From positions 10,964,482 to 11,028,481 of the forward strand of contig CM055897.1 of assembly GCA_029582155.1 (NCBI GenBank): a stretch of 64,000 nucleotides of DNA, written 5' to 3'. The position numbers and the translations under genes are program-made. Positions within the stretch are counted from its first letter, which is position 1. Every line of letters starts with the position of its first letter. This document shows positions 1-64,000 of the stretch, one piece after another. The notes under the pieces are model-generated. The model was given only the letters and a program-made list of their open reading frames with translations. It did not search any database and was not told the DNA's origin. This DNA is from Panopea generosa (Eukaryota; Mollusca; Bivalvia; Adapedonta; Hiatellidae).

Positions 1-3000
1 ATGTCAATGTATATAATGTACGAAGTACTGTCAATGTATATAATGTACGAAGTACTGTCAATGTATATGATATATCAAAGTACTGTCAATGTATATAATG
101 TATCAAAGTATTGTCAATGTATATAATGTACGAAGTATTGTCAATGTATATGATATACGAAGTATTGTCAATGTATATAATGTACGAAGTACTGTCAATG
201 TATATAATGTACGAAGTACTGTCAATGTATATAATGTACGAAGTACTGTCAATGTATATGATATATCAAAGTACTGTCAATGTATATGATGTATCAAAGT
301 ATTGTCAATGTATATAATGTAACAAAGTATTGCCAATGTATATAATCTATCACAGTATTGTCAATGTATATGATGTTTCAAAGAATTTTCAATGTATATA
401 ATGTACGAAGTTCTGTCAATGTATATGATGTATCAAAGTATTGTCAATGTATAGGATGTATCAAAGTATTGTCAATGTATATGCTGTATCAAAATATTGT
501 CAATGTATATAATGTACGAAGTACTGTCAATGTAAAAAAAATATCAAAATACTGTCAATGTATATAATGAATCAAAGAACTGTCAATGTGTATAATATTT
601 TGAAGTACTGTCAAAACATATAATGTACGAAGTACTGTCAATGTATATAATGTACGAAGTACTGTCAATGTATATAATGTATCGAAGAACTGTCAATGTA
701 TATAATGAACGAAGTATTGTCAATGTATATGATGTATCAAAGTATTGTCAATGTATATAATGTACGAAGTACTGTCAATGTATTAAATTTATCAAAGTAC
801 TTTCAATGTATATAATGTATCAAAGAACTTTTAATGTGTATGATATATTGAAGTACTGTCAATACATATAATGTACGAAGTACTGTCAATGTATATAATG
901 TACGAAGTACTGTCAATGTATATAATGTATCGAAGAACTGTCAATGTATATAATGTACGAAGTATTGTCAATACATATAATGTACGAAGTACTGTCAATG
1001 TGTATAATGTATTGAAGTACTGTCAATACATCTAATGTACGAAGAACTGTCAATGTATATAATGTACGAAGTATTGTCAATGTATATAATGTACGAAGTA
1101 TTGTCAATGTTTATAATGTAGAAGTACTGTCAATATATTTTATGTATCAAAGTAATGTCAATGTATATTATGTACGAAGTAATGTCAATGTATATTATTT
1201 ATGAAGTATTGTCAATGTATACAGTTTACAAAGTATTGTCAATGTATATACTGTACGAAGTATTGTCAATGTATATAATGTACAAAGTATTGTCAATGTA
1301 TAAACTGTACGAAGTATTGTCAATGTATATAATGTATCAAAATACTGTCAATGTATATAATGTATCAAATTACTGTCAATGTTTAAAATGTATCGAAGAA
1401 CTGTCAATGTGTATTATATATTGTATCAGAATAATGTCAATACATATATTGTATCAAGGTAATATCAATGTATAAAATGTATCGAAGTAATGCCAATATA
1501 TATAATTTATCGAAGAACTGTCAATGCATATAATGTATCAAAGTACTGTCAATGTATAAAATATATCGAAAAACTGTCATTGTGCATTATATATTAAAGT
1601 ACTGTCAATACATATACTGTACGAAGTATTGTCAATGTATATAATGTATAAAAAAACTGTCAATGTATATAATGTATCAAATTACTGTCAATGTTTAAAA
1701 TGTATCGAAGAACTGTCAATGTGTATTATATATTGTATCAGAATAATGTCAATACATGTATTGTATCAAGGTAATGTCAATGTATAAAATGTATCGAAGT
1801 AATGCCAATGTATATAATTTATCGAAGAACTGTCAATGCATATAATGTATCAAAGTACTGTCAATGTATATAATGTATCGAAGAACTGTCAATGTGTATA
1901 ATATATTAAAGTACTGTCAATGTATATAATGAACGAAGTACTGTCAATACATATAATGTACGAAGTATTGTCAATGTATAAAATGTATCGAAGTACTGTC
2001 AATGTATATGATGAATCGAAGTACGGTCAATGTATATAATGTATCAATGTAATGTCAATGAATAAAATGTATCGAAGTTCTGTCAGTGTATAAAAATACT
2101 GTCAATGTATATAATGTATCAAATTACTGTCAATGCTTAAAATGTATCGAAGAACTGTCAATGTGTATTATATATTGTATCAGAATAATGTCAATACATA
2201 TATTGTATCAAGGTAATGTCAATGTATAAAATGTATCGAAGTAATGCCAATGTATATAATTTATCGAAGAACTGTCAATGCATATAATGTATCAAAGTAC
2301 TGTCAATGTATATAATGTACGAAGTATTGTCAATGTATATAATGTACAAAGTATTGTCAATGTATATAATGAACGAAGTACTGTCAATACATATAATGTA
2401 CGAAGTATTGTCAATGTATAAAATGTATCGAAGTACTGTCAATGTATATGATGAATCGAAGTACGGTCAATGTATATAATGTATCAATGTAATGTCAATG
2501 AATAAAATGTATCGAAGTTCTGTCAGTGTATATAATGTATCGAAGTACTGTTAATGTAAATAATGTATCAAAGTAATGTCAATGTATAAAATGTATCAAA
2601 GTAATGTCAATGTATATAATTTATCGAAGATCTGTCAAGGTATATAATATATCAAAGTAATGTCAATGTATATAATATATCGAAGAACTGTCAATGTATA
2701 AAATGTATCGAAGTTCTGTCAATGTATATAATGTATCGAAGTACTGCCAATATATAAAATGTATCGAAGTACTGTCAATGTATATAATGTATCAAAGTAA
2801 TGTCAATGTATAAAATGTATCAAAATACTGTTAATGTATATAATGTATCGAAGTACTGTCAATGTATATAATGTATCGAAGTATTGTCAATATATAAAAT
2901 GTATCGAAGTACTGTCAATGTATATGATGTATCAAAGTACTGTTAATGTATAAAATGTATCAAAGTAATGTCAATGTATAAAATGTATCGAGGTATAGTT
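1..3000. repeat. 27/28-bp satellite array, about 110 units
   Basis: Head-to-tail copies of a 27-28 bp AT-rich unit fill the first 3 kb and continue off the left edge. The commonest form contains TGTCAATGTATATAATGTAC followed by GAAGTAC. Variants with TATCAAAG or TATCGAAG in place of TACGAAG are one base longer. Divergence between neighbours is moderate, and similar variants occur in blocks. The short ORFs in both orientations here only translate the repeat (peptides of the type VNVYNVRST or LSMYIMYEV) and should not be annotated as genes. The array ends near 3000, where unique sequence begins. Confidence 0.95.
1670..2530. repeat. about 440-bp higher-order duplication within the 27/28-bp satellite
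   Basis: A run of distinctive variant units is repeated in the same order. The block with GTTTAAAATG near 1693 recurs near 2135, and the block beginning TGTATATAATGAACG at 1921 recurs at 2361, an offset of about 440 bp. Part of the same variant string also appears earlier, near 1381. Shared private variants (for example GAATCGAAGTACGG and AATGCCAATG) show that a segment of roughly 16 units was duplicated as one piece. Confidence 0.8.
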
Positions 3001-3655
3001 GTTAAATTCAAATTCAACTAGTTAAATACTACATTTGTATAACTCATTTTTAAATAAGCTTACAGATTCGCGGCGTTGTTGAATTGTTCGAATGTGCAGC
3101 CATTAATATAAGTGTTCTCCCTCGTGCCGTTTATTTTTCTTATAAGACCCTTGTATCAGCATATCTGCGTAATACGTAATACATTCAGCGCCGTAGTCAC
3201 AATCAGACAGGAAGAGGTAATTCGCTCCTTGATATTTTCGGAAGTTATAAAATATATATATATTAATGATTTATACTTTTATGTTGGTATCCGCAACCTC
3301 CTTATTTAATCATGATTCTGCAATGACAGTTGTATGTTATTGAGGCCGCCGCATGATGCAAATGATGACAAACAAAATAAACAACACCAACACTGGTATC
3401 AAAATTGGACAATTATGTCCCCTTTTAGTGCTTAAAATCTAATCTGATATAACAGGAAAACGCAGAAAATGCGTTTAAGAACCTATATAGTTTAGGATGT
3501 TTGTATGTGTATGTGGGGTTGGTGTGGGTGGGTGTGAGTAGGTGTGGGCATGCTTCATACCCTCGTATTCCTGTAGTCTAGATAACAAAAAGCCTCCTTG
3601 TTTTTGAATGTCTCGCTACGGCACTGATATTACATAACAAAATACAAATAGTATG
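3001..3655. other. Unique sequence between satellite and mariner relic, no gene seen
   Basis: AT-rich unique sequence. It includes a GT-rich simple tract around 3505-3550 (GTGTGGGTGGGTGTGAGTAG-like). The ORF at 3112-3309 has no recognisable motif and unconvincing composition. The right part may contain the eroded 3' end of the adjacent mariner-like element, but I cannot place its terminal repeat. Confidence 0.5.
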
Positions 3656-3659
3656 TTTC

Positions 3660-4285
3660 TTCTCAGCATATACAGCGTTTTATTTCGGAATCTATGTTGG
3701 CAGAAACATTTTCATAAATAAGCTGTATGCCTCCCAAACCTTTAGTTGGGCGTTTAGTTTGATAAAAACATTGACAGATTATACTTTATCTTTGTAAAGC
3801 TTGCCGGTAGTTGTTCTGCCCACTTTGCAAGACATTTGTAGATCAGGACCACTAGAATTGAAGAAAATGGTATACAAAACCTTTTAACTCTTATTGTCTG
3901 TCCTCTTTGATATGACCGACCTAGTCTGACTTTTACCAAGCCATTGTTTGTTATTAATGTGCCACTAGTGCTAAAAAAAGTTTCATTTCCAGTGAGCATA
4001 TCATAAATTTTCCCAGGATTATATTTTTTTTATATTTTTCAGAATTTTTTTAGCACACACTAAATGCTTTGACTTTTAATCAGGTGTCAGCAAGTGGGGA
4101 ATTCATCATAGTCAGTTAGTCAGAATATTAAGTACGGTGCCATCTGAAATGCCTAGACTATTAGCTATCTGTGAAAAGGTATACCGTCCGTCTTCTTCTA
4201 CCATAGCCCCAACAGCATCAATGTTATCTTTTTTTTTTGCTGTAACAACAGGCCTACCTGGGTGGCTATGCTGACTTGCAGGCTA
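3660..4285 (-). mobile_element. Mariner-like (Tc1/mariner) transposase pseudogene
   Basis: On the minus strand, conserved mariner transposase segments appear in the correct order. A GRP linker and second helix-turn-helix (core IANSLGISDGTVLNIL) lies at about 4258-4115. IPHLLTPD, the equivalent of the mariner WVPHLL motif, lies at 4102-4079, followed by KHLVCAKKIL. TGNETFF, the equivalent of TGDETW around the first catalytic aspartate, lies near 3993-3973. YTIFFNSSGPDLQ is at 3875-3838 and TTGKLYKDKV at about 3815-3785. QLIYENVSAN, corresponding to LLHDNAxAH around the second aspartate, is near 3720-3695. The first D is now N, the second is E, and the conserved H is N. Several in-frame stops, at least two frame changes and a small deletion before IPHLL are visible. 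The third catalytic region was not found. Tc1/mariner transposases perform cut-and-paste transposition; this copy cannot encode a working enzyme. Confidence 0.9.
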
Positions 4286-4289
4286 TGCC

Positions 4290-4490
4290 CCTCGTATTAG
4301 TATGTATTTATATCATCTCATAAATGGTTTGTTTACTGAGTAAATAATCTTCAACATATTGTAATAAGAAATACAACACGTTGCATTTAAAAAACTCATT
4401 TTGGCATATATAAACATGACTAATGGGTAACGTTATGAAGTCATATCATATCAATTGGTCTTTAAAAATGAATATTTACAACCATGTAAA
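4290..4490. other. Spacer between mariner relic and 23-bp array
   Basis: AT-rich spacer with no ORF or motif of note. The 5' end of the mariner-like element (first helix-turn-helix and terminal repeat) would be expected here, but I cannot recognise it. Confidence 0.4.
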
Positions 4491-5560
4491 CCTATTACAT
4501 GTATTACTCGACTGTTATAACATATATTTCCCGATTGCTATTACATGTATTACCCGAGTGTTAAAACATATATTTCCCGACTGTTATTAAATATATTACC
4601 CGACTGTTATTACATGTATTACCTGACCGTTATTACATATATTACCTGACTGTTATTACATGTATTACCCGACTGTTATTACATGTATTACCCGACTGTT
4701 ATTACATGTATTACCCGACTGTTATTACATATATTACCCGGCTGATATTACATATATTTCCCGATTGTTATTACATGTATTACTCGACTGTTATTACATA
4801 TATTACCCGACAGTTATTACATATATTACCCGACATTCATACATTTCCCGATTGTTATAACATGTATTACCCGACTGTTATAACATGTATAACCCGACTG
4901 TTATAACACGTATTACCAATTGTTATTACATATATTACCCGACTGTTATTACACGTATTACCCGACGGTTATTACATATATTACCCGACTGTTATTACAC
5001 GTATTACCCGACTGTTATAACATATTTTACCCGACTGTTATAACATGTATATCCCGACTGTTATAACACGTATAACCCGACTGTAATTACATATATTTCC
5101 CGACTGTTATAACATGTATTACCCGACTATTATTACATATATTATCCGACTGTTATTACACGTATTACCCGACTGTTATAACATATATTACCCGACTGTT
5201 ATAACACGTATTACCCGACTGTTATTACACGTATTACCCGACTGTTATAACATATATTATCCGACTGTTATTACACATATTACCCGACTGTCCCTACATA
5301 TATTACCCGACTGTTATTACATGTATTACCCGACTGTTATTACACATATTGCCCTACTGTTATTACATATATTACCCGATTGTTATTTCATATATTACCC
5401 GACTGTTATTGCACGTATTACCCGACTGTTATTACACGTATTGCCCGACTGTTATTACATATATTACCCGATTATAATTATATGTATTACCCGTCTGTTG
5501 TTAAACGTATTACCCAACTGATATTACATGTTTGATTCGACTGTTATTACAGAATATATT
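4490..5560. repeat. 23-bp minisatellite, array 1 (about 46 units)
   Basis: Tandem 23-bp units with core TTACCCGACTGTTATTACA followed by TGTA, CGTA or TATA. Consecutive copies at 4681 and 4704 give the period directly. Variation is concentrated in the last bases of the unit and in TTATT versus TTATAA. The ORFs at 4660-4906 and 5114-5521 are translations of the repeat (YYPTVITYITRLL type) and not genes. The same unit forms a second array from about 7715. Confidence 0.95.
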
Positions 5561-5589
5561 ATTCAACCATTATTACATGCATGGCTAAA

Positions 5590-5790
5590 CTATTATTTTA
5601 CATTGATTGTGACTTGTGACTTAGACAAATAGCTCTGGAAGTCTTCCTGGGTAGAACCATACTAAGTATATTCGGATATAGTGTCTTGCTCAAGGATACT
5701 ACACATAGCCGTGTAGGAGGATCGAACCCGCGACTCCGCCATCAACCGGTCATGTGTCCGATGCTCTTGATCACGTACCCCACCATTATA
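5590..5790 (-). mobile_element. tRNA-derived SINE, family A, copy 1
   Basis: Read on the minus strand, the right part is tRNA-like, with a B-box GGGTTCGATCC near 5726-5736. It is followed by a body containing CCTTGAGCAAGACACTAT and CCCAGGAAGACTTCC. The same body occurs at about 6800-6975 and 7515-7715, all on the minus strand. The combination of a polymerase III B-box and a shared non-coding body is diagnostic of a SINE. The A-box is eroded (around ATCAAGAGCATC). The copy abuts the right end of the first 23-bp minisatellite array. Family assignment is by comparison within this window only. Confidence 0.75.
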
Positions 5791-6795
5791 ATAATGGTTA
5801 TCCGAGTATGATTACATGTTATTACGCATGCATGGTTGGTTATTCATGTTGATAAACAATAAACGTTAACTTAGGCAACACATGCATGATCTTTATCATT
5901 CCATGTTCTTTATTATTTTACAAAATCAAACATGTTTATATACGAATAATACGGCAAATGATCAGAAGATCATATTAGAAGCCTGAATATACTCATACCC
6001 ACATTTATGAATATACAATGACATAGAAATAGCACAAACGCATCATAAAAGCACACCCTAAAAGCGATATTGCGATACCTTGTGTTTTTTGTTTTTTTAC
6101 TAATTTAACGGTGTTTTGATTGATAAAATTCAATAACAAAGCCCATTGGCAATAGCTAATGAATTTTTATAAGGTCAATCGAAATTGAGAGTATGTTGTC
6201 AAGTAAGCTAATTGGTTGATGAATAGATAACTAACCAAATAAGGATATTCGTCACAACACCTACAGGCATACGTTATCCGATATGTGGAACAAACATGGG
6301 TGTTCAAACAGATACGGTGTCTAATCATGACATATGTAACTGATATGCAGTAATACTACTGATTGTATATTCGATTTTACGCGACGGGGGTTAACACAAC
6401 ATTTATCTATTATAAATGAACGCGAGTACTTATATCAATTGTTGCACGATTGACATTTGTAACTGTCAACGGTGCCCAGTTGCCATTTATGACTTTCAAT
6501 TGATTTTCTATCTAACAAACATTAATAATGCATAGTTTAATAGTCATATATGGACTCACAGGACAGAATGTATCCCTACGTGTTGAATCCTGCCCTTTTA
6601 ATTCAATTGTATCGTCATTTTGTGTTTACAAAGCTGTCCTGCACATTCCCAGGGGGCGGAAGTTGTTCGTACTACGTGGTTTTATTTGACAAAGTTTTAT
6701 TTTTTGTCCAAACAATTTGATGTGTACGTTATGCAAACATGTATTAGACGCATTCAAGCACAATACAGTTTATTCCCCCTGTGAGAAATGCTTTA
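5791..6795. other. Intergenic sequence, nothing recognised
   Basis: About 1 kb of AT-rich sequence with scattered short ORFs, none with a motif, long length or coding-like composition. I see no strong inverted or direct repeats. Confidence 0.5.
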
Positions 6796-6799
6796 ATCG

Positions 6800-6980
6800 A
6801 ATTTGTAATGATATTTAGACAAATATTCCAGGGTAGAACAATTGTTATGCATATACAGATAAAGTGTCTTTTTCTTGGACATAACACATGGCAGTGGCGG
6901 GGCGTGGTACCCAATGCCTACCATTTCTGGGTTCAGCGCTCTACCACAAACGCATGCATTACTCATGCTATAAACATTGT
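6800..6980 (-). mobile_element. tRNA-derived SINE, family A, copy 2 (diverged)
   Basis: The minus strand carries a diverged version of the body seen at 5590-5790 and 7515-7715. It includes AAGACACTTTATCTGTATATG and a CTACCCTGGAATATTTGTC segment. The tRNA-like head, around GTGGTAGAGCGCTGAACC, is decayed and its B-box is no longer clear. The 95-codon ORF at 6781-7068 on the other strand crosses this element and is not a gene. Confidence 0.6.
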
Positions 6981-7206
6981 CAAGATAACATTTAACAGGG
7001 CTGCGTTCACTTCGGTTAAACGTTTGCTAACGTTATCTAACATATTTTTCTTGGCGCTGGTTACTTAAATTTATATGAGATTTGCAGAGGAATCCGGTAA
7101 ATTATTTTTAAAGATAGTATTAACTTTCCAATACAATCTTATGGGGTACAAAAAGTTTCATTGTTTGAAATATTAACGATAAAGAAATATGTATGCTTAC
7201 CTTTAT

Positions 7207-7220
7207 TTATGTAAACTGAT
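7207..7220. repeat. Target-site duplication, left copy
   Basis: TTATGTAAACTGAT here is identical to 7490-7503. The two 14-mers bracket the complete SINE exactly, as expected for insertion by target-primed reverse transcription. Confidence 0.9.
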
Positions 7221-7489
7221 TGATTGATTGACTGAATATTTAGCGTCATTTGTATGCCATCGAGGGCTAACAGACGATCAGTTAACCTAACCACTGTTTC
7301 ATAGTGTTAACCAGTACTCGAGCACACCCCGTCTCCGTAAGTAACTGATAACTTTCCCACTTGAATCAGTGGTGAGACACAATGTCGTATATCAATCATC
7401 ACGGAGACTGTTGCCGGGCGGGGGATTCGAACCCACGACCCCTGGATTGATAGTCAGACGCGTAACCGACTGAGCTAATCGGGCCCGGC
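7221..7489 (-). mobile_element. Complete tRNA-derived SINE, family B
   Basis: On the minus strand the element begins exactly at position 1 of a tRNA-like head (GCCGGGC at 7489-7483). It has a perfect A-box TAGCTCAGTCGG and B-box GGTTCGAATCC, and the head's 5' GCCGGGC pairs with a later GCCCGGC. A body of about 190 bp follows (with GTGTGCTCGAGTACTGGTTAA and GTTAGCCCTCGATGGCAT), ending in a TCAA/TCAATCA-type tail. A perfect 14-bp duplication flanks it. D-stem and anticodon-stem pairing is degraded, so this is a SINE head rather than a functional tRNA gene. Tails of the same family occur at 12233-12377, 41258-41398 and 57218-57345. Of the family copies here this is the only full-length one, and the perfect duplication suggests a comparatively recent insertion. 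Family SINEs are transcribed by polymerase III and mobilised by LINE proteins in trans. Confidence 0.92.
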
Positions 7490-7503
7490 TTATGTAAACT
7501 GAT
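7490..7503. repeat. Target-site duplication, right copy
   Basis: Second perfect copy of TTATGTAAACTGAT, immediately next to the 5' end of the tRNA-like head of the family B SINE. Confidence 0.9.
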
Positions 7504-7514
7504 GTGTGAAACAA

Positions 7515-7715
7515 TTTATTACAACTTAGAAAAATCATGCTTGATGTCTTCCTGAGTAGAATAGACATAGACATCCTGGGTAGGGTCAGCACTTAACATA
7601 TGCAGATAAAGTGTTTGTTCAAACACCACACATAAACGTAGCGAACGATCGAACCCACGACCCTTCCATCCTAGGTCCGATATTCTGTCACGGGACAGAT
7701 GCTTCACAATTGGTA
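7515..7715 (-). mobile_element. tRNA-derived SINE, family A, copy 3
   Basis: Minus-strand SINE with B-box GTGGGTTCGATCG near 7645-7660. Its body contains ACACTTTATCTGCATATG and ACTCAGGAAGACATC and matches copies at 5590-5790 and 6800-6980. Its 3' tail lies next to the family B SINE insertion and its head abuts the start of the second 23-bp minisatellite array. The overlapping ORFs at 7519-7826 are fortuitous. Confidence 0.75.
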
Positions 7716-8540
7716 GTTATTATTACATACATTAACCGACTGTTATTAGATGTATGGTCCGACTATTATTGCAAGTATTACCCGACTAGTATTACATATA
7801 TTACTCGACTGTTATTACACGTATGACTGGACTGTTATTAAATATATTACCCGACTGGTATTACACATATTATCCGACTATTATTAGACGTGACGTATAA
7901 CACGACTGATATTACATGTATTATCCGACTGTTATTACCTGTATTACCCGACTGTTATTACATGTATTATCTGACTATTAATACATGTATTACCCGACTA
8001 GTATTACATGTATTACCCGACTAGTATTACATATATTACTTGACTGTTATTAAATATATTACCCGACTGTTATTACACGTATTACCCGACTGTTATTACA
8101 CGTATTACCCGACATATACTACATATATTACCCGACTGTTATTACATGTAATACTCGACTGTTATTTCCTGTATTACCCGAAGGTTATAACATATATTAC
8201 CCGACTGTCATTACATGTAATACCCTACTGTTATTACATGTATTATCCAACTGTTATTACATGTATTACCCGATTGATATAACATGCATTACTCGACTGC
8301 CATTACATGTAATACCCTACTGTTATGACATGTATTACCCGACTGTTATTACATGTATTACTCGATTGATATAACATGTGTTACTCGACTGTCATTACAT
8401 GTAATACCCTTCTGTTATTACATGTATTACCCGACTGTTATTTCATGTTTTACCCGACTGTTATTTCATGTAATACCCGACTACTATTACATGTATTACC
8501 CGACTGTCATTACATGTATCACCCGACTGATATTACACGT
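7715..8540. repeat. 23-bp minisatellite, array 2 (about 35 units)
   Basis: Same 23-bp unit as the array at 4490-5560 (core TTACCCGACTGTTATTACA), in the same orientation. It is enriched for variants with CTAGTATT, TACTCGAC and ATACCCTACTG. The array starts directly at the head of a family A SINE. ORFs at 8040-8282 and 8353-8610 only translate the repeat. The two arrays probably come from one locus split or duplicated by rearrangement. Confidence 0.93.
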
Positions 8541-8760
8541 ATTTAACATATTACCTTACTATAATTACAATTACATAGCACTTTGCACAACCAGTACCCG
8601 ACCATTATAAAAATGCTAGCAATACTATTACTGAGTTTTGGCAATACAATAAATACCATAAAAGCGTTCAGGTAATATCGGTACAGTGTGCTGGCAATAC
8701 AATCACACAGTTCTGGAAATACCATAACGTCGTGTTTACAACATTACAAGAATGCTGACA
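8541..8760. repeat. Degenerate tandem-like sequence after the 23-bp array
   Basis: Loosely repeated phrases such as GGCAATACAATAAATACC and GGCAATACAATCACACAG follow the array. Spacing is irregular, so this is either a decayed array edge or chance low-complexity sequence. Confidence 0.35.
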
Positions 8761-9375
8761 ATATATTATTATAGAGCGCTGCAATACAAAAACACCCCAG
8801 AAAATTGGAAATGTCACAAAACAGCGCTTGCAATGTTGTTTAATATTCTAAAGATGCTATTAGAATGTCTCAAACTAGATTTTAATGCAATAACATAAAG
8901 TCAAACATTAGATCACTCTATCGTTCTATAAGACAAAACTCTGAAACGAAAATAAAGTGTATACTAATGTTTGAAATGTGCCAGTTTAAATGCATGTGCA
9001 CGTCAACTGAACAACATTTCGCAACTCAAATATTAATTTTTAATTCCGCTGTTTCTTGATTATTCATTCCATTTGGACGAAACATGCATTTTACAGCTAC
9101 ATGTTGATCATAAGGCAATCGATTAAATGTTGGTTTTGAAGGCATGTATAATCTGTCTAACTTTAAAAGGCCCCCGGGGAAAAGGAGGTAAATTAATGCT
9201 GTATTGTTTTACACCTAAAACTTATCGTGTAAAGCATGTGCTTATTTGCCTTTATAAATTATTTTATATTTTAGATGTCGGGGGGAAGAAAGAGGTTCGG
9301 TGCACCCTTTTACAAAGTTCAAGTTCCCCTTTGACACCTTTATAACCGACCGTTCAAAGGCGGTGGGATCTGTTG
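8761..9375. other. Intergenic sequence, nothing recognised
   Basis: Unique AT-rich sequence. The ORF at 9127-9345 shows no motif, and I see no RNA gene or clear repeat. Confidence 0.45.
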
Positions 9376-9377
9376 TC

Positions 9378-9379
<2 letters not shown>

Positions 9380-9445
<66 letters not shown>

Positions 9446-9485
9446 GTGCGTAATTGTGTGCGTAAGTGCGTGTGCGCATGTGTAC
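9380..9485. repeat. Microsatellite (TC)n(TA)n with GT-rich flank
   Basis: An uninterrupted (TC)n run of about 50 bp passes into (TA)n and then a GTGCG/TGTGCG-rich tract. The ORF crossing it is low-complexity SLSLSL sequence and not a gene. Confidence 0.95.
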
Positions 9486-9894
9486 GTGCGTACATGTATT
9501 CTAATGTATCATTATTATGCATTATGCTTCCGACCATTCCGCCATTAATAGTTAAGTATTAAATGTTTTAATTAATAAACACAAATGAAATTGACAAAAT
9601 AAATGCAAAGCAATATATGATAGGCGATGTGACTTAACATCACAAAAACGTTAAAATGTGACCTTCTACACGATATTATATACGTTACACATACACTTAT
9701 ATATATACATTGACTGGACGTCGCAGGCTAAGTACCATGTCTTGTTAGTCGCCGTATTTGAGTGGTCAGTTAGTCATTAATTAATTATTAACTTTCCTAA
9801 CACGTAATGTCCCGCAGACACCTATATGGAAGGGCATGCTTATATCTGGCTCACGTGTTCGATATTTTACACATTACAAATACAATCTAACTTG

Positions 9895-10100
9895 TATTAG
9901 CAGTCACCTCTGTTGAGCAACAAACTGTCTTGAGCAGATATATTTGCTATTTCCCATTTCTATGCTTTCAGAGCAAGTTAATCTTCATAAGGGACAACCT
10001 GTTTTAAAAGGCCATTTTTTTACTTCCATTGAGTGGCTGCTTAAGACAGATTTGAGTGTAACTTAAATTAGAGTTCCAATAAAACCGTGTCTATTATTTT
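9895..10100 (+). repeat. Dispersed repeat, family R1, copy 1
   Basis: Homologous to 19262-19480. Shared phrases include TATTTCCC followed by TATGCTTTCA and GAGCAA/CAGCAA, and TGGCTGCTTAAGACA (TTGCTGCTTAAGACA in the second copy) followed by TTTGA and TGTAAC. No coding potential is seen. The gapped similarity over about 200 bp indicates an old interspersed element of unknown class. Confidence 0.65.
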
Positions 10101-10850
10101 TTTCATTTTTGTTTCGTTCTGTACTCCCATATAATCATGGTATCTGATATCATACAATAAAGGATGAAAGCCAAGGGGCTATATTATAGCATATGAACTC
10201 AATAGTGGAAACTGATCAAAAGTGATGCAGCTTTTCACAACTTACTGCAACGTGTCTCAATTAAGATAATTGATTGAAGCTTGGCATTGACCTCGTGACG
10301 CCTGCCTTAAGTATATTGATATGTGTATATGATATGCTTTTATGTCAAATATTCCTTTCATTCAGCTGGCGAAAATTGGTTTGAACTACAAACGACTGAC
10401 AACAGTGGACGTGAGAGTATTGCGTATGCCATTAACCAGTACATACATAATCTCTCAACTTTGTTCCAAACCAAGTCTTTTAGTTTTTTCTTGATTGTGT
10501 TGTATGCATCCAGGAGATATTTTATCTGTTTATTTTCATTCATTAAAGTTACTTATTGCCATTTTTTTCATTAAAATTTATCAAAGAGAGACAGTTCGTC
10601 GCCATAAGGGAAGTCGACATAAAGGGGATAATTGCACTTCTTATTGGCTCTTCGCGGTGGAGCAAACATAAACAATGTTTTGAAACGAGTATTTACATGT
10701 ACATCTAGTCAGACATCTAGTCAGATAATAAAAACACAATATATCTGAACATCTCTTGACTGTCTTTCCCATCGTTGGAGTATCCATGTTCAACATAATG
10801 TCACATGACGGAATTCAAGTGACTAACACTGTTGCATGTAGTCAGGACGA
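10101..10850. other. Intergenic sequence, nothing recognised
   Basis: AT-rich unique sequence. ORFs on both strands at 10323-10574 are mutual shadows without recognisable domains. Confidence 0.45.
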
Positions 10851-10854
10851 AATG

Positions 10855-11220
10855 CTGATTCCGAAACTAAGTTTGTCCATTATTTCGATGTTTCGGATAC
10901 TTAATTTGTATATTATTTCAATATTTCGGATACTAGATTTGTTCATTATTTCAATATTTCGGAAACTAAATTTGTTCATTATTTCAATATTTCGGATACT
11001 AAATTTGTTCATTTTTTTCAGTATTTCGGATACTAAATTTATGTATTATTCCAATGTTTCGGATACTAAATCTGTGTATTTTTCAATGTTTTGGATACTA
11101 AATTTGTGTATTATTTCAATGTTTCGGAGACTAAATTTGTGTATTATTTCAATGTTTCGGATACTTAATCTGTGTATTATTTCAATGTTTTAGATACTAA
11201 ATTTGTTCATTATATATATG
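10855..11220. repeat. 33-bp minisatellite (about 11 units)
   Basis: Tandem 33-bp units with core TTTCGGATACTAAATTTG, followed by T(G/T)T(A/C)ATTATTTCAAT. TTTCGGA at 10891 and 10924 gives the period. Because 33 is divisible by 3, one frame stays open for about 110 codons as an 11-residue repeat (MFRILNLCIIS type) in the 145-codon ORF at 10756-11193. The hydrophobic periodic peptide reflects the DNA repeat. A detached half-unit recurs at about 11291-11323. Confidence 0.93.
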
Positions 11221-11329
11221 GTTCCGTCAGAGATACCTGACGTCCTGGAGATGCATACACAGAAATGATCCCTAAAAGTATGCTCTTTTATATTTCGGAT
11301 ACTAAATTTGTTCATTATTTGATTTCACC

Positions 11330-12230
11330 AAGTTTATATCTGTAAAATAGACGGAATGATAGAAAATGTATATACTCGTTATTATATATGTTTAGTTTTA
11401 AACATATTTATCTTAATTTGATAAAGAAAAATGTTATTACAACTTACAAAAATAACACTTGTACACTATGTTTGTTACCCAAATAACATTTTGCATATTA
11501 ATTGTGATATTTTCTTGGCAAATTTTAAACATAATAAATTTATATAGATATATATTTTATATAAGTCTCATCATAATATACCATTTACAGTTTAACATTA
11601 CAGAAAAACATATACCATGTCATTCTATAAGAATTGTAAGAGACTATTACATATGACATTGTCAAGATCTCTGTGACAGAGTACAACAATAGTCAAACCA
11701 AACTGAGTAAGAATCGTATATTCGCTATTACTCTTGACTCTGTTATACCCCAAGTTGGTTATATAGCGTAGTCTAAAAGAGTTCTAAACTAAAATAATGT
11801 CCATATGTAAGCGGATAGTACACACTTTTATTTAGAGTCGGTACAGTACAAATATATAAAAACGATAGCTATTGACCGATCTTTAAGAAACCAGTCAATG
11901 ATGCGGTATTTCTATTAAAACTTTTATTATCATTAACCATAAAGAATTTCCTGAATAGTTTTACCCGAAGTACAAGCTTCTTAAGAAGATGGTTTAAGTA
12001 AGATGATGTCATACTGACGGCTGTTTCACAAATTAGTAACAGATGACAAAGCAACACTAATATCAATAAATACACCAAGATGTGATGAGAGAGCTTCAGA
12101 TCGATCAGAAAATGTGCATCTAGACATTGTAGCAACATGAAATATTAACGGGGTCTGCAGCGTAATTGTCCAATTATTAGTGACCAATGTTTTATTAATG
12201 TCTGCACTTATCTAAGTGTCTTCCTCAAGC
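11330..12230. other. Intergenic sequence, nothing recognised
   Basis: Strongly AT-rich. Short ORFs at 11459-11656 (+) and 11869-12138 (-) have no motif I recognise. No tRNA or inverted repeat was noticed. Confidence 0.45.
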
Positions 12231-12232
12231 GT

Positions 12233-12377
12233 AAAAGTTAACGGTTACTTGCGGAGATTACTGTGCTCGAGTGCTGGTTCACCGTCTTGGATACCAGGAA
12301 AGAGTGATAAGGTTAACTGATCGTCAATAAGCCCTCGGTGGCATAAAAATACCCTTAATTTAAGCAAACAAACAAAG
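12233..12377 (+). mobile_element. SINE family B, 5'-truncated copy
   Basis: Matches the body and tail of the complete SINE at 7221-7489. Shared elements are AAAGTTA followed by GGTTACTTGCGGAGA, CTGTGCTCGAGTGCTGGTT, GGTTAACTGATCGTC and GCCCTCGGTGGCATAAAAAT. It ends in an (AAAC)-type tail, AAGCAAACAAACAAA. The tRNA-like head is missing. Confidence 0.85.
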
Positions 12378-13080
12378 CTTTCATATAACATAATTAAAGG
12401 TAAACTGTTTGATGATATACAGAACGAAATAATAGGAGGACTTGTATTCAGTAAAAAGATATAAATTTAAAACAGATAAATTGAGATTAAAAAAGTGAAT
12501 TAGTTGCTGCCCGCCCCATTAAAGTTTACAAATACTATTAGAAGCAGGATGGCATTGGCACATAATATGAAATAAACTAACAACCAAAGGAAATAAATAA
12601 AACAGATCAAATAGAATGAAATACAAAGCCATAGCAGAGGTATACAAAAAAAAAAAGACATTATCTGTATCGTTCCAGACGAGTGCAGTGCATGGCTATG
12701 TTAGGTATGCCACGATAATGAATTGGTCAGACCAGCATTTGGCTAATTTTCTATTGTATGATGGAACGATGAAAGACGCTCTCGCAATCAAAAATATATT
12801 GCATTTTTCAAACATCTAGTTAACGTCTCAACAACAAGTCAATTAATACCTGGCATATACAGAGTCAATACTAGACGAAAGGATGTCTGGGTAACAGAAT
12901 ACAACAAAGAAAGGAATGGAGCAGTTTTATTATGTCCGTCCAAACTTGTCTGAATGAACAGTTGAATTCTGGTCATTTCAAAATGATTCACAAAAAAGCA
13001 TTGTACTGAAAAATAAAGACGAAATGTCACTATTGATGAATGACGAGAGCTAACTAAGACCATTTGCCCAAATATAACTG
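12378..13080. other. Intergenic sequence, nothing recognised
   Basis: AT-rich sequence. Overlapping short ORFs at 12616-12819 and 12839-13114 lack motifs. I see nothing supportable. Confidence 0.45.
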
Positions 13081-13094
13081 TTAGAAGCATTTTT

Positions 13095-13350
13095 CGTCTG
13101 TAACGTGCACACATTCAAATGCTACGTGAACATAGTTTACTGTTACCCGCACACATTTAATTGTTACGTGAACATATTCAAGTGTTACGTCCACAAATTT
13201 CAATGTTACGTGAACATATTTAACTGTTACGTCCACACATTTAATTGTTACGTGCACTTCAAATGTTACGTGCACATATTTAACTGTAACGTCCACAAAT
13301 TTAAATGTTACGTGCACAAATTTAACTGTTACATGCACACTTTTAACTAC
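13095..13350. repeat. 21-bp minisatellite (about 12 units)
   Basis: Tandem 21-bp units, core GTTACGTGCACATATTTAA with GTGAAC or GTCCAC variants; one unit is shortened to 18 bp. As 21 and 18 are both divisible by 3, both strands stay open (plus CYVNIFN type, minus VHVTVKF type), producing 92- and 85-codon ORFs that are artefacts of the array. Confidence 0.92.
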
Positions 13351-13578
13351 CTACTAGTATTGCGTGCACAAATTTATCTGTGACCCTTTTATGCCCATCG
13401 TTGTCATTATACTTATACAAACATATACGTATATAGTGCATATATTTTATTACACAATGAATAACAGTCTTTGTCAGTTATGCGAGATTAAAATCATCAT
13501 TGACGATACATGTATATTATCTTTACCAACTGTATTCTTTAGTCAATAAACCTAAGATAACTTTTGCCACAGGAAATC

Positions 13579-13672
13579 CTACATTCCAAGTACACGCGGG
13601 TCTTTTAGACCATGCGCGCAATCTGCACAAACATTTGAGACCAGGACTTCGTCTACATTCCAAGTACACGCG
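13579..13672. repeat. 20-bp perfect direct repeat
   Basis: CTACATTCCAAGTACACGCG occurs at 13579-13598 and 13653-13672, 74 bp apart. It could be a small local duplication. Confidence 0.8.
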
Positions 13673-13699
13673 TACCATTATATGTGTTTAAAATCTGCT

Positions 13700-14120
13700 G
13701 AGACACTTCCATAAAATCAAAGAACAATCAAAGTGTATTAATGAGCTGAAAATATTTATTCAGCAACACGCATATAGGACATTCGCCCTATGTCAATAAT
13801 TTAAAGTTTATCACATCAAATATGCAAATTATATTTAATATCAACACACTATTGCAAGTCAAGATAATATTGGAATACACAAGGGTGTGTAAGCATGCCT
13901 CCGTCTGTCTTACTACAGCTGAAGCCTTCGATTGTAACAAAGAAACCGAACCAACTCTGTATTGAGTTGTGGATATCTGCCGATATCGCAGCACTGTAAG
14001 GGAATGTTGTGCAAACTTGTTGAAAGCTTTTTAAAAAAAGCATCTGATGGTAATGTTATATAAAGATGCTGGTAATTAGTATAAAGGTTTGTACGTAACA
14101 TTCTTGTTTTATGGTGTTGC
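13700..14120. other. Intergenic sequence, nothing recognised
   Basis: Short overlapping minus-strand ORFs at 13788-14101 show no motif and differ only by frame. Confidence 0.4.
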
Positions 14121-14129
14121 GATTAACTA

Positions 14130-17100
14130 TTTTAACTATCTTTATTTCACCCCCATATCTTTTGCACTATCTATCTCCATTCAGCCCACATACCTATCAC
14201 ACTATCTTTAATCTGTCCCATACCTATTTATCTTTAAACAGCCCCGCCGTTCATACCATACCTATCGCGCCATCTTTCTCCATTCAGCCCACATACCTAT
14301 CACACTATCTTTAATCTGTCCCATACCTATTTATCTTTAAACAGCCCCGCCGTCCATACCATACCTATCGCGCCATCTTTCTTCATTCAGCCCACATACC
14401 TATCACACTATCTTTATAATGTCCCATACCTATTTATCTTTAAACAGCCCCGCCGTCCATACCATACCTATCGCGCCATCTTTCTTCATTCAGCCCACAT
14501 ACCTATCACACTATCTTTATAATGTCCCATACCTATTTATCTTTAAACAGCCCCGCCGTCCATACCATACCTATCGCGCCATCTTTCTTCATTCAGCCCA
14601 CATACCTATTGTACCATCTTTCTTCATTCCGCCCCCATACATATCGCGACATCTTTCTGCATCCAGCCTCAACACCTATCGCGCCATCTTTCTTCATTCC
14701 GCCCCATACGTATCGCACCATCTTAATTCATTCTGCCCGATAAAAATTGTGCAATCTTTCTTCCTTCAGCATTCATACCTATCGCACTTTCGTTTTTTAT
14801 TCCGCCCCAAAATCTATGGCGTCATATTTTACATACCGCGCTATCTATCTTCATTCTGCCCCCATACATACCGCACTATTTATCGTCATTCCTCCCCCAT
14901 ACATACCGCACTTTTTATCTTCATTCCGCCCCCATACATACCGTACTATTTATCTTCATTCAGCCCCCATATATACCGCATTATTTATCTTCATTCCGCC
15001 CCCATACATACCGCACTTTTTATCTTCATTCTGCCCTCATACATACCGCACTATTTATTTTTATTCCGCCCCCATACATACCGCACTATTTATCTTCATT
15101 CCGCCCCCATACATACCGCACTTTTTATCGTCATTCCGCCCCCATACATACCGCACTATTTATGTTCATTCCACCCCCATACATACCGCACTATTTATGT
15201 TCATTTCGTCACCATACATACCGCACTATATATCTTCATTCCGCCCCCATACATACCGCACTATTTATCTACATTCTGTCCCCATACATACCGCACTTTT
15301 TATCGTCATTCCGCCCCCATACATACCGCACTATTTATGTTCATTCCAACCCCATACATACCGCACTATTTATGTTCATTCCGCCCCCATACATACCGCA
15401 TTATTTATCTTCATTCCGCCCCCATACATACTGCACTTTTTATGTTCATTTCGTCCCCATACATACCGCGCTATCTATCTTCAATCCGCCCTCATACATA
15501 CTGCACTATTTATCTTCATTTCGCCCCAATACATACCGCGCTATCTAGCTTCATTCCACCCCCATACATACCGTACTATTTATCTTCATTCTGCCCCATA
15601 CATACCGCATTATCTATCTTAATTCCGCCCCCATACATACCGGACTATTTATCTTCATTCCGCATCCATACATACCGCACTATCTAGCTTCATTCCACCC
15701 CATACATACCGTACTATCTATCTTCATTCTGCCCCATACATACCGCACTATTTATCTTCATTCCGTCCCCACATATACCGCACTATTTATCTTCATTCCG
15801 CCCCATACATAACGCGTTATCTATCTTCATTCCACCCCATACATACCGTACTATCTATCTTCATTCTGCCCCATACATACCGCACTATTTATCTTCATTC
15901 CGTCCCCACATATACCGCACTATTTATCTTCATTCCGCCCCATACATACCGCGTTATCTATCTTCATTCCGCCCCCATACATACCGCGCTATCTACCTTC
16001 ATTCAGCCCCATACATACCGCACTATTTATCTTCATTCCGCCCCCATACATACCGCACTTTTTATCTTCATTCCTCCCCCGTACATACCGCACTTTTTAT
16101 CTTCATTCCGCCCACATACATACCGCACTATCTATCTTCATTCAGCCCCCGTATATACCGCGCTATCTACCTTCATTCCGCCCCCATACATACTGCACTA
16201 TTTACCTTCATTCAGCCCCCATACTTACCGCACTATCTACCTTCATTCCGCCCCCATACATACCGCACTATCTATCTTCATTCAGCCCCAATACATACCG
16301 CGCTATCTACCTTTATTCAGCCCCCATACATACCGCACTGTCTGCCTTCATTCAGCCCCCATACATACCGCGCTATCTACCTTCATTCCACCGCCATACG
16401 TACCGTGCTATCTATCTTCATTCAGCCCCCATACATACTGCGCTATCTATCTTAACTCAGCCCCCATACATACCGCGCTATCTACTTTCATTCAGCCCCC
16501 ATACATACCGCGCTATCTACCTTCATTCCGCCCCCATACATACCGCACTATCTACCTTCATTCAACTCCCATACATATCGCACTATCTGTCTGCATTCCC
16601 CTATAACTATTGCACTTTCTATCTTCGTTCTCGTATACCTATTGCACTATCTACTTTCATTCAGCCCCATACATACCGCGCTATCTACCTTCATTTCGCC
16701 CCCATACATACAGCGCTACGTACCTGGATTCCCCTATAACTATCGCACTTTCTATCTTCGTTCTCGTATACCTATCGCACTGTCTGTCTTCATTACGCCA
16801 CACCCCCATACCTATTGCACTGTCAATCTTCATTCTCCTATACCTATCGCACTGTCTTTCTTCATTCCGCCTCCATGCCTATCGCACTGTTTTATATTTT
16901 GTCCGCCCAAATATCTATACCTATTTATCTTTAGCCAGCCCCCCGTCCTTTCCTATCGCACTATTTATCTTTGATCCGTCCCATACCTATCGCACTATCT
17001 ATCTTCATTCCACTCCTGCACCTAATTCACTATTTATCTTTATTCCGCCCATTTTGTATTTCCACTCCTATTGCTATTGCCCTATCTTTCTTAATTCCGC

Positions 17101-17270
17101 CCCCATATCTATCACACATGTTGCGTTCATGATAACACAACAAGAAATATCAACTTGATAACACATGGAGAAATATCAACTTGATACGTGTCTATTGTAT
17201 TTTCGCTCCTATACATATTGCCCCATCTTTCTTCATTCCGCCCGCATATTTATTACACTATATATTTATA
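14130..17270. repeat. 35-bp pyrimidine-rich satellite (about 85-90 units)
   Basis: Tandem 35-bp units with core CCCCCATACATACCGCAC, followed by TATTTATCTTCATTC. Consecutive copies at 14898 and 14933 give the period. The strand is rich in C, T and A and poor in G, and is far more GC-rich than its surroundings. The most regular part is about 14840-16580; units degrade toward 17270 (variants with CCTATCGCAC). With a 35-bp period, three units equal 35 codons and few stops arise, so all three plus frames stay open for long stretches (422, 291, 128 and 182 codons). Each frame reads the same 35-residue periodic peptide, HTYRTIYLHSAPIHTALFIF type. Confidence 0.95.
14160..14640. repeat. 103-bp higher-order repeat within the 35-bp satellite
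   Basis: CCCACATACC recurs at 14185, 14288, 14391, 14494 and 14597 with an exact spacing of 103 bp. Each period holds three diverged ~35-bp monomers, including a segment with AAACAGCCCCGCCGT. Copies are nearly identical, so this is a recently homogenised higher-order unit at the left edge of the array. Confidence 0.92.
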
Positions 17271-17349
17271 TTCCACCCCTATCTTTCGTTTGTTCAAGTT
17301 GACTAGTCTCTGTACTTTATCAAGTTGGAATTGCTGTATATGTTATCAT

Positions 17350-17615
17350 GTTCTTGATATAGCATTGCCACAATGACTAAAGATAAGAACTTAGATCAAA
17401 TATCTTGATATAGCATTGCCACAATTACTAAAGGTAAGAACTTAGATCAAATATCTTGATATAGCATTGCCGAATTGACTAAAGGTAAGAACTTAGATCA
17501 AATATCTTAATAAAGCATTGCCACAATGACTTAAGGTAAGAACTTAGATCAAATATCTTGATATAGCATTGCCACAATGACTAAAGGTAAGAACTTAGAT
17601 CAAATATCTTAATAA
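17350..17615. repeat. 51-bp tandem repeat (5 units)
   Basis: About five nearly identical 51-bp copies with core AGCATTGCCACAATGACT, then AAAGGTAAGAACTTAGATCA. Units start near 17356, 17407, 17458, 17509 and 17560. Low divergence suggests a recent expansion. Confidence 0.93.
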
Positions 17616-17739
17616 TTGCATTCTAGCACGAATCTTCTAATTAATTCATAGTTATATGAAACACATTTTTATTTGAATTGTTATTCATATATTATAATGG
17701 CTACTTACTGCTTATACTTTTTAATAAAAGCCAGCACCA

Positions 17740-19013
17740 TATAGGAAGACCGAAGGTTCGATTTCCGGCCGAGTTTTGAAAATCTTGAAAAATGACACTA
17801 GAAGTTTCCTTGCTTGGTGCTTATCATCTAGAGAATAGTTCTGGGTCTGGTCGGCCCGGTGTCAGTATAATGTGACTGGGTGTGGCGTCATACAATGTGT
17901 CTGCGGTCGGCCCGGTGTCAGTATAATGTAACTGGGTGTGGCATCATACCATGTGTCTGCGGTCGGCCCGGTGTCAGTATAATGTGACTGAGTGTGACAT
18001 CATACCATGTGCCTGCAGTGAGCCCGGTGTCAGTATAATGTGACTGGGTGTGGCATCATACCATGTGTCTGCGGTCGGCCCGGTGTCAGTATAATGTGAC
18101 TGGGTGTGGCATCATACCATGTGTCTGCGGTCGGCCGGGTGTCAGTATAATGTGACTGGGTGTGGCATCATACCATGTGTCTGCCGTCAGCCCGGTGTCA
18201 GTATAATGTGACTTGGTATGGCATCATAACATATGTCTGCAGTCTGCCCGGTGTCAGTATAATGCGACTTGGTGTGGCATCACACCATGTGTCTGCAGTC
18301 AGCCCGATGTCAGTATAATGTAATGGGTGTGACATCATACCATGTGTCTGCAGTCAGCCCGCTGTCAGTATAATATGACTGGGTGTGACATCATACCATG
18401 TGTCTGCAGTCTGCCCGGTTTCAGTATAATGTGACTGGGTGTGGCATCATACCTTGTGTCTGCGGTAGGCCCGGTGTCAGTATAATGTGACTGGGTGTGG
18501 CATCATACCATGTGACTGCAGTCAGCCCGGTGTCAGTATAATGTGACTGGGTGTGACATCATACCATATGTCTGCAGTCAGCCCGGTGTCAGTATAATGT
18601 GACTGGGTGTGGCATCATACCATGCGTCTGCGGTAAGCCCGGTGTCAGTATAATGTGACTGGGTGTGGCATCATACCATGTGTATGTGGTCGGCCCGATG
18701 TCAGTTCTATACGACTGGGTGTGGCATCATACCATGCGGCTGCAGTCGGCCCGGTGTCAGTATAATGTGACTGGTTTGTGGCATAATACCATGCGTCTGC
18801 GGTCGGCCCGGTATCAGTATAATGTGACTGGTTTGTGGCATCATACCATGTGTCTGCGGTCGGCCCGGTGTCGGTATAATGTGACTGGGTGTGGCATCAT
18901 ACCTTGCGTCTGCGGCAGAATACTGCAGTGTGACAGCTCTTAGAATACTGTCTCAAGTAGAAACCGTCGTAATATAGCTGAAAATTATCTAAAACACCAA
19001 ACAAACAAGTAAC
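17740..19013 (+). mobile_element. SINE family C with an amplified internal segment
   Basis: The left edge has a polymerase III B-box-like GGTTCGATTTCC at 17755-17766. The right edge (about 18912-19013) has the SINE 3' region, including ACTGTCTCAAGTAGAAACCGT and a tail ACACCAAACAAACAAG. Between them, the part that is single-copy in an ordinary member is repeated about 19 times. A single-copy relative at 47915-48130 has the same order: tRNA-like head, then a TGTCATTACAATGTGACTTGG segment. The order head, repeated core, tail argues that the satellite arose inside one SINE insertion. The A-box is not evident. From memory, elements with this core and tail are widespread in bivalve genomes. Confidence 0.8.
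17850..18918. repeat. 56-bp tandem array derived from the SINE core (about 19 units)
   Basis: Head-to-tail 56-bp units, core CGGTGTCAGTATAATGTGAC, then TGGGTGTGGCATCATACCAT. GTCGG at 17906 and 17962 gives the period. Units differ by a few substitutions (GCGGTCGG, GCAGTCAG, GCAGTCTG variants). The ORF at 18665-18943 is read-through of the array. Confidence 0.95.
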
Positions 19014-19261
19014 CATATAACATCAGAGTCAAAAGCTGCCTCATAGTGGCGCCCAGATTACACTTTACTGTCATTTGAGTAAATTCTTCAGAAAATACTT
19101 CATTAGTTATCTTGCTGTAACAATAAACAGTTTTACTAAACACAAACTATGCCTCTCAGCCTCTTACGAAATCAAACAGTGAGTACTTTTCAGCAAGCGA
19201 ACTCAAGAGCGCTTTATATAAGCTTTAAGCTTTCTTAGCAATTGAGCTTAAATATGCAATT

Positions 19262-19480
19262 AAACTTGTGCAAGCAGTTTCCTCTTTTAAGCAGCCTATT
19301 TGATATTTCCCATGGCTATGCTTTCACAGCAAATAAACATGTATTAAGCAAACACCTGTCTTAAAGAGCAATATTTGTTCTCTGCCTCAACTTGCTGCTT
19401 AAGACATGTTTGACTGTAACAGAATAAATTAAAAAATAAAAATAAAGGTTAAATCTGTTTTACCGAACACTTTTATTTAA
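19262..19480 (+). repeat. Dispersed repeat, family R1, copy 2
   Basis: Aligns with 9895-10100: TATTTCCC, TATGCTTTCA, then CTGCTTAAGACA and TTTGACTGTAAC in the same order and strand. A weaker relative with CACTTAAGCAGTCTTAAGCAG lies around 42030-42140. It is noncoding and its class is unknown. Confidence 0.65.
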
Positions 19481-19659
19481 AGTATGTTCTGCTTATTTTG
19501 ACATATTATCTGCTACAATTCTTATAAATTCGTAAATCATAATTTAAAAACGGTAAATTTATTGTGCGAAGACAACCTTTAGAACAATTTTTTCATTAAA
19601 TACCTTTTTTAAAATACATGGATATAAGTTAAAACCTTAATAATATTCAAACCTACTAA

Positions 19660-19806
19660 AAGTCTCGGCTTGCATGACGTCACTAGTTTAGCACTTCTAT
19701 TGAAATACCAGTCTGCCCAAATATGATTGCATGACGTCACTACTTTAGCCCTTTTGTTGAAATACCAGCCTACATAATCACGCTTGCATGACGTCACTAC
19801 TTTAGA
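19660..19806. repeat. 57-bp tandem triplet carrying TGACGTCA
   Basis: Three copies of a 57-bp unit (GCATGACGTCACTACTTTAG, then TTGAAATACCAG). The perfect 8-bp palindrome TGACGTCA sits at 19675, 19732 and 19789, exactly 57 bp apart. The minus-strand ORF at 19609-19827 is a translation of the repeat. Confidence 0.9.
19675..19796. promoter_or_regulatory. Three CRE-type TGACGTCA sites (candidate)
   Basis: TGACGTCA is the consensus cAMP response element bound by CREB/ATF bZIP proteins. The three perfect copies come from the tandem repeat, so the spacing is not independent evidence of function. A fourth perfect site lies at 20517-20524 and a fifth at 35832-35839. No promoter or gene is evident next to them. 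Confidence 0.3.
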
Positions 19807-20489
19807 AATTGTATTGGTATCGAACATACAATACTCAACAGATCAATTGATTGGCTAAATGCTGTTTACTCCACAAAGTTGGTTTAATTTCAACGTTTAA
19901 AAGCGAGTTTCACTAAGACCGAAACTAAAATTGCGAGTTAAATTAAAATACGATGTCGTGACTACATTCATTTAGCTGATCCAGGAAAACTACAACTAAT
20001 ATTTCAAGCTCTATCGAACAGAAGGTTGCAAAAAATCGAAGATTTATAATTATGAAATAAGGTATTAGAGTACTCGTGCATTCTGTTGTTTATCGTCACT
20101 TTAATACATCCCCATATTAGCTGGGTATTATATTGTAATCAATAGCCGATGTGAAAGTGTTCATTCACAGGTAAGAGAAGTGACGATTTTCAACTCAGTG
20201 ATTTCTCATTAAACCGAATAGCATCACAAAGGTCGAACATATCAACTCAATTGAACTGTACTGTGATATGCAGCTATGCACCGGATTGCACTATAGTGTG
20301 ATGCATCCGTAGTTATATAACAATGGTGTCTGTTTCAGACAGCGGATTTATAGTTATGCCTCGTGAAAATGCAATGAAAAATACTCGTCGCATGGTACCC
20401 AATCAGACTACAATATACGATATTTTTAAATGTAAGCCCATAGCGACACGTTCTTGAGTGTATGATTTTAATGAGATTACATGGTACTC

Positions 20490-20525
20490 AGCCGGTCATA
20501 GTGTACGTACACTGAATGACGTCAC
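20490..20525. promoter_or_regulatory. Palindrome AGTGTACGTACACT next to TGACGTCA (candidate)
   Basis: A 14-bp perfect palindrome near 20502 is followed within a few bases by TGACGTCA at 20517-20524. This could be a regulatory cluster or chance. No adjacent coding sequence is recognised. Confidence 0.25.
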
Positions 20526-20599
20526 AATCAGTTCCCATCGGCGGACCAATCAGCTTCTTCTTTACACTGATCATACACTCATGTTTGAAGTGTTTACTT

Positions 20600-23500
20600 T
20601 GATACAAAAAATGTGAGTTTAAACACGTTATCTTTTACAATTAAACATTTTGATTGGGTAAAACAAACAAGTGGTATTATCCATTTTTATATTTTGACCA
20701 TCGCGGAACCACTCCTTATTTCAGAATGCACTGTCCGTTCTCATTATTGCTATTTTAAGCTTTCAGATATTTATGTTAGAGCTTGACTTAGTATTTGGAA
20801 AAAATACTTGATACGTTTGTATTTTGTAGGTTTCGATTAAAATTAAAGAATATATAATATTTTGTCATCAGAAAGTTCGGTATAATACGCTATATTCAAT
20901 CCTCTTATCTGCTACTGCTAGTGTCTCTTTTTAAATATGAGGTAATGTTTGCTTTTACTGAATCAATACAAAATACATCCAAGTCGATAAAGTAAAAAAA
21001 TACATTATTATTGCCGTTAAAGATAAAATATTTTGATTTTTCGGATTTATTTATCGGAGTTAACATTTAGCAGTACCACCAAACGTTTAAAACGAAATAA
21101 CAATTCACCGGTTAATAAAACTAAATTTCATACCAGCAGTATATTAAAATTAAGACAAATACTTATTATTGCACAATCATTTGGAGTAGTAATTAAACTA
21201 TCATAATTAAAATATGATGTTAAATACAAATAAGAAATGACGTAAAATATAATGGTAAATGGTATTGTGTGAGTTCTTAAATTGCAAATTGCCTCTTTAC
21301 CTATAATTGAAAAGCCAACGAAACAATGTGTTAACCAATATTTCGAAAATGTGATTAACATTTTAATAATGTTGTATTTATTTCTTTTCTTGCTGATGAA
21401 GTATTTTCCTTAAATTACTTAGAAAAACATTCCTTAAGATAAACGAGAGAAAGGTCATTGCTTTTTAACTCGGCATATTCAACAGACGAGGAGAAATTGG
21501 ATGACATTTTTAACGCTGGAAAATGTTCGGTTATAAACGCCTGTTGCAGATGGTAGCTTGTGGCAACGAATTATGCTGCCGTCGCCAAATATTGGCTTTG
21601 AAGCCATTTCTAATAAACAGCCCAACTAATTTAATTTAAATGGAACGGTGTGACATTCAAACCTTCCTGCTTAACTGATTTAACAGTTTAAGTATTAACA
21701 TGTTTAATTTATATTAATTTTATAGACCATATGTTGTTTTATGTTTACTATTATTAACGAAACAAAAACGTGTATTTTCGAGAAACTTAGCTGCCAACTG
21801 TAAAACAATAATTTAAAAAAAAGGCATAACGTGTTCAGAAAACAATTGTTATTTAGCAAATTTAGCAATCACCTTCATTGATAGATAATAAATAGTTTTA
21901 AAATGTGAATAAACTTTAGCAGACCAGTCTGAATTTCAAGTTTTCTGTTGTTGTCGCTTTTTTTTTAAAAATTTCATCCGAATCATATATTATGTTAAAG
22001 TGTATTTGCAAACATGCTATATATTTATCATGTACTTTTGATTCGCGTTTATTTATTAAGAACAGGAAAGTTTATTTTTTAACATTTTATGCGGTACATA
22101 ATTTTTGTCGATTAATTTTCGAAAATGAAATTAAATTGAAATAAATCTGAAACTTCCCGATTAAAACAATACGAAAGCATGCTTTAAATGTTTAAACTTG
22201 ATCTATTTACTTTCTTATGTATTATTTGTGAAATAACGCTCATTTTCCTTGTGCCAATGACTTGTTACACAAATAAAATGAAATAAAAACAAGTTTTACT
22301 TATAATTATATTAATATTTATGGTATTGATAATGTTTAGTTTGTTTAACAAAAAAGGCGCAAATTACTGTCAATAAAAAAATAAAGTTTTTAAAATATAA
22401 ATTTATTTAAATATAACGTTTAAAAGCATAGACTCGTAGAATTTCAAGCGAACGCAAAATAACATTAAATACATTGTAAACACCAACTATTAAAAACAAA
22501 ATGAAAATTAAATACTTCTAAAAAGCTTACCGATTGGCTACAAGCTTTTAAAGTTTTTCCAAATATTTTGATAAGTATATCCATAGTGATTGGGCAAGCA
22601 AAATGTTTATATTTGTTTAAATCCTAAGATGAATTCCTGCTGGAATATAAATCTGTGATTATATAAATACCTTCGCACAGTAACTGCTTTATATTAATTA
22701 ATAATCCAGAGTCAAAATGAGTTCAGAAAGTGTTCTTGAAGATATTAATTATCGTCTCCAAAATAAGATAAACTAAAACAAAGTAACTTTTAAGCACTTT
22801 TCGTTTCCGAGAATAATTGTATTTTTTGTTACAAAATCGAGTATCACATAAACTAAATAGTGTCCGTTATAGTGAATCCTTTATGCTGATGGGACTCCCA
22901 GATATAATTTTAAATCCCGCCCTAAGAATTCTGGGAAGGCTCACAGATCAGTGCGCGTTCTACACTGTTGATGTGTCTCCGATAGTGGTAGCGTGATATA
23001 TTGATGATACGCTCACACCATTGCTTATGCGCTTTCCTTGACAGATCGATATAATCACGTGGTATCGTAGAAATATCAGATTAAAACATACATTATTAAT
23101 TACAACTGTGACTATATGGATTTCGCTCTACACTTATGTCAGTATCTCAATGAATGGTATTCAAATGAATAGCCGTAGAACAATTCAATCATAACAAGCC
23201 ATGCTTCTCCATTGCCACTAATAGAATGACACATTTACCAGATGACTTGCTGACAATTGCTTACATGCTGGGGATATCATTTTGAACATGCAACTGGTGA
23301 TATTCATTAATTCGAAGGAATAAAAACGATCGTATAAATTATATCAAAGCGTGCAGTGACTTAAGATATCTCATCTTCATAATTACGATCATAGACGTTA
23401 ACATGTGATACATGTATATACATTTAAGTAATATAATATCAGAGCTGTACTCATTCCAAGGAGATGATAAGGACTGTTATTAATACTTTCTTTCTTAAGT

Positions 23501-23775
23501 ATTTCAACTGAATATATATTAAGGCGGACTCATCTGTTTCATGCCAGGCATTCTCATATTAAAGCAATATAATAGCAACCCATCGAGTTCAAATAAAATG
23601 TCACATATCAGAATTTATTGAAAAGTTGTAATTTGAAGTTATTTCACAGAAACCATATTAAGGAATGTTAAGTTTTGAATTTCTTTAATCTTTTATATGT
23701 TTTTAAAAAATTCCTAAAGATAAGTGAAACGATTTTATTTTTATTAAAGTTTTAATCTGATCATGTTTAGATAAC
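20600..23775. other. AT-rich intergenic or intronic sequence
   Basis: About 3.2 kb of strongly AT-rich sequence with no ORF over 80 codons, no RNA gene and no repeat I could delimit. A slightly more GC-rich stretch at about 22890-23070 has no readable product. Confidence 0.5.
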
Positions 23776-23779
23776 TACA

Positions 23780-24006
23780 TTAAACATACAGACATAACAC
23801 TACAGTAAACATACAGACATATCACTACAGTAAACATACAGACATAACACTACAGTAAACATACAGACATATCACTACAGTAAACATACATGCATAACAC
23901 TACAATAAACATACAGACAAAACACTACAGTAAACATACAGACAAAACACTACAGTAAACATACAGACATAACACTACAGTAAACATACAGACATAACAA
24001 TACAGT
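23780..24006. repeat. 25-bp minisatellite (9 units)
   Basis: Nine head-to-tail 25-bp units with core AAACATACAGACATAACAC, then TACAGT. Unit starts at 23782 and 23807 give the period. Copies are nearly identical (ACATAACAC, ACATATCAC and ACAAAACAC variants), suggesting a young array. Confidence 0.95.
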
Positions 24007-24009
24007 TAC

Positions 24010-26385
24010 AAACTTTGGAACAAATTCATAAACGAAGAAGCATTGCACATAAATATCTTTATGTTATGTTTTATCATAAAACTATGTTAAAAGAATGTCA
24101 TTTATAGAAATAATGTTTTAAACAAACAAAAGTTCGTTATGAATCAATCAGTGTTCAAGGTTGATTTTGATCAATCAAGATGTCACTTGACCTCACTCTT
24201 TCTCATTTACTCACATCATATAACGGGAAGGTGCAAATATCAGTAGCCCAAAGCATTCTCTTTTCCAATGCATTTTCCAACGATATACATTTAGAAAGTA
24301 CCATGAATTTAACAATCACTCCATAAATTGTCTTACTTCAGCGCCCATTAAACTTACATAAGGCATACCTTTTTGACAACAGATAATAGTTTAATTTCAA
24401 GGGTTTGTAAACTTGTTCAAAACTATAAATAATGATAATGCTTGCTGTATTCGGCAATTTCCGACAATTCTCCTTTTTGTTCGGGAATAGACAAATCAAT
24501 ACATGTATTTTGATGCACAAATTATGACATAGTGATGTTGGTGCGCGTAAACGCAAACGAGCATCTTAGATTCGCTGATCCGGCAATAAGAAGAAAGAAA
24601 ACAGAGAAAGACATCTTTTTATGAGAATCATAGCAATCTATCAATTCTTCCCGTTGAAAACTGAAACAGCTACTCTCTGTTGGTATTTGTTATCGCACTG
24701 TTGCGGCAAAATTGTTATACGTCACCAGTATGCCTTATCGCTGAAACGGAATGCGCAACAGAGTTTATTACAAGAATATGTGAAAACCAGGTAGCTATAT
24801 GTGAATAAGGCGGATTAAGATTACTCAGTGGTCAATAAATAAAACTAGGAAGGTGGGAAGACTACGGTATTGATGCACATGGTATTGATTCCGAAACAAA
24901 TATTTCTGTGTTTATATATTGACAAGCAAGGAAAACTTATCCTATTTTTGAATGTAATTCTGAGAGTTCTTATTACTATGAACGAGAAAAAAATATATGT
25001 CTATTATCTATATTGGCTAACTATTGGTAGGGCTGGATTATTACCTGAAATTTAAGGAAACAGATATATGAAACATGAAACGATTGGAAAGTCGTTGCCA
25101 CTAAACATTATGCTGTATCTAATTACAATTCATAAACGTTGGTGTGTGGGCTTCTTTTCTCCTCCACTTGATCCGGCAGTTAGATTTCTGAAGATGGTCT
25201 CCATCAACAAGGCATACTTTGTAATCACAAAAGAATCCAAAAGGAAGTTTATAGCTTTTTGTTTGAGGCAATAGAATGAGTCATAATATGCATGTTTTAT
25301 TAAAAGAAATAGTGATACATATAGTTTTCATGGATGTAGGTAGATAGATAAGTTATTTATACGCTCTGAAGACAATACTGAGCGCGTAATTCTGTAATTT
25401 TGATGGGGAGTCGGCGGCATGCGCCTCCAAAAATGTGAAATTTGAAGTACGCTTTGGTACAATCAAGTGTATTTTATACACATATTATCTTCCGAAAACG
25501 TATACTTTTTTTTGCCCAGGATCCACCACACACACCTGTTTTTTATTCGGTTGCGCACGATTATAGTTTAATACACAACAAATCCTTTTTTTGTCGATGT
25601 CAATATTGAGAGGCTACTTAGGCGTAGTAATAAGAAATACATTTTTATTTCTGTATGAATGATTGATCGCTTCCGTGCACGCAGTCGGTTAGAACATAAT
25701 GCACTCTAGGGTTTGACATTTTTAAATACATCCCCTTGTTTTCCCTGATGGTGTGTTGAATTGGGGATACATATCCTCTTGTATTATTGTGTCTAGTAAT
25801 AATTCTATGTATGCTAATTTGAAATGCCAACTAGCACCGAATATTTTAGCTTATGACGTATGCCCAAAATATAAATGATTGCATTATATTAAATTGTATC
25901 AACTCTTCCTATAACAATATTAGGTAACCTATTCACATACAAACTAAACAATATGATACACGTGATATTTTCCCACTTTGATGTATCTATCATATCGTTT
26001 TCGTCATTGACAACATATTCCGATAAATCAAATTTCCTCATTTCGCTTAAATATCAAAGTATTGTTGCAAATATTAGTTATTTATGGCAACATTTCTGTT
26101 CAATTATTGTCTGCCGTTTTTTAAAAAAGTATACAATTTAATCTTATTACGTTTAACATAAGATTAATGAAGAATTTGTGACGTGCATATCTCTACCAAA
26201 TATTGATAAAATAACGCGAACCATTAAAATAATTGCGAATTAATTACGTATACACTACAGCCAACTGATTTCATAAACTTAAATTGAAAACTGTATGTTA
26301 CTTAAAGTTAGATGTTTTATAATTTTTAAACATATAAAAAAAATCTTGAATAATGAAATTTGAAGTCAAATTTGTATTTTTGTAG
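24010..26385. other. AT-rich intergenic or intronic sequence
   Basis: Scattered short ORFs (24338-24556, 24870-25274, 25645-26141) have no conserved motif or coding-like composition. Nothing else is supported. Confidence 0.45.
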
Positions 26386-26391
26386 GTTTTT

Positions 26392-26521
26392 TTAACCCTT
26401 TACTCCATAGATACGCGTTTTCCCGCACCAATCACTTAAGGCATTTGAAAACAGTGCAGGAAGAGAAACGAGCAATCTGGACACTTCCTGCACTGTTTTC
26501 CACTCTGTGAGTTAAGGTTAA
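26392..26521. repeat. Foldback element: 17-bp perfect hairpin in a 130-bp imperfect inverted repeat
   Basis: GAAAACAGTGCAGGAAG at 26447-26463 is the exact reverse complement of 26484-26500, with a 20-bp loop. Outside it, TTAACCCTTTACTC (26392-26405) pairs imperfectly with GAGTTAAGGTTAA (26509-26521). This could be a small MITE or foldback transposon. A Rho-independent terminator is excluded by the eukaryotic context. Confidence 0.75.
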
Positions 26522-26524
26522 CAT

Positions 26525-28848
26525 AATTTATCGATTGCTGATACGTGGTGAATTAATGCTTTCAATATTAGAGGTGTCCAAAGGCGTCAATATGAAGTAA
26601 AGGATTAATTGCAGAATACACATTTTGTAATCATAAAATCATTCATTTTCTAAGTTTCTTAAATATACCAGAACCAATATTCCTTAAGTGTGTTAAACAT
26701 TTTATTAAATACATTTTGAACTTGATTAAATTCGTAATGTTTCAACCATAAATCTAATTATTAATAATCTGCCAAATATGTTCACAATTTATATATGTTA
26801 TGGAGGAATCCTTCTAATCCATATTTAAACTGATATGTATATATGTACATTTGAATTGATGAAAAATGTTTAAACAAAAGTTCATTGGTTTGCGGCTGCA
26901 TAAAAAATCGAATTCCCTTCGTCACATCAATACAAAGCTTAAATAATTGAACCCTCGCTACATTATTAGTTTTTAATGGAGTTTTAACAAATGTTGTTAG
27001 AGTAACTGTTATGTTACAAAAGGTTTAGGTGTTATTTTGTACTAAGCCACCCTTTTTATGAAGTCTTACCAACATTACTCTTACCATATTCTGTTTGTTT
27101 ATTACAGTTTTATTGTTATCCCTGGCCATATTTTTTATCACAGTAAATCAGTTTGAGCACAACAAAAATGAGAAACATATTAAAATGCCAATACGCTATC
27201 ATACTTTTCATTGATGACACTGAAAATGAAATAGTAAATATATCTAATTGAAGTGTGCGTGGTTCAAATGGAATAACGTTGGTGGTGGTTCGAATATCAT
27301 CTGAACGATTCAGCAGGTGAGGAATAAAGCAAAACATATTATGAGGCGACAGAGGTATATCAAAAATCTTGCTGAAAAAAATATTGTATTTCATTCATTG
27401 ACATGAATGTTTTCTATGTCTACATCGCAATCTAAATTTTATTCAAACCGTAATCTTAAGGCAATCCTGATTTTTAGAGACTTATTATCAATTAAATTGG
27501 GTAAATATTTATGATATTTTAATTAGTATACACTTGTATTTATTATAAATACAACGGTACTTTTCTAACATTTTATTCGAACTGTCAAATAAATAATACA
27601 TCCAAGAAGCAGTAATTGTCATACCGTTAACGTTATTGTCTTACTCTTGTTAGTATTTGTTAAAGGTATCATATGTTATGTGAAAACAGTTTGCTTAAAC
27701 AACAGGAAAATGTTTTGTTGAAAGGCAATGAAAGCTTATTCAGTTATCCATTATATCTGATAAGGATTCATTAGGGAGACATAACGCAACCAAAGGACGG
27801 AATTTGCAGACGCCTTTGTTTTTTTTATTCTATTTATGAGGGTTAATGGAATAGGTATCAACCTTCATGCCTAGTACCGGCTGTAGCAATATTCCATTTT
27901 CGAGCAGCGTTCAATCAACTCCATGATTCCGAGAAATACCACTAATTAAAAGGCGAAGGTCAATGTCAAATCAAAGTGCCAACGCCATTGTGGATGACAA
28001 TCACTGTTTTATCAAAATTGCAAATGTGCGAGAGCAACGTTTGAATTAAATTTTTACATTAATTTTGGTATTTCATGTCATAACTAATGCTGTTATCTTA
28101 GAGCCATGGGCGTGGGAATATATATCAATTTTTTAAGCAAATATTGATATATGTAAATAAGAAATCAGAAGAGAATTAATCTGGAGAATATTTTCTATCA
28201 GTTGTTTTATCGGAAATGACAGTTCACTGAGAATAATACCCAAAAGAATACAGCTGCACAAATATGACTGGTGTTTGAATATATGATATATATCAAACTC
28301 GTATAAATTCTGCTCTAGACAGTGAATAAGAAATTTTGTATAACTCGGATTCAATAATAGCTATTTTATACGTTTGCTTATTATTCAATTATGGGCAGAA
28401 ATAGGTAAAATATATGACAAGTACACAGCTGCAGGTGAAATCAATTTAACAATACCATATACGTCATACTAGCCACTTCTTCCATTTATTTCCTGATGTT
28501 TATTTTCTGATCTTATAAAATCACTTACAATAGTATGCAGGAACAAGGGACAGTCACCTTAATTTCCAAATTAATGTTGAAATAATTCATTAACTTCATA
28601 AAGGTTACAAAAAACTATAAACATTACGCGATGTTTGTAATTGTAATACCCTGTCTATGTTCAAGTATTAATCGTTGTTAAATTTTAAAGTCACAGTTAC
28701 ATTCCCATCAGTCAAACTGGAAATCGATAATATTTTGGAACATAATTTCTAATGAAACCAATTTTTGTAGAATAAATACAATAACAATGGTATTAATATT
28801 TAAAAAATATAACTATATGGAGAAAATGATGGTAATTAAAGTTATCTA
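26525..28848. other. AT-rich intergenic or intronic sequence
   Basis: The minus-strand ORF at 27116-27394 (92 codons) and that at 28133-28354 (73 codons) have no recognisable domain. No repeats are delimited. Confidence 0.45.
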
Positions 28849-28852
28849 CCAT

Positions 28853-29293
28853 GGGCCGGTTTCACTTAACATTTCAACTTAAGATTCTCCTTAACTCAAA
28901 TTTTTGAAATATTGTAACTTCATTTACACTGAAAATGTTGCATGTTACCATTTTCTAATGAGATAAGCTTCAATTATGTGTTCATTTAACAGAACATTCT
29001 TTTATTTTGGCTTAAGCATTACAAAGGCTTTTCACCATAAATAACATATATAAATACATAATCAAATACATAAGGCACATGCAAAAATGCATATCAATAT
29101 TAAATACAAACATTTTAGAAAATATGGTAGTAATAATAATAATTATGGTGGTAATAGTAAATATAATGAGAGTGAATAACATGGCTGGTTGACTTGTTAT
29201 TAACATATGACTTTATAATATAATCAAAAATATTAGCTTATTAGGTGTAATGATGTCGAGAAATAATTAAGAGATGTTTAGTTAAACCGGCCC
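28853..29293. mobile_element. 441-bp MITE-like element with GGGCCGGTTT terminal inverted repeats
   Basis: The left end GGGCCGGTTTCACTTAA (28853) and right end TTAGTTAAACCGGCCC (ending 29293) are inverted repeats over about 17 bp with one or two differences. CAT is found directly outside both ends (28850-28852 and 29294-29296), compatible with a 3-bp target duplication. The interior is AT-rich, contains TAATAATAATAATTATGGTGG-like simple sequence and has no transposase, so the element would be non-autonomous. Superfamily is uncertain; a 3-bp duplication would fit PIF/Harbinger-like elements but also others. Confidence 0.7.
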
Positions 29294-29704
29294 CATATAC
29301 TTTATAAGCATTCGTGCAAATAAAGCTTATATGGATAAGCTCAAACATATCAGCAAATAGGTATACATTCTGATTTAGTATATGAATCAAATACAACCAA
29401 TACATACATGTACTTTAGGGAAAGTGTATTTGTTTTTGTTTATCTGTAACTTAAATACATTTTATATTCAATACCTAACTCATACTTTTTAAAATGCCAT
29501 ACAATAGAACAAGCATATCACACACGTTTTGTATTTTAGTCCATTTCTTAACTGTGAACAAACATAACATACACGTACAGTGTTTCTATTAAACGTTTGC
29601 TTATACGAATATGTAATAGAAATAGTATGGCTGATTTAAATTTAGGTATAGTATAAAACATACATAAACAACGGAAAGACATTGTTGAAAAATTAATCAA
29701 AGGG

Positions 29705-29885
29705 TACTCTGTGGCCGAGTGGTCTAAGGCGCAGTCACCAGATCACTCACCTCTCACCGCTAAAGTCGTAGGTTCGAGAAGGTGATGCTATCAGACTCAG
29801 TCTGAGGTCTTCCTCAACCAATAATACCAATATATAATCTGAAATGTGTTGAAAATGGCATTCAACCTCATTCAAAAAAAAGATG
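29705..29885 (+). mobile_element. SINE family D with tRNA-Leu-like head
   Basis: The head has A-box sequence TGGCCGAGTGGTCTAAGGC (29712-29730), typical of tRNA-Leu, an extended variable region, and B-box-like GGTTCGAGA (29771-29779). The body follows: CTTCCTCAACCAATAA, then a tail GAAATGTGTTGAAAATGGCA followed by TTCAACC. The 3' acceptor stem is absent and the arms are degraded, so it is not a functional tRNA gene. The tail is the same as that at 35490-35630. From memory, SINEs ending in a GTTGAAAxTGGCGTTAAAC-type motif are common in molluscs. Confidence 0.8.
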
Positions 29886-29889
29886 AAAC

Positions 29890-30900
29890 TACACCGACGG
29901 ATTACAAACACGATCTCCAAGTGAACAAATAAATAGTACAAATTATTTCTTCGTTTTCATGGTTGTCTCAAAAAACCAAGCCCTAACATAATCATTCCTT
30001 TCGTTTATATGTCATTGCAATTGGTAATTTTATCACATAATATCTATTGGAATGACTTTGATATGACCATTTACGTTTTTCCTGTATATATATATATTTG
30101 GCTTTTGTAACTGGGTTTTCTTAGAATGCTACGTCCCATTTTTTTATATACGTATCAATCGAACAATAAACTTTTCGTAAATAAATTGAAATAAAACTCT
30201 GAATTTTTAAGAATTAGAAGGTTAAACTAATGAGATCATTCTGTTTATTTTCAATACATTGTATACGCTAATTAAGGAATTCAATTTTGTGCTAGGTTGG
30301 TAACCAGTAGCTGGAATTATATTGCTTTCACAATTGATGAGTTATAGCAGCGAGTTCCCATGTAATTCTTTTGCAAAACTTTATTGTTAAATGGCTATTA
30401 AAGGTGAATTCGATGAAAGTGTCCCAACAATACATTTATTCAAACATTTTATAAATCAAATTTATCTAGAAATAACTTTTAAACATTACAAACCAAAAAT
30501 TTGATATATATATATATTTCACGAACTCATTATATAGATATTGTTACATATACATATGTATTGTATATGTAACAAGTACTTCATAATATCTACTATTAAC
30601 TATAACAAAATATTTTTACCACTATAAGTCTCACTACACAGTTGAATTTTGTTCTTTGTTCTATAGAAAATAAGGTATAAGATTTCAATGGTAAAAAAGA
30701 AAACCACATATATTTTTTTAAAGTATTTTTTATCATAGCTTTCAACTTTTAATTTTAATTTATATGTATCAAGGCCACCGGCCCATACACAATACAATAA
30801 TAAACAAATATATACAATGCATAGTAGTGTGCACATGTGATATAATTATGTCAGTTACTAATATATTTATACACACATTTCACATATATATATATATACA
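29890..30900. other. AT-rich spacer with (TA)n tracts
   Basis: Contains TA-rich microsatellite-like runs near 30085-30100, 30503-30517 and 30880-30900. The last lies directly beyond the LINE C-terminus on its 3' side and may be the LINE's 3' tail. The ORF at 30600-30836 has no motif. Confidence 0.45.
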
Positions 30901-30919
30901 TAGATATTCAATAAAATAA

Positions 30920-31663
30920 CTAGATACCGTCTATGTGTGAATTTCTCAATGTGATTGCATAATTTATAAACATTGCTAAATTTCGTACAGTATTTTCATT
31001 TTTACTAGACATTAATATTTTAAACTTGCTCAAGGACGGGGATTCAAAATATTTCTTTGGCAGATATTCTAAGCGTAGCACTCTATATAATGGACATATA
31101 TACTTGAAGAAAGTGGTATTCTGTTTCAATTAGTTAATCACAGAATATGCAATAACGCATTTCTCTTAGAATATTCATTTGACGTCCTTTTTCAATCTTT
31201 AAAATATGAGAAGAAGTTCTAAATGTAACAATACTCTGTCTGAACTTAAGTATGTTAATATATTTTAAATATGGTTCGAACTGAAATTGCATTTAAACTC
31301 TCTATACAGTACTAACTTATTATTCTGTGAGCAATCAGCATGCCAGTTTTGAATACATTGGTCTTTAAGTCTATTTATATATTGTGCGACAAACAATTTA
31401 TGGTTAGCTACATTCTGCCTTTCCCAAACATACCAAAATCCATTGTTATACAAATTCACACGAACAGTAGACACCAAATTTTTGTGCCCTTGTTCGTCAA
31501 CGTATTTAAGCATATTATAACATTTTTTAACATATCTGGTATTTGGTAAACTCAATATTCTTAACCAAAAATTAAAACAACGTTTAGCAGCTACTATATG
31601 CATAGGATATCTCTCACAGTCCTCCATTACTGCGGCATTACAAGATCTAAATAGTGCATTCAT
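30920..31663 (-). pseudogene. LINE ORF2 C-terminal region, frame-broken
   Basis: The readable segment at 31663-31265 (132 codons, including KRCFNFWLRILSLPNTRYVK and KLVLYREFK) continues after a frame change as FRTSSHILKIEKGR, CIFC and ETEYHFLQV near 31230-31095. A second shift leads to CPLYRVLRLEYLPKKY and NTVRNLAMFINYA, ending at 30920. The pattern KL.Y..FK, FR.S.H.L.IE.GR, C.FC, E.HFL..C is characteristic of the end of many LINE ORF2 proteins and contains the CCHC-like cysteines. At least one in-frame stop (after CIFCD) disrupts it. Confidence 0.88.
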
Positions 31664-32830
31664 ATATCTTTTACATGCATAAATATGTACACGTTAAACG
31701 CAATATAGTTGTTCTAGACCCCACATTTCAGCACCATATATAAATACAGGACAACATTTTGTATCAAATATTTTAAAGAATGTTGAAGAAGGCATAGGTA
31801 GTAAATCATTCACACCTTTTAGAACAGATATTAAATCTCGTTTAGCTTTATTCGCCATATTTTTAGACATTTTATAAAGTGGTAGTTTTTAGCAAACCAA
31901 CATAGGAAAAAGCGTTTACTGTTTCTAATTGATGATTTCACGCCTAGCTAACTGGCCACTGTTTTTAAACACAACAATTTTTGTTTTTCCTACATTTAAA
32001 ACCAACAGGCAGTCCAAACAGTACTGATGGAGATAATTTAGTTGTTGCTGTAAACAGCGAACAATATCGGCAATTAATGCTACATCGTCAGCAAAAAGTA
32101 ATGAAAAGATTTCAGTGATCTCAGGACATACGTATATGTGTTAGCAACAGTTGCATTTAATTCATTTATAAAAATTGTAAATAATATAGGGCTTTACTTT
32201 CAACCTTGTGTAAGTCCAAGTGGACAATTCAAATACTTTGTAAAGGTTGATCATTCTTACTTTAGCTTTTACGGATCGATAAATACTTTTTATAAAATGA
32301 AATGGATGGCCTTTAATTCCAATTTGTTGTAACACTGTATACAATTTAGATCTGTTACCAGAGTCAAACTCTTTTTTAAAGTCTACGAAAGCCACATAAC
32401 AGGTTTATGTTTCTTATATAAATATGTGCTAATCAAGGAATACAAAACAAAGCCATTATCAACGGTCGAAAAGCCGGAACAAAAACCTGCCTACGACTCG
32501 GTTATTTTACCAAAAGCGTTAACAAAAAAGGTAACCCGCTTAGTCAAGATACTAATGTATAGTATACTAAAAATATATATAAGAGATATGCCTCTGTAAT
32601 TGTCTGGATCATTTATTTGCCCCTTTTATGTACGGGAACAATTATACATTTTGTCCATGAAGCTGGAAATTCTAAAGATATATAGATTCTATTAAACAGT
32701 TTCCGAATAAATGGTAACAAAATATTACTGCCATGAATAAAATGTTCTGCAACAAGATGACCACTTGCAAATTATTTTGGGTCGATACCCTTTACTGCAT
32801 CAACAATTTCGTCATCTGTGATGTCATTGT
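31664..32830 (-). pseudogene. LINE reverse transcriptase domain, disrupted
   Basis: On the minus strand, SWTKCIIVPVHKRGK and DNYRGISL lie near 32660-32584, VDFKKEFDSGNRSKLYTVL is at about 32389-32330, and the catalytic FADD is encoded at 32095-32084, followed by LNVGKTKIVVF near 32010-31980. Downstream, IKRDL-type and FIYGAEMWGLEQL sequence leads into the C-terminal region. The aspartates of FADD are present and the first catalytic motif retains VDF. The frame shifts several times and stops interrupt it, so no full-length enzyme can be made. Confidence 0.92.
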
Positions 32831-33437
32831 TAAACATAATTACTTACAATATCATCTAGGTCAAGATTTACATCGCTATCGTCTTCTATAATTGCATCAC
32901 CATTACTATTAAAAACATGTTTAAAATGATTGAACCACTGATATGAAGAAAGTTTTGGGACTTGACCCTGAACCTGTGTATATAACTTTAAATTCTTCCA
33001 AAACATCTTTGAATGTTTAACCGATGATTTCAGTTTATTCAAATAGCATCATTATAAGTCTTTTTCTTACTTTTACATAAATATTTATACTGTTTACGAC
33101 CGTCCATATTCAGATCACACGCTAATTGGCTACGTCGCCATTTGCGAAGCAGTTTATTTTGTTTAGTTTTAAGAGATCTGCACTCACTGTCAAACCATTT
33201 CTTTGACGACCGATTTTTAGAGTCACCCTTTAAGTATTGAAATCGTGCACTACAAGTTAAAATAGTTGACTCAAATGTATTAACGATATCTTCAATTTCA
33301 ACATTTTCATCATCTATTTTAGCACTTATATTATCAAATATTCCATCAAGTACATTTTCATACAGCAAAGTTTTAAAATTTTCAGCACTATAACTATCAA
33401 AACAATATTTTGTCGACAACTGTTTAGTCATGAGCAC
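32831..33437 (-). pseudogene. LINE ORF2 endonuclease-RT linker
   Basis: Two open segments (33437-33039 and 33042-32830) carry the linker between endonuclease and reverse transcriptase. It is lysine- and serine-rich, with KKWFDSECRSLKTKQNKLLR and FWKNLKLYT, ending in DLDDI; ITDDEIVDAVKGIDP follows in the RT lead-in. WFD.EC..L+...N is typical of this linker in LINE proteins. Confidence 0.85.
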
Positions 33438-33450
33438 ATCAAATACCTAC

Positions 33451-33855
33451 TCAACATTTTTTTATAACGGCCCTACCTAAGGATAATAAAAAAGGCAAGT
33501 GTTCACCGTCTGACCTGGTCTGTATTTCAAAATCAATAACACTATGAAATATGTTTCTGGTAGCAATAAAATAGTCTATAGTACTACATCCATGTAAACT
33601 GATATATGTAAAGCCACCGTAAAATTTATCAGACCCCAATCTACCATTTATGATTAATGATTATTTACATAGAGTTATCAAATCTCTACCAAATTTGTTA
33701 ATTGTATTATCTTGGTTATATCTCTTATTACAATGGTTATCAACAAATATATCTACATACTCTGGAGAGCTTTTGGGTGGCAAATATAAACATATCAGTA
33801 TAAAATTTGTTTGCAGGAATGTATACTCACATAAAAATACGTAAAAATACACAAT
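33451..33855 (-). pseudogene. LINE endonuclease domain remnant
   Basis: Segments FILICLYLPPKSSPEYVDIF (around 33810-33750) and GCSTIDYFIATRNI then GEHLPFLL (around 33600-33480) match the middle and end of the exonuclease-endonuclease-phosphatase fold of LINEs, where STIDYxIxS and SDHLP are conserved. The normal D before H is replaced by GE. The N-terminal catalytic residues are missing because the element is truncated here. Confidence 0.85.
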
Positions 33856-33859
33856 AACT

Positions 33860-35485
33860 AGTAGGTTAACATGCTTGATTTTTTAAAGAGGGTGCAGTGA
33901 CACCCTGAGATTTCTTTTAAAAAAAAAAGTCGTCAAATGCTCACATATACATGCATATGTTGAAATCCTATAAAAGTCACGATTTTAACACCAGTGATGT
34001 TCTATTGCAGTATATGCTATGCTATGCAAGAAATAACAACCACTAGAACCATTTTGAAATATTTCATAACCAATGTACATAGGCCTTTTTTAATCGTAAG
34101 AATCATGTTACCGTGGGAAAAAGGGGCGTGTTTGTGTAGTGAGAGGTATACCCACAACAGCAACCTCTTGTATTTGATCTACTACCCTTTTAACAACATG
34201 AGCTGCATATATCTACATGTATCTGTTTTATATGACATGTGTATTATCATAACTGTATGGCAAGCAAATGCATTATTTGTGGTAGACGATGATCTCATAC
34301 ATTTGTATCAAGCCAACATAACGGAATGAAGTTTATTAGAACACATCGTGATATTGTAACATTATTTAAATTTGGAATATATCTACAACACCAATTGTTC
34401 CGATACTGCGTCATATTTGCCAATTTAGACATGAGCTTACAAAATAATCATTACTCCTGTAATGTTGTTTTTCGTCTGATTTCAAATTAATCTTCATAAA
34501 ACTGAGTAGAAAATAAACCTATTTCTACCGAAGACGTGAACCGTTGATTTTCTTATTTGAAACATAATTAAATTACCTGGCTATGATATATTTGGTTTTA
34601 AATTCAAATTTCCTTTCTTACATTCTAATAGTCATAATTCATCTAACTTATATTCGTTTGTCTTTTGTGCAAGATACTATGGTATTAAGAAGGAAAATAT
34701 TAGTTTCAATAGTGCTAGTCGAGACACAGCTGTGCAAGCTTGAGTCAACTGAGTGGATTCCAATTTTTCTCTTTATTTGTAATATATTTCGATAGAGGCG
34801 TAATGGAAACACGTGGGCGTTTTGTAATAATGTTTCTTTGGTTACACAGAAAACCTATTCATCTCTCTTTAAAAGTGATCGCATTAATACGCCTCAATAA
34901 TTGAATCAAATGTATAATATAAATTGCCGATCAAAATGTGTTATTAAATGATTAAAACGATAGTATTATGGTAATTTAAACCACATGCACGTGCTTGCTG
35001 CCACATTTCTCAGCGATGACTGTAGTGGTGGTAAATTTGTTGACGCTCTTCCGTTCCATGATAAGACAACGCCAGGAGCAAATATTGTTGACTCTTCAGT
35101 GAAGGAAACATGTGATACCCTCAAGCTCAAGGGCTCCGAATGAAGCGTTATGATATATTTGAAATTGATTTCTATTTTTAAGCAAAACTGAATAAGCGCC
35201 ATGATTACATAGGTCCAGGAACAATAACACATGTACACATAGACAAATGCCAAGGGTATGTGGGACATATTTCTTCAGCAGTAACACAGTCCATAAGACT
35301 GCTTTATAATTCCTTGGAGAATCAACCAATCCAAATCCTTATGAACAAACTAAATAATAGTGTTTAGTTTCGTATTTGTTTAGCGCTCAGTGCTTCGAAT
35401 TGATATATTATAATAGATGTATTGATAACAAATTTCATATTGTTACATTATTATAAGTAAACTCGCTCCAGAAACGCTATGAGAG
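33860..35485. other. Intergenic sequence, nothing recognised
   Basis: ORFs at 33994-34329 (+, 111 codons), 34583-34795 (+) and 34966-35329 (-) are without motif. No repeat could be delimited. Confidence 0.45.
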
Positions 35486-35489
35486 AAAG

Positions 35490-35635
35490 TTTGCCAGTTG
35501 TTTGCGGATGGACGGTGGTTCCACTCAGATTTGTTCTGATAAATATATTCCACCAATGAAACTAGATATGCTATATATAACTTCAAATGTGTTGATGATG
35601 GCATTAAACCACATTCAATAATGTTAACGGAGGTA
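35490..35635 (+). mobile_element. SINE family D body and tail, head missing
   Basis: Contains TTTGCCAGTTGTTTGCGGAT, GACGGTGGTTCCACTCAGAT, TTCCACCAATGAAACT and the tail CTTCAAATGTGTTGATGATG then GCATTAAACC. This is the conserved central domain and 3' end I associate from memory with a widespread molluscan SINE. The tail matches 29840-29870. No polymerase III head is readable upstream, so it is truncated or decayed. Confidence 0.78.
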
Positions 35636-35679
35636 AAATATGTTTAAAAAAGTATCAACAATTCCATTAACATTTCTTA

Positions 35680-37154
35680 AAGGTATTAGATCTGTAATGC
35701 TCTCGGTTGAAATCGACTAACACCGTGATCAATAGTTACTTTCCGGAACGAATTTTCGCCAGCCGGAAAACCATTCGTGGTGGCTAAATTAAGTAAAATT
35801 GTCACACGACGATGTGTTTTCTCGCGTGTAATGACGTCACATTGGATTTTCCATCATGGCAGAAGAAGCTTAAACAAATTTTGATCGTCGAGGTTGCTGT
35901 TCAAAATGAAAAGAAAACTGACCAGAATAACGACCAAGATATCAATGTTGACCACATCTATCATGTGGGAAAAAAATCGTCACAAACACAATTTTTTAGA
36001 TAGAAACAGGTGAAATATGTTTTATTGTGTAGCTACCAGTTCTAGTTTTGTATATCATTTGCCAAGTCAAACCAATAAATAGACAATTATTACTAAAGAT
36101 AAAAGACAAAGTCAATATGAAAATTATCTACATTTAACATTTAAAGTTTTCAATAGAAAGTATCCAGTGTTTGATGAAAATGTAGGTTCCTAATCATAGG
36201 TTGTACAGTTTTATAAAATATTTCGGCCTTTGGCAAAGGTTATTGCAAAAGTTTGTTTAATTTTCGTGCATTTATTACTTTTAACAATGTAGTATAGTTC
36301 GATATACGATATAAGAAGGGTTTTGTGATAGTGATGGGGTTAAAATATTAAAAGATAATTATTTTTTGTCACAATTTTTGGAGAGAAAAAAACACATTAT
36401 TTTTGGTGGTTGGGATAATATTTTAAATGTAATAAACATTCCAGCCAAGCTGTAAGAATATGAACATAGTTTCTTATGTGTCATTACACCAGCAATATTG
36501 TTTTAATAAAAAAAGTTGCCTAAATACTTTATTTACACAAGTGCACATTATCTGTTTGCTGTTAGTGGATGTGGTAAAAACACTATGTGTTCAAACTTGC
36601 TGCCTTTTATTTTGATACTTATTCTATAAAATACCATATTATGAGAAAACAAGACGATACAAGTTGTTTATTTCTATGCATGTTTCACTTCTACGATGTG
36701 GAAAATATTGATATACAACAATAGTGGTTATTATAATAGAATTGATGCTAGAACGTTTTAAAATATAAAGTTTTAGAATATTTTGTGAAAAAAGGTAACA
36801 ATTCGAAAGTCGGGTTAGGGTAAGATTTTTTAAGATTTATAAAATATGAGACAAGATATGTTAGTTTCTTTAGGTTTAGTCTATTCAGCGATGTTGATGT
36901 AACGTAAAAATGTCTTTTATATATCATTTACAATTTAATTATTAAACTTATAGCTATTTCATTGTGTTTTGTAGTTGTTCTTTTTTTCGCCGTTTTGATG
37001 TTGTAAGCATTTGACACTTAAAATTTAAATAATTTTCATTTTAAACAGTAAAATCTTCTAAAATTTCAGAAATACATTCCTCATAGGATGATGATAACTA
37101 AGACACCAAATTGAGGCATAGTTGCGATACTGACCATTATAGATCTAATACCTT
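35680..37154. mobile_element. 1.47-kb TIR-bounded element, probable non-autonomous DNA transposon
   Basis: Left end AAGGTATTAGATCTGTAATG plus CTC (35680-35702) is repeated inverted at 37132-37154 with two mismatches in 23 bp. This is far beyond chance for exact opposite orientation at this spacing. The interior lacks a transposase. It includes a 63-codon ORF (35812-36003) of unknown character, a TGACGTCA at 35832 and otherwise AT-rich sequence. No target-site duplication is clear. The superfamily cannot be set. Confidence 0.65.
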
Positions 37155-37159
37155 ACGTG

Positions 37160-38690
37160 TTAATGTAAATATATCACCTACAATGTAAGTGAAATGTTGC
37201 AACTTAGCGGTGTTAATAGTCTGTGGTTATCATACGGAAATACACCATGCAATTTGATAAATATCTAAATAAATATTCATACTTTAAATCAACTATATGT
37301 CATTCAAATGGTTTCTGAGTTTTCGTTTTAAATCTTATAAGGGTATTAACAAACATTTTATGTTGAATAGTAAATGAAATTATTTGAAAACTCAAATGTA
37401 TTTGTGCCGCCATATCTGGCATACCGCAATACCTGATTGTTTCTGTATAATCAATTATGTTTAAGTCAATTTATTTCATTCGTCGGTGATAGACACGATT
37501 GCATATATATTGAACCAGTACTTTTATGTATGAGCAATAACTTTGTATGTGCTATGGTCTTGGTTTGTCCTTAGAAATAATGTTTTAGCATAAATTCTAT
37601 AAATAACCATAGTCACTAACTATATGCACAGCAAACTGTACATTTCTCGTCTGTTGAAAGTATTTACATAATGCGGTAATACGTTAGTTATCCAATTTGT
37701 CTGACTTGTACCCAAGTTTTATTACGTGTTTATGCGTGTTTTTTTCCCTTAAATTTGGTAAGTTTGTTGTGTGATAAACAAAATTCAAGATAATAATGAC
37801 TATAATATTAAATCACATGTCACATTATATACAATAACATAAAACGAATACAGAATATTGTAAATCCTAACAAATTCTTACACATCACATGCAATAAATC
37901 TATTTTGTATTGTGTTTTCGTTTCAATAGGTTACCATTGCATGCATAACATTTATCCTTACAAATATATACGCTTCTTATTCATTCAACATAGTTCTAAA
38001 ATGATGCTAAAAGGAACAGCTAACTTGTCACTTTTGTATTCGTCAAAATAGTCAGTAGCGATTTATTAAAATTTGTAAACGACATAAGCAGAAACAAATG
38101 TATTGATTTAAAATAGGTCGATTGTGATATTCTATACAATTGCTCGTGTGCATATGTTTAGTAAGAATTACCTATTTTGCACTTAAATAACCATAATGAT
38201 AAAATTGATAGTTTTTGTATGATGACTGGCCAAGATTTTTTGTAAATGTATATCGTTCTTTTGACATAGTCATTGGATTCGGTGATACAGTTTTTTACTA
38301 TATGTAACAATAGAGCACCAGGTGTCGCAGATGTGTTTATATATTGCTATAAGTAGAATTCTATGTTGGCCTTTCGCCAAATACAGTTGTAAGCCTATCA
38401 TTGATTTGTATTTTTTATTCAATATTGAATACAAATGTTTGCATGTTATTTATAGAGCATCCAAATAAAAAAAATGAATTTTTCATTTCATTGTTTGTCA
38501 ACCTCAGAACTACCAAAATATGATGAGAAAAGTAGGGGTCATGTGTTATACAAGATATCGTTTTTCTGTTCAGTGTGTACACTGTTGTGAAAGTGGAAGT
38601 ATATTTCCCAAATCATGTATTCATATCCATAGTACAAGCATTATTTTTTATCGAAATTCACAATTCAAACATGAAAATGCTTTCAAAAGT
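37160..38690. other. AT-rich sequence, nothing recognised
   Basis: No ORF of note, RNA gene or repeat was found. Confidence 0.45.
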
Positions 38691-38696
38691 ATTGAA

Positions 38697-38779
38697 ATAC
38701 ATCAATACTGTCATTCAAATACATCAATAATGTCATTCAAATACAGTCGTTCAAATACACCAATAATGTCACTCAAATA
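38697..38779. repeat. 22-bp tandem repeat (about 4 units)
   Basis: Units of ATACATCAATAATGTCATTC plus AA, one shortened to about 14 bp. The end of the ORF at 38520-38780 (NTSIMSFKYSRSNTPIMSLK) is generated by this repeat. Confidence 0.85.
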
Positions 38780-40570
38780 AAAACATTTTCATTAGAATAA
38801 GAGAAATTGCAGAAAAAAAGAAACTAAACTGATATTAAACCGCCATTATGCGATTTTGCCTCGGCATCATTTTCTGTTTCTAATGGTGATACTATGCTAC
38901 AGAAGATTAAGTTAAAAGAACCTTCAAATATACTTGTAGATACATGATATGCGATATTTAATACCGATAATTCTGTTTTCACTTACATGGTAGTCATGTT
39001 AGTGATCTCCAGATTAACAAAGCTTGTTTTTCTCGTTTTGAAACTGCCTTTCGTGACTTTTAAACGTTCAAAGATAGATGAAAAAGAGCTAAATTTGATT
39101 CCGATATTAATTTTCCACAGTTTGATGGTGATGTTCTCCGAGCTACGGCATATAGGGTTGAACGTGTTCACCAGAGGAAACAGGCATATTGTTGATTTTA
39201 ATAAACGCAATATCTTTGTGAATAAAATATCTTAAAATCTTAAAACAGCGTTATCGTTATCAAAATATGCGTGTTTTATAATTCTTACTACCGCAATTCT
39301 TCTCTCATTTGCAAATACAACACCGATAAAAAAACGCCATGGTTTGTCTCTACTTGGCTTTTGTGTTGATGTAAGTATAAAAGATTTTGTGTCATTGTCG
39401 CTTTAAAATAACATGTCAAGACGTTTTTTCAAAATAAGCTATGATTCTTTGATTATGCAACCTACTGCATGTTTGATGGTTGACATCATTACAGCTCCGA
39501 ATCAAAATACCTATACAATCGTGTAAACAAAAACCGGAAGACTTGGGGATTCAATTAACGTGAATTTCCCCTAAAACATTGAATGGACGAATGTGCTCCA
39601 TACTTGTCGTCATTACCGACTTGTAACCATGGTTAGTTTTTCTCTTGTTGCTATGGCTTATGAAAATTAATCGAGAACATCAGCATTTAGCATCACTAGT
39701 CTTTTATATATGTTTACCTAGACATGTCTGTGTTTCACCATATAAACATATATATGTCAGAACGTAAGACACATCTGGCGGTTTAGTGTACATGTTGCCG
39801 CATGTGTTAGAACGTGATATACATCCGGAGTGGTATTGTACATGTTGCCGTATTTGGTCAGCTACCACCATAGAGACGAGCTCTCTGATTGGCTGAAAAA
39901 AGTATAGGGGATGTTCAGGGCATATATATTTATAGTAAGCTTAACTGTAGCTGGATGAAAATGGCAACTTGGCGAATGATCACAATAAAATATATGTTTA
40001 GTATATGTGTATGACTGACTAAATTCGTTTCATTAAAGAAACTGTATGGAAAGTAAAATTGGTGAAATTTCCTTTTTTTTCATGCTGAAAGTAGGGGTAC
40101 CCAACTTCATGGGGGCATAAAGTGGTAAAAAGTGGTACTTTACCTATTTTTTGGGACATTTTAATTTGAGTCGAGGATAGTACTTTACAAAATTTTGCCT
40201 AACAAAAGGTTCCTTCAAGCAGATATACAATATTCTGTATTTTAAGGAAATCTGATTTTAACACAATCATGTTACAGATGTCCAATATAACATTTGTCAA
40301 GAACTTGTTTCGCAATCGAAGTAAAATAAATAAGTTTAAAACAAAAAAACGAAAAATCTGTGAAGTAACTTTATGTGCATTTTTTTTAAATATGTTAATA
40401 GATGTTTTACACGTGCATTTATATAACTCAACCAGTTAAAATTTATAATTGTATTAAAGTTAACCTGGTGCTTATGTAGCATAGGGTTGTGATCGTTGCA
40501 AAGAAACTCAAGAAGCGAGCCAGGCCCTCCCCGAATGTTTTCGTCACGTGATTAACACATATGAGCGCCT
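38780..40570. other. Intergenic sequence with a 50-bp duplication
   Basis: Mostly featureless. Paired sense and antisense ORFs at 38983-39235 are mutual shadows without motif. The only structure seen is a two-copy 50-bp repeat at 39759-39858, listed separately. Confidence 0.45.
39759..39858. repeat. 50-bp tandem duplication, two diverged copies
   Basis: AGAACGTAAGACACATCTGG at 39759 and AGAACGTGATATACATCCGG at 39809, each followed by GTACATGTTGCCG. A short relative (GTAAGACACACCCGGCG) appears near 41144, hinting at a dispersed source. Confidence 0.75.
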
Positions 40571-40572
<2 letters not shown>

Positions 40573-40603
<31 letters not shown>

Positions 40604-40604
40604 T
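40573..40604. repeat. Microsatellite (AT)n(AC)n
   Basis: Short TATATAT run followed by about 11-12 AC dinucleotides. Confidence 0.95.
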
Positions 40605-41257
40605 TTTACACATATGCATTTACGGAACACAAGCAAAAATATCTAGACAGGTCAAAATATATAAAAGGAAGCATTTGCAAACCTTAACTTTAGCATTTGC
40701 AAATATTGCAAAGATATATTTGAAGCTAAATTATCACGTGACAAGCGATTATTTCATTACGTGATTATTTTGCGGGAGTCTATGCATTTCATTTTAGTAA
40801 TCTCTATTCTATATTATCAAATATTCAATGCAGCGGTTAATACTCTATACGAATTATTGTTCCTTGTCGATCTGCTGTTCAAAACTTGCATTTTTACAAT
40901 ATATTGACTTTAAGGCGCATGAATATACATTGGCACATAGTGGCTATTTGTAATGAATATGCATGAGTCCAAGAAAGCGGTAGACTGGTCCTCTGCGTAC
41001 TACGAAATTTGGAATGGGTACCATAATAGGACAGGGAACCAGATTAAGATGGTGGCGCCCTACTGTTCGGCATGTCTTTGACAGTACCCTTGTAATGTAA
41101 GTCTATAGAAAACGCAGTGGTTGGAGCTGACCATTTGTAAGAAAGTAAGACACACCCGGCGTGGATTTTTTATTCGCTGCATAATATTACGGCGGAAAAG
41201 GAGCGAAGTTTGCTGCACTCGTTAACCTGGTTTAAGCTTCCCAGTGGTGTCGTCTGT

Positions 41258-41398
41258 TTCTGACAGTTCCAAGGAGGAGACTACGTGTTTGAGAACTTGT
41301 TAACCTTCAAGGATCACAGAAAATAGTGATTAGTTTAACTGATCGTCTGTTAACCCTTGATTACATAAAATTGACGCTTAATATTCAAACAAACAAAA
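41258..41398 (+). mobile_element. SINE family B, 5'-truncated copy
   Basis: Body and tail match the complete element at 7221-7489: TGTTTGAGAACTTGTTAACC, TTTAACTGATCGTCTGTTAA, CCCTTGATTACATAAAATTG, then GACGCTTAATATTC and an (AAAC)n tail. No tRNA-like head precedes it. Confidence 0.85.
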
Positions 41399-41533
41399 AT
41401 CCTTTGATGTTGAACATTTTCCTTTCATCGTGTGCATGTGTTGTTTGTTGCAAATAAGAATAGTTGGTTTGTCACACAACAAATTATAATTGATATGTGT
41501 TTTTATTTATTTTGATATTTTATTCCAAGGTCA

Positions 41534-41870
41534 ATCAACGTATAAAAAACGTACTATTCCTACACAGCTTGATATGAGCCGTCGTAGACAATCTAGAATA
41601 ATGATTTGTTACCTACAGTCGTGTATTGAATTTAGCCATAATTTACAATCAATTCTTACATTTTACATTTCTGATGGTAAATTAATAGTATTGGAGCGAC
41701 TTATCAATTGCTATAGCCGAGGAGGTTGGATATAAACATGATGCATCCAAAACTAACGGAACAGAATTATTGGTACAAACACGTGGTGGCTGGATAACGA
41801 GAACTACTTTGATTTTAGGGAAATAAGCATCCGATAATACCCATGCGTTCTGGAGATTTGTAGCGCAGGT
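41534..41870 (+). repeat. Dispersed repeat, family R2, copy 1
   Basis: Collinear with 51553-51860. Shared blocks are GATATGAGCCGTCGTAGACA / GATGTGAGCCGTCATAGACA, ATTTAGCCATAATTTACAAT / ATTTAGTCATAATTTATAAT, and CATCCAAAACT. The similarity is gapped and old. The 81-codon ORF at 41490-41735 crosses it, but the second copy does not preserve the frame, so it is not supported as coding. Confidence 0.7.
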
Positions 41871-42029
41871 CGAATTTAGATATTAACAATGTTGACCTAG
41901 GGCAACATACCGCTTACTTAATTATATCGCATATTTAAAAGGTTACATATTTAAATATTAACATTATTATTCTATTTCATTATCCGTTTCTAGAAACATC
42001 TACATCACAAAATTAACATATAGAGCCAA

Positions 42030-42140
42030 ACCTGCGTAAGCGGTCACTCACTTAAGCAGTCTTAAGCAGTCATATTTGTTATTTCTAGCTTTTATTCTTT
42101 CTGGTCACTCAAACAATGTTTCACTGTTTGTGATAACTGT
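42030..42140 (+). repeat. Possible R1-type dispersed repeat fragment
   Basis: GGTCACTCACTTAAGCAGTC then TTAAGCAGTC and TTTGTTATTTCTAGC resemble the R1 copies at 9.9 and 19.3 kb and a repeat I recall from other invertebrate genomes. Similarity is weak. Confidence 0.35.
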
Positions 42141-42414
42141 TAAACAGAAACAGTCTTAGTGATCGCCTTCCTCTACTATCCTTCACCACTGTTCTTGACC
42201 TCCTGTAGAGTCTTTCTGTCCATTCCTCTCTACATATCGTCACCTCTTCCTTTCTCTCTTTCATAAACTTTTTGTAAATCATCTGACGCAGTTTTTATTA
42301 TGTACATGCAGCATGACTGCTTTTCAATTATTACGCCCTTTTTTCTTTCTTTATTGATATCATGGCTTCACATGCTGTTCATTCATATCATTCTCTTCTT
42401 ATATTAAAGTGATA

Positions 42415-42720
42415 TTGACACTTATTACAAATGATAATAAACCTGTCATACGGCTTGATATACTTATTGATAATACTGTCTCACTTCCATGAAAGGCCGA
42501 GTCGATTGGCTTGTGATTTGATATTTTATTATCTCAGGGGGATTTTCCATGTAGCGGAAATTTAATCAATGCCATTTTTAATTAAAACAATTCAGCTAAT
42601 AGAACAAGAATTGTTTTGAGAGATTATAAAGAACGTTAAATAAAATTTGGAGTTATAGTATTGATTAAATATTATAGCTAAATTAACATTTGAATGGCAT
42701 TATGATGTAAGTCATAATTG
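42415..42720 (+). repeat. Dispersed repeat, family R3, copy 1
   Basis: Collinear with 48310-48615. Shared blocks include AACCTGTCAT, GATACTTATT, GAGTCGATTGGCTTGTGATT / GAATCGATTGGCTCGTGATT, AATCAATGCCATTTT and TTTGAATGGCATTATGATGT / TTTAATGGAATTAGGATGTT. It is noncoding and of unknown class. Confidence 0.7.
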
Positions 42721-42724
42721 CTTC

Positions 42725-45205
42725 ATGATATGAATATAACTGAAATATATCGAACGAATGTATTCAAAATTTTAAATCATAATTGTTTTTGTACCTTGCT
42801 ATTACCAAAAGCTTAAATAGTATTGAATATTTCTATGTATGTTAAGCTGGTTTAATTATATAAAATGATAAGCAAATCTTCATAAATGTTAAAGCGGCAT
42901 AAACTGTTTCTTTTCTTTTCAAATAAATAAAAAAAATGGTATAATTGTAAATTTTAACATAACATATGACGGTCGGCTTCATGTTTGGAGGAAAATACAG
43001 GTGTTAATCGTCATAAATACATTTTAAATTCGCTATTATCGCTGATAATTGAATTAAACCTGACACATGGAATAACCTAAAGTATTATGTATGTAAACGT
43101 TCGGACATTTCCGGGCATCATCGATTTAATCTGGTTACGGTAAAGTTTCAACTAAGATTTATATCACTGGTCTGGATATATTCCTACATACATGTAAAAC
43201 AATGGTTATTTATTCGGATTACCACTATTTATCTTTTCATTTCCCTAGCAACACTATTTCGTGCAATGCTCCATAAACGGCTTCTACTATAAAGAAAATA
43301 TTTTCAAAATGTACATTTTAGTCCATATATTCATTGATATTTTTGCACATATCTAATACTGAATAACTGAATTTGCCGAGGATAACTGATTGAATAGAAA
43401 CATTTACGATAATTTTTGTCAGCTAATCTGCATACTAGACTTTCTGATCAGTAAATTAAAACAACATTTCTTCACCCTTAAGAGATGTATTGGCTTTGAT
43501 AAATGCACCAAAGGCTATCAAAATGTCATTCTTAAACAAGTTTATAAGTTTATAAAAGAAATATTTCATGTAATGTTATACTGCTTTAAATAATATTTAC
43601 CTTAAATGCACCCTGCTGTGTGTACAAACACTTATGTGAAAGAGCTGCATTCGGACATTGTTCTATCGTAGGTAAGTTTCTTTATTTGGTATTCTATTGT
43701 CATGTTATATTTATTTAAATAAATACTATTGTGTGAAATGTAAATCCATATTGATATACAGTATACCAGTCCTGTTTAATGTTTACATGTTGACTTACCC
43801 TTATAACAATTCATTCGCATGTGTTATATATTGGACATGCGTAATGTCTGTAATTAATCATTTATATTTATTCATTAGCCTCACCAATTAGGATATTATG
43901 AATCATGTAGACTTTATAGACCTATATCAATATAAACCAAAATCTCAAAATGATTAATTCTTCTTAATCGTTCGAGTCATGGGGCCTATTTAGTTGTTTC
44001 TTGAACAAATAATACCGCTTAATTGGTGGGTGCTGCATGTTATAATCGATTCAAAGTTAGTTGATACTTTGGCACGTTCGTCATTGCACGGTCAACATGT
44101 AGGTAAAACTGGTAAATACAGTCTATTATGCACCCAATCCATAATTAAGTACATATACCTGTCTTACCTGTATCGACCAATGATATGTTTACAACTGTTT
44201 TCAAATAAACAAAACCGGACTGTACATTACCCGGACATTATTAATCAATATGAAGATTAAGACTTTAATTCAACTAAATACGTAAGCATAATATGGATCT
44301 CCTATTTATCTAAGTCATTAACTAAGGTTGTGGAAGTCGATGCGTCATAAACGAATTTTGATTGGAGTCATATTAAAAAAACAACTGGAGAAGAATTTAT
44401 TTGTTTATTTCTTTTTTAAATAAATCTTTTTTTGATAAGGCAAGCGGCATTAGATTATATACTGATCGTTACGATTATATATCTATAACCGTGCTTTTGT
44501 CCTACAATTATGTTCTGTTTGCTCTTTCTATACTTTGTGGCCTCAGCAAAATCTTTGTAAGCGTTCGAGTTCACAATCTCGCTAATATTATTTGGACAGC
44601 GTTTGGAGACGACAGAATAATTGATTCCGTAGGATCTAAATACTATCCATATCCGAAGTTTGGGTCCTTAAACGACTTTGTAAAGATTTAAGTTTTCATA
44701 ATCATGAACGTTTAAGACAAATAGAGTAATGACTGTTTCCTTTTGGGCATCTTATGTCAGGGTTTAAATTATAAGCGACAGTTTAGACAGCAAGTGGGAT
44801 TGTTATTGTAATGCAATTGTTCCGTTTTCCAAAATTGTCGACATATTTCTGACAGTTCTGGCATTTGCTAGCTGATTATTTGTTACAACCGTTGTCAAGG
44901 TAACGAATAACCTGGTATTTGTTCATTTAATAATTTGTTTCTGTTTCCTACCAGCTACGACTTTTCTTCACGACAGTTAATATATATATAAAATTGCAAC
45001 TTATAATACCTATTTTCCAACTTCTGCTCTTTTAGTAGAATAACCGTAATTTGGTAACTTACATTATTACTAAGACAACTGATCTAATAAATACACACAA
45101 TGCCATGAATATGGGTTTCACTGAAACGACAAATAAAAACAAACCTTGTAAGACATAGGCAAGCTGGAAGGTCGTATCGAAATAGTTTCAGACTTTAAGA
45201 TACAT
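42725..45205. other. AT-rich sequence with short unassigned ORFs
   Basis: ORFs at 43390-43593, 43994-44260 and 44401-44691 on the plus strand have no recognised domain. The last (96 codons) includes IIWTAFGDDRIIDSVGSKYY and looks slightly coding-like in its second half, but I cannot support it as a gene. Confidence 0.4.
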
Positions 45206-45210
45206 CTTAC

Positions 45211-45349
45211 CTGCGGGTTCGTGATGCGCTCCTGAGGTAAAACAAGAGTCTTGACACCATTTGTTTTAAAGTACGACATTTCTAAACTATATGTATATAC
45301 AAATCCTGGTTCAGCCAAGCGTATACACTTTTTCAAATAGTCCACATAA
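45211..45349 (-). CDS. Candidate internal exon, unknown gene
   Basis: On the minus strand, ATTATCAG immediately precedes and GTAAGATG immediately follows an open 139-bp segment encoding DYLKKCIRLAEPGFVYTYSL and TLVLPQERITNPQ. The donor is a near-consensus splice site (CAG|GTAAGA). The acceptor is weaker and lacks a clear pyrimidine tract. Composition is a little less AT-rich than the flanks. The protein sequence is not recognised and no neighbouring exon was found. It could equally be a chance open frame inside the 120-codon ORF at 45118-45480. Confidence 0.2.
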
Positions 45350-45604
45350 CTGATAATTAACATAAATATTATTTGGTAATTACAATATAGTTTTTGGCTG
45401 AGATTGATAGAGATGTATAGAAGAAATAAACATGATAATTTCCAGTGGAAAATATTTCTTTTCCCAGATTTTCGGGACAACTTTATTTTTACAAAATTTA
45501 TTGTTTATAATTGATATATCGATTCATGTTGATAAAGAACTGACATGTATGTACTAATTAATAATTAAACGTATTATGGGATAAAATTTCCCAAGGACAG
45601 TTCA

Positions 45605-45657
45605 CATATCTGGTGAAAACCGAATGCCACAAGGCAAAACGTTTTTTACCAGATATG
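45605..45657. repeat. Short inverted repeat (hairpin)
   Basis: CATATCTGGTGAAAAC at 45605 pairs with GTTTTTTACCAGATATG ending at 45657 with one or two differences and a loop of about 20 bp. It may be a remnant of a small MITE. No associated ORF is seen. Confidence 0.65.
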
Positions 45658-45659
45658 AG

Positions 45660-47900
45660 AACGACCCTCGGATAATATATCCTTAAATACGAAACAAATA
45701 TTGATAAACCTTCATATATTCTCACAATCTCATTTTAATACAATTCGGACCACCGGCCGAATATTCTAATACCGAAAAATGGCAGAACAGACCGAGTATG
45801 TACGATTGATCTTAATGTGTTATCTAATACGCTGTTTTATGAGGTACAAAAGAGTAAATTATATTTATTGTGGATAAAATATACGAAACTCTTACATATA
45901 AATCTCCTCGCGTACATTTCTTGTACAACTATTGATGTTTATTGTACACATGTTACGTTTCCAGAATGCCTCCAAAGACTAATGTAGCATTACAATGCAA
46001 TTACTAGTTTAAGGCGTTTGCACGTGGAAATTATGTTTTATAACTTGTTAAAATATTGCCTATAAGAAATGAAGATGTAGACCAAGTTTTATAAATAATC
46101 ATGGGCAAATGAAAAAGTACATATCAAAACGATATTAGGACATGTAAAATAATTTAGAGAGTACCAACATCATAAAAATAAGGTAAAATTTTATTCAAAG
46201 AACCTCGCTATGTTCCGATATCATCTTTTGACATCTGGCGTAAATTATCAATAATCTGTTCACTTAAACTATACAAACTTTCATTTTAGCTTTGTTTTGT
46301 TTTTTAATAAAGTACCGCGGTTCCTCGTTTACTGCGCCTTACTTTCGCCAGTTTCCCCATATAATGTTATAAATATTGATTAGTGTAAAAGCGGGTTTCA
46401 TAACAACGAATTTTGAACTTGTACGCCAGATTGCGCAATAAAATGCATTGATTTTATAACTTAAAGGAAAAACGGCGAAATTCGTCCGAAAAATATGGAT
46501 CGCTCGGAGACACTGTTCTCAAAAAATCTTAAAATACTGTTCACCAAAGAGTTAAAGATTAGAAAAAAGTGGAGCACGCGGTCCAGTGGCGGGTCCTGAT
46601 CTACGGCTATGTATGCTTAGTACTTATTCTGCCAAAAAAAACATCCAGCGAAATTTTGTCGAAGTTGTTATTACATGTTTCACATTCAAAGAATCTTGCC
46701 CTTTAACCCGTAGCTGTGTCTTGCAATGTTCCGATATCTAGTCGGATATTTAATCGATGCCGTTGTCTTAATTCATTAATATGGAAATTGAAACAGCTCT
46801 GTTTGCTTTGATGCCATCATCCCTCAATGATCGAACTGGGTATTATTATCATAGCAAATGTCATTATACATAATATCAAATCAATGCCAAGAGTGACAGA
46901 AACATGAAAGAAGTACACGTTAGGGGGTTGGTTTAATTGTTAAACATGTGGGCAAAACGTCATGTCAGTAAAGAGTCGGATTGTGTTTTGAAGTAATTCC
47001 TTACGTCGTACTGAGCGCTTTTCTAGTACTTTAAATTACGTTTAAAACTATTTATAAATCTGTTTTAAATATAAGTTTGATCCTTAAACATTTTTATAGT
47101 GTACTGTTTCATACTTTTAATAGTCTTGATGTATCTATTTATATTTAGGTAAAACGATTCAATAATATTTACAAGGTATACGTTATAGACCGCATATACC
47201 CATCGGGAAAAAACATTATCAATATTACTGTATTATCATTAAATTAAATATATTTTTATACAATAATAAAATGAACATGAGCGTTATAATTTTCAAAAAC
47301 TATTAAATTGCATTGATTGATGTCGTATCCGATCGACATGTTTTATAATTTTTTTAATTATAGAAATCTCTTTGTGTATTATTATTGAAATACACTGTTA
47401 AATATGGTGCCATTATCAATGTCAGTATCAACGTTTTAAATCATGAAAGACAAAACGTTAGTCTCAGCGAAATACTAAATTAGTAATCAAACTTCACCCA
47501 TAAACACTGTAATGGATACACTTGATGAAATGACTATTATACTGAGTGTAACCATCGATATGTTTCTGTTTAATAATATCTGATAAAATATATATCATGG
47601 AGGCCAAGAACGAATTTAAAAAAATACTGCGTCAATGTAAGTAAAATGTAAAAAATCAACGATTGAAATCAATAAAATGGTTTCATTTTGCTATCGATTT
47701 CTTATCAAATCTATGTCATAAGATTTAAATGATTTCATCGCTTTAAGACCGACTAACGCAAGTATAATTTACATTCTTCACTATTAACCACTACAAGGGT
47801 CTTTATGTTTCTCTTTCTGCAAGCACTGTTATAATCTTTTTCTCACCTTCATATTCACCTTCTCCAGTTATTATTCTATGCATTTATTTTACTCGTTTTT
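45660..47900. other. AT-rich sequence, nothing recognised
   Basis: No ORF over 60 codons with a motif and no delimited repeat. Confidence 0.45.
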
Positions 47901-47914
47901 CGTTCTATCGAAAC

Positions 47915-48130
47915 TGTGGTCTAGGGTTAAAGTGTCAATCTCGAACGCTGAAGGCCGTGTATTCGATCCTTAGCCGGGTCATACAAATGAAAAGTGCTTC
48001 AAGCATCATCGCTTAGTGCTCAGCAATTAAAGGATAATTCTAGGTGTGGTAGACTCGGTGTCATTACAATGTGACTTGGCGGGTTATTATACCATGTGCA
48101 ACGCTTAGAATATATAATTTAAATAGATAA
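47915..48130 (+). mobile_element. SINE family C, single-core copy
   Basis: tRNA-like head: A-box-like GTGGTCTAGGGTTAAAGTG near 47919 and B-box-like TATTCGATCC near 47960. Then AGTGCTTCAAGCATCATCGC, ATTCTAGGTGTGGTAGACTC and one copy of the core, GGTGTCATTACAATGTGACT. The core matches the 56-bp unit amplified at 17850-18918. It shows the ancestral arrangement, one core per element. Confidence 0.75.
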
Positions 48131-48250
48131 CCTCGTGATTCGATGCTTTATCAACCAACGGGATTGTCCTTGAAGGTGTGTTTAAATCAATGCCATTTTC
48201 CATTAAAGTACCTCAGCTCATATTACACGACGTTTTGAAAGAAGATCACG
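48131..48250 (+). repeat. Dispersed repeat, family R3, partial copy
   Basis: TCGTGATTCGATGCTTTATC at 48133 matches 48411 exactly, followed by shared TGTTTAAATCAATGCCATTT and CCTCAGCTCATATTACACGA. The offset is 278 bp. This is a partial tandem duplicate of the R3 element that follows. Confidence 0.85.
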
Positions 48251-48309
48251 TAAGGGGTTTGGTTTTCACATGTTTGTCACATTTTACATCATTCCTTGTG
48301 TACGTTAAA

Positions 48310-48615
48310 TGTTATTGACAATAATTCAAAATCATTATGAACCTGTCATGAATCGTCCGATACTTATTAATAACGCCGTTTCATTTCTCAGAAAGATCGA
48401 ATCGATTGGCTCGTGATTCGATGCTTTATCAACCAACTACGATTGTTCTTGCAGGGGTGTTTAAATCAATGCCATTTTCAATTAAAATACCTCAGCTCAT
48501 ATTACACGACGTTTTTAGAGAGGTTTTGAGGAAAGTCCAATAAAGTTTGAATTATAGATTGATTAATTATTATTATCGTGATTAACAATTTAATGGAATT
48601 AGGATGTTAATAACT
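48310..48615 (+). repeat. Dispersed repeat, family R3, copy 2
   Basis: Full-length counterpart of 42415-42720, and its central part is duplicated at 48131-48250. No ORF or terminal inverted repeat is evident. Confidence 0.75.
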
Positions 48616-48619
48616 GTTC

Positions 48620-51545
48620 AAGTATTGATTTTTATTGAATAAATAGCATTATGAAATGACATGTATATTTGAAATACTTGGTTGAGTAAAATGTCAAACT
48701 GGTAAATATTTAAAGTAATATACTTCTTGATAAAGGTCTTAAATATGAATGATTTCAGACATGTTAATTTTCTTTATAGACTAATTTTAAATGGTATGAG
48801 CGAATAGCCAAAACTGTTCATTTAATATGTTCAAAAGGAGTGTGTTAGATTTTATTAATTAAAACTGGTTGTCATACAAACTTATCTTTAAATCTAGTTA
48901 AACAATAATTGCCTGAATAAGTTATAGTTCCAGTCGTAGGTATTCAGAATTTTGCTGTTTACCATATTTAAATATTTTAACACTACTAAAATCTGTTTTT
49001 CATTTAAAAATCTAAGGGTTTCATTGCATGAGCTACAAATTTAAACGTTAAACTGGTAAGTGAAATACACTGAATAGATACCAATAATTGATCGAATACG
49101 TTATCACTATAATGTGAAAGAATGTGAATTTGATTTCGTTTTAAAATTTTAATATTTTTTGGGGTTGTGACATCTGGCTTTGTAGAGTTATGTCCCTTTA
49201 ATTTGTGAAAAGTTGTGGAAAATAGCCACACTTTCGTTTCCGTGTAATAACCCATGAATGCCGTAATCAATCTTTTGAATTTTAATACAATGTTTATTAT
49301 TATAAAACACAGGCTAAGTTCGATTTCAGGGGTTGTAGCATTGATCGTTATACAGTAATGCCCTTTAATAAGTAAAAAATCGTATCACAATAACTTAAGA
49401 ATGCCTGAATAAAATCTTTTGAAAAAAGACGGGGGACATAAATTAACTGAATTTGCTTGTTATTTCTGACATGGATACTATTATCAATAATGTCGAATTA
49501 AAAGGTCCCTTGGAAGTATATATCTCATTATGCATAATATCAAATTTATTTCGTTGGTTGCGGAAACATAAACCAATATATACACTTAAGACAATTGCTT
49601 TAATCGTCTCACATGTGTGCAAAGCATTATATCTGTTAAAGTCGAATATAGTAGTTTGATTATTTCTCTATGTCATATGGTATTTTGAATAGTTTAAAGA
49701 TTATTTATGTTAACTGTTCCACATGAATGGATTAGTCATTTAATTAATTAATAGTTATATAATAATTAATGTAATTAAATATCGAGATCGCTCAAACAAA
49801 CGTAAGCTCAAGCCAACATAATCATAAAAATCGTGAAATATCGTTGAATTATCATTAAACTCGATGAAATATATAATTCCATACATAACATACCGTGGAA
49901 TGTTTAAAATATCTTAGATAAGATAAAATAACTTCCTTTAGTTGATGGTTTTTATTGAATTAAAGATATCTCTGAGTATATTGATGTTGGTAATTTCACT
50001 GTTTAAAGTGCATTTATTTGTAACATTTTTTTTTTTAAAAAAACGTACTTTCTGAGGAATAAATACTGAGTGCTTTAATAGCAACTGATAGGAATCTTAA
50101 GGTACAACATTAATACGTTATGGGAAATTAATACATAAGACCATTTAAGTTTTTTTCATCGAATTAAATTCAGAATCTGTAAGAATGCCTTGATAAATTA
50201 TGTTCTTTGTTTAGTAATAGTCTTTATTGTAATCAAATAGTTGTGCAGCAATAGGAAATGTATCGAAGTTCTTTTCTGTTGTTCGTACCATGTTTATAGT
50301 GAAAGAATGAGTAGGACAATTATGCGTTATGGATTTTTTTGTCGAGAGTAGCTCATGTATTTGAATATATCGTATATCAGAAATTGTAATGATATTATTT
50401 TGAAGTTGATGAATGTTTTTACATATCTTGATTTCTATCAAATGTCTAATTGCGCATCATTTGAAATATAACATTATTTTTTGTCGTTCTTCTTGAAAAC
50501 TTACTCTTTGATGAAAACTCAATAACACATTAAAATGTTTTATCAATACTTTTAAACAACATCATTATTTTAATTCAAAAGTAAATTCATTAAAACCGTA
50601 GGGATTTAATCCATTAACTAAAACTACTAATAGAAAATAATAATTCAGTTCAACGTTACTTTGTTTAAAGATAAACATTTCAAAACATTGTCAATGAAAT
50701 TCAGATTTGCACATAAGAGTGTTCATAAATTTCTGTTGGCTCGATCTTTTCCAAACTGATAATTAACAGTAGTGATATGACAAGTTTAAGGAACATACGT
50801 GTAATATGGTTATTGGTGAACTAGCAGATTATTTAATAATGACCAAAAGAGTTCAGACCCAGCGTTTAAGGCCGGTGGAGGGACAAAGAAATGGCCACTC
50901 TTGTTCGATACAGAAGATTTATAACATCAAAAGTTTACCACAATTTATATGAAAATCACTGAACAGATCCGTATGAAATTGAACATTCATATTCATCAGT
51001 ATGTTATTATTCAGTTCTGAAAATATGAACTTATGTCTTAGTTAAAAATATGTCTTTCGTTTTTTATCTAGAAAATTTTAATTTATCCCTTGGGTGATTG
51101 GGCATTTCTACGAGTATTTTACTTGAAAAAGCTGAATATATCTAACTTCATTCAAAAACTTGCCATGGTGTTTACATGCTATCCGAATTCAGCAATAAAC
51201 TAATAATTTCCTATCTCCCATATATTCTTGCTTGCCGGTCAATTGATCACCCAGGCAATCCAAAATATTCATTTATTACATATATCGCTATAAAATTGTT
51301 CTGACGTGATTCTTTTTCATAGCAAATTGTCTCATGGTCTGATCAACCTTATGATTTCAACAAACACTCCTAGAAATAAATGAAGTTAAATTTTAGTACA
51401 AACAATAGCAATATTCCAACAAATCTCATGTAAGCGGAGACCTGTGACAAAAGACAGATATAACTTGTTGAGGAAATAGTAAACAGTCGGTAAATTGCTC
51501 AACAACATATAATTGATATTAGAGACACGTTAGAGATTTTCCCCC
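48620..51545. other. AT-rich sequence, nothing recognised
   Basis: Short ORFs at 49004-49270, 49453-49659 and 50211-50441 have no motif. No delimited repeats. Confidence 0.45.
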
Positions 51546-51552
51546 GCACTTA

Positions 51553-51860
51553 ATCAAAGTATAAACAAACTGTATCGACCCGCCACACGCTGATGTGAGC
51601 CGTCATAGACAATCTAGACCTATGATCGGATACTTACACTCTTTATTGACATTTAGTCATAATTTATAATCATCCTTTTACATTTCAGATATTAAATCGA
51701 TGGTGTTGTCGCGACTCATTAATTCCGAAGGTCGGGCAGGTCTGCTGGAAATATTATACATCCAAAACTCTCAGCACAGATTCTCTGGTGCAAACAAAAG
51801 CGGATAAATATTGAAAAAATAATTATTTCCGAAAACATTACTCCGATAGTACTTAAAACT
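51553..51860 (+). repeat. Dispersed repeat, family R2, copy 2
   Basis: Collinear with 41534-41870, about 10 kb upstream and in the same orientation. The flanks are unrelated, so this is an interspersed element or an old local duplication limited to about 300 bp. Confidence 0.7.
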
Positions 51861-52024
51861 TGTAAACGTTAGATTGGAAGAGATATGGTTTAGATTTCAA
51901 CATTTTGAAGCAGTTACATGCTTATCGTTATGTAACGTCATCAACATTATTGTTTGATTTTGTTGTTTATTGCAGGTAATAGAAAGTAACTTCCCGGCTT
52001 CGCATAACATTAAAAACAACACAC

Positions 52025-52061
<37 letters not shown>

Positions 52062-52073
52062 TGCTATCTGTGG

Positions 52074-52122
<49 letters not shown>

Positions 52123-52135
52123 TATGTCTGTCTGT
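52025..52135. repeat. Microsatellites (TGTC)n and (TG)n
   Basis: An uninterrupted (CTGT)n tract at about 52025-52061 is followed after a short spacer by (TG)n of about 40 bp to 52119, then more TGTC. Opposing ORFs here (51897-52358) are low-complexity artefacts. Confidence 0.95.
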
Positions 52136-52359
52136 CCATCCGTTCATAGGTACGTCCGTACGTCCGCCTGTACATACGCCTGACTGTCGGTCAATCTCTG
52201 TCTCCCTCTCTCAATTTCTCTTTGTGTGTATCGCTTTTTGTCTTTATCTCAATACATGGCTCTCTCTCTGTCTTGCTCTCTTTCTTTGTCCTTTTTTATA
52301 TCTTTCGAATAGCATCGTCAATTCCCTTGCTGGAATGTCTTATATTCTATTATTGTAGA

Positions 52360-55300
52360 ATGTCTTTATTATGGTAGATATTAAATGTTTTGTGTCATTT
52401 CCAAAATTGTTTTATTGATTTTGTGTCAAAACGTTGACAAACATTAATAGATAAAAATTGAACTTTTTGAAATTGTTTAAGAAATAGTCTTATCATTGAA
52501 ATATAATTCATAATTCATAATTGAATAATATTAGTCGTGTATAGTAATTGATGAATGTAGTTTGGATTGGGAGCATATTTGTTAACAGAAAATCCAATAT
52601 AATCGAGGATTAATGCAAATAAAAGGATACTTTTTTATATATTTGTATATCACTTAAATTTGGCAGAATACTGATTCAAAATGATGGAAGAAAGGGCGAG
52701 TTTGTACTATTCGTGTCAAGACATATTCATGCAACAGATCTCACGCCACTACGCCCGCCACCCCGAAACAACGGTATAGGCAGTATGCAGTTCGAACAAT
52801 AATGCATGAGCTCTGTGAATCGTAGACATGATTAAAGTATTATTAGCCGGTCTTTCATAGATATGCATATTCCTTCTTTATTTGATTTATGTAATTGTAG
52901 CGTTGTAGTTTGGTTTAGTTAATGCAACTTTATTAAAAAAATGTCAAAATAAAATGTCATTACATTCAATTTTATTGTTTTTAGTTTCTACTTGCTTATA
53001 TCAAATACATAAATGAAGTTCGAGATATAAAATGTATTTCCCTGTAACGTATGATCATTTTGGCAGTGCAAGTCCTGTTCAAAGCGACATAAGCAGGGTT
53101 TTGACATTAAGCCCAGCTAATAAATGATAACAGCATATTCCAAAATGTGATTTTTTAAGAAAGGGGTGGTATGAATTTTATTGTTATAGATGAAAATATT
53201 TGACCTGCATTGTAACAAATATGATTAGATGTGAAATATGTCAAGTATAAAGTATCGTCATCATGTTTGTATCCAGACACGGACGGTTAAATATCAAAAC
53301 ATTTGTTAAAGTTATGATAGATAATTTGATATACTTTTTCTGTCAATCAATAAACTTGATTTAGTGACTGTTAAGACGTTTTCACATCTTAAAGTTAAGT
53401 TAAACCTATACAAACGTAATTAGTATGCTATCTTTACACTTTATAGATTTTATTATGTTGGGTCTGAAACATCTTGAATTGACATGACGCGAGAACGACG
53501 ATCGTTCCGACCACTGACCACGTGGTGTAGTTTGTCCAAGGAAATACAATGTTATGTTTACTTAGACATCGCTTTGCTTGTCCACGAGAAGTTGCGGCCC
53601 TCGCTGATTGAATTATCGACTTGTTTGATAGACAGTCTGCGTCAGGTCAACTGTCCCTGTGTTTGGGTTATTGTACAATAAAACACGTATTTCTGTGATA
53701 AGATTTGTATCATTTATTACCCCATTGTTATTGAACTTTGTAAGGGCTCTGAATCATAGATTGGTGACAGTGTAAACTAACATGATACGTGTGACTTGAA
53801 TACTTTCTCTATTGATGGACATTAATTCCCCTAGTTGGACTGGAAACATTGGTTGTCTGGACAATATCGAGAGAAATGCATCACTAAAAACTGATTTATT
53901 GACATACAATCGAACCGTGATCATGTTTGGATAAGGAAGAAGACGGGTTATAGACAGACAATACTCATTGTGTGGTATATTTTTGTAAATGGGCATATCC
54001 TATGTCGTTTTACTTGAAAATACAGATACATGCTAGTTACATGGTTTATATATAATATTTTACAACCTACTGAGAAATGCAGAGAAAAAAAGCTTTCACA
54101 AAATTCAAGCTTATTTGTGTATTTTAATACTTCAAATATAATTTGTCTTTAATCAATAGCGTGAAAATAAATGTGTAATATACATGTATACATTTGCATT
54201 AAACATATTTTAGAACGATACGTTCCAAATTGGTAAGCGTGGTAACTAATTATGACTAGAGAGGACAGGCATGGAATTCTCCGCTTTTCCATTGGGTTAA
54301 ACAGATATGATTCGGGAGATATCAGGGACTCCTAACCATATTTATGATTTAAACGAACACAGTGACGGATAAGCTACCGAGTGTTTCAGGGCTGTAACAT
54401 ATAGTGTTACTTGATATTGATAATTGTTAACATGATTATATTATAATATTTATCATATGTACAAATTGTTTACATAGTTATGTGTTCGGTGTGTACATTA
54501 ATTACTACCTCTTCTGTTGGACATATATTTCCATCTTTGCTTATGCATACTTAGTCCCTCAACTACATGTAGTCTGGAAAAAACTAGTAAAATTAGTGGT
54601 CAGCCTCGACAGTAATATATCATATATTATTTATTCTACCTTCATGCACAACATGCATTAAATAATCCCGATGGAAACGCTAAAAACTGATAACAGCCGT
54701 CAAATAATAAAATATTTGATAGTACACATTTTAATTAAAGAGAAGTATACATTGTGTAGATATTTCTAAGGTTTAGCATCACTTATCACAAACATGTTTT
54801 TCATAGGCACGGGACGAATCTCATGCTTTGCTTTCACCAAGTTTACTAACTGATATCATCAATATCTTTAATCATACTACTGGTGACCTGGAGGAGATAC
54901 ATTATATTCGCCTTCCTCTCAAATAATATTCATTATTGAGCTAAATGAGCTCCATTTCAACAAAGCTTACGTTTCATATTCTGAATCTACATTATTTGGC
55001 TACATTTCTCTATGACGACTCGTTATATTAGTACAGAATATATTATTAAAGAGATGATTTTGATTTCGATTTTCGAGTGGGGATGTTCCTCAAGCTAATC
55101 ACACAGGAGTTACATTTCTTGCACACCGGATAGGGATATCTTCATTTTTACCTGGGTTAGATATTTCTATCTCGCTCTAGAGCCGAGATAAAAATTCCCG
55201 AGCTGTGACATAACTTTCATAAAATCCTCGCGCTATGAAAAATTCCTCGCGCTATGACGTATTCCGGCAGTCCTCATTCCCACTAAAACATTTATACCAC

Positions 55301-56780
55301 GGGATAAAATTTGTCATCCGCACCTCAAACTAAAAAAAAATAATTATTATACGATCGAGATTTAGTGCAGGGTCTATGTATTCAAGCTCCCAAACGGCGT
55401 ATTTCGCTACTGACCGCTTGAAAGTGTTCATCTCTTGTCAATGTTTATCTATCATGTATGTATTTTACCTAATAAATATATTCTATATATTAATATTTTT
55501 CATACTGCTTTAGAGGTGATGTCCTTTGAATGCTTCCCCTCAAGTTGCTTATATATTTATTTTATTTATGAAATTATCATCTTTGTAATTTGTTTGAAAT
55601 GTTGTTTACAAATATGGCGGTATATGACTAAACTCTATTGAACATTGATTCAAACGTAATATATTTGTTTCAAAGGAGCCGCAGTCGCATGTTGAAATAC
55701 TATAAATATAGTCAATATCAAAAACGTAGCATGCACGCATCTGGAAAAATATCTAAGGCAACAACGAGTCAATATAGAACTTGTTTGTTGACTCTTAATG
55801 ATGATAGCATTCTTTCAATTTGTGGTCGCTCAGGCTTGCCAGGTTTACCGCCAATTTAATGATGCCTGACTAAGAACTGTGGTTTGCTGATTAAAGCTTG
55901 TGTGTTGCGAATACAAATCATTTACACTTGCGATAAAGTCATTTAACATAGAGACTATGATCTGAGGCGAAACCGCGCAATTTGTCTGATAAATAACAAA
56001 GAGAAACCTTGTGTAATTATTCAATAAATAATGGACAAACCGTTGTGACAAAAACACTGAACATTAGTTTTATACCATGTGATAAGTAATACATCGCATT
56101 TAGTGACGGTGGGTAAATGCCCTAAGATACATCGTATGGGGTTGACATTTGTTATGCGAGAGGATGTAGCCATGTTTTGGGAAATGTTATATCTTTTAAC
56201 ACTAAAACACTCTTAAAAAAGGGATACCGTTAATATAATTCACGCTGGGTATCAAATCTCTTCTCATTTGCAAATACAAGGCAGATTTTTAATGTCTTCT
56301 GTGACATCCTTTGTTTATGCATGACGTTTATGGTGATGTGACTTACAAAAAATCAATCAATGTCCATTTTCAACTTAAATTATTTTTTGTTGTAAGATAT
56401 TGTCCTTTGATTCTACACCGGAGTAAATAATTGATTCTTTTACAGTTGGTTCGAACGCCTTGATTATGAAAACGACTTGAAGGACTGGTACGTCAATGGT
56501 GGTGAGCAAATCCTTAACTGGGCATGGTGAATGCGAGGTCGGTGGCATGTATTAACCTAGCAGCCCATTAATGACACCAATTAAATCTGTATGCATTACA
56601 TTTTTTATAATTATTCTGTATGTTTTATGTTTTATGCTATCTTAGACCTAAGAGGAATGCAAGCCGTATACGACTATTAACAGACAACAAACGATCCATC
56701 TGTTTAACCAAACTGTTTTTAATACACATTAAAAGGTGCCAGTTGAGAGTACCCGATTTGTGATAATTCTTGCACTTCCG
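52360..56780. other. AT-rich sequence, nothing firm recognised
   Basis: ORFs at 53484-53681, 53754-53996 and 55435-56057 are unassigned. A small two-copy phrase (AATCCTCGCGCTATGA and AATTCCTCGCGCTATGACG) lies at 55224-55260. Confidence 0.4.
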
Positions 56781-56789
56781 TGATCCATT

Positions 56790-57140
56790 ATGATATCAAT
56801 CCATCTCAATAGTTATGACAAGGCAATTATCAAGGCACATCCGCCGAGGTCCGTTACAATAACAAATAACCCCAGTCTTTATAATACGGAATTATCTAAG
56901 CACATGAAGATGATAAACATAGATGAAGAATATATAACGGAGCAAGAAGACAACAATAGAACACCAAGCGAGACATACTCTGAAGTTATATCTCATATTC
57001 ACCAGACGTTCCAATACGCTGAGCGGCTTTTGACACAGGCGATACAGTCGTTGTGTACACAATTTATTCGGGCGCAAGTTTGTTATTTCCTTCTGACTCT
57101 TGGGAAAACACTTTTATATGATAAATTGTTGAGAGTATAA
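56790..57140 (+). CDS. Candidate coding exon or small protein, 116 codons, unknown
   Basis: The ATG at 56790 opens two codons after an in-frame TGA (56781-56783), so the frame is bounded upstream. The product is hydrophilic for its first 90 residues (YITEQEDNNRTPSETYSEV, then HIHQTFQYAERLLTQAIQSL) and hydrophobic at the end. Composition is clearly less AT-rich than the surroundings and codon choice looks balanced, which is unusual in this window. No domain is recognised. The last third may be intron read-through. It may be an exon, a decayed gene or chance. Confidence 0.25.
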   Translation: MISIHLNSYDKAIIKAHPPRSVTITNNPSLYNTELSKHMKMINIDEEYITEQEDNNRTPSETYSEVISHIHQTFQYAERLLTQAIQSLCTQFIRAQVCYFLLTLGKTLLYDKLLRV

Positions 57141-57217
57141 GAACAGAAAGCCTTTACACAACAGGAATGTGTATGTTTGTAATTGATTGTGGTATTGTAG
57201 GTTTTTTTTAAATTTGT

Positions 57218-57345
57218 AACAGTCACCTGCGAAGATGGGTGTGCTCGAGTATTGGTTAACCTTCCAGGATTATAGGAAACAGTTGTTAGCCTAACGTTAC
57301 TACTGTTAGCCCTCGATGGCATAAAAAGATGCTAAATGTTCAAAA
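57218..57345 (+). mobile_element. SINE family B, 5'-truncated copy
   Basis: Starts at GTCACCTGCGAAGATGGGTG and continues with TGCTCGAGTATTGGTTAACC, TTGTTAGCCTAACG, GTTAGCCCTCGATGGCATAA and an A-rich tail. It matches the body of 7221-7489; the head is absent. The minus ORF at 57083-57322 is fortuitous. Confidence 0.87.
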
Positions 57346-57349
57346 AAAT

Positions 57350-58180
57350 ATTATGATTATATTTGCAGCGTTATTATGTGACTTAGATGCTTTTTTAAAT
57401 CATGATGAAAATATTTTTTAATATGTGCTCATACGCCTTCGGGTTAAGACATGCGGTGCCACGTTGATGAGTCAAACAAAACACATGTTTCGCCTTCGGA
57501 ATATAAATGAAGTCAATAAATATTTATAAGCAATCTATTTGTCTTTTTACAGAAATAAGACTGAATTACAAAATCGTTTTGCAACATAACCGGGATCATC
57601 ATTGCATTTTAAGCTCATAATTTGTTGTAATGAGTTTTGAAATGAGACTCGCGTATTGTTATTGGTTTGAACCTAATTATTTATATTTTCTTGTCATTAG
57701 TCACAAATAGTAGTTTAAAGTGAAATAGTTGCGTAATATATATTCTTCATTAATAGAGTATTTTCTAATGAAGCTCGATGTTTTAGCTGACAAATGACAC
57801 AAAAACCCACAAATACTTTGTCCTCATTTGTTTGGGGCGCTTGTTTCAGGCTACGTTTTTCGGATTTTGTGAACACATGTATCCGTTTAATGGTTTAATG
57901 GTAAATAAAAATAACTTCATTTATCACTGAAATATCTCAAACACATTGTTTTGGTTGGCAATTTAAATACAAAATGTTGATGTAATGGTATTTTGCTTTT
58001 AATGTTTATAAATTATCAAATTTTTGCAACACTAAATTTGCAATACATTTTTTTTTCTTGTCATATTTTCAAAATTAAAACATTTTTAATCACCACTTTA
58101 AGACATTAATTTCCTGATATCTAATTGATATATGTGTCAATGAAGTTATATTTAAGCCATCATATCTTTGTTTTAAACTT
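57350..58180. other. AT-rich sequence, nothing recognised
   Basis: No ORF, RNA gene or repeat supported. Confidence 0.45.
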
Positions 58181-58182
58181 AT

Positions 58183-58353
58183 CTATATTACACCGATTGG
58201 GAAAGTTTTTACGCTCGAAGTCTTGGTTGAACCACTATTAAGCATATGCTGATGAACGGTCTCGCTCAGTGATACTACACGTGGCGGAGTATCGAGTTTC
58301 CGATGTTTCGGTCGTGAGTCCGATGTGTTACTACTTGACCTCATGCTCGACAT
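58183..58353 (-). CDS. Candidate small ORF or exon, Ser/Thr-rich basic peptide
   Basis: The ATG at 58353-58351, in an AAAATG context, opens a 56-residue frame. It begins MSSMRSSSNTSDSRPKHRKL and continues DTPPRVVSLSETVHQHML to a TAG at 58185-58183. G+C content is close to half while flanking DNA is strongly AT-rich, and third positions are mixed, as in coding sequence. The peptide is rich in S, T, R and K and probably disordered. No family is recognised. It may be a first or last exon of an unseen gene. Confidence 0.3.
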   Translation of the reverse strand: MSSMRSSSNTSDSRPKHRKLDTPPRVVSLSETVHQHMLNSGSTKTSSVKTFPIGVI

Positions 58354-58599
58354 TTTGACTGATACATGCGCCCCAAACAACAGATAGTGGTTTTAAATCT
58401 CCCATGACACTAGTTAAAATATAAAACTTGAAGACAAACTAAATGCAAGTAGCAGACCAAGTACAATGTACTTGCCATTAAACTAACGGACACAGCTATG
58501 CATGCAATTAAACACTCAATCACACACATGTAATGTTTGCCGATGTCTATACCTATCACATAGCTTGTGACAGACACACGTGCAAAGATATTGATAGTG

Positions 58600-59240
58600 A
58601 TAAATAACTTGCTTTATGAAACACTACACAATCTTATAATATAATAGATGTAGATACAATGCAACACTGCACAACATTATAGAGTTATATGTATATATTA
58701 TTAAACACCACACACCATTAAAGTACGTGTATATACTTAAACATTGCACAGCATTATGCATTTTCATGTATATATTATGAAACACTACACAGAATTATAT
58801 TAAACCAGGTGTGTATATAATGAAACACTGCACAACATTATGCAATTTCATGTGTATATTATGAACATTACACAGCATTTTTATAGGTGTTTATATAATG
58901 AAACACTGCACAGCATTATGCAGTTTCATGTATATATTTTGAAACACTACACAGCATTGTAATAAACCAAGTGTATTTATAATGAAACACTGCACAGCAT
59001 TATGCAGTTTCATGTATAAATTATGAAACACTACGCAACACTTTAGCAGGTGTATGTAAACTGAAAAAACTGCATAGTATCATGCAGTTTCATGTATATA
59101 TTATGAAAGACTACACAACATTATAGAGTTTCAGGTATATATTATGAACATTACACAACATTATAATATAATGAAACACTGCAAAGCATCATAGAGCTAC
59201 AGGTATAAATTGTGAAGCACTACACATCTTAAAGTATTAT
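58600..59240. repeat. Dimeric 41/82-bp tandem array
   Basis: Alternating ~41-bp subunits, one GAAACACTGCACAGCATTAT then GCAGTTTCATGTATATATTA, the other GAAACACTACACAGCATT then AATAAACCAAGTGTATTTAT. The dimer period is about 78-84 bp (AAACACTG at 58823, 58901, 58985). Units are moderately diverged, with small indels. Confidence 0.88.
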
Positions 59241-59502
59241 AAATGATGAAACATGTCCTTGTATACTTATGATTATAGTTAATAACTAATATGTTAACGT
59301 TAAAATGTAAATTCATATATTTTACATAATACACCTGGAAACACTGCAAAGCATCATAGAGCTACAGGTATAAATTGTGAAGCACTACACATCTTAAAGT
59401 ATTATAAATGATGAAACAGGTCCTTGTATACTCATGATTACAGTTAATAACTAATATGTTAACGTTAAAATGTAAATTCATATATTTTACATAATACACC
59501 TG
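59173..59502. repeat. 165-bp tandem duplication
   Basis: 59173-59337 is repeated head-to-tail at 59338-59502 with only a few differences (for example ATGTCCTTGTATACTTATG versus AGGTCCTTGTATACTCATG). It starts with the last monomer of the adjacent 41/82-bp array and takes in downstream unique sequence. Confidence 0.93.
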
Positions 59503-59504
59503 CA

Positions 59505-60765
59505 GCTGAACTATAAACGTACCTAAGGGTTTAAATAAATGATTATTCAATTAGTGTCCACTGTCGTTAAATGTGAACTGATGACTATTGCCGTCTGAAA
59601 AATAATGAAATGATCAAATAATGAATTAATAATTTTATGCGCCTGATGAACATGTCTCCTACAGCAAAACAATCGAATTGTTGCCTGGCTTTAGGACTAG
59701 ACCTTATGTTCATATTAAAAATGCGTAACGGGCTCTATGATATCACTTTTAGTTTAATTTACGAAGTTCTTTAAAACGCTGGTTCTAATCTTTCTATTGA
59801 AGTAAATGACTTGAGAAATTGGTTTAGTTATACTGAAATGCATCTTAGGTACAAGTATTACAATATGGTCCTAATTTAGTACAATATATATATATAAATA
59901 TGTATATATGTATGGCATGCTAACGTTGCAATATTCAATATTTTTATATTTGTATTTCATATTCATATTTTTCTATTAGATATTGTTACAATTATATTCT
60001 ATAGCTGCTCATTTCATAAAATATTTGTTTATGTATATTGTTCGTGGTATTTCATAACTGTTGATTTGTATTGTATCATTTTTATTTATATTCTTACATA
60101 TTTATATTGTATCTCTTTGTCTCGTATTTTTATAAGGGAACAAGAAGTTTGACTGTTTCATTGTCATCCTCATGTGCGTGACATATGGCTGTAGAACTCA
60201 TGATCCCTAGATTAGGTCTGACGAGTCAGACGAGTTTCCGATTGAGCTGTTTGAATCTGTCTGGCCTTTTCTTAGAAAATCCTACCTATAATGTATGTAA
60301 TAGTACGCAACATGTAGCGAAAATGACCGACATCCTATTAACTACACTGCCGGTCTGCTTCCACACAATATCAAACTATAGTAGGACATATGTTGGTCGT
60401 TAATATAAATTTAGCAGCAGAGCATTTCAAAATACTAATTTAATGTGACAGTTTGATAAATATTCACGGTGATATTTTAATATCAAAGTGTCCATTACAA
60501 ATATAAACAATTGCTATTGTAATTTCGTTTGTGTCGTGTTTGAAAGCCTATGCAGGTAATATTGCAACGGTTTATAGTCTCGCACACCAATAAATCTGTA
60601 CTGTTCTACATATAGAGGCATGCTTTTCTGAAACACTGAACACATTGCCAATGGTTATAAAAGTATGTAGTTTCCATAGATTGTCCTTTGTTCGTCCAAA
60701 TATGCAGGGGAAAAATGGGATTGACCAAGTTGCTTTTTCACAATTTTGACGTTTGATGATGCTTT
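59505..60765. other. AT-rich sequence, nothing recognised
   Basis: A TA-rich run lies near 59885. The ORF at 60185-60403 has no recognised domain. Confidence 0.4.
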
Positions 60766-60816
60766 ATTTTAGCTCTACTGACCAATAGCAGGAAAGGCCT
60801 ATGTGATGGCACGTTG

Positions 60817-60872
60817 TCCGTCGTCTGTCGTCTGTCATCTGCCGTACGTCGTCTGCCGTCTCTCGTCCATTA
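60817..60872. repeat. Short CGTCGTCTG-type tandem repeat
   Basis: Irregular 7-10 bp units (GTCCGTCGTCTGTCGTCTGT, then CATCTGCCGTACGTCGTCTG) near the left end of the larger dispersed repeat. Confidence 0.85.
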
Positions 60873-61860
60873 CCAGCATTTTCTCTAAAACCACTAAGAC
60901 ATTTAAACTCAAACTTCACGTATATGTTTCTATTGCATAGGAGACTATACAGAACTTTTTTTCGAACTTAAATTAAAGATGGCCGCCGTTATTAAAAATA
61001 CTTCTCATGAACCACCAAACAGATATTGAAAATATTCATGTAGTTATAATAACAGCTATAGGTCGTATTAGATTTGTACAAATGGTTTCCCTGGAGTTAA
61101 AAATACTCCGCCCTGAGGGTTTAATTAGGGGACACATATCATTAAAACAAACATTATTTTTTTTTAAAAAAAGCGGAACTGGTTTTGCCTTTATTTCCAT
61201 AGAAGCATTGTTAAAGTCAAGGGATTCAGATTTGTAAACAAGTGACGGGGTTCCACTGTCTTAAGGTGCCCCAAAAGGGTAAACATATGGAATTACAAAA
61301 AATCGTTTTCTTAAGAACCAGTCAGTCAAATTTCATATATGGCATAACTTATCCCTATGTGTAGAAGTTTGAATTAAGATAAGACTTAAGGGGTTAATAT
61401 TTACAGGGACCTTGTAAAGGAACTGGAATTTTATATAGGAATACTATGGGAAAACAGAAAATTCTCATTTTTTCATCCATTTGGCACCATCTAGTCATAG
61501 AAAATAAGATTTTGTTTAACACGGAGAGTTGACTTTTATTTAGGGGCCAGTGTAGGTTTAACAAGGGTTAAAATGGAACGTTCTACTCAGCAAGCGGTCA
61601 GTAAAATTTCTTCATATTTGATATGATTATCCCAATTGTCACAGGATGGCGGAGAAGGGTGTAGAATGACAATATATATATATATTATATGTTTTAATTG
61701 TAACTTTTACAAATTTAATATACATATAATTAAGTGATAAGCATTTAGTCAAAATGGCAATTCAATATATTAAGTAAATTCCAAAAGCCTTGTCATGTTC
61801 TCGAGGAAGTGTAATATCAAAAATAGATAACTGTTACAATTGAATGTTCAAATTTCAGTA

Positions 61861-62025
61861 GCATAGCCTGCGTCTCGTTCTCATGTATGATGAATAGTAT
61901 TAAAATAAATTAGCACAACTAAAGATTCTGCTTCATATCACCCGTTGCACATCTCGTCTCACTAACTGAACACGCATATGAATAGCTTGCATCTCGTTCT
62001 CCGGTATAATGAATAGTATCGCCAC
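61861..62025. repeat. About 40-bp direct repeat, two copies
   Basis: GCATAGCCTGCGTCTCGTTC then ATGAATAGTAT near 61861 recurs as GAATAGCTTGCATCTCGTTC then ATGAATAGTAT near 61980, roughly 120 bp apart. Confidence 0.7.
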
Positions 62026-64000
62026 GACTTCTGGGTATCTAGCATAGTCTGTTTGGAAGCTGGTAAGTGCTGTAGACGTCGTTCCACCATTGGAAGTGCA
62101 CTAGATCATAAGTGGTTCTGTATCTACCCTAACTTAAACGTGCTTTCCCTCAATGGTTTCGAACCCTAACTCCCAGACCTCACCTAATTATAATGTATAC
62201 AAACAAGCGTGAAACTAACATAATCATTTCTATACCTGAACATTGAAACACAGTTATTGAAATTTAATTATTACAAACAGCTTGAATTAAATAATACTCC
62301 ATTTATGTACCTAACATAAATAATTAAGGATTTGCCTTTGTAAAACCGAACATAAACACACAGTTAATGAACCATCATGTGTACACCAAGTAACAGATAC
62401 ACTCCGTTTATGTTTATTCACCGAGCACAGTCAGCGAATCCATTTTCGTAAACTCAGAAATAGCCGAGTTCGTTCATGTAAACCATACAAATAACACATA
62501 TTATCCACCGTACTATACATAATGTTCACTCGCTTTATCAATTGTCATTTACACTTTATGTCCATTATAGTCAAAGGTTCAATAAGCAAAAGTTTACATT
62601 TACAACGGCAGAAAAAACTAGTGTTACCAGTCGTTCAGAATGCAATGATAACAAATATAACCTATCCCAAATACTTTTTATATCTTGTTAGCAAAATTAA
62701 TCAGCTCGTAATTTTCAAAGCAATTTTTATATTATGAGACAGTATACTTGTTGCTCAACTCTATCTGTCATTGTGTAACTCCCAATGACCACATTTGACG
62801 AAGCCCCTTTTATTGTATTTGCTGGACTTCGATATATTAAAGCTGTTAACTCGGTACAAAGATATAGATTAAAACATACTAGGTACAATACCAGGCAAAT
62901 ACGACAAGTTTACAATACTACCTAACTAATAAGAGTTTGTTCAATAACATTCCAAAAGAGGACAGAGGTGGGGTCACAAAATGGTTGAAATTGAACATGT
63001 TCAAAATTTTATTCTCAACCACCGGTCAGTCAAATTTGTTCATATTTGATATAAATTATCCCTATGATTAAGAGTTTGTACTTATCATGGGTTTATGGGA
63101 TGTATAATGTCTCTGTAAGGAAACTTTGAGTTGTACATAGGAATACTATGGGAAAATAGAAAATTCTCATTTTTTCACCCATTTATGTAGATATGTTGTT
63201 CTATTTGAGACCTAAAGCATTGTCTAGTAACAATAAATTTGATTTTGTTCAATAAAGAGGATTGAATATCCATAACGAGCCAGGTGGGGTCGCGGCAATT
63301 TGGTAATCTTCATTAATCTTCCTCTCAATATTTTTTCTGTCAGACTTGTTTAAATATATTATGATATAAAGTATCCTTACATCGGCAAGGAATTGATGAT
63401 TCTGTAAATTAAGGGGCTGTGATATATAAGGATCTGCAAGGCGACTTTTACATAGGAATATTATAAGAAAAACTGAAATCTTTCGTTTTCTATCCATGTG
63501 ACCAAAATAAATTCTACATAAAATCTTAAGCATTTCTGTTCATAACAAATCCCTCTGAGTGGGTGATTAAAGTTTTGACAAATCAACGAGCTGGGATGTA
63601 TACGGGTCCTGTACGGGGGAACTCTGTTTTATTACAAATGAATGGTATGGGAATTTAAACTGTTAAATCTTCACCGAACAGTACCAAATTTCATTCAAAC
63701 TTGGTAGAATTCCTGAAAATGTCCAAATGTTCTCGTACATGTATGTACAAAAAATGACAATTTCAGGCATTTTCAACAACAAGTAATGCACAACCGATTT
63801 CCACAGCTCTATTTTTTTGGCGGCAATAATTTTACTATCGTCACTAAGGAGAGGTAATTTGTAAATGAGACCTTTACCCTCATAAAAATTAGGATTGTCT
63901 CTTTTGTTAATTCAAATGTGATTACCATCAACAGGCAGTAACTTCTAAAAGCGTACATGTTTTACGACAGTTTTTTCTTCTCTGTCAAATCATAAAACGG

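What the first reader, a model, noticed from the sequence alone, without database searches (positions are those of the whole stretch)
17740..19013. A SINE whose core has expanded into a 19-unit 56-bp satellite
A tRNA-like B-box on the left and the SINE's 3' region and A-rich tail on the right bracket about 19 tandem copies of a 56-bp core. The copy at 47915-48130 has the same head-core order with a single core. This suggests capture of a satellite's birth: internal amplification of one retroelement copy. Seen directly: period, boundaries and the single-core relative. Inferred: direction of change.
Basis: partly seen in the sequence, partly recalled or inferred. Interest (0 to 1): 0.7.

Follow-up and report, generated by a model that had tools for sequence, protein, structure and literature searches.

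The report
SINE core grown into minisatellite array
A short mobile DNA element has had its middle piece copied 19 times in a row inside one insertion; the same has happened to other copies of the element elsewhere in this genome, which makes the birth of tandem repeats unusually readable.

Summary
Window 17744-19011 is a 5'-truncated, tRNA-type SINE between two exact 8-bp repeats (17736-17743, 19012-19019). Its 56-bp core stands there 19 times (17849-18915). Head and tail belong to one SINE family, and the single-core relative near 47907-48131 is real.

Of 39 other copies found by the head alone, 37 have one core, 2 no detectable core, none several. Both core-bearing copies in 120 kb of random sequence are single-core. 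Yet an array query led to 31 further array loci; with the window they hold 36 blocks of 3 to 91 cores.

The arrays sit in SINE copies with dissimilar heads and have at least five clearly different units, so cores expanded repeatedly, most likely in place. This is a minisatellite-sized SINE-derived satellite, a kind known from reptiles (PMC10702118).

Two surprises: about 21% of the random sample is minisatellite, and the window array shares a rare unit variant with an array 1.8 Mb away whose SINE ends differ by about 34%, a hint that units can move between SINE copies.

The parts
17736..17743 (+). 5' copy of the flanking direct repeat ACCATATA (target-site-like)
   Evidence: Exact 8-bp match to 19012-19019; the octamer occurs 5 times in the 64-kb window
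17744..17848 (+). SINE head, 5'-truncated: lacks the A-box part, holds a B-box-like GGTTCGATTTC at 17755-17765
   Evidence: Aligns to the single-core consensus from position 43; score 111 against best of 200 shuffles 33
17849..18915 (+). Array of 19 copies of the 56-bp SINE core; all 19 have the rare pair GGGTGTGGCATC where the family consensus has GGGTGGGGTATC (small further changes in some)
   Evidence: TRF, BLAST, unit alignments
18914..19011 (+). SINE 3' region with an internal deletion and an A-rich end
   Evidence: Aligned to the SINE consensus; score 83 against best of 200 shuffles 44
19012..19019 (+). 3' copy of the flanking direct repeat ACCATATA
47907..48131 (+). Single-core member of the same SINE family: head, one core, start of the tail, with 25 bases deleted across the core-tail border
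   Evidence: BLAST to the window element; alignment to consensus; 39 other genome places match roughly its positions 17-199 at 75-76%

Best explanation
A 5'-truncated copy of a tRNA-type SINE was inserted here by retroposition (shown: head, tail, flanking repeat). Later its single core was duplicated in tandem, the new junction lying between a GG at the start of the core and a GG 56 bases on (read from the sequence). The pair then grew to 19 by unequal exchange or replication slippage (inferred). The same has happened independently in other copies of the SINE, with different units (shown by comparison of loci). No function is shown; it is most likely a neutral minisatellite in a genome where tandem arrays are very common (seen in a 120-kb random sample).
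For: Single core is the usual state: 0 of 39 head-selected copies multi-core, 0 of 2 in the random sample. 16 of 36 multi-core blocks keep both SINE ends, 24 of 36 the head, 24 of 36 the tail; 6 tails could not be read because the fetched stretch ended. Fitted unit lengths are 34, 54, 55-56, 60 and 62; two extra loci have 78/92 and 60/73. Nearest heads of array copies lie 0.20-0.36 apart, as for single copies (the only closer heads are the two single-core copies of the L011/L013 duplicate). 16 of 36 blocks have two or more majority variants, and of the 120 pairs that could share two only 2 do. Of 13 arrays tested, 9 are flanked by an exact repeat of at least 7 bp, against 11.8% of 372 mismatched pairs; among the 10 with both ends detected it is 7. 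Unit number changes: 14 and 9 cores in L011 and L013, whose downstream flanks are 97.1% alike over 1350 bases; 16 and 15 in two arrays of L027 with nearly identical tails.
Against: The commonest window unit is also found in L009, in a SINE copy with dissimilar ends, so growth in place may not be the whole story for this array. Short-match support is weak: frames 56 and 62 use 2-3 bases, and the region holds 20 direct repeats of 4-5 bases. Lengths 54/56 and 60/62 differ by 2 bases and might be indels of one junction. 0 of 7 single-core copies has a flanking repeat of 7 bp or more, so the flanking-repeat test is not clean. 8 of 36 blocks have no majority variant, and several variants recur singly in more than one array. 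Nearest-neighbour shares within an array range from 0.11 to 1.00. One assembly cannot show polymorphism. Arrays were found with an array query, so their share of all copies is only roughly known.
Confidence: 0.8

Rival explanations
1. Unit transfer: the array, or most of it, was copied into this SINE (or from it into L009) by gene conversion, unequal exchange or insertion of a DNA circle, with the core as the homologous landing site.
For: An exact 24-mer with both rare substitutions occurs 19 times in the genome, 12 in L009 and 7 in the window array; a 20-mer 24 times: 13, 10 and 1 in a truncated single copy on C7. None of 45 single copies examined has the pair. Heads differ by 34.8%, tails by 33.9%, flanks do not match. 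Both lie on C4, same strand, 1.8 Mb apart.
Against: No other pair of unrelated blocks shares two variants, though only 16 of 36 blocks have two. A rare SINE lineage with both substitutions could have seeded both arrays; one single copy with the 20-mer exists.
Confidence: 0.13
2. Retroposition of a multi-core source: a SINE RNA that already held many cores was reverse-transcribed into each site.
For: Multi-core copies have flanking repeats at independent sites; L021 and L024 have fairly similar heads (distance 0.21).
Against: Heads are otherwise dissimilar, units differ between arrays, and arrays reach 91 cores, about 5.5 kb.
Confidence: 0.05
3. Contraction: the multi-core form is ancestral and single-core copies are collapsed arrays.
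For: None found beyond the fact that unit number changes.
Against: Single-core copies dominate, and arrays have several incompatible units, which one multi-core ancestor would not give.
Confidence: 0.02

Closest known systems
SINE-derived satellites (sSats) of squamate reptiles, PMC10702118 (abstract, passages, sections 5 and 19 seen)
   Same: Tandem units from part of a SINE, at many loci, more than one unit frame in a genome (three in Gekko japonicus), SINE sequence left at array edges; the 67-nt snake unit is of similar size.
   Different: There most arrays keep one SINE end, and those with both are a minor variant; here 16 of 36 blocks keep both. Another SINE and genome, at least five clearly different units, and one pair of arrays that shares units without similar SINE ends.
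PcH-sat of the limpet Patella caerulea, with a Nin-SINE segment, PMC11121367 (abstract and Discussion seen)
   Same: A satellite containing a SINE segment, in a mollusc.
   Different: 179-bp unit, about 10% of the genome, pericentromeric; the SINE segment lacks boxes A and B.
Minisatellites born inside Alu and B1 elements, reviewed in PMC6947457 and PMC9659126 (passages seen)
   Same: Local tandem growth inside a SINE; one review gives slippage or unequal crossing-over at short repeats of 5-10 bp as the start.
   Different: The listed examples with a stated unit are 6-8 bp long, in mammals; here the same core of about 55-62 bp is the target again and again.

Membership tests
tRNA-derived SINE | tRNA-like head with A and B boxes | tested here: inconclusive
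   Two relatives' heads align to Rfam tRNA through D arm, anticodon arm and T arm, E 0.13 (L018) and 0.061 (L015), below the gathering score. The window copy is truncated to the B-box part, no tRNA match; ARAGORN finds none in the window.
tRNA-derived SINE | Dispersed copies of like structure | tested here: met
   39 other places by the head, 39 by the relative, 3 model matches in 120 kb of random sequence
tRNA-derived SINE | Target-site duplication at this copy | tested here: met
   Exact 8-bp repeat outside both ends; 2.7% of 372 mismatched pairs reach 8 bp
tRNA-derived SINE | 3' region shared with a partner LINE | not tested
   No LINE library searched
SINE-derived satellite (sSat) | Tandem unit is part of a SINE, with SINE sequence continuing at the edges | tested here: met
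SINE-derived satellite (sSat) | Recurs at many loci of the genome | tested here: met
   31 other array loci fetched, two more
SINE-derived satellite (sSat) | Subtelomeric preference | not tested
   Positions were seen but not compared statistically with contig ends
Classical satellite DNA | Long arrays | tested here: not met
   1.07 kb and 19 units here; longest block seen 91 units, about 5.5 kb. By size these are minisatellites.
Classical satellite DNA | Heterochromatic location | not testable with these tools
   No chromatin or cytogenetic data

The most novel reading that the evidence does not exclude
A minisatellite born in one SINE copy can invade other SINE copies by homology with their single core, so that a dispersed SINE family acts as a set of landing sites through which a young satellite spreads along a chromosome; the window array and L009 are donor and recipient.
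Probability: 0.25. Interest if true: 0.7.

Novelty: new member of a known kind. Interest (0 to 1): 0.45.

Why it matters
For many satellites the starting sequence is lost. Here it is known from abundant single-core copies (3 matches in 120 kb of random sequence would be very roughly 37,000 in the genome), so the junction, unit and early growth of each array can be read and independent births compared. The pair of arrays that share units without similar SINE ends makes the first step of satellite spread testable.

Tried and rejected
Pattern scans for core or tail letters in viral contigs and prokaryote genome contigs gave nothing, and a literature search for the letters found no paper. Chance was rejected on TRF and shuffle scores. 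A foreign satellite captured by a SINE was rejected because the core is part of single-core copies. Head and tail from unrelated elements was rejected. Short matches at junctions as strong proof of mechanism was rejected: the region has 20 direct repeats of 4-5 bases. Stepwise growth by neighbours is not visible in the window: adjacent units differ by 5.7, all pairs by 6.1. Placing the SINE in a named superfamily failed (MetaSINE paper not held).

I lowered the main confidence from 0.82 to 0.80 and raised unit transfer from 0.12 to 0.13.

Full report
WHAT IS THERE. The window lies in a 1.474-Gb genome held as 39 contigs, on C4 at 10964482-11028481. The 18 contigs among C1-C19 whose length was shown are 42-101 Mb. 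TRF reports 17849-18915, period 56, 19.0 copies, 89% matches; BLAST finds 19 cores. The flanks 17744-17848 and 18914-19011 are head and tail of one SINE: against a consensus from five single-core copies that exclude the window they score 111 and 83, the best of 200 shuffles being 33 and 44. With a later 46-copy consensus the head starts at position 43 and the tail runs to the A-rich end; most of those 46 copies were found through the window's own head, so that second alignment is less independent. ACCATATA stands immediately outside both ends. This is a 5'-truncated retroposed SINE with an array inside.

THE FAMILY. A full copy has a tRNA-like head, about 75 further bases, a core beginning GGTCGGCCCGGTGTCAGTATAATGTGAC and a tail ending in AAACACCATACAACAACAA. 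Two heads align to the Rfam tRNA model below its gathering score. The model match is by construction, as this copy helped to build the model.

ONE CORE IS THE RULE. A genome search with the window's head gave 39 other places (the best 40 of 1054 candidates were scored). I fetched all 39 as slices of about 400 bases. 37 have one core: 35 plainly, 2 where the script counted a second hit of at most 13 bases in the same core. 2 have no BLAST-detectable core. None has several. In 24 random stretches of 5 kb drawn from contigs C1-C19 there are three model matches: two with one core, one with the 3' part; a 26-base weak core match in L042 is not counted. Three in 120 kb would be about 37,000 in the genome, with a very wide error.

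ARRAYS RECUR. A 201-base array query gave 193 matches. The rows listed (not all were) fall in 31 loci besides the window, and I fetched all 31. With the window they hold 36 blocks of three or more cores, 3 to 91 long: 16 with both SINE ends, 5 head only, 8 tail only, 3 head with the tail end cut, 3 without head and tail end cut, 1 with neither. Some blocks are parts of one interrupted array (L055, L063). The 6 single-core copies in the same loci have both ends, but five of them made the consensus and the sixth is a duplicate of one. Two more array loci came up in a pattern search and were fetched.

INDEPENDENT BIRTHS. Unit lengths fitted to the single-core consensus are 34, 54, 55-56, 60 and 62; fits are poor for L014 (0.65) and L028 (0.62). 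Two extra loci have TRF lengths 78/92 and 60/73; the first fitted poorly (0.54), the second was not fitted because that script failed. Since 54/56 and 60/62 could be two-base indels, I count five clearly different units. Nearest heads among array copies lie 0.20-0.36 apart; the only closer pair is the single-core copies of L011/L013. 28 of 36 blocks have at least one majority variant, 16 have two or more; of the 120 pairs that could share two, two do: L011/L013, a segmental duplicate, and window/L009. Single variants do recur in several arrays. Same-array nearest-neighbour shares run from 0.11 to 1.00, against 0.00-0.18 in shuffles. For flanking repeats I tested 13 arrays: L011, the 34-bp array of L014, L015, L021, L028 and the composite arrays were left out, and L053-L063 were not yet fetched. 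9 of 13 have at least 7 bp and 5 of 13 at least 8 bp, against 11.8% and 2.7% of 372 mismatched pairs; L010, L016 and L026 among the 13 have no detected tail, and without them it is 7 and 4 of 10. The 7 single copies in the same test have none of 7 bp, which tells against leaning on it.

UNIT NUMBER MOVES. L011 and L013 have downstream flanks 97.1% alike over 1350 bases but 14 and 9 cores; just upstream of the array they differ. L027 holds arrays of 16 and 15 cores with tails 99-100% alike. L022 and L057 both have 22.

A SHARED UNIT WITHOUT A SIMILAR SINE. All 19 window units carry a T and a C where most single copies have G and T; so do 16 of 20 units of L009, 1.8 Mb away on the same contig and strand. 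None of 45 single copies has the pair. An exact 24-mer with both occurs 19 times in the genome, 12 in L009 and 7 in the window array. A 20-mer occurs 24 times: 13, 10 and one truncated single copy on C7. Yet heads differ by 34.8%, tails by 33.9%, and flanks do not match. Either a rare SINE lineage seeded both, or units were exchanged. The last unit of L009 lacks the pair, as expected if foreign units entered an older array; this step is inference.

CONTEXT. 21.0% of the 120-kb random sample lies in tandem arrays of period 15-200 and at least 3 copies, in 14 of 24 stretches. With the window there are 35 non-overlapping arrays in 30 unit families, 25 found once; one family occurs in two loci. 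So tandem growth of local sequence seems common in this genome, and the SINE arrays are cases in which the seed is known. Flanks of the first 20 array loci are not richer in minisatellites (7.0%).

HOW IT WORKS, MOST LIKELY. Shown: insertion as a SINE, single core as the usual state, array inside the element, several units, changes in number between duplicates. Inferred: a first duplication by slippage or unequal exchange at a short match (GG to GG, 56 bases apart, here), then growth by unequal exchange. Matches of 5 (GTCTG, 54), 4 (GTGT, 60), 3 (GTG, 62) and 2 bases (GG, 56) can be read at the junctions of the consensus, but the region has 20 direct repeats of 4-5 bases, so this is only suggestive. 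No function is proposed.

WHAT IS KNOWN. SINE-derived satellites are described in squamate reptiles (PMC10702118: abstract, passages, sections 5 and 19) and one in a limpet (PMC11121367: abstract and Discussion). Reviews list minisatellites born in Alu and B1 (PMC9659126, PMC6947457: passages). Bivalve SINEs of Deu, V and Meta types are surveyed in PMC10294476 (passages). The MetaSINE paper is not held, so I could not place this SINE. In the listings of searches (titles and starts of abstracts of the rows shown) I saw no description of these arrays; search 30 for the letters found none.

VERDICT. It is a new member of a known kind, made interesting by independent units, retained SINE ends and one hint of unit transfer.

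Noticed in passing
L029-L052 (24 random 5-kb stretches) and window 1-20000: About 21% of the random sample is minisatellite, with 25 of 30 unit families (window included) found once; in the window such arrays fill 22-75% of each 4-kb bin up to 20 kb and none of 24-56 kb.
   Followed up: partly
L009 1932-3045 and window 17849-18915: Two arrays 1.8 Mb apart share a rare unit variant although their SINE ends differ by about 34% and flanks do not match.
   Followed up: partly
L017, L022, L023, L027, L057: A 62-bp core array preceded by a shared non-SINE sequence (LINE-3'-end-like by recall) occurs at five loci on C18, C19, C23 (twice) and C24, 0.2-2.3 Mb from contig starts, blocks of 15 to 91 units: a composite that has been duplicated.
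   Followed up: partly
window 4493-5551 and 7720-8543: Two separate 23-bp arrays with the same unit, 2.2 kb apart.
   Followed up: no
window 17352-17622: A 51-bp array of 5.3 copies lies just upstream of the SINE.
   Followed up: no
window 48132-48200 and about 48410-48479: A stretch beside the single-core SINE is repeated directly about 280 bases on, 91% alike.
   Followed up: no
window 31265-31693 and 33039-33446, minus strand: Two open frames of 142 and 135 codons that look like LINE protein fragments, from recall only; not searched.
   Followed up: no
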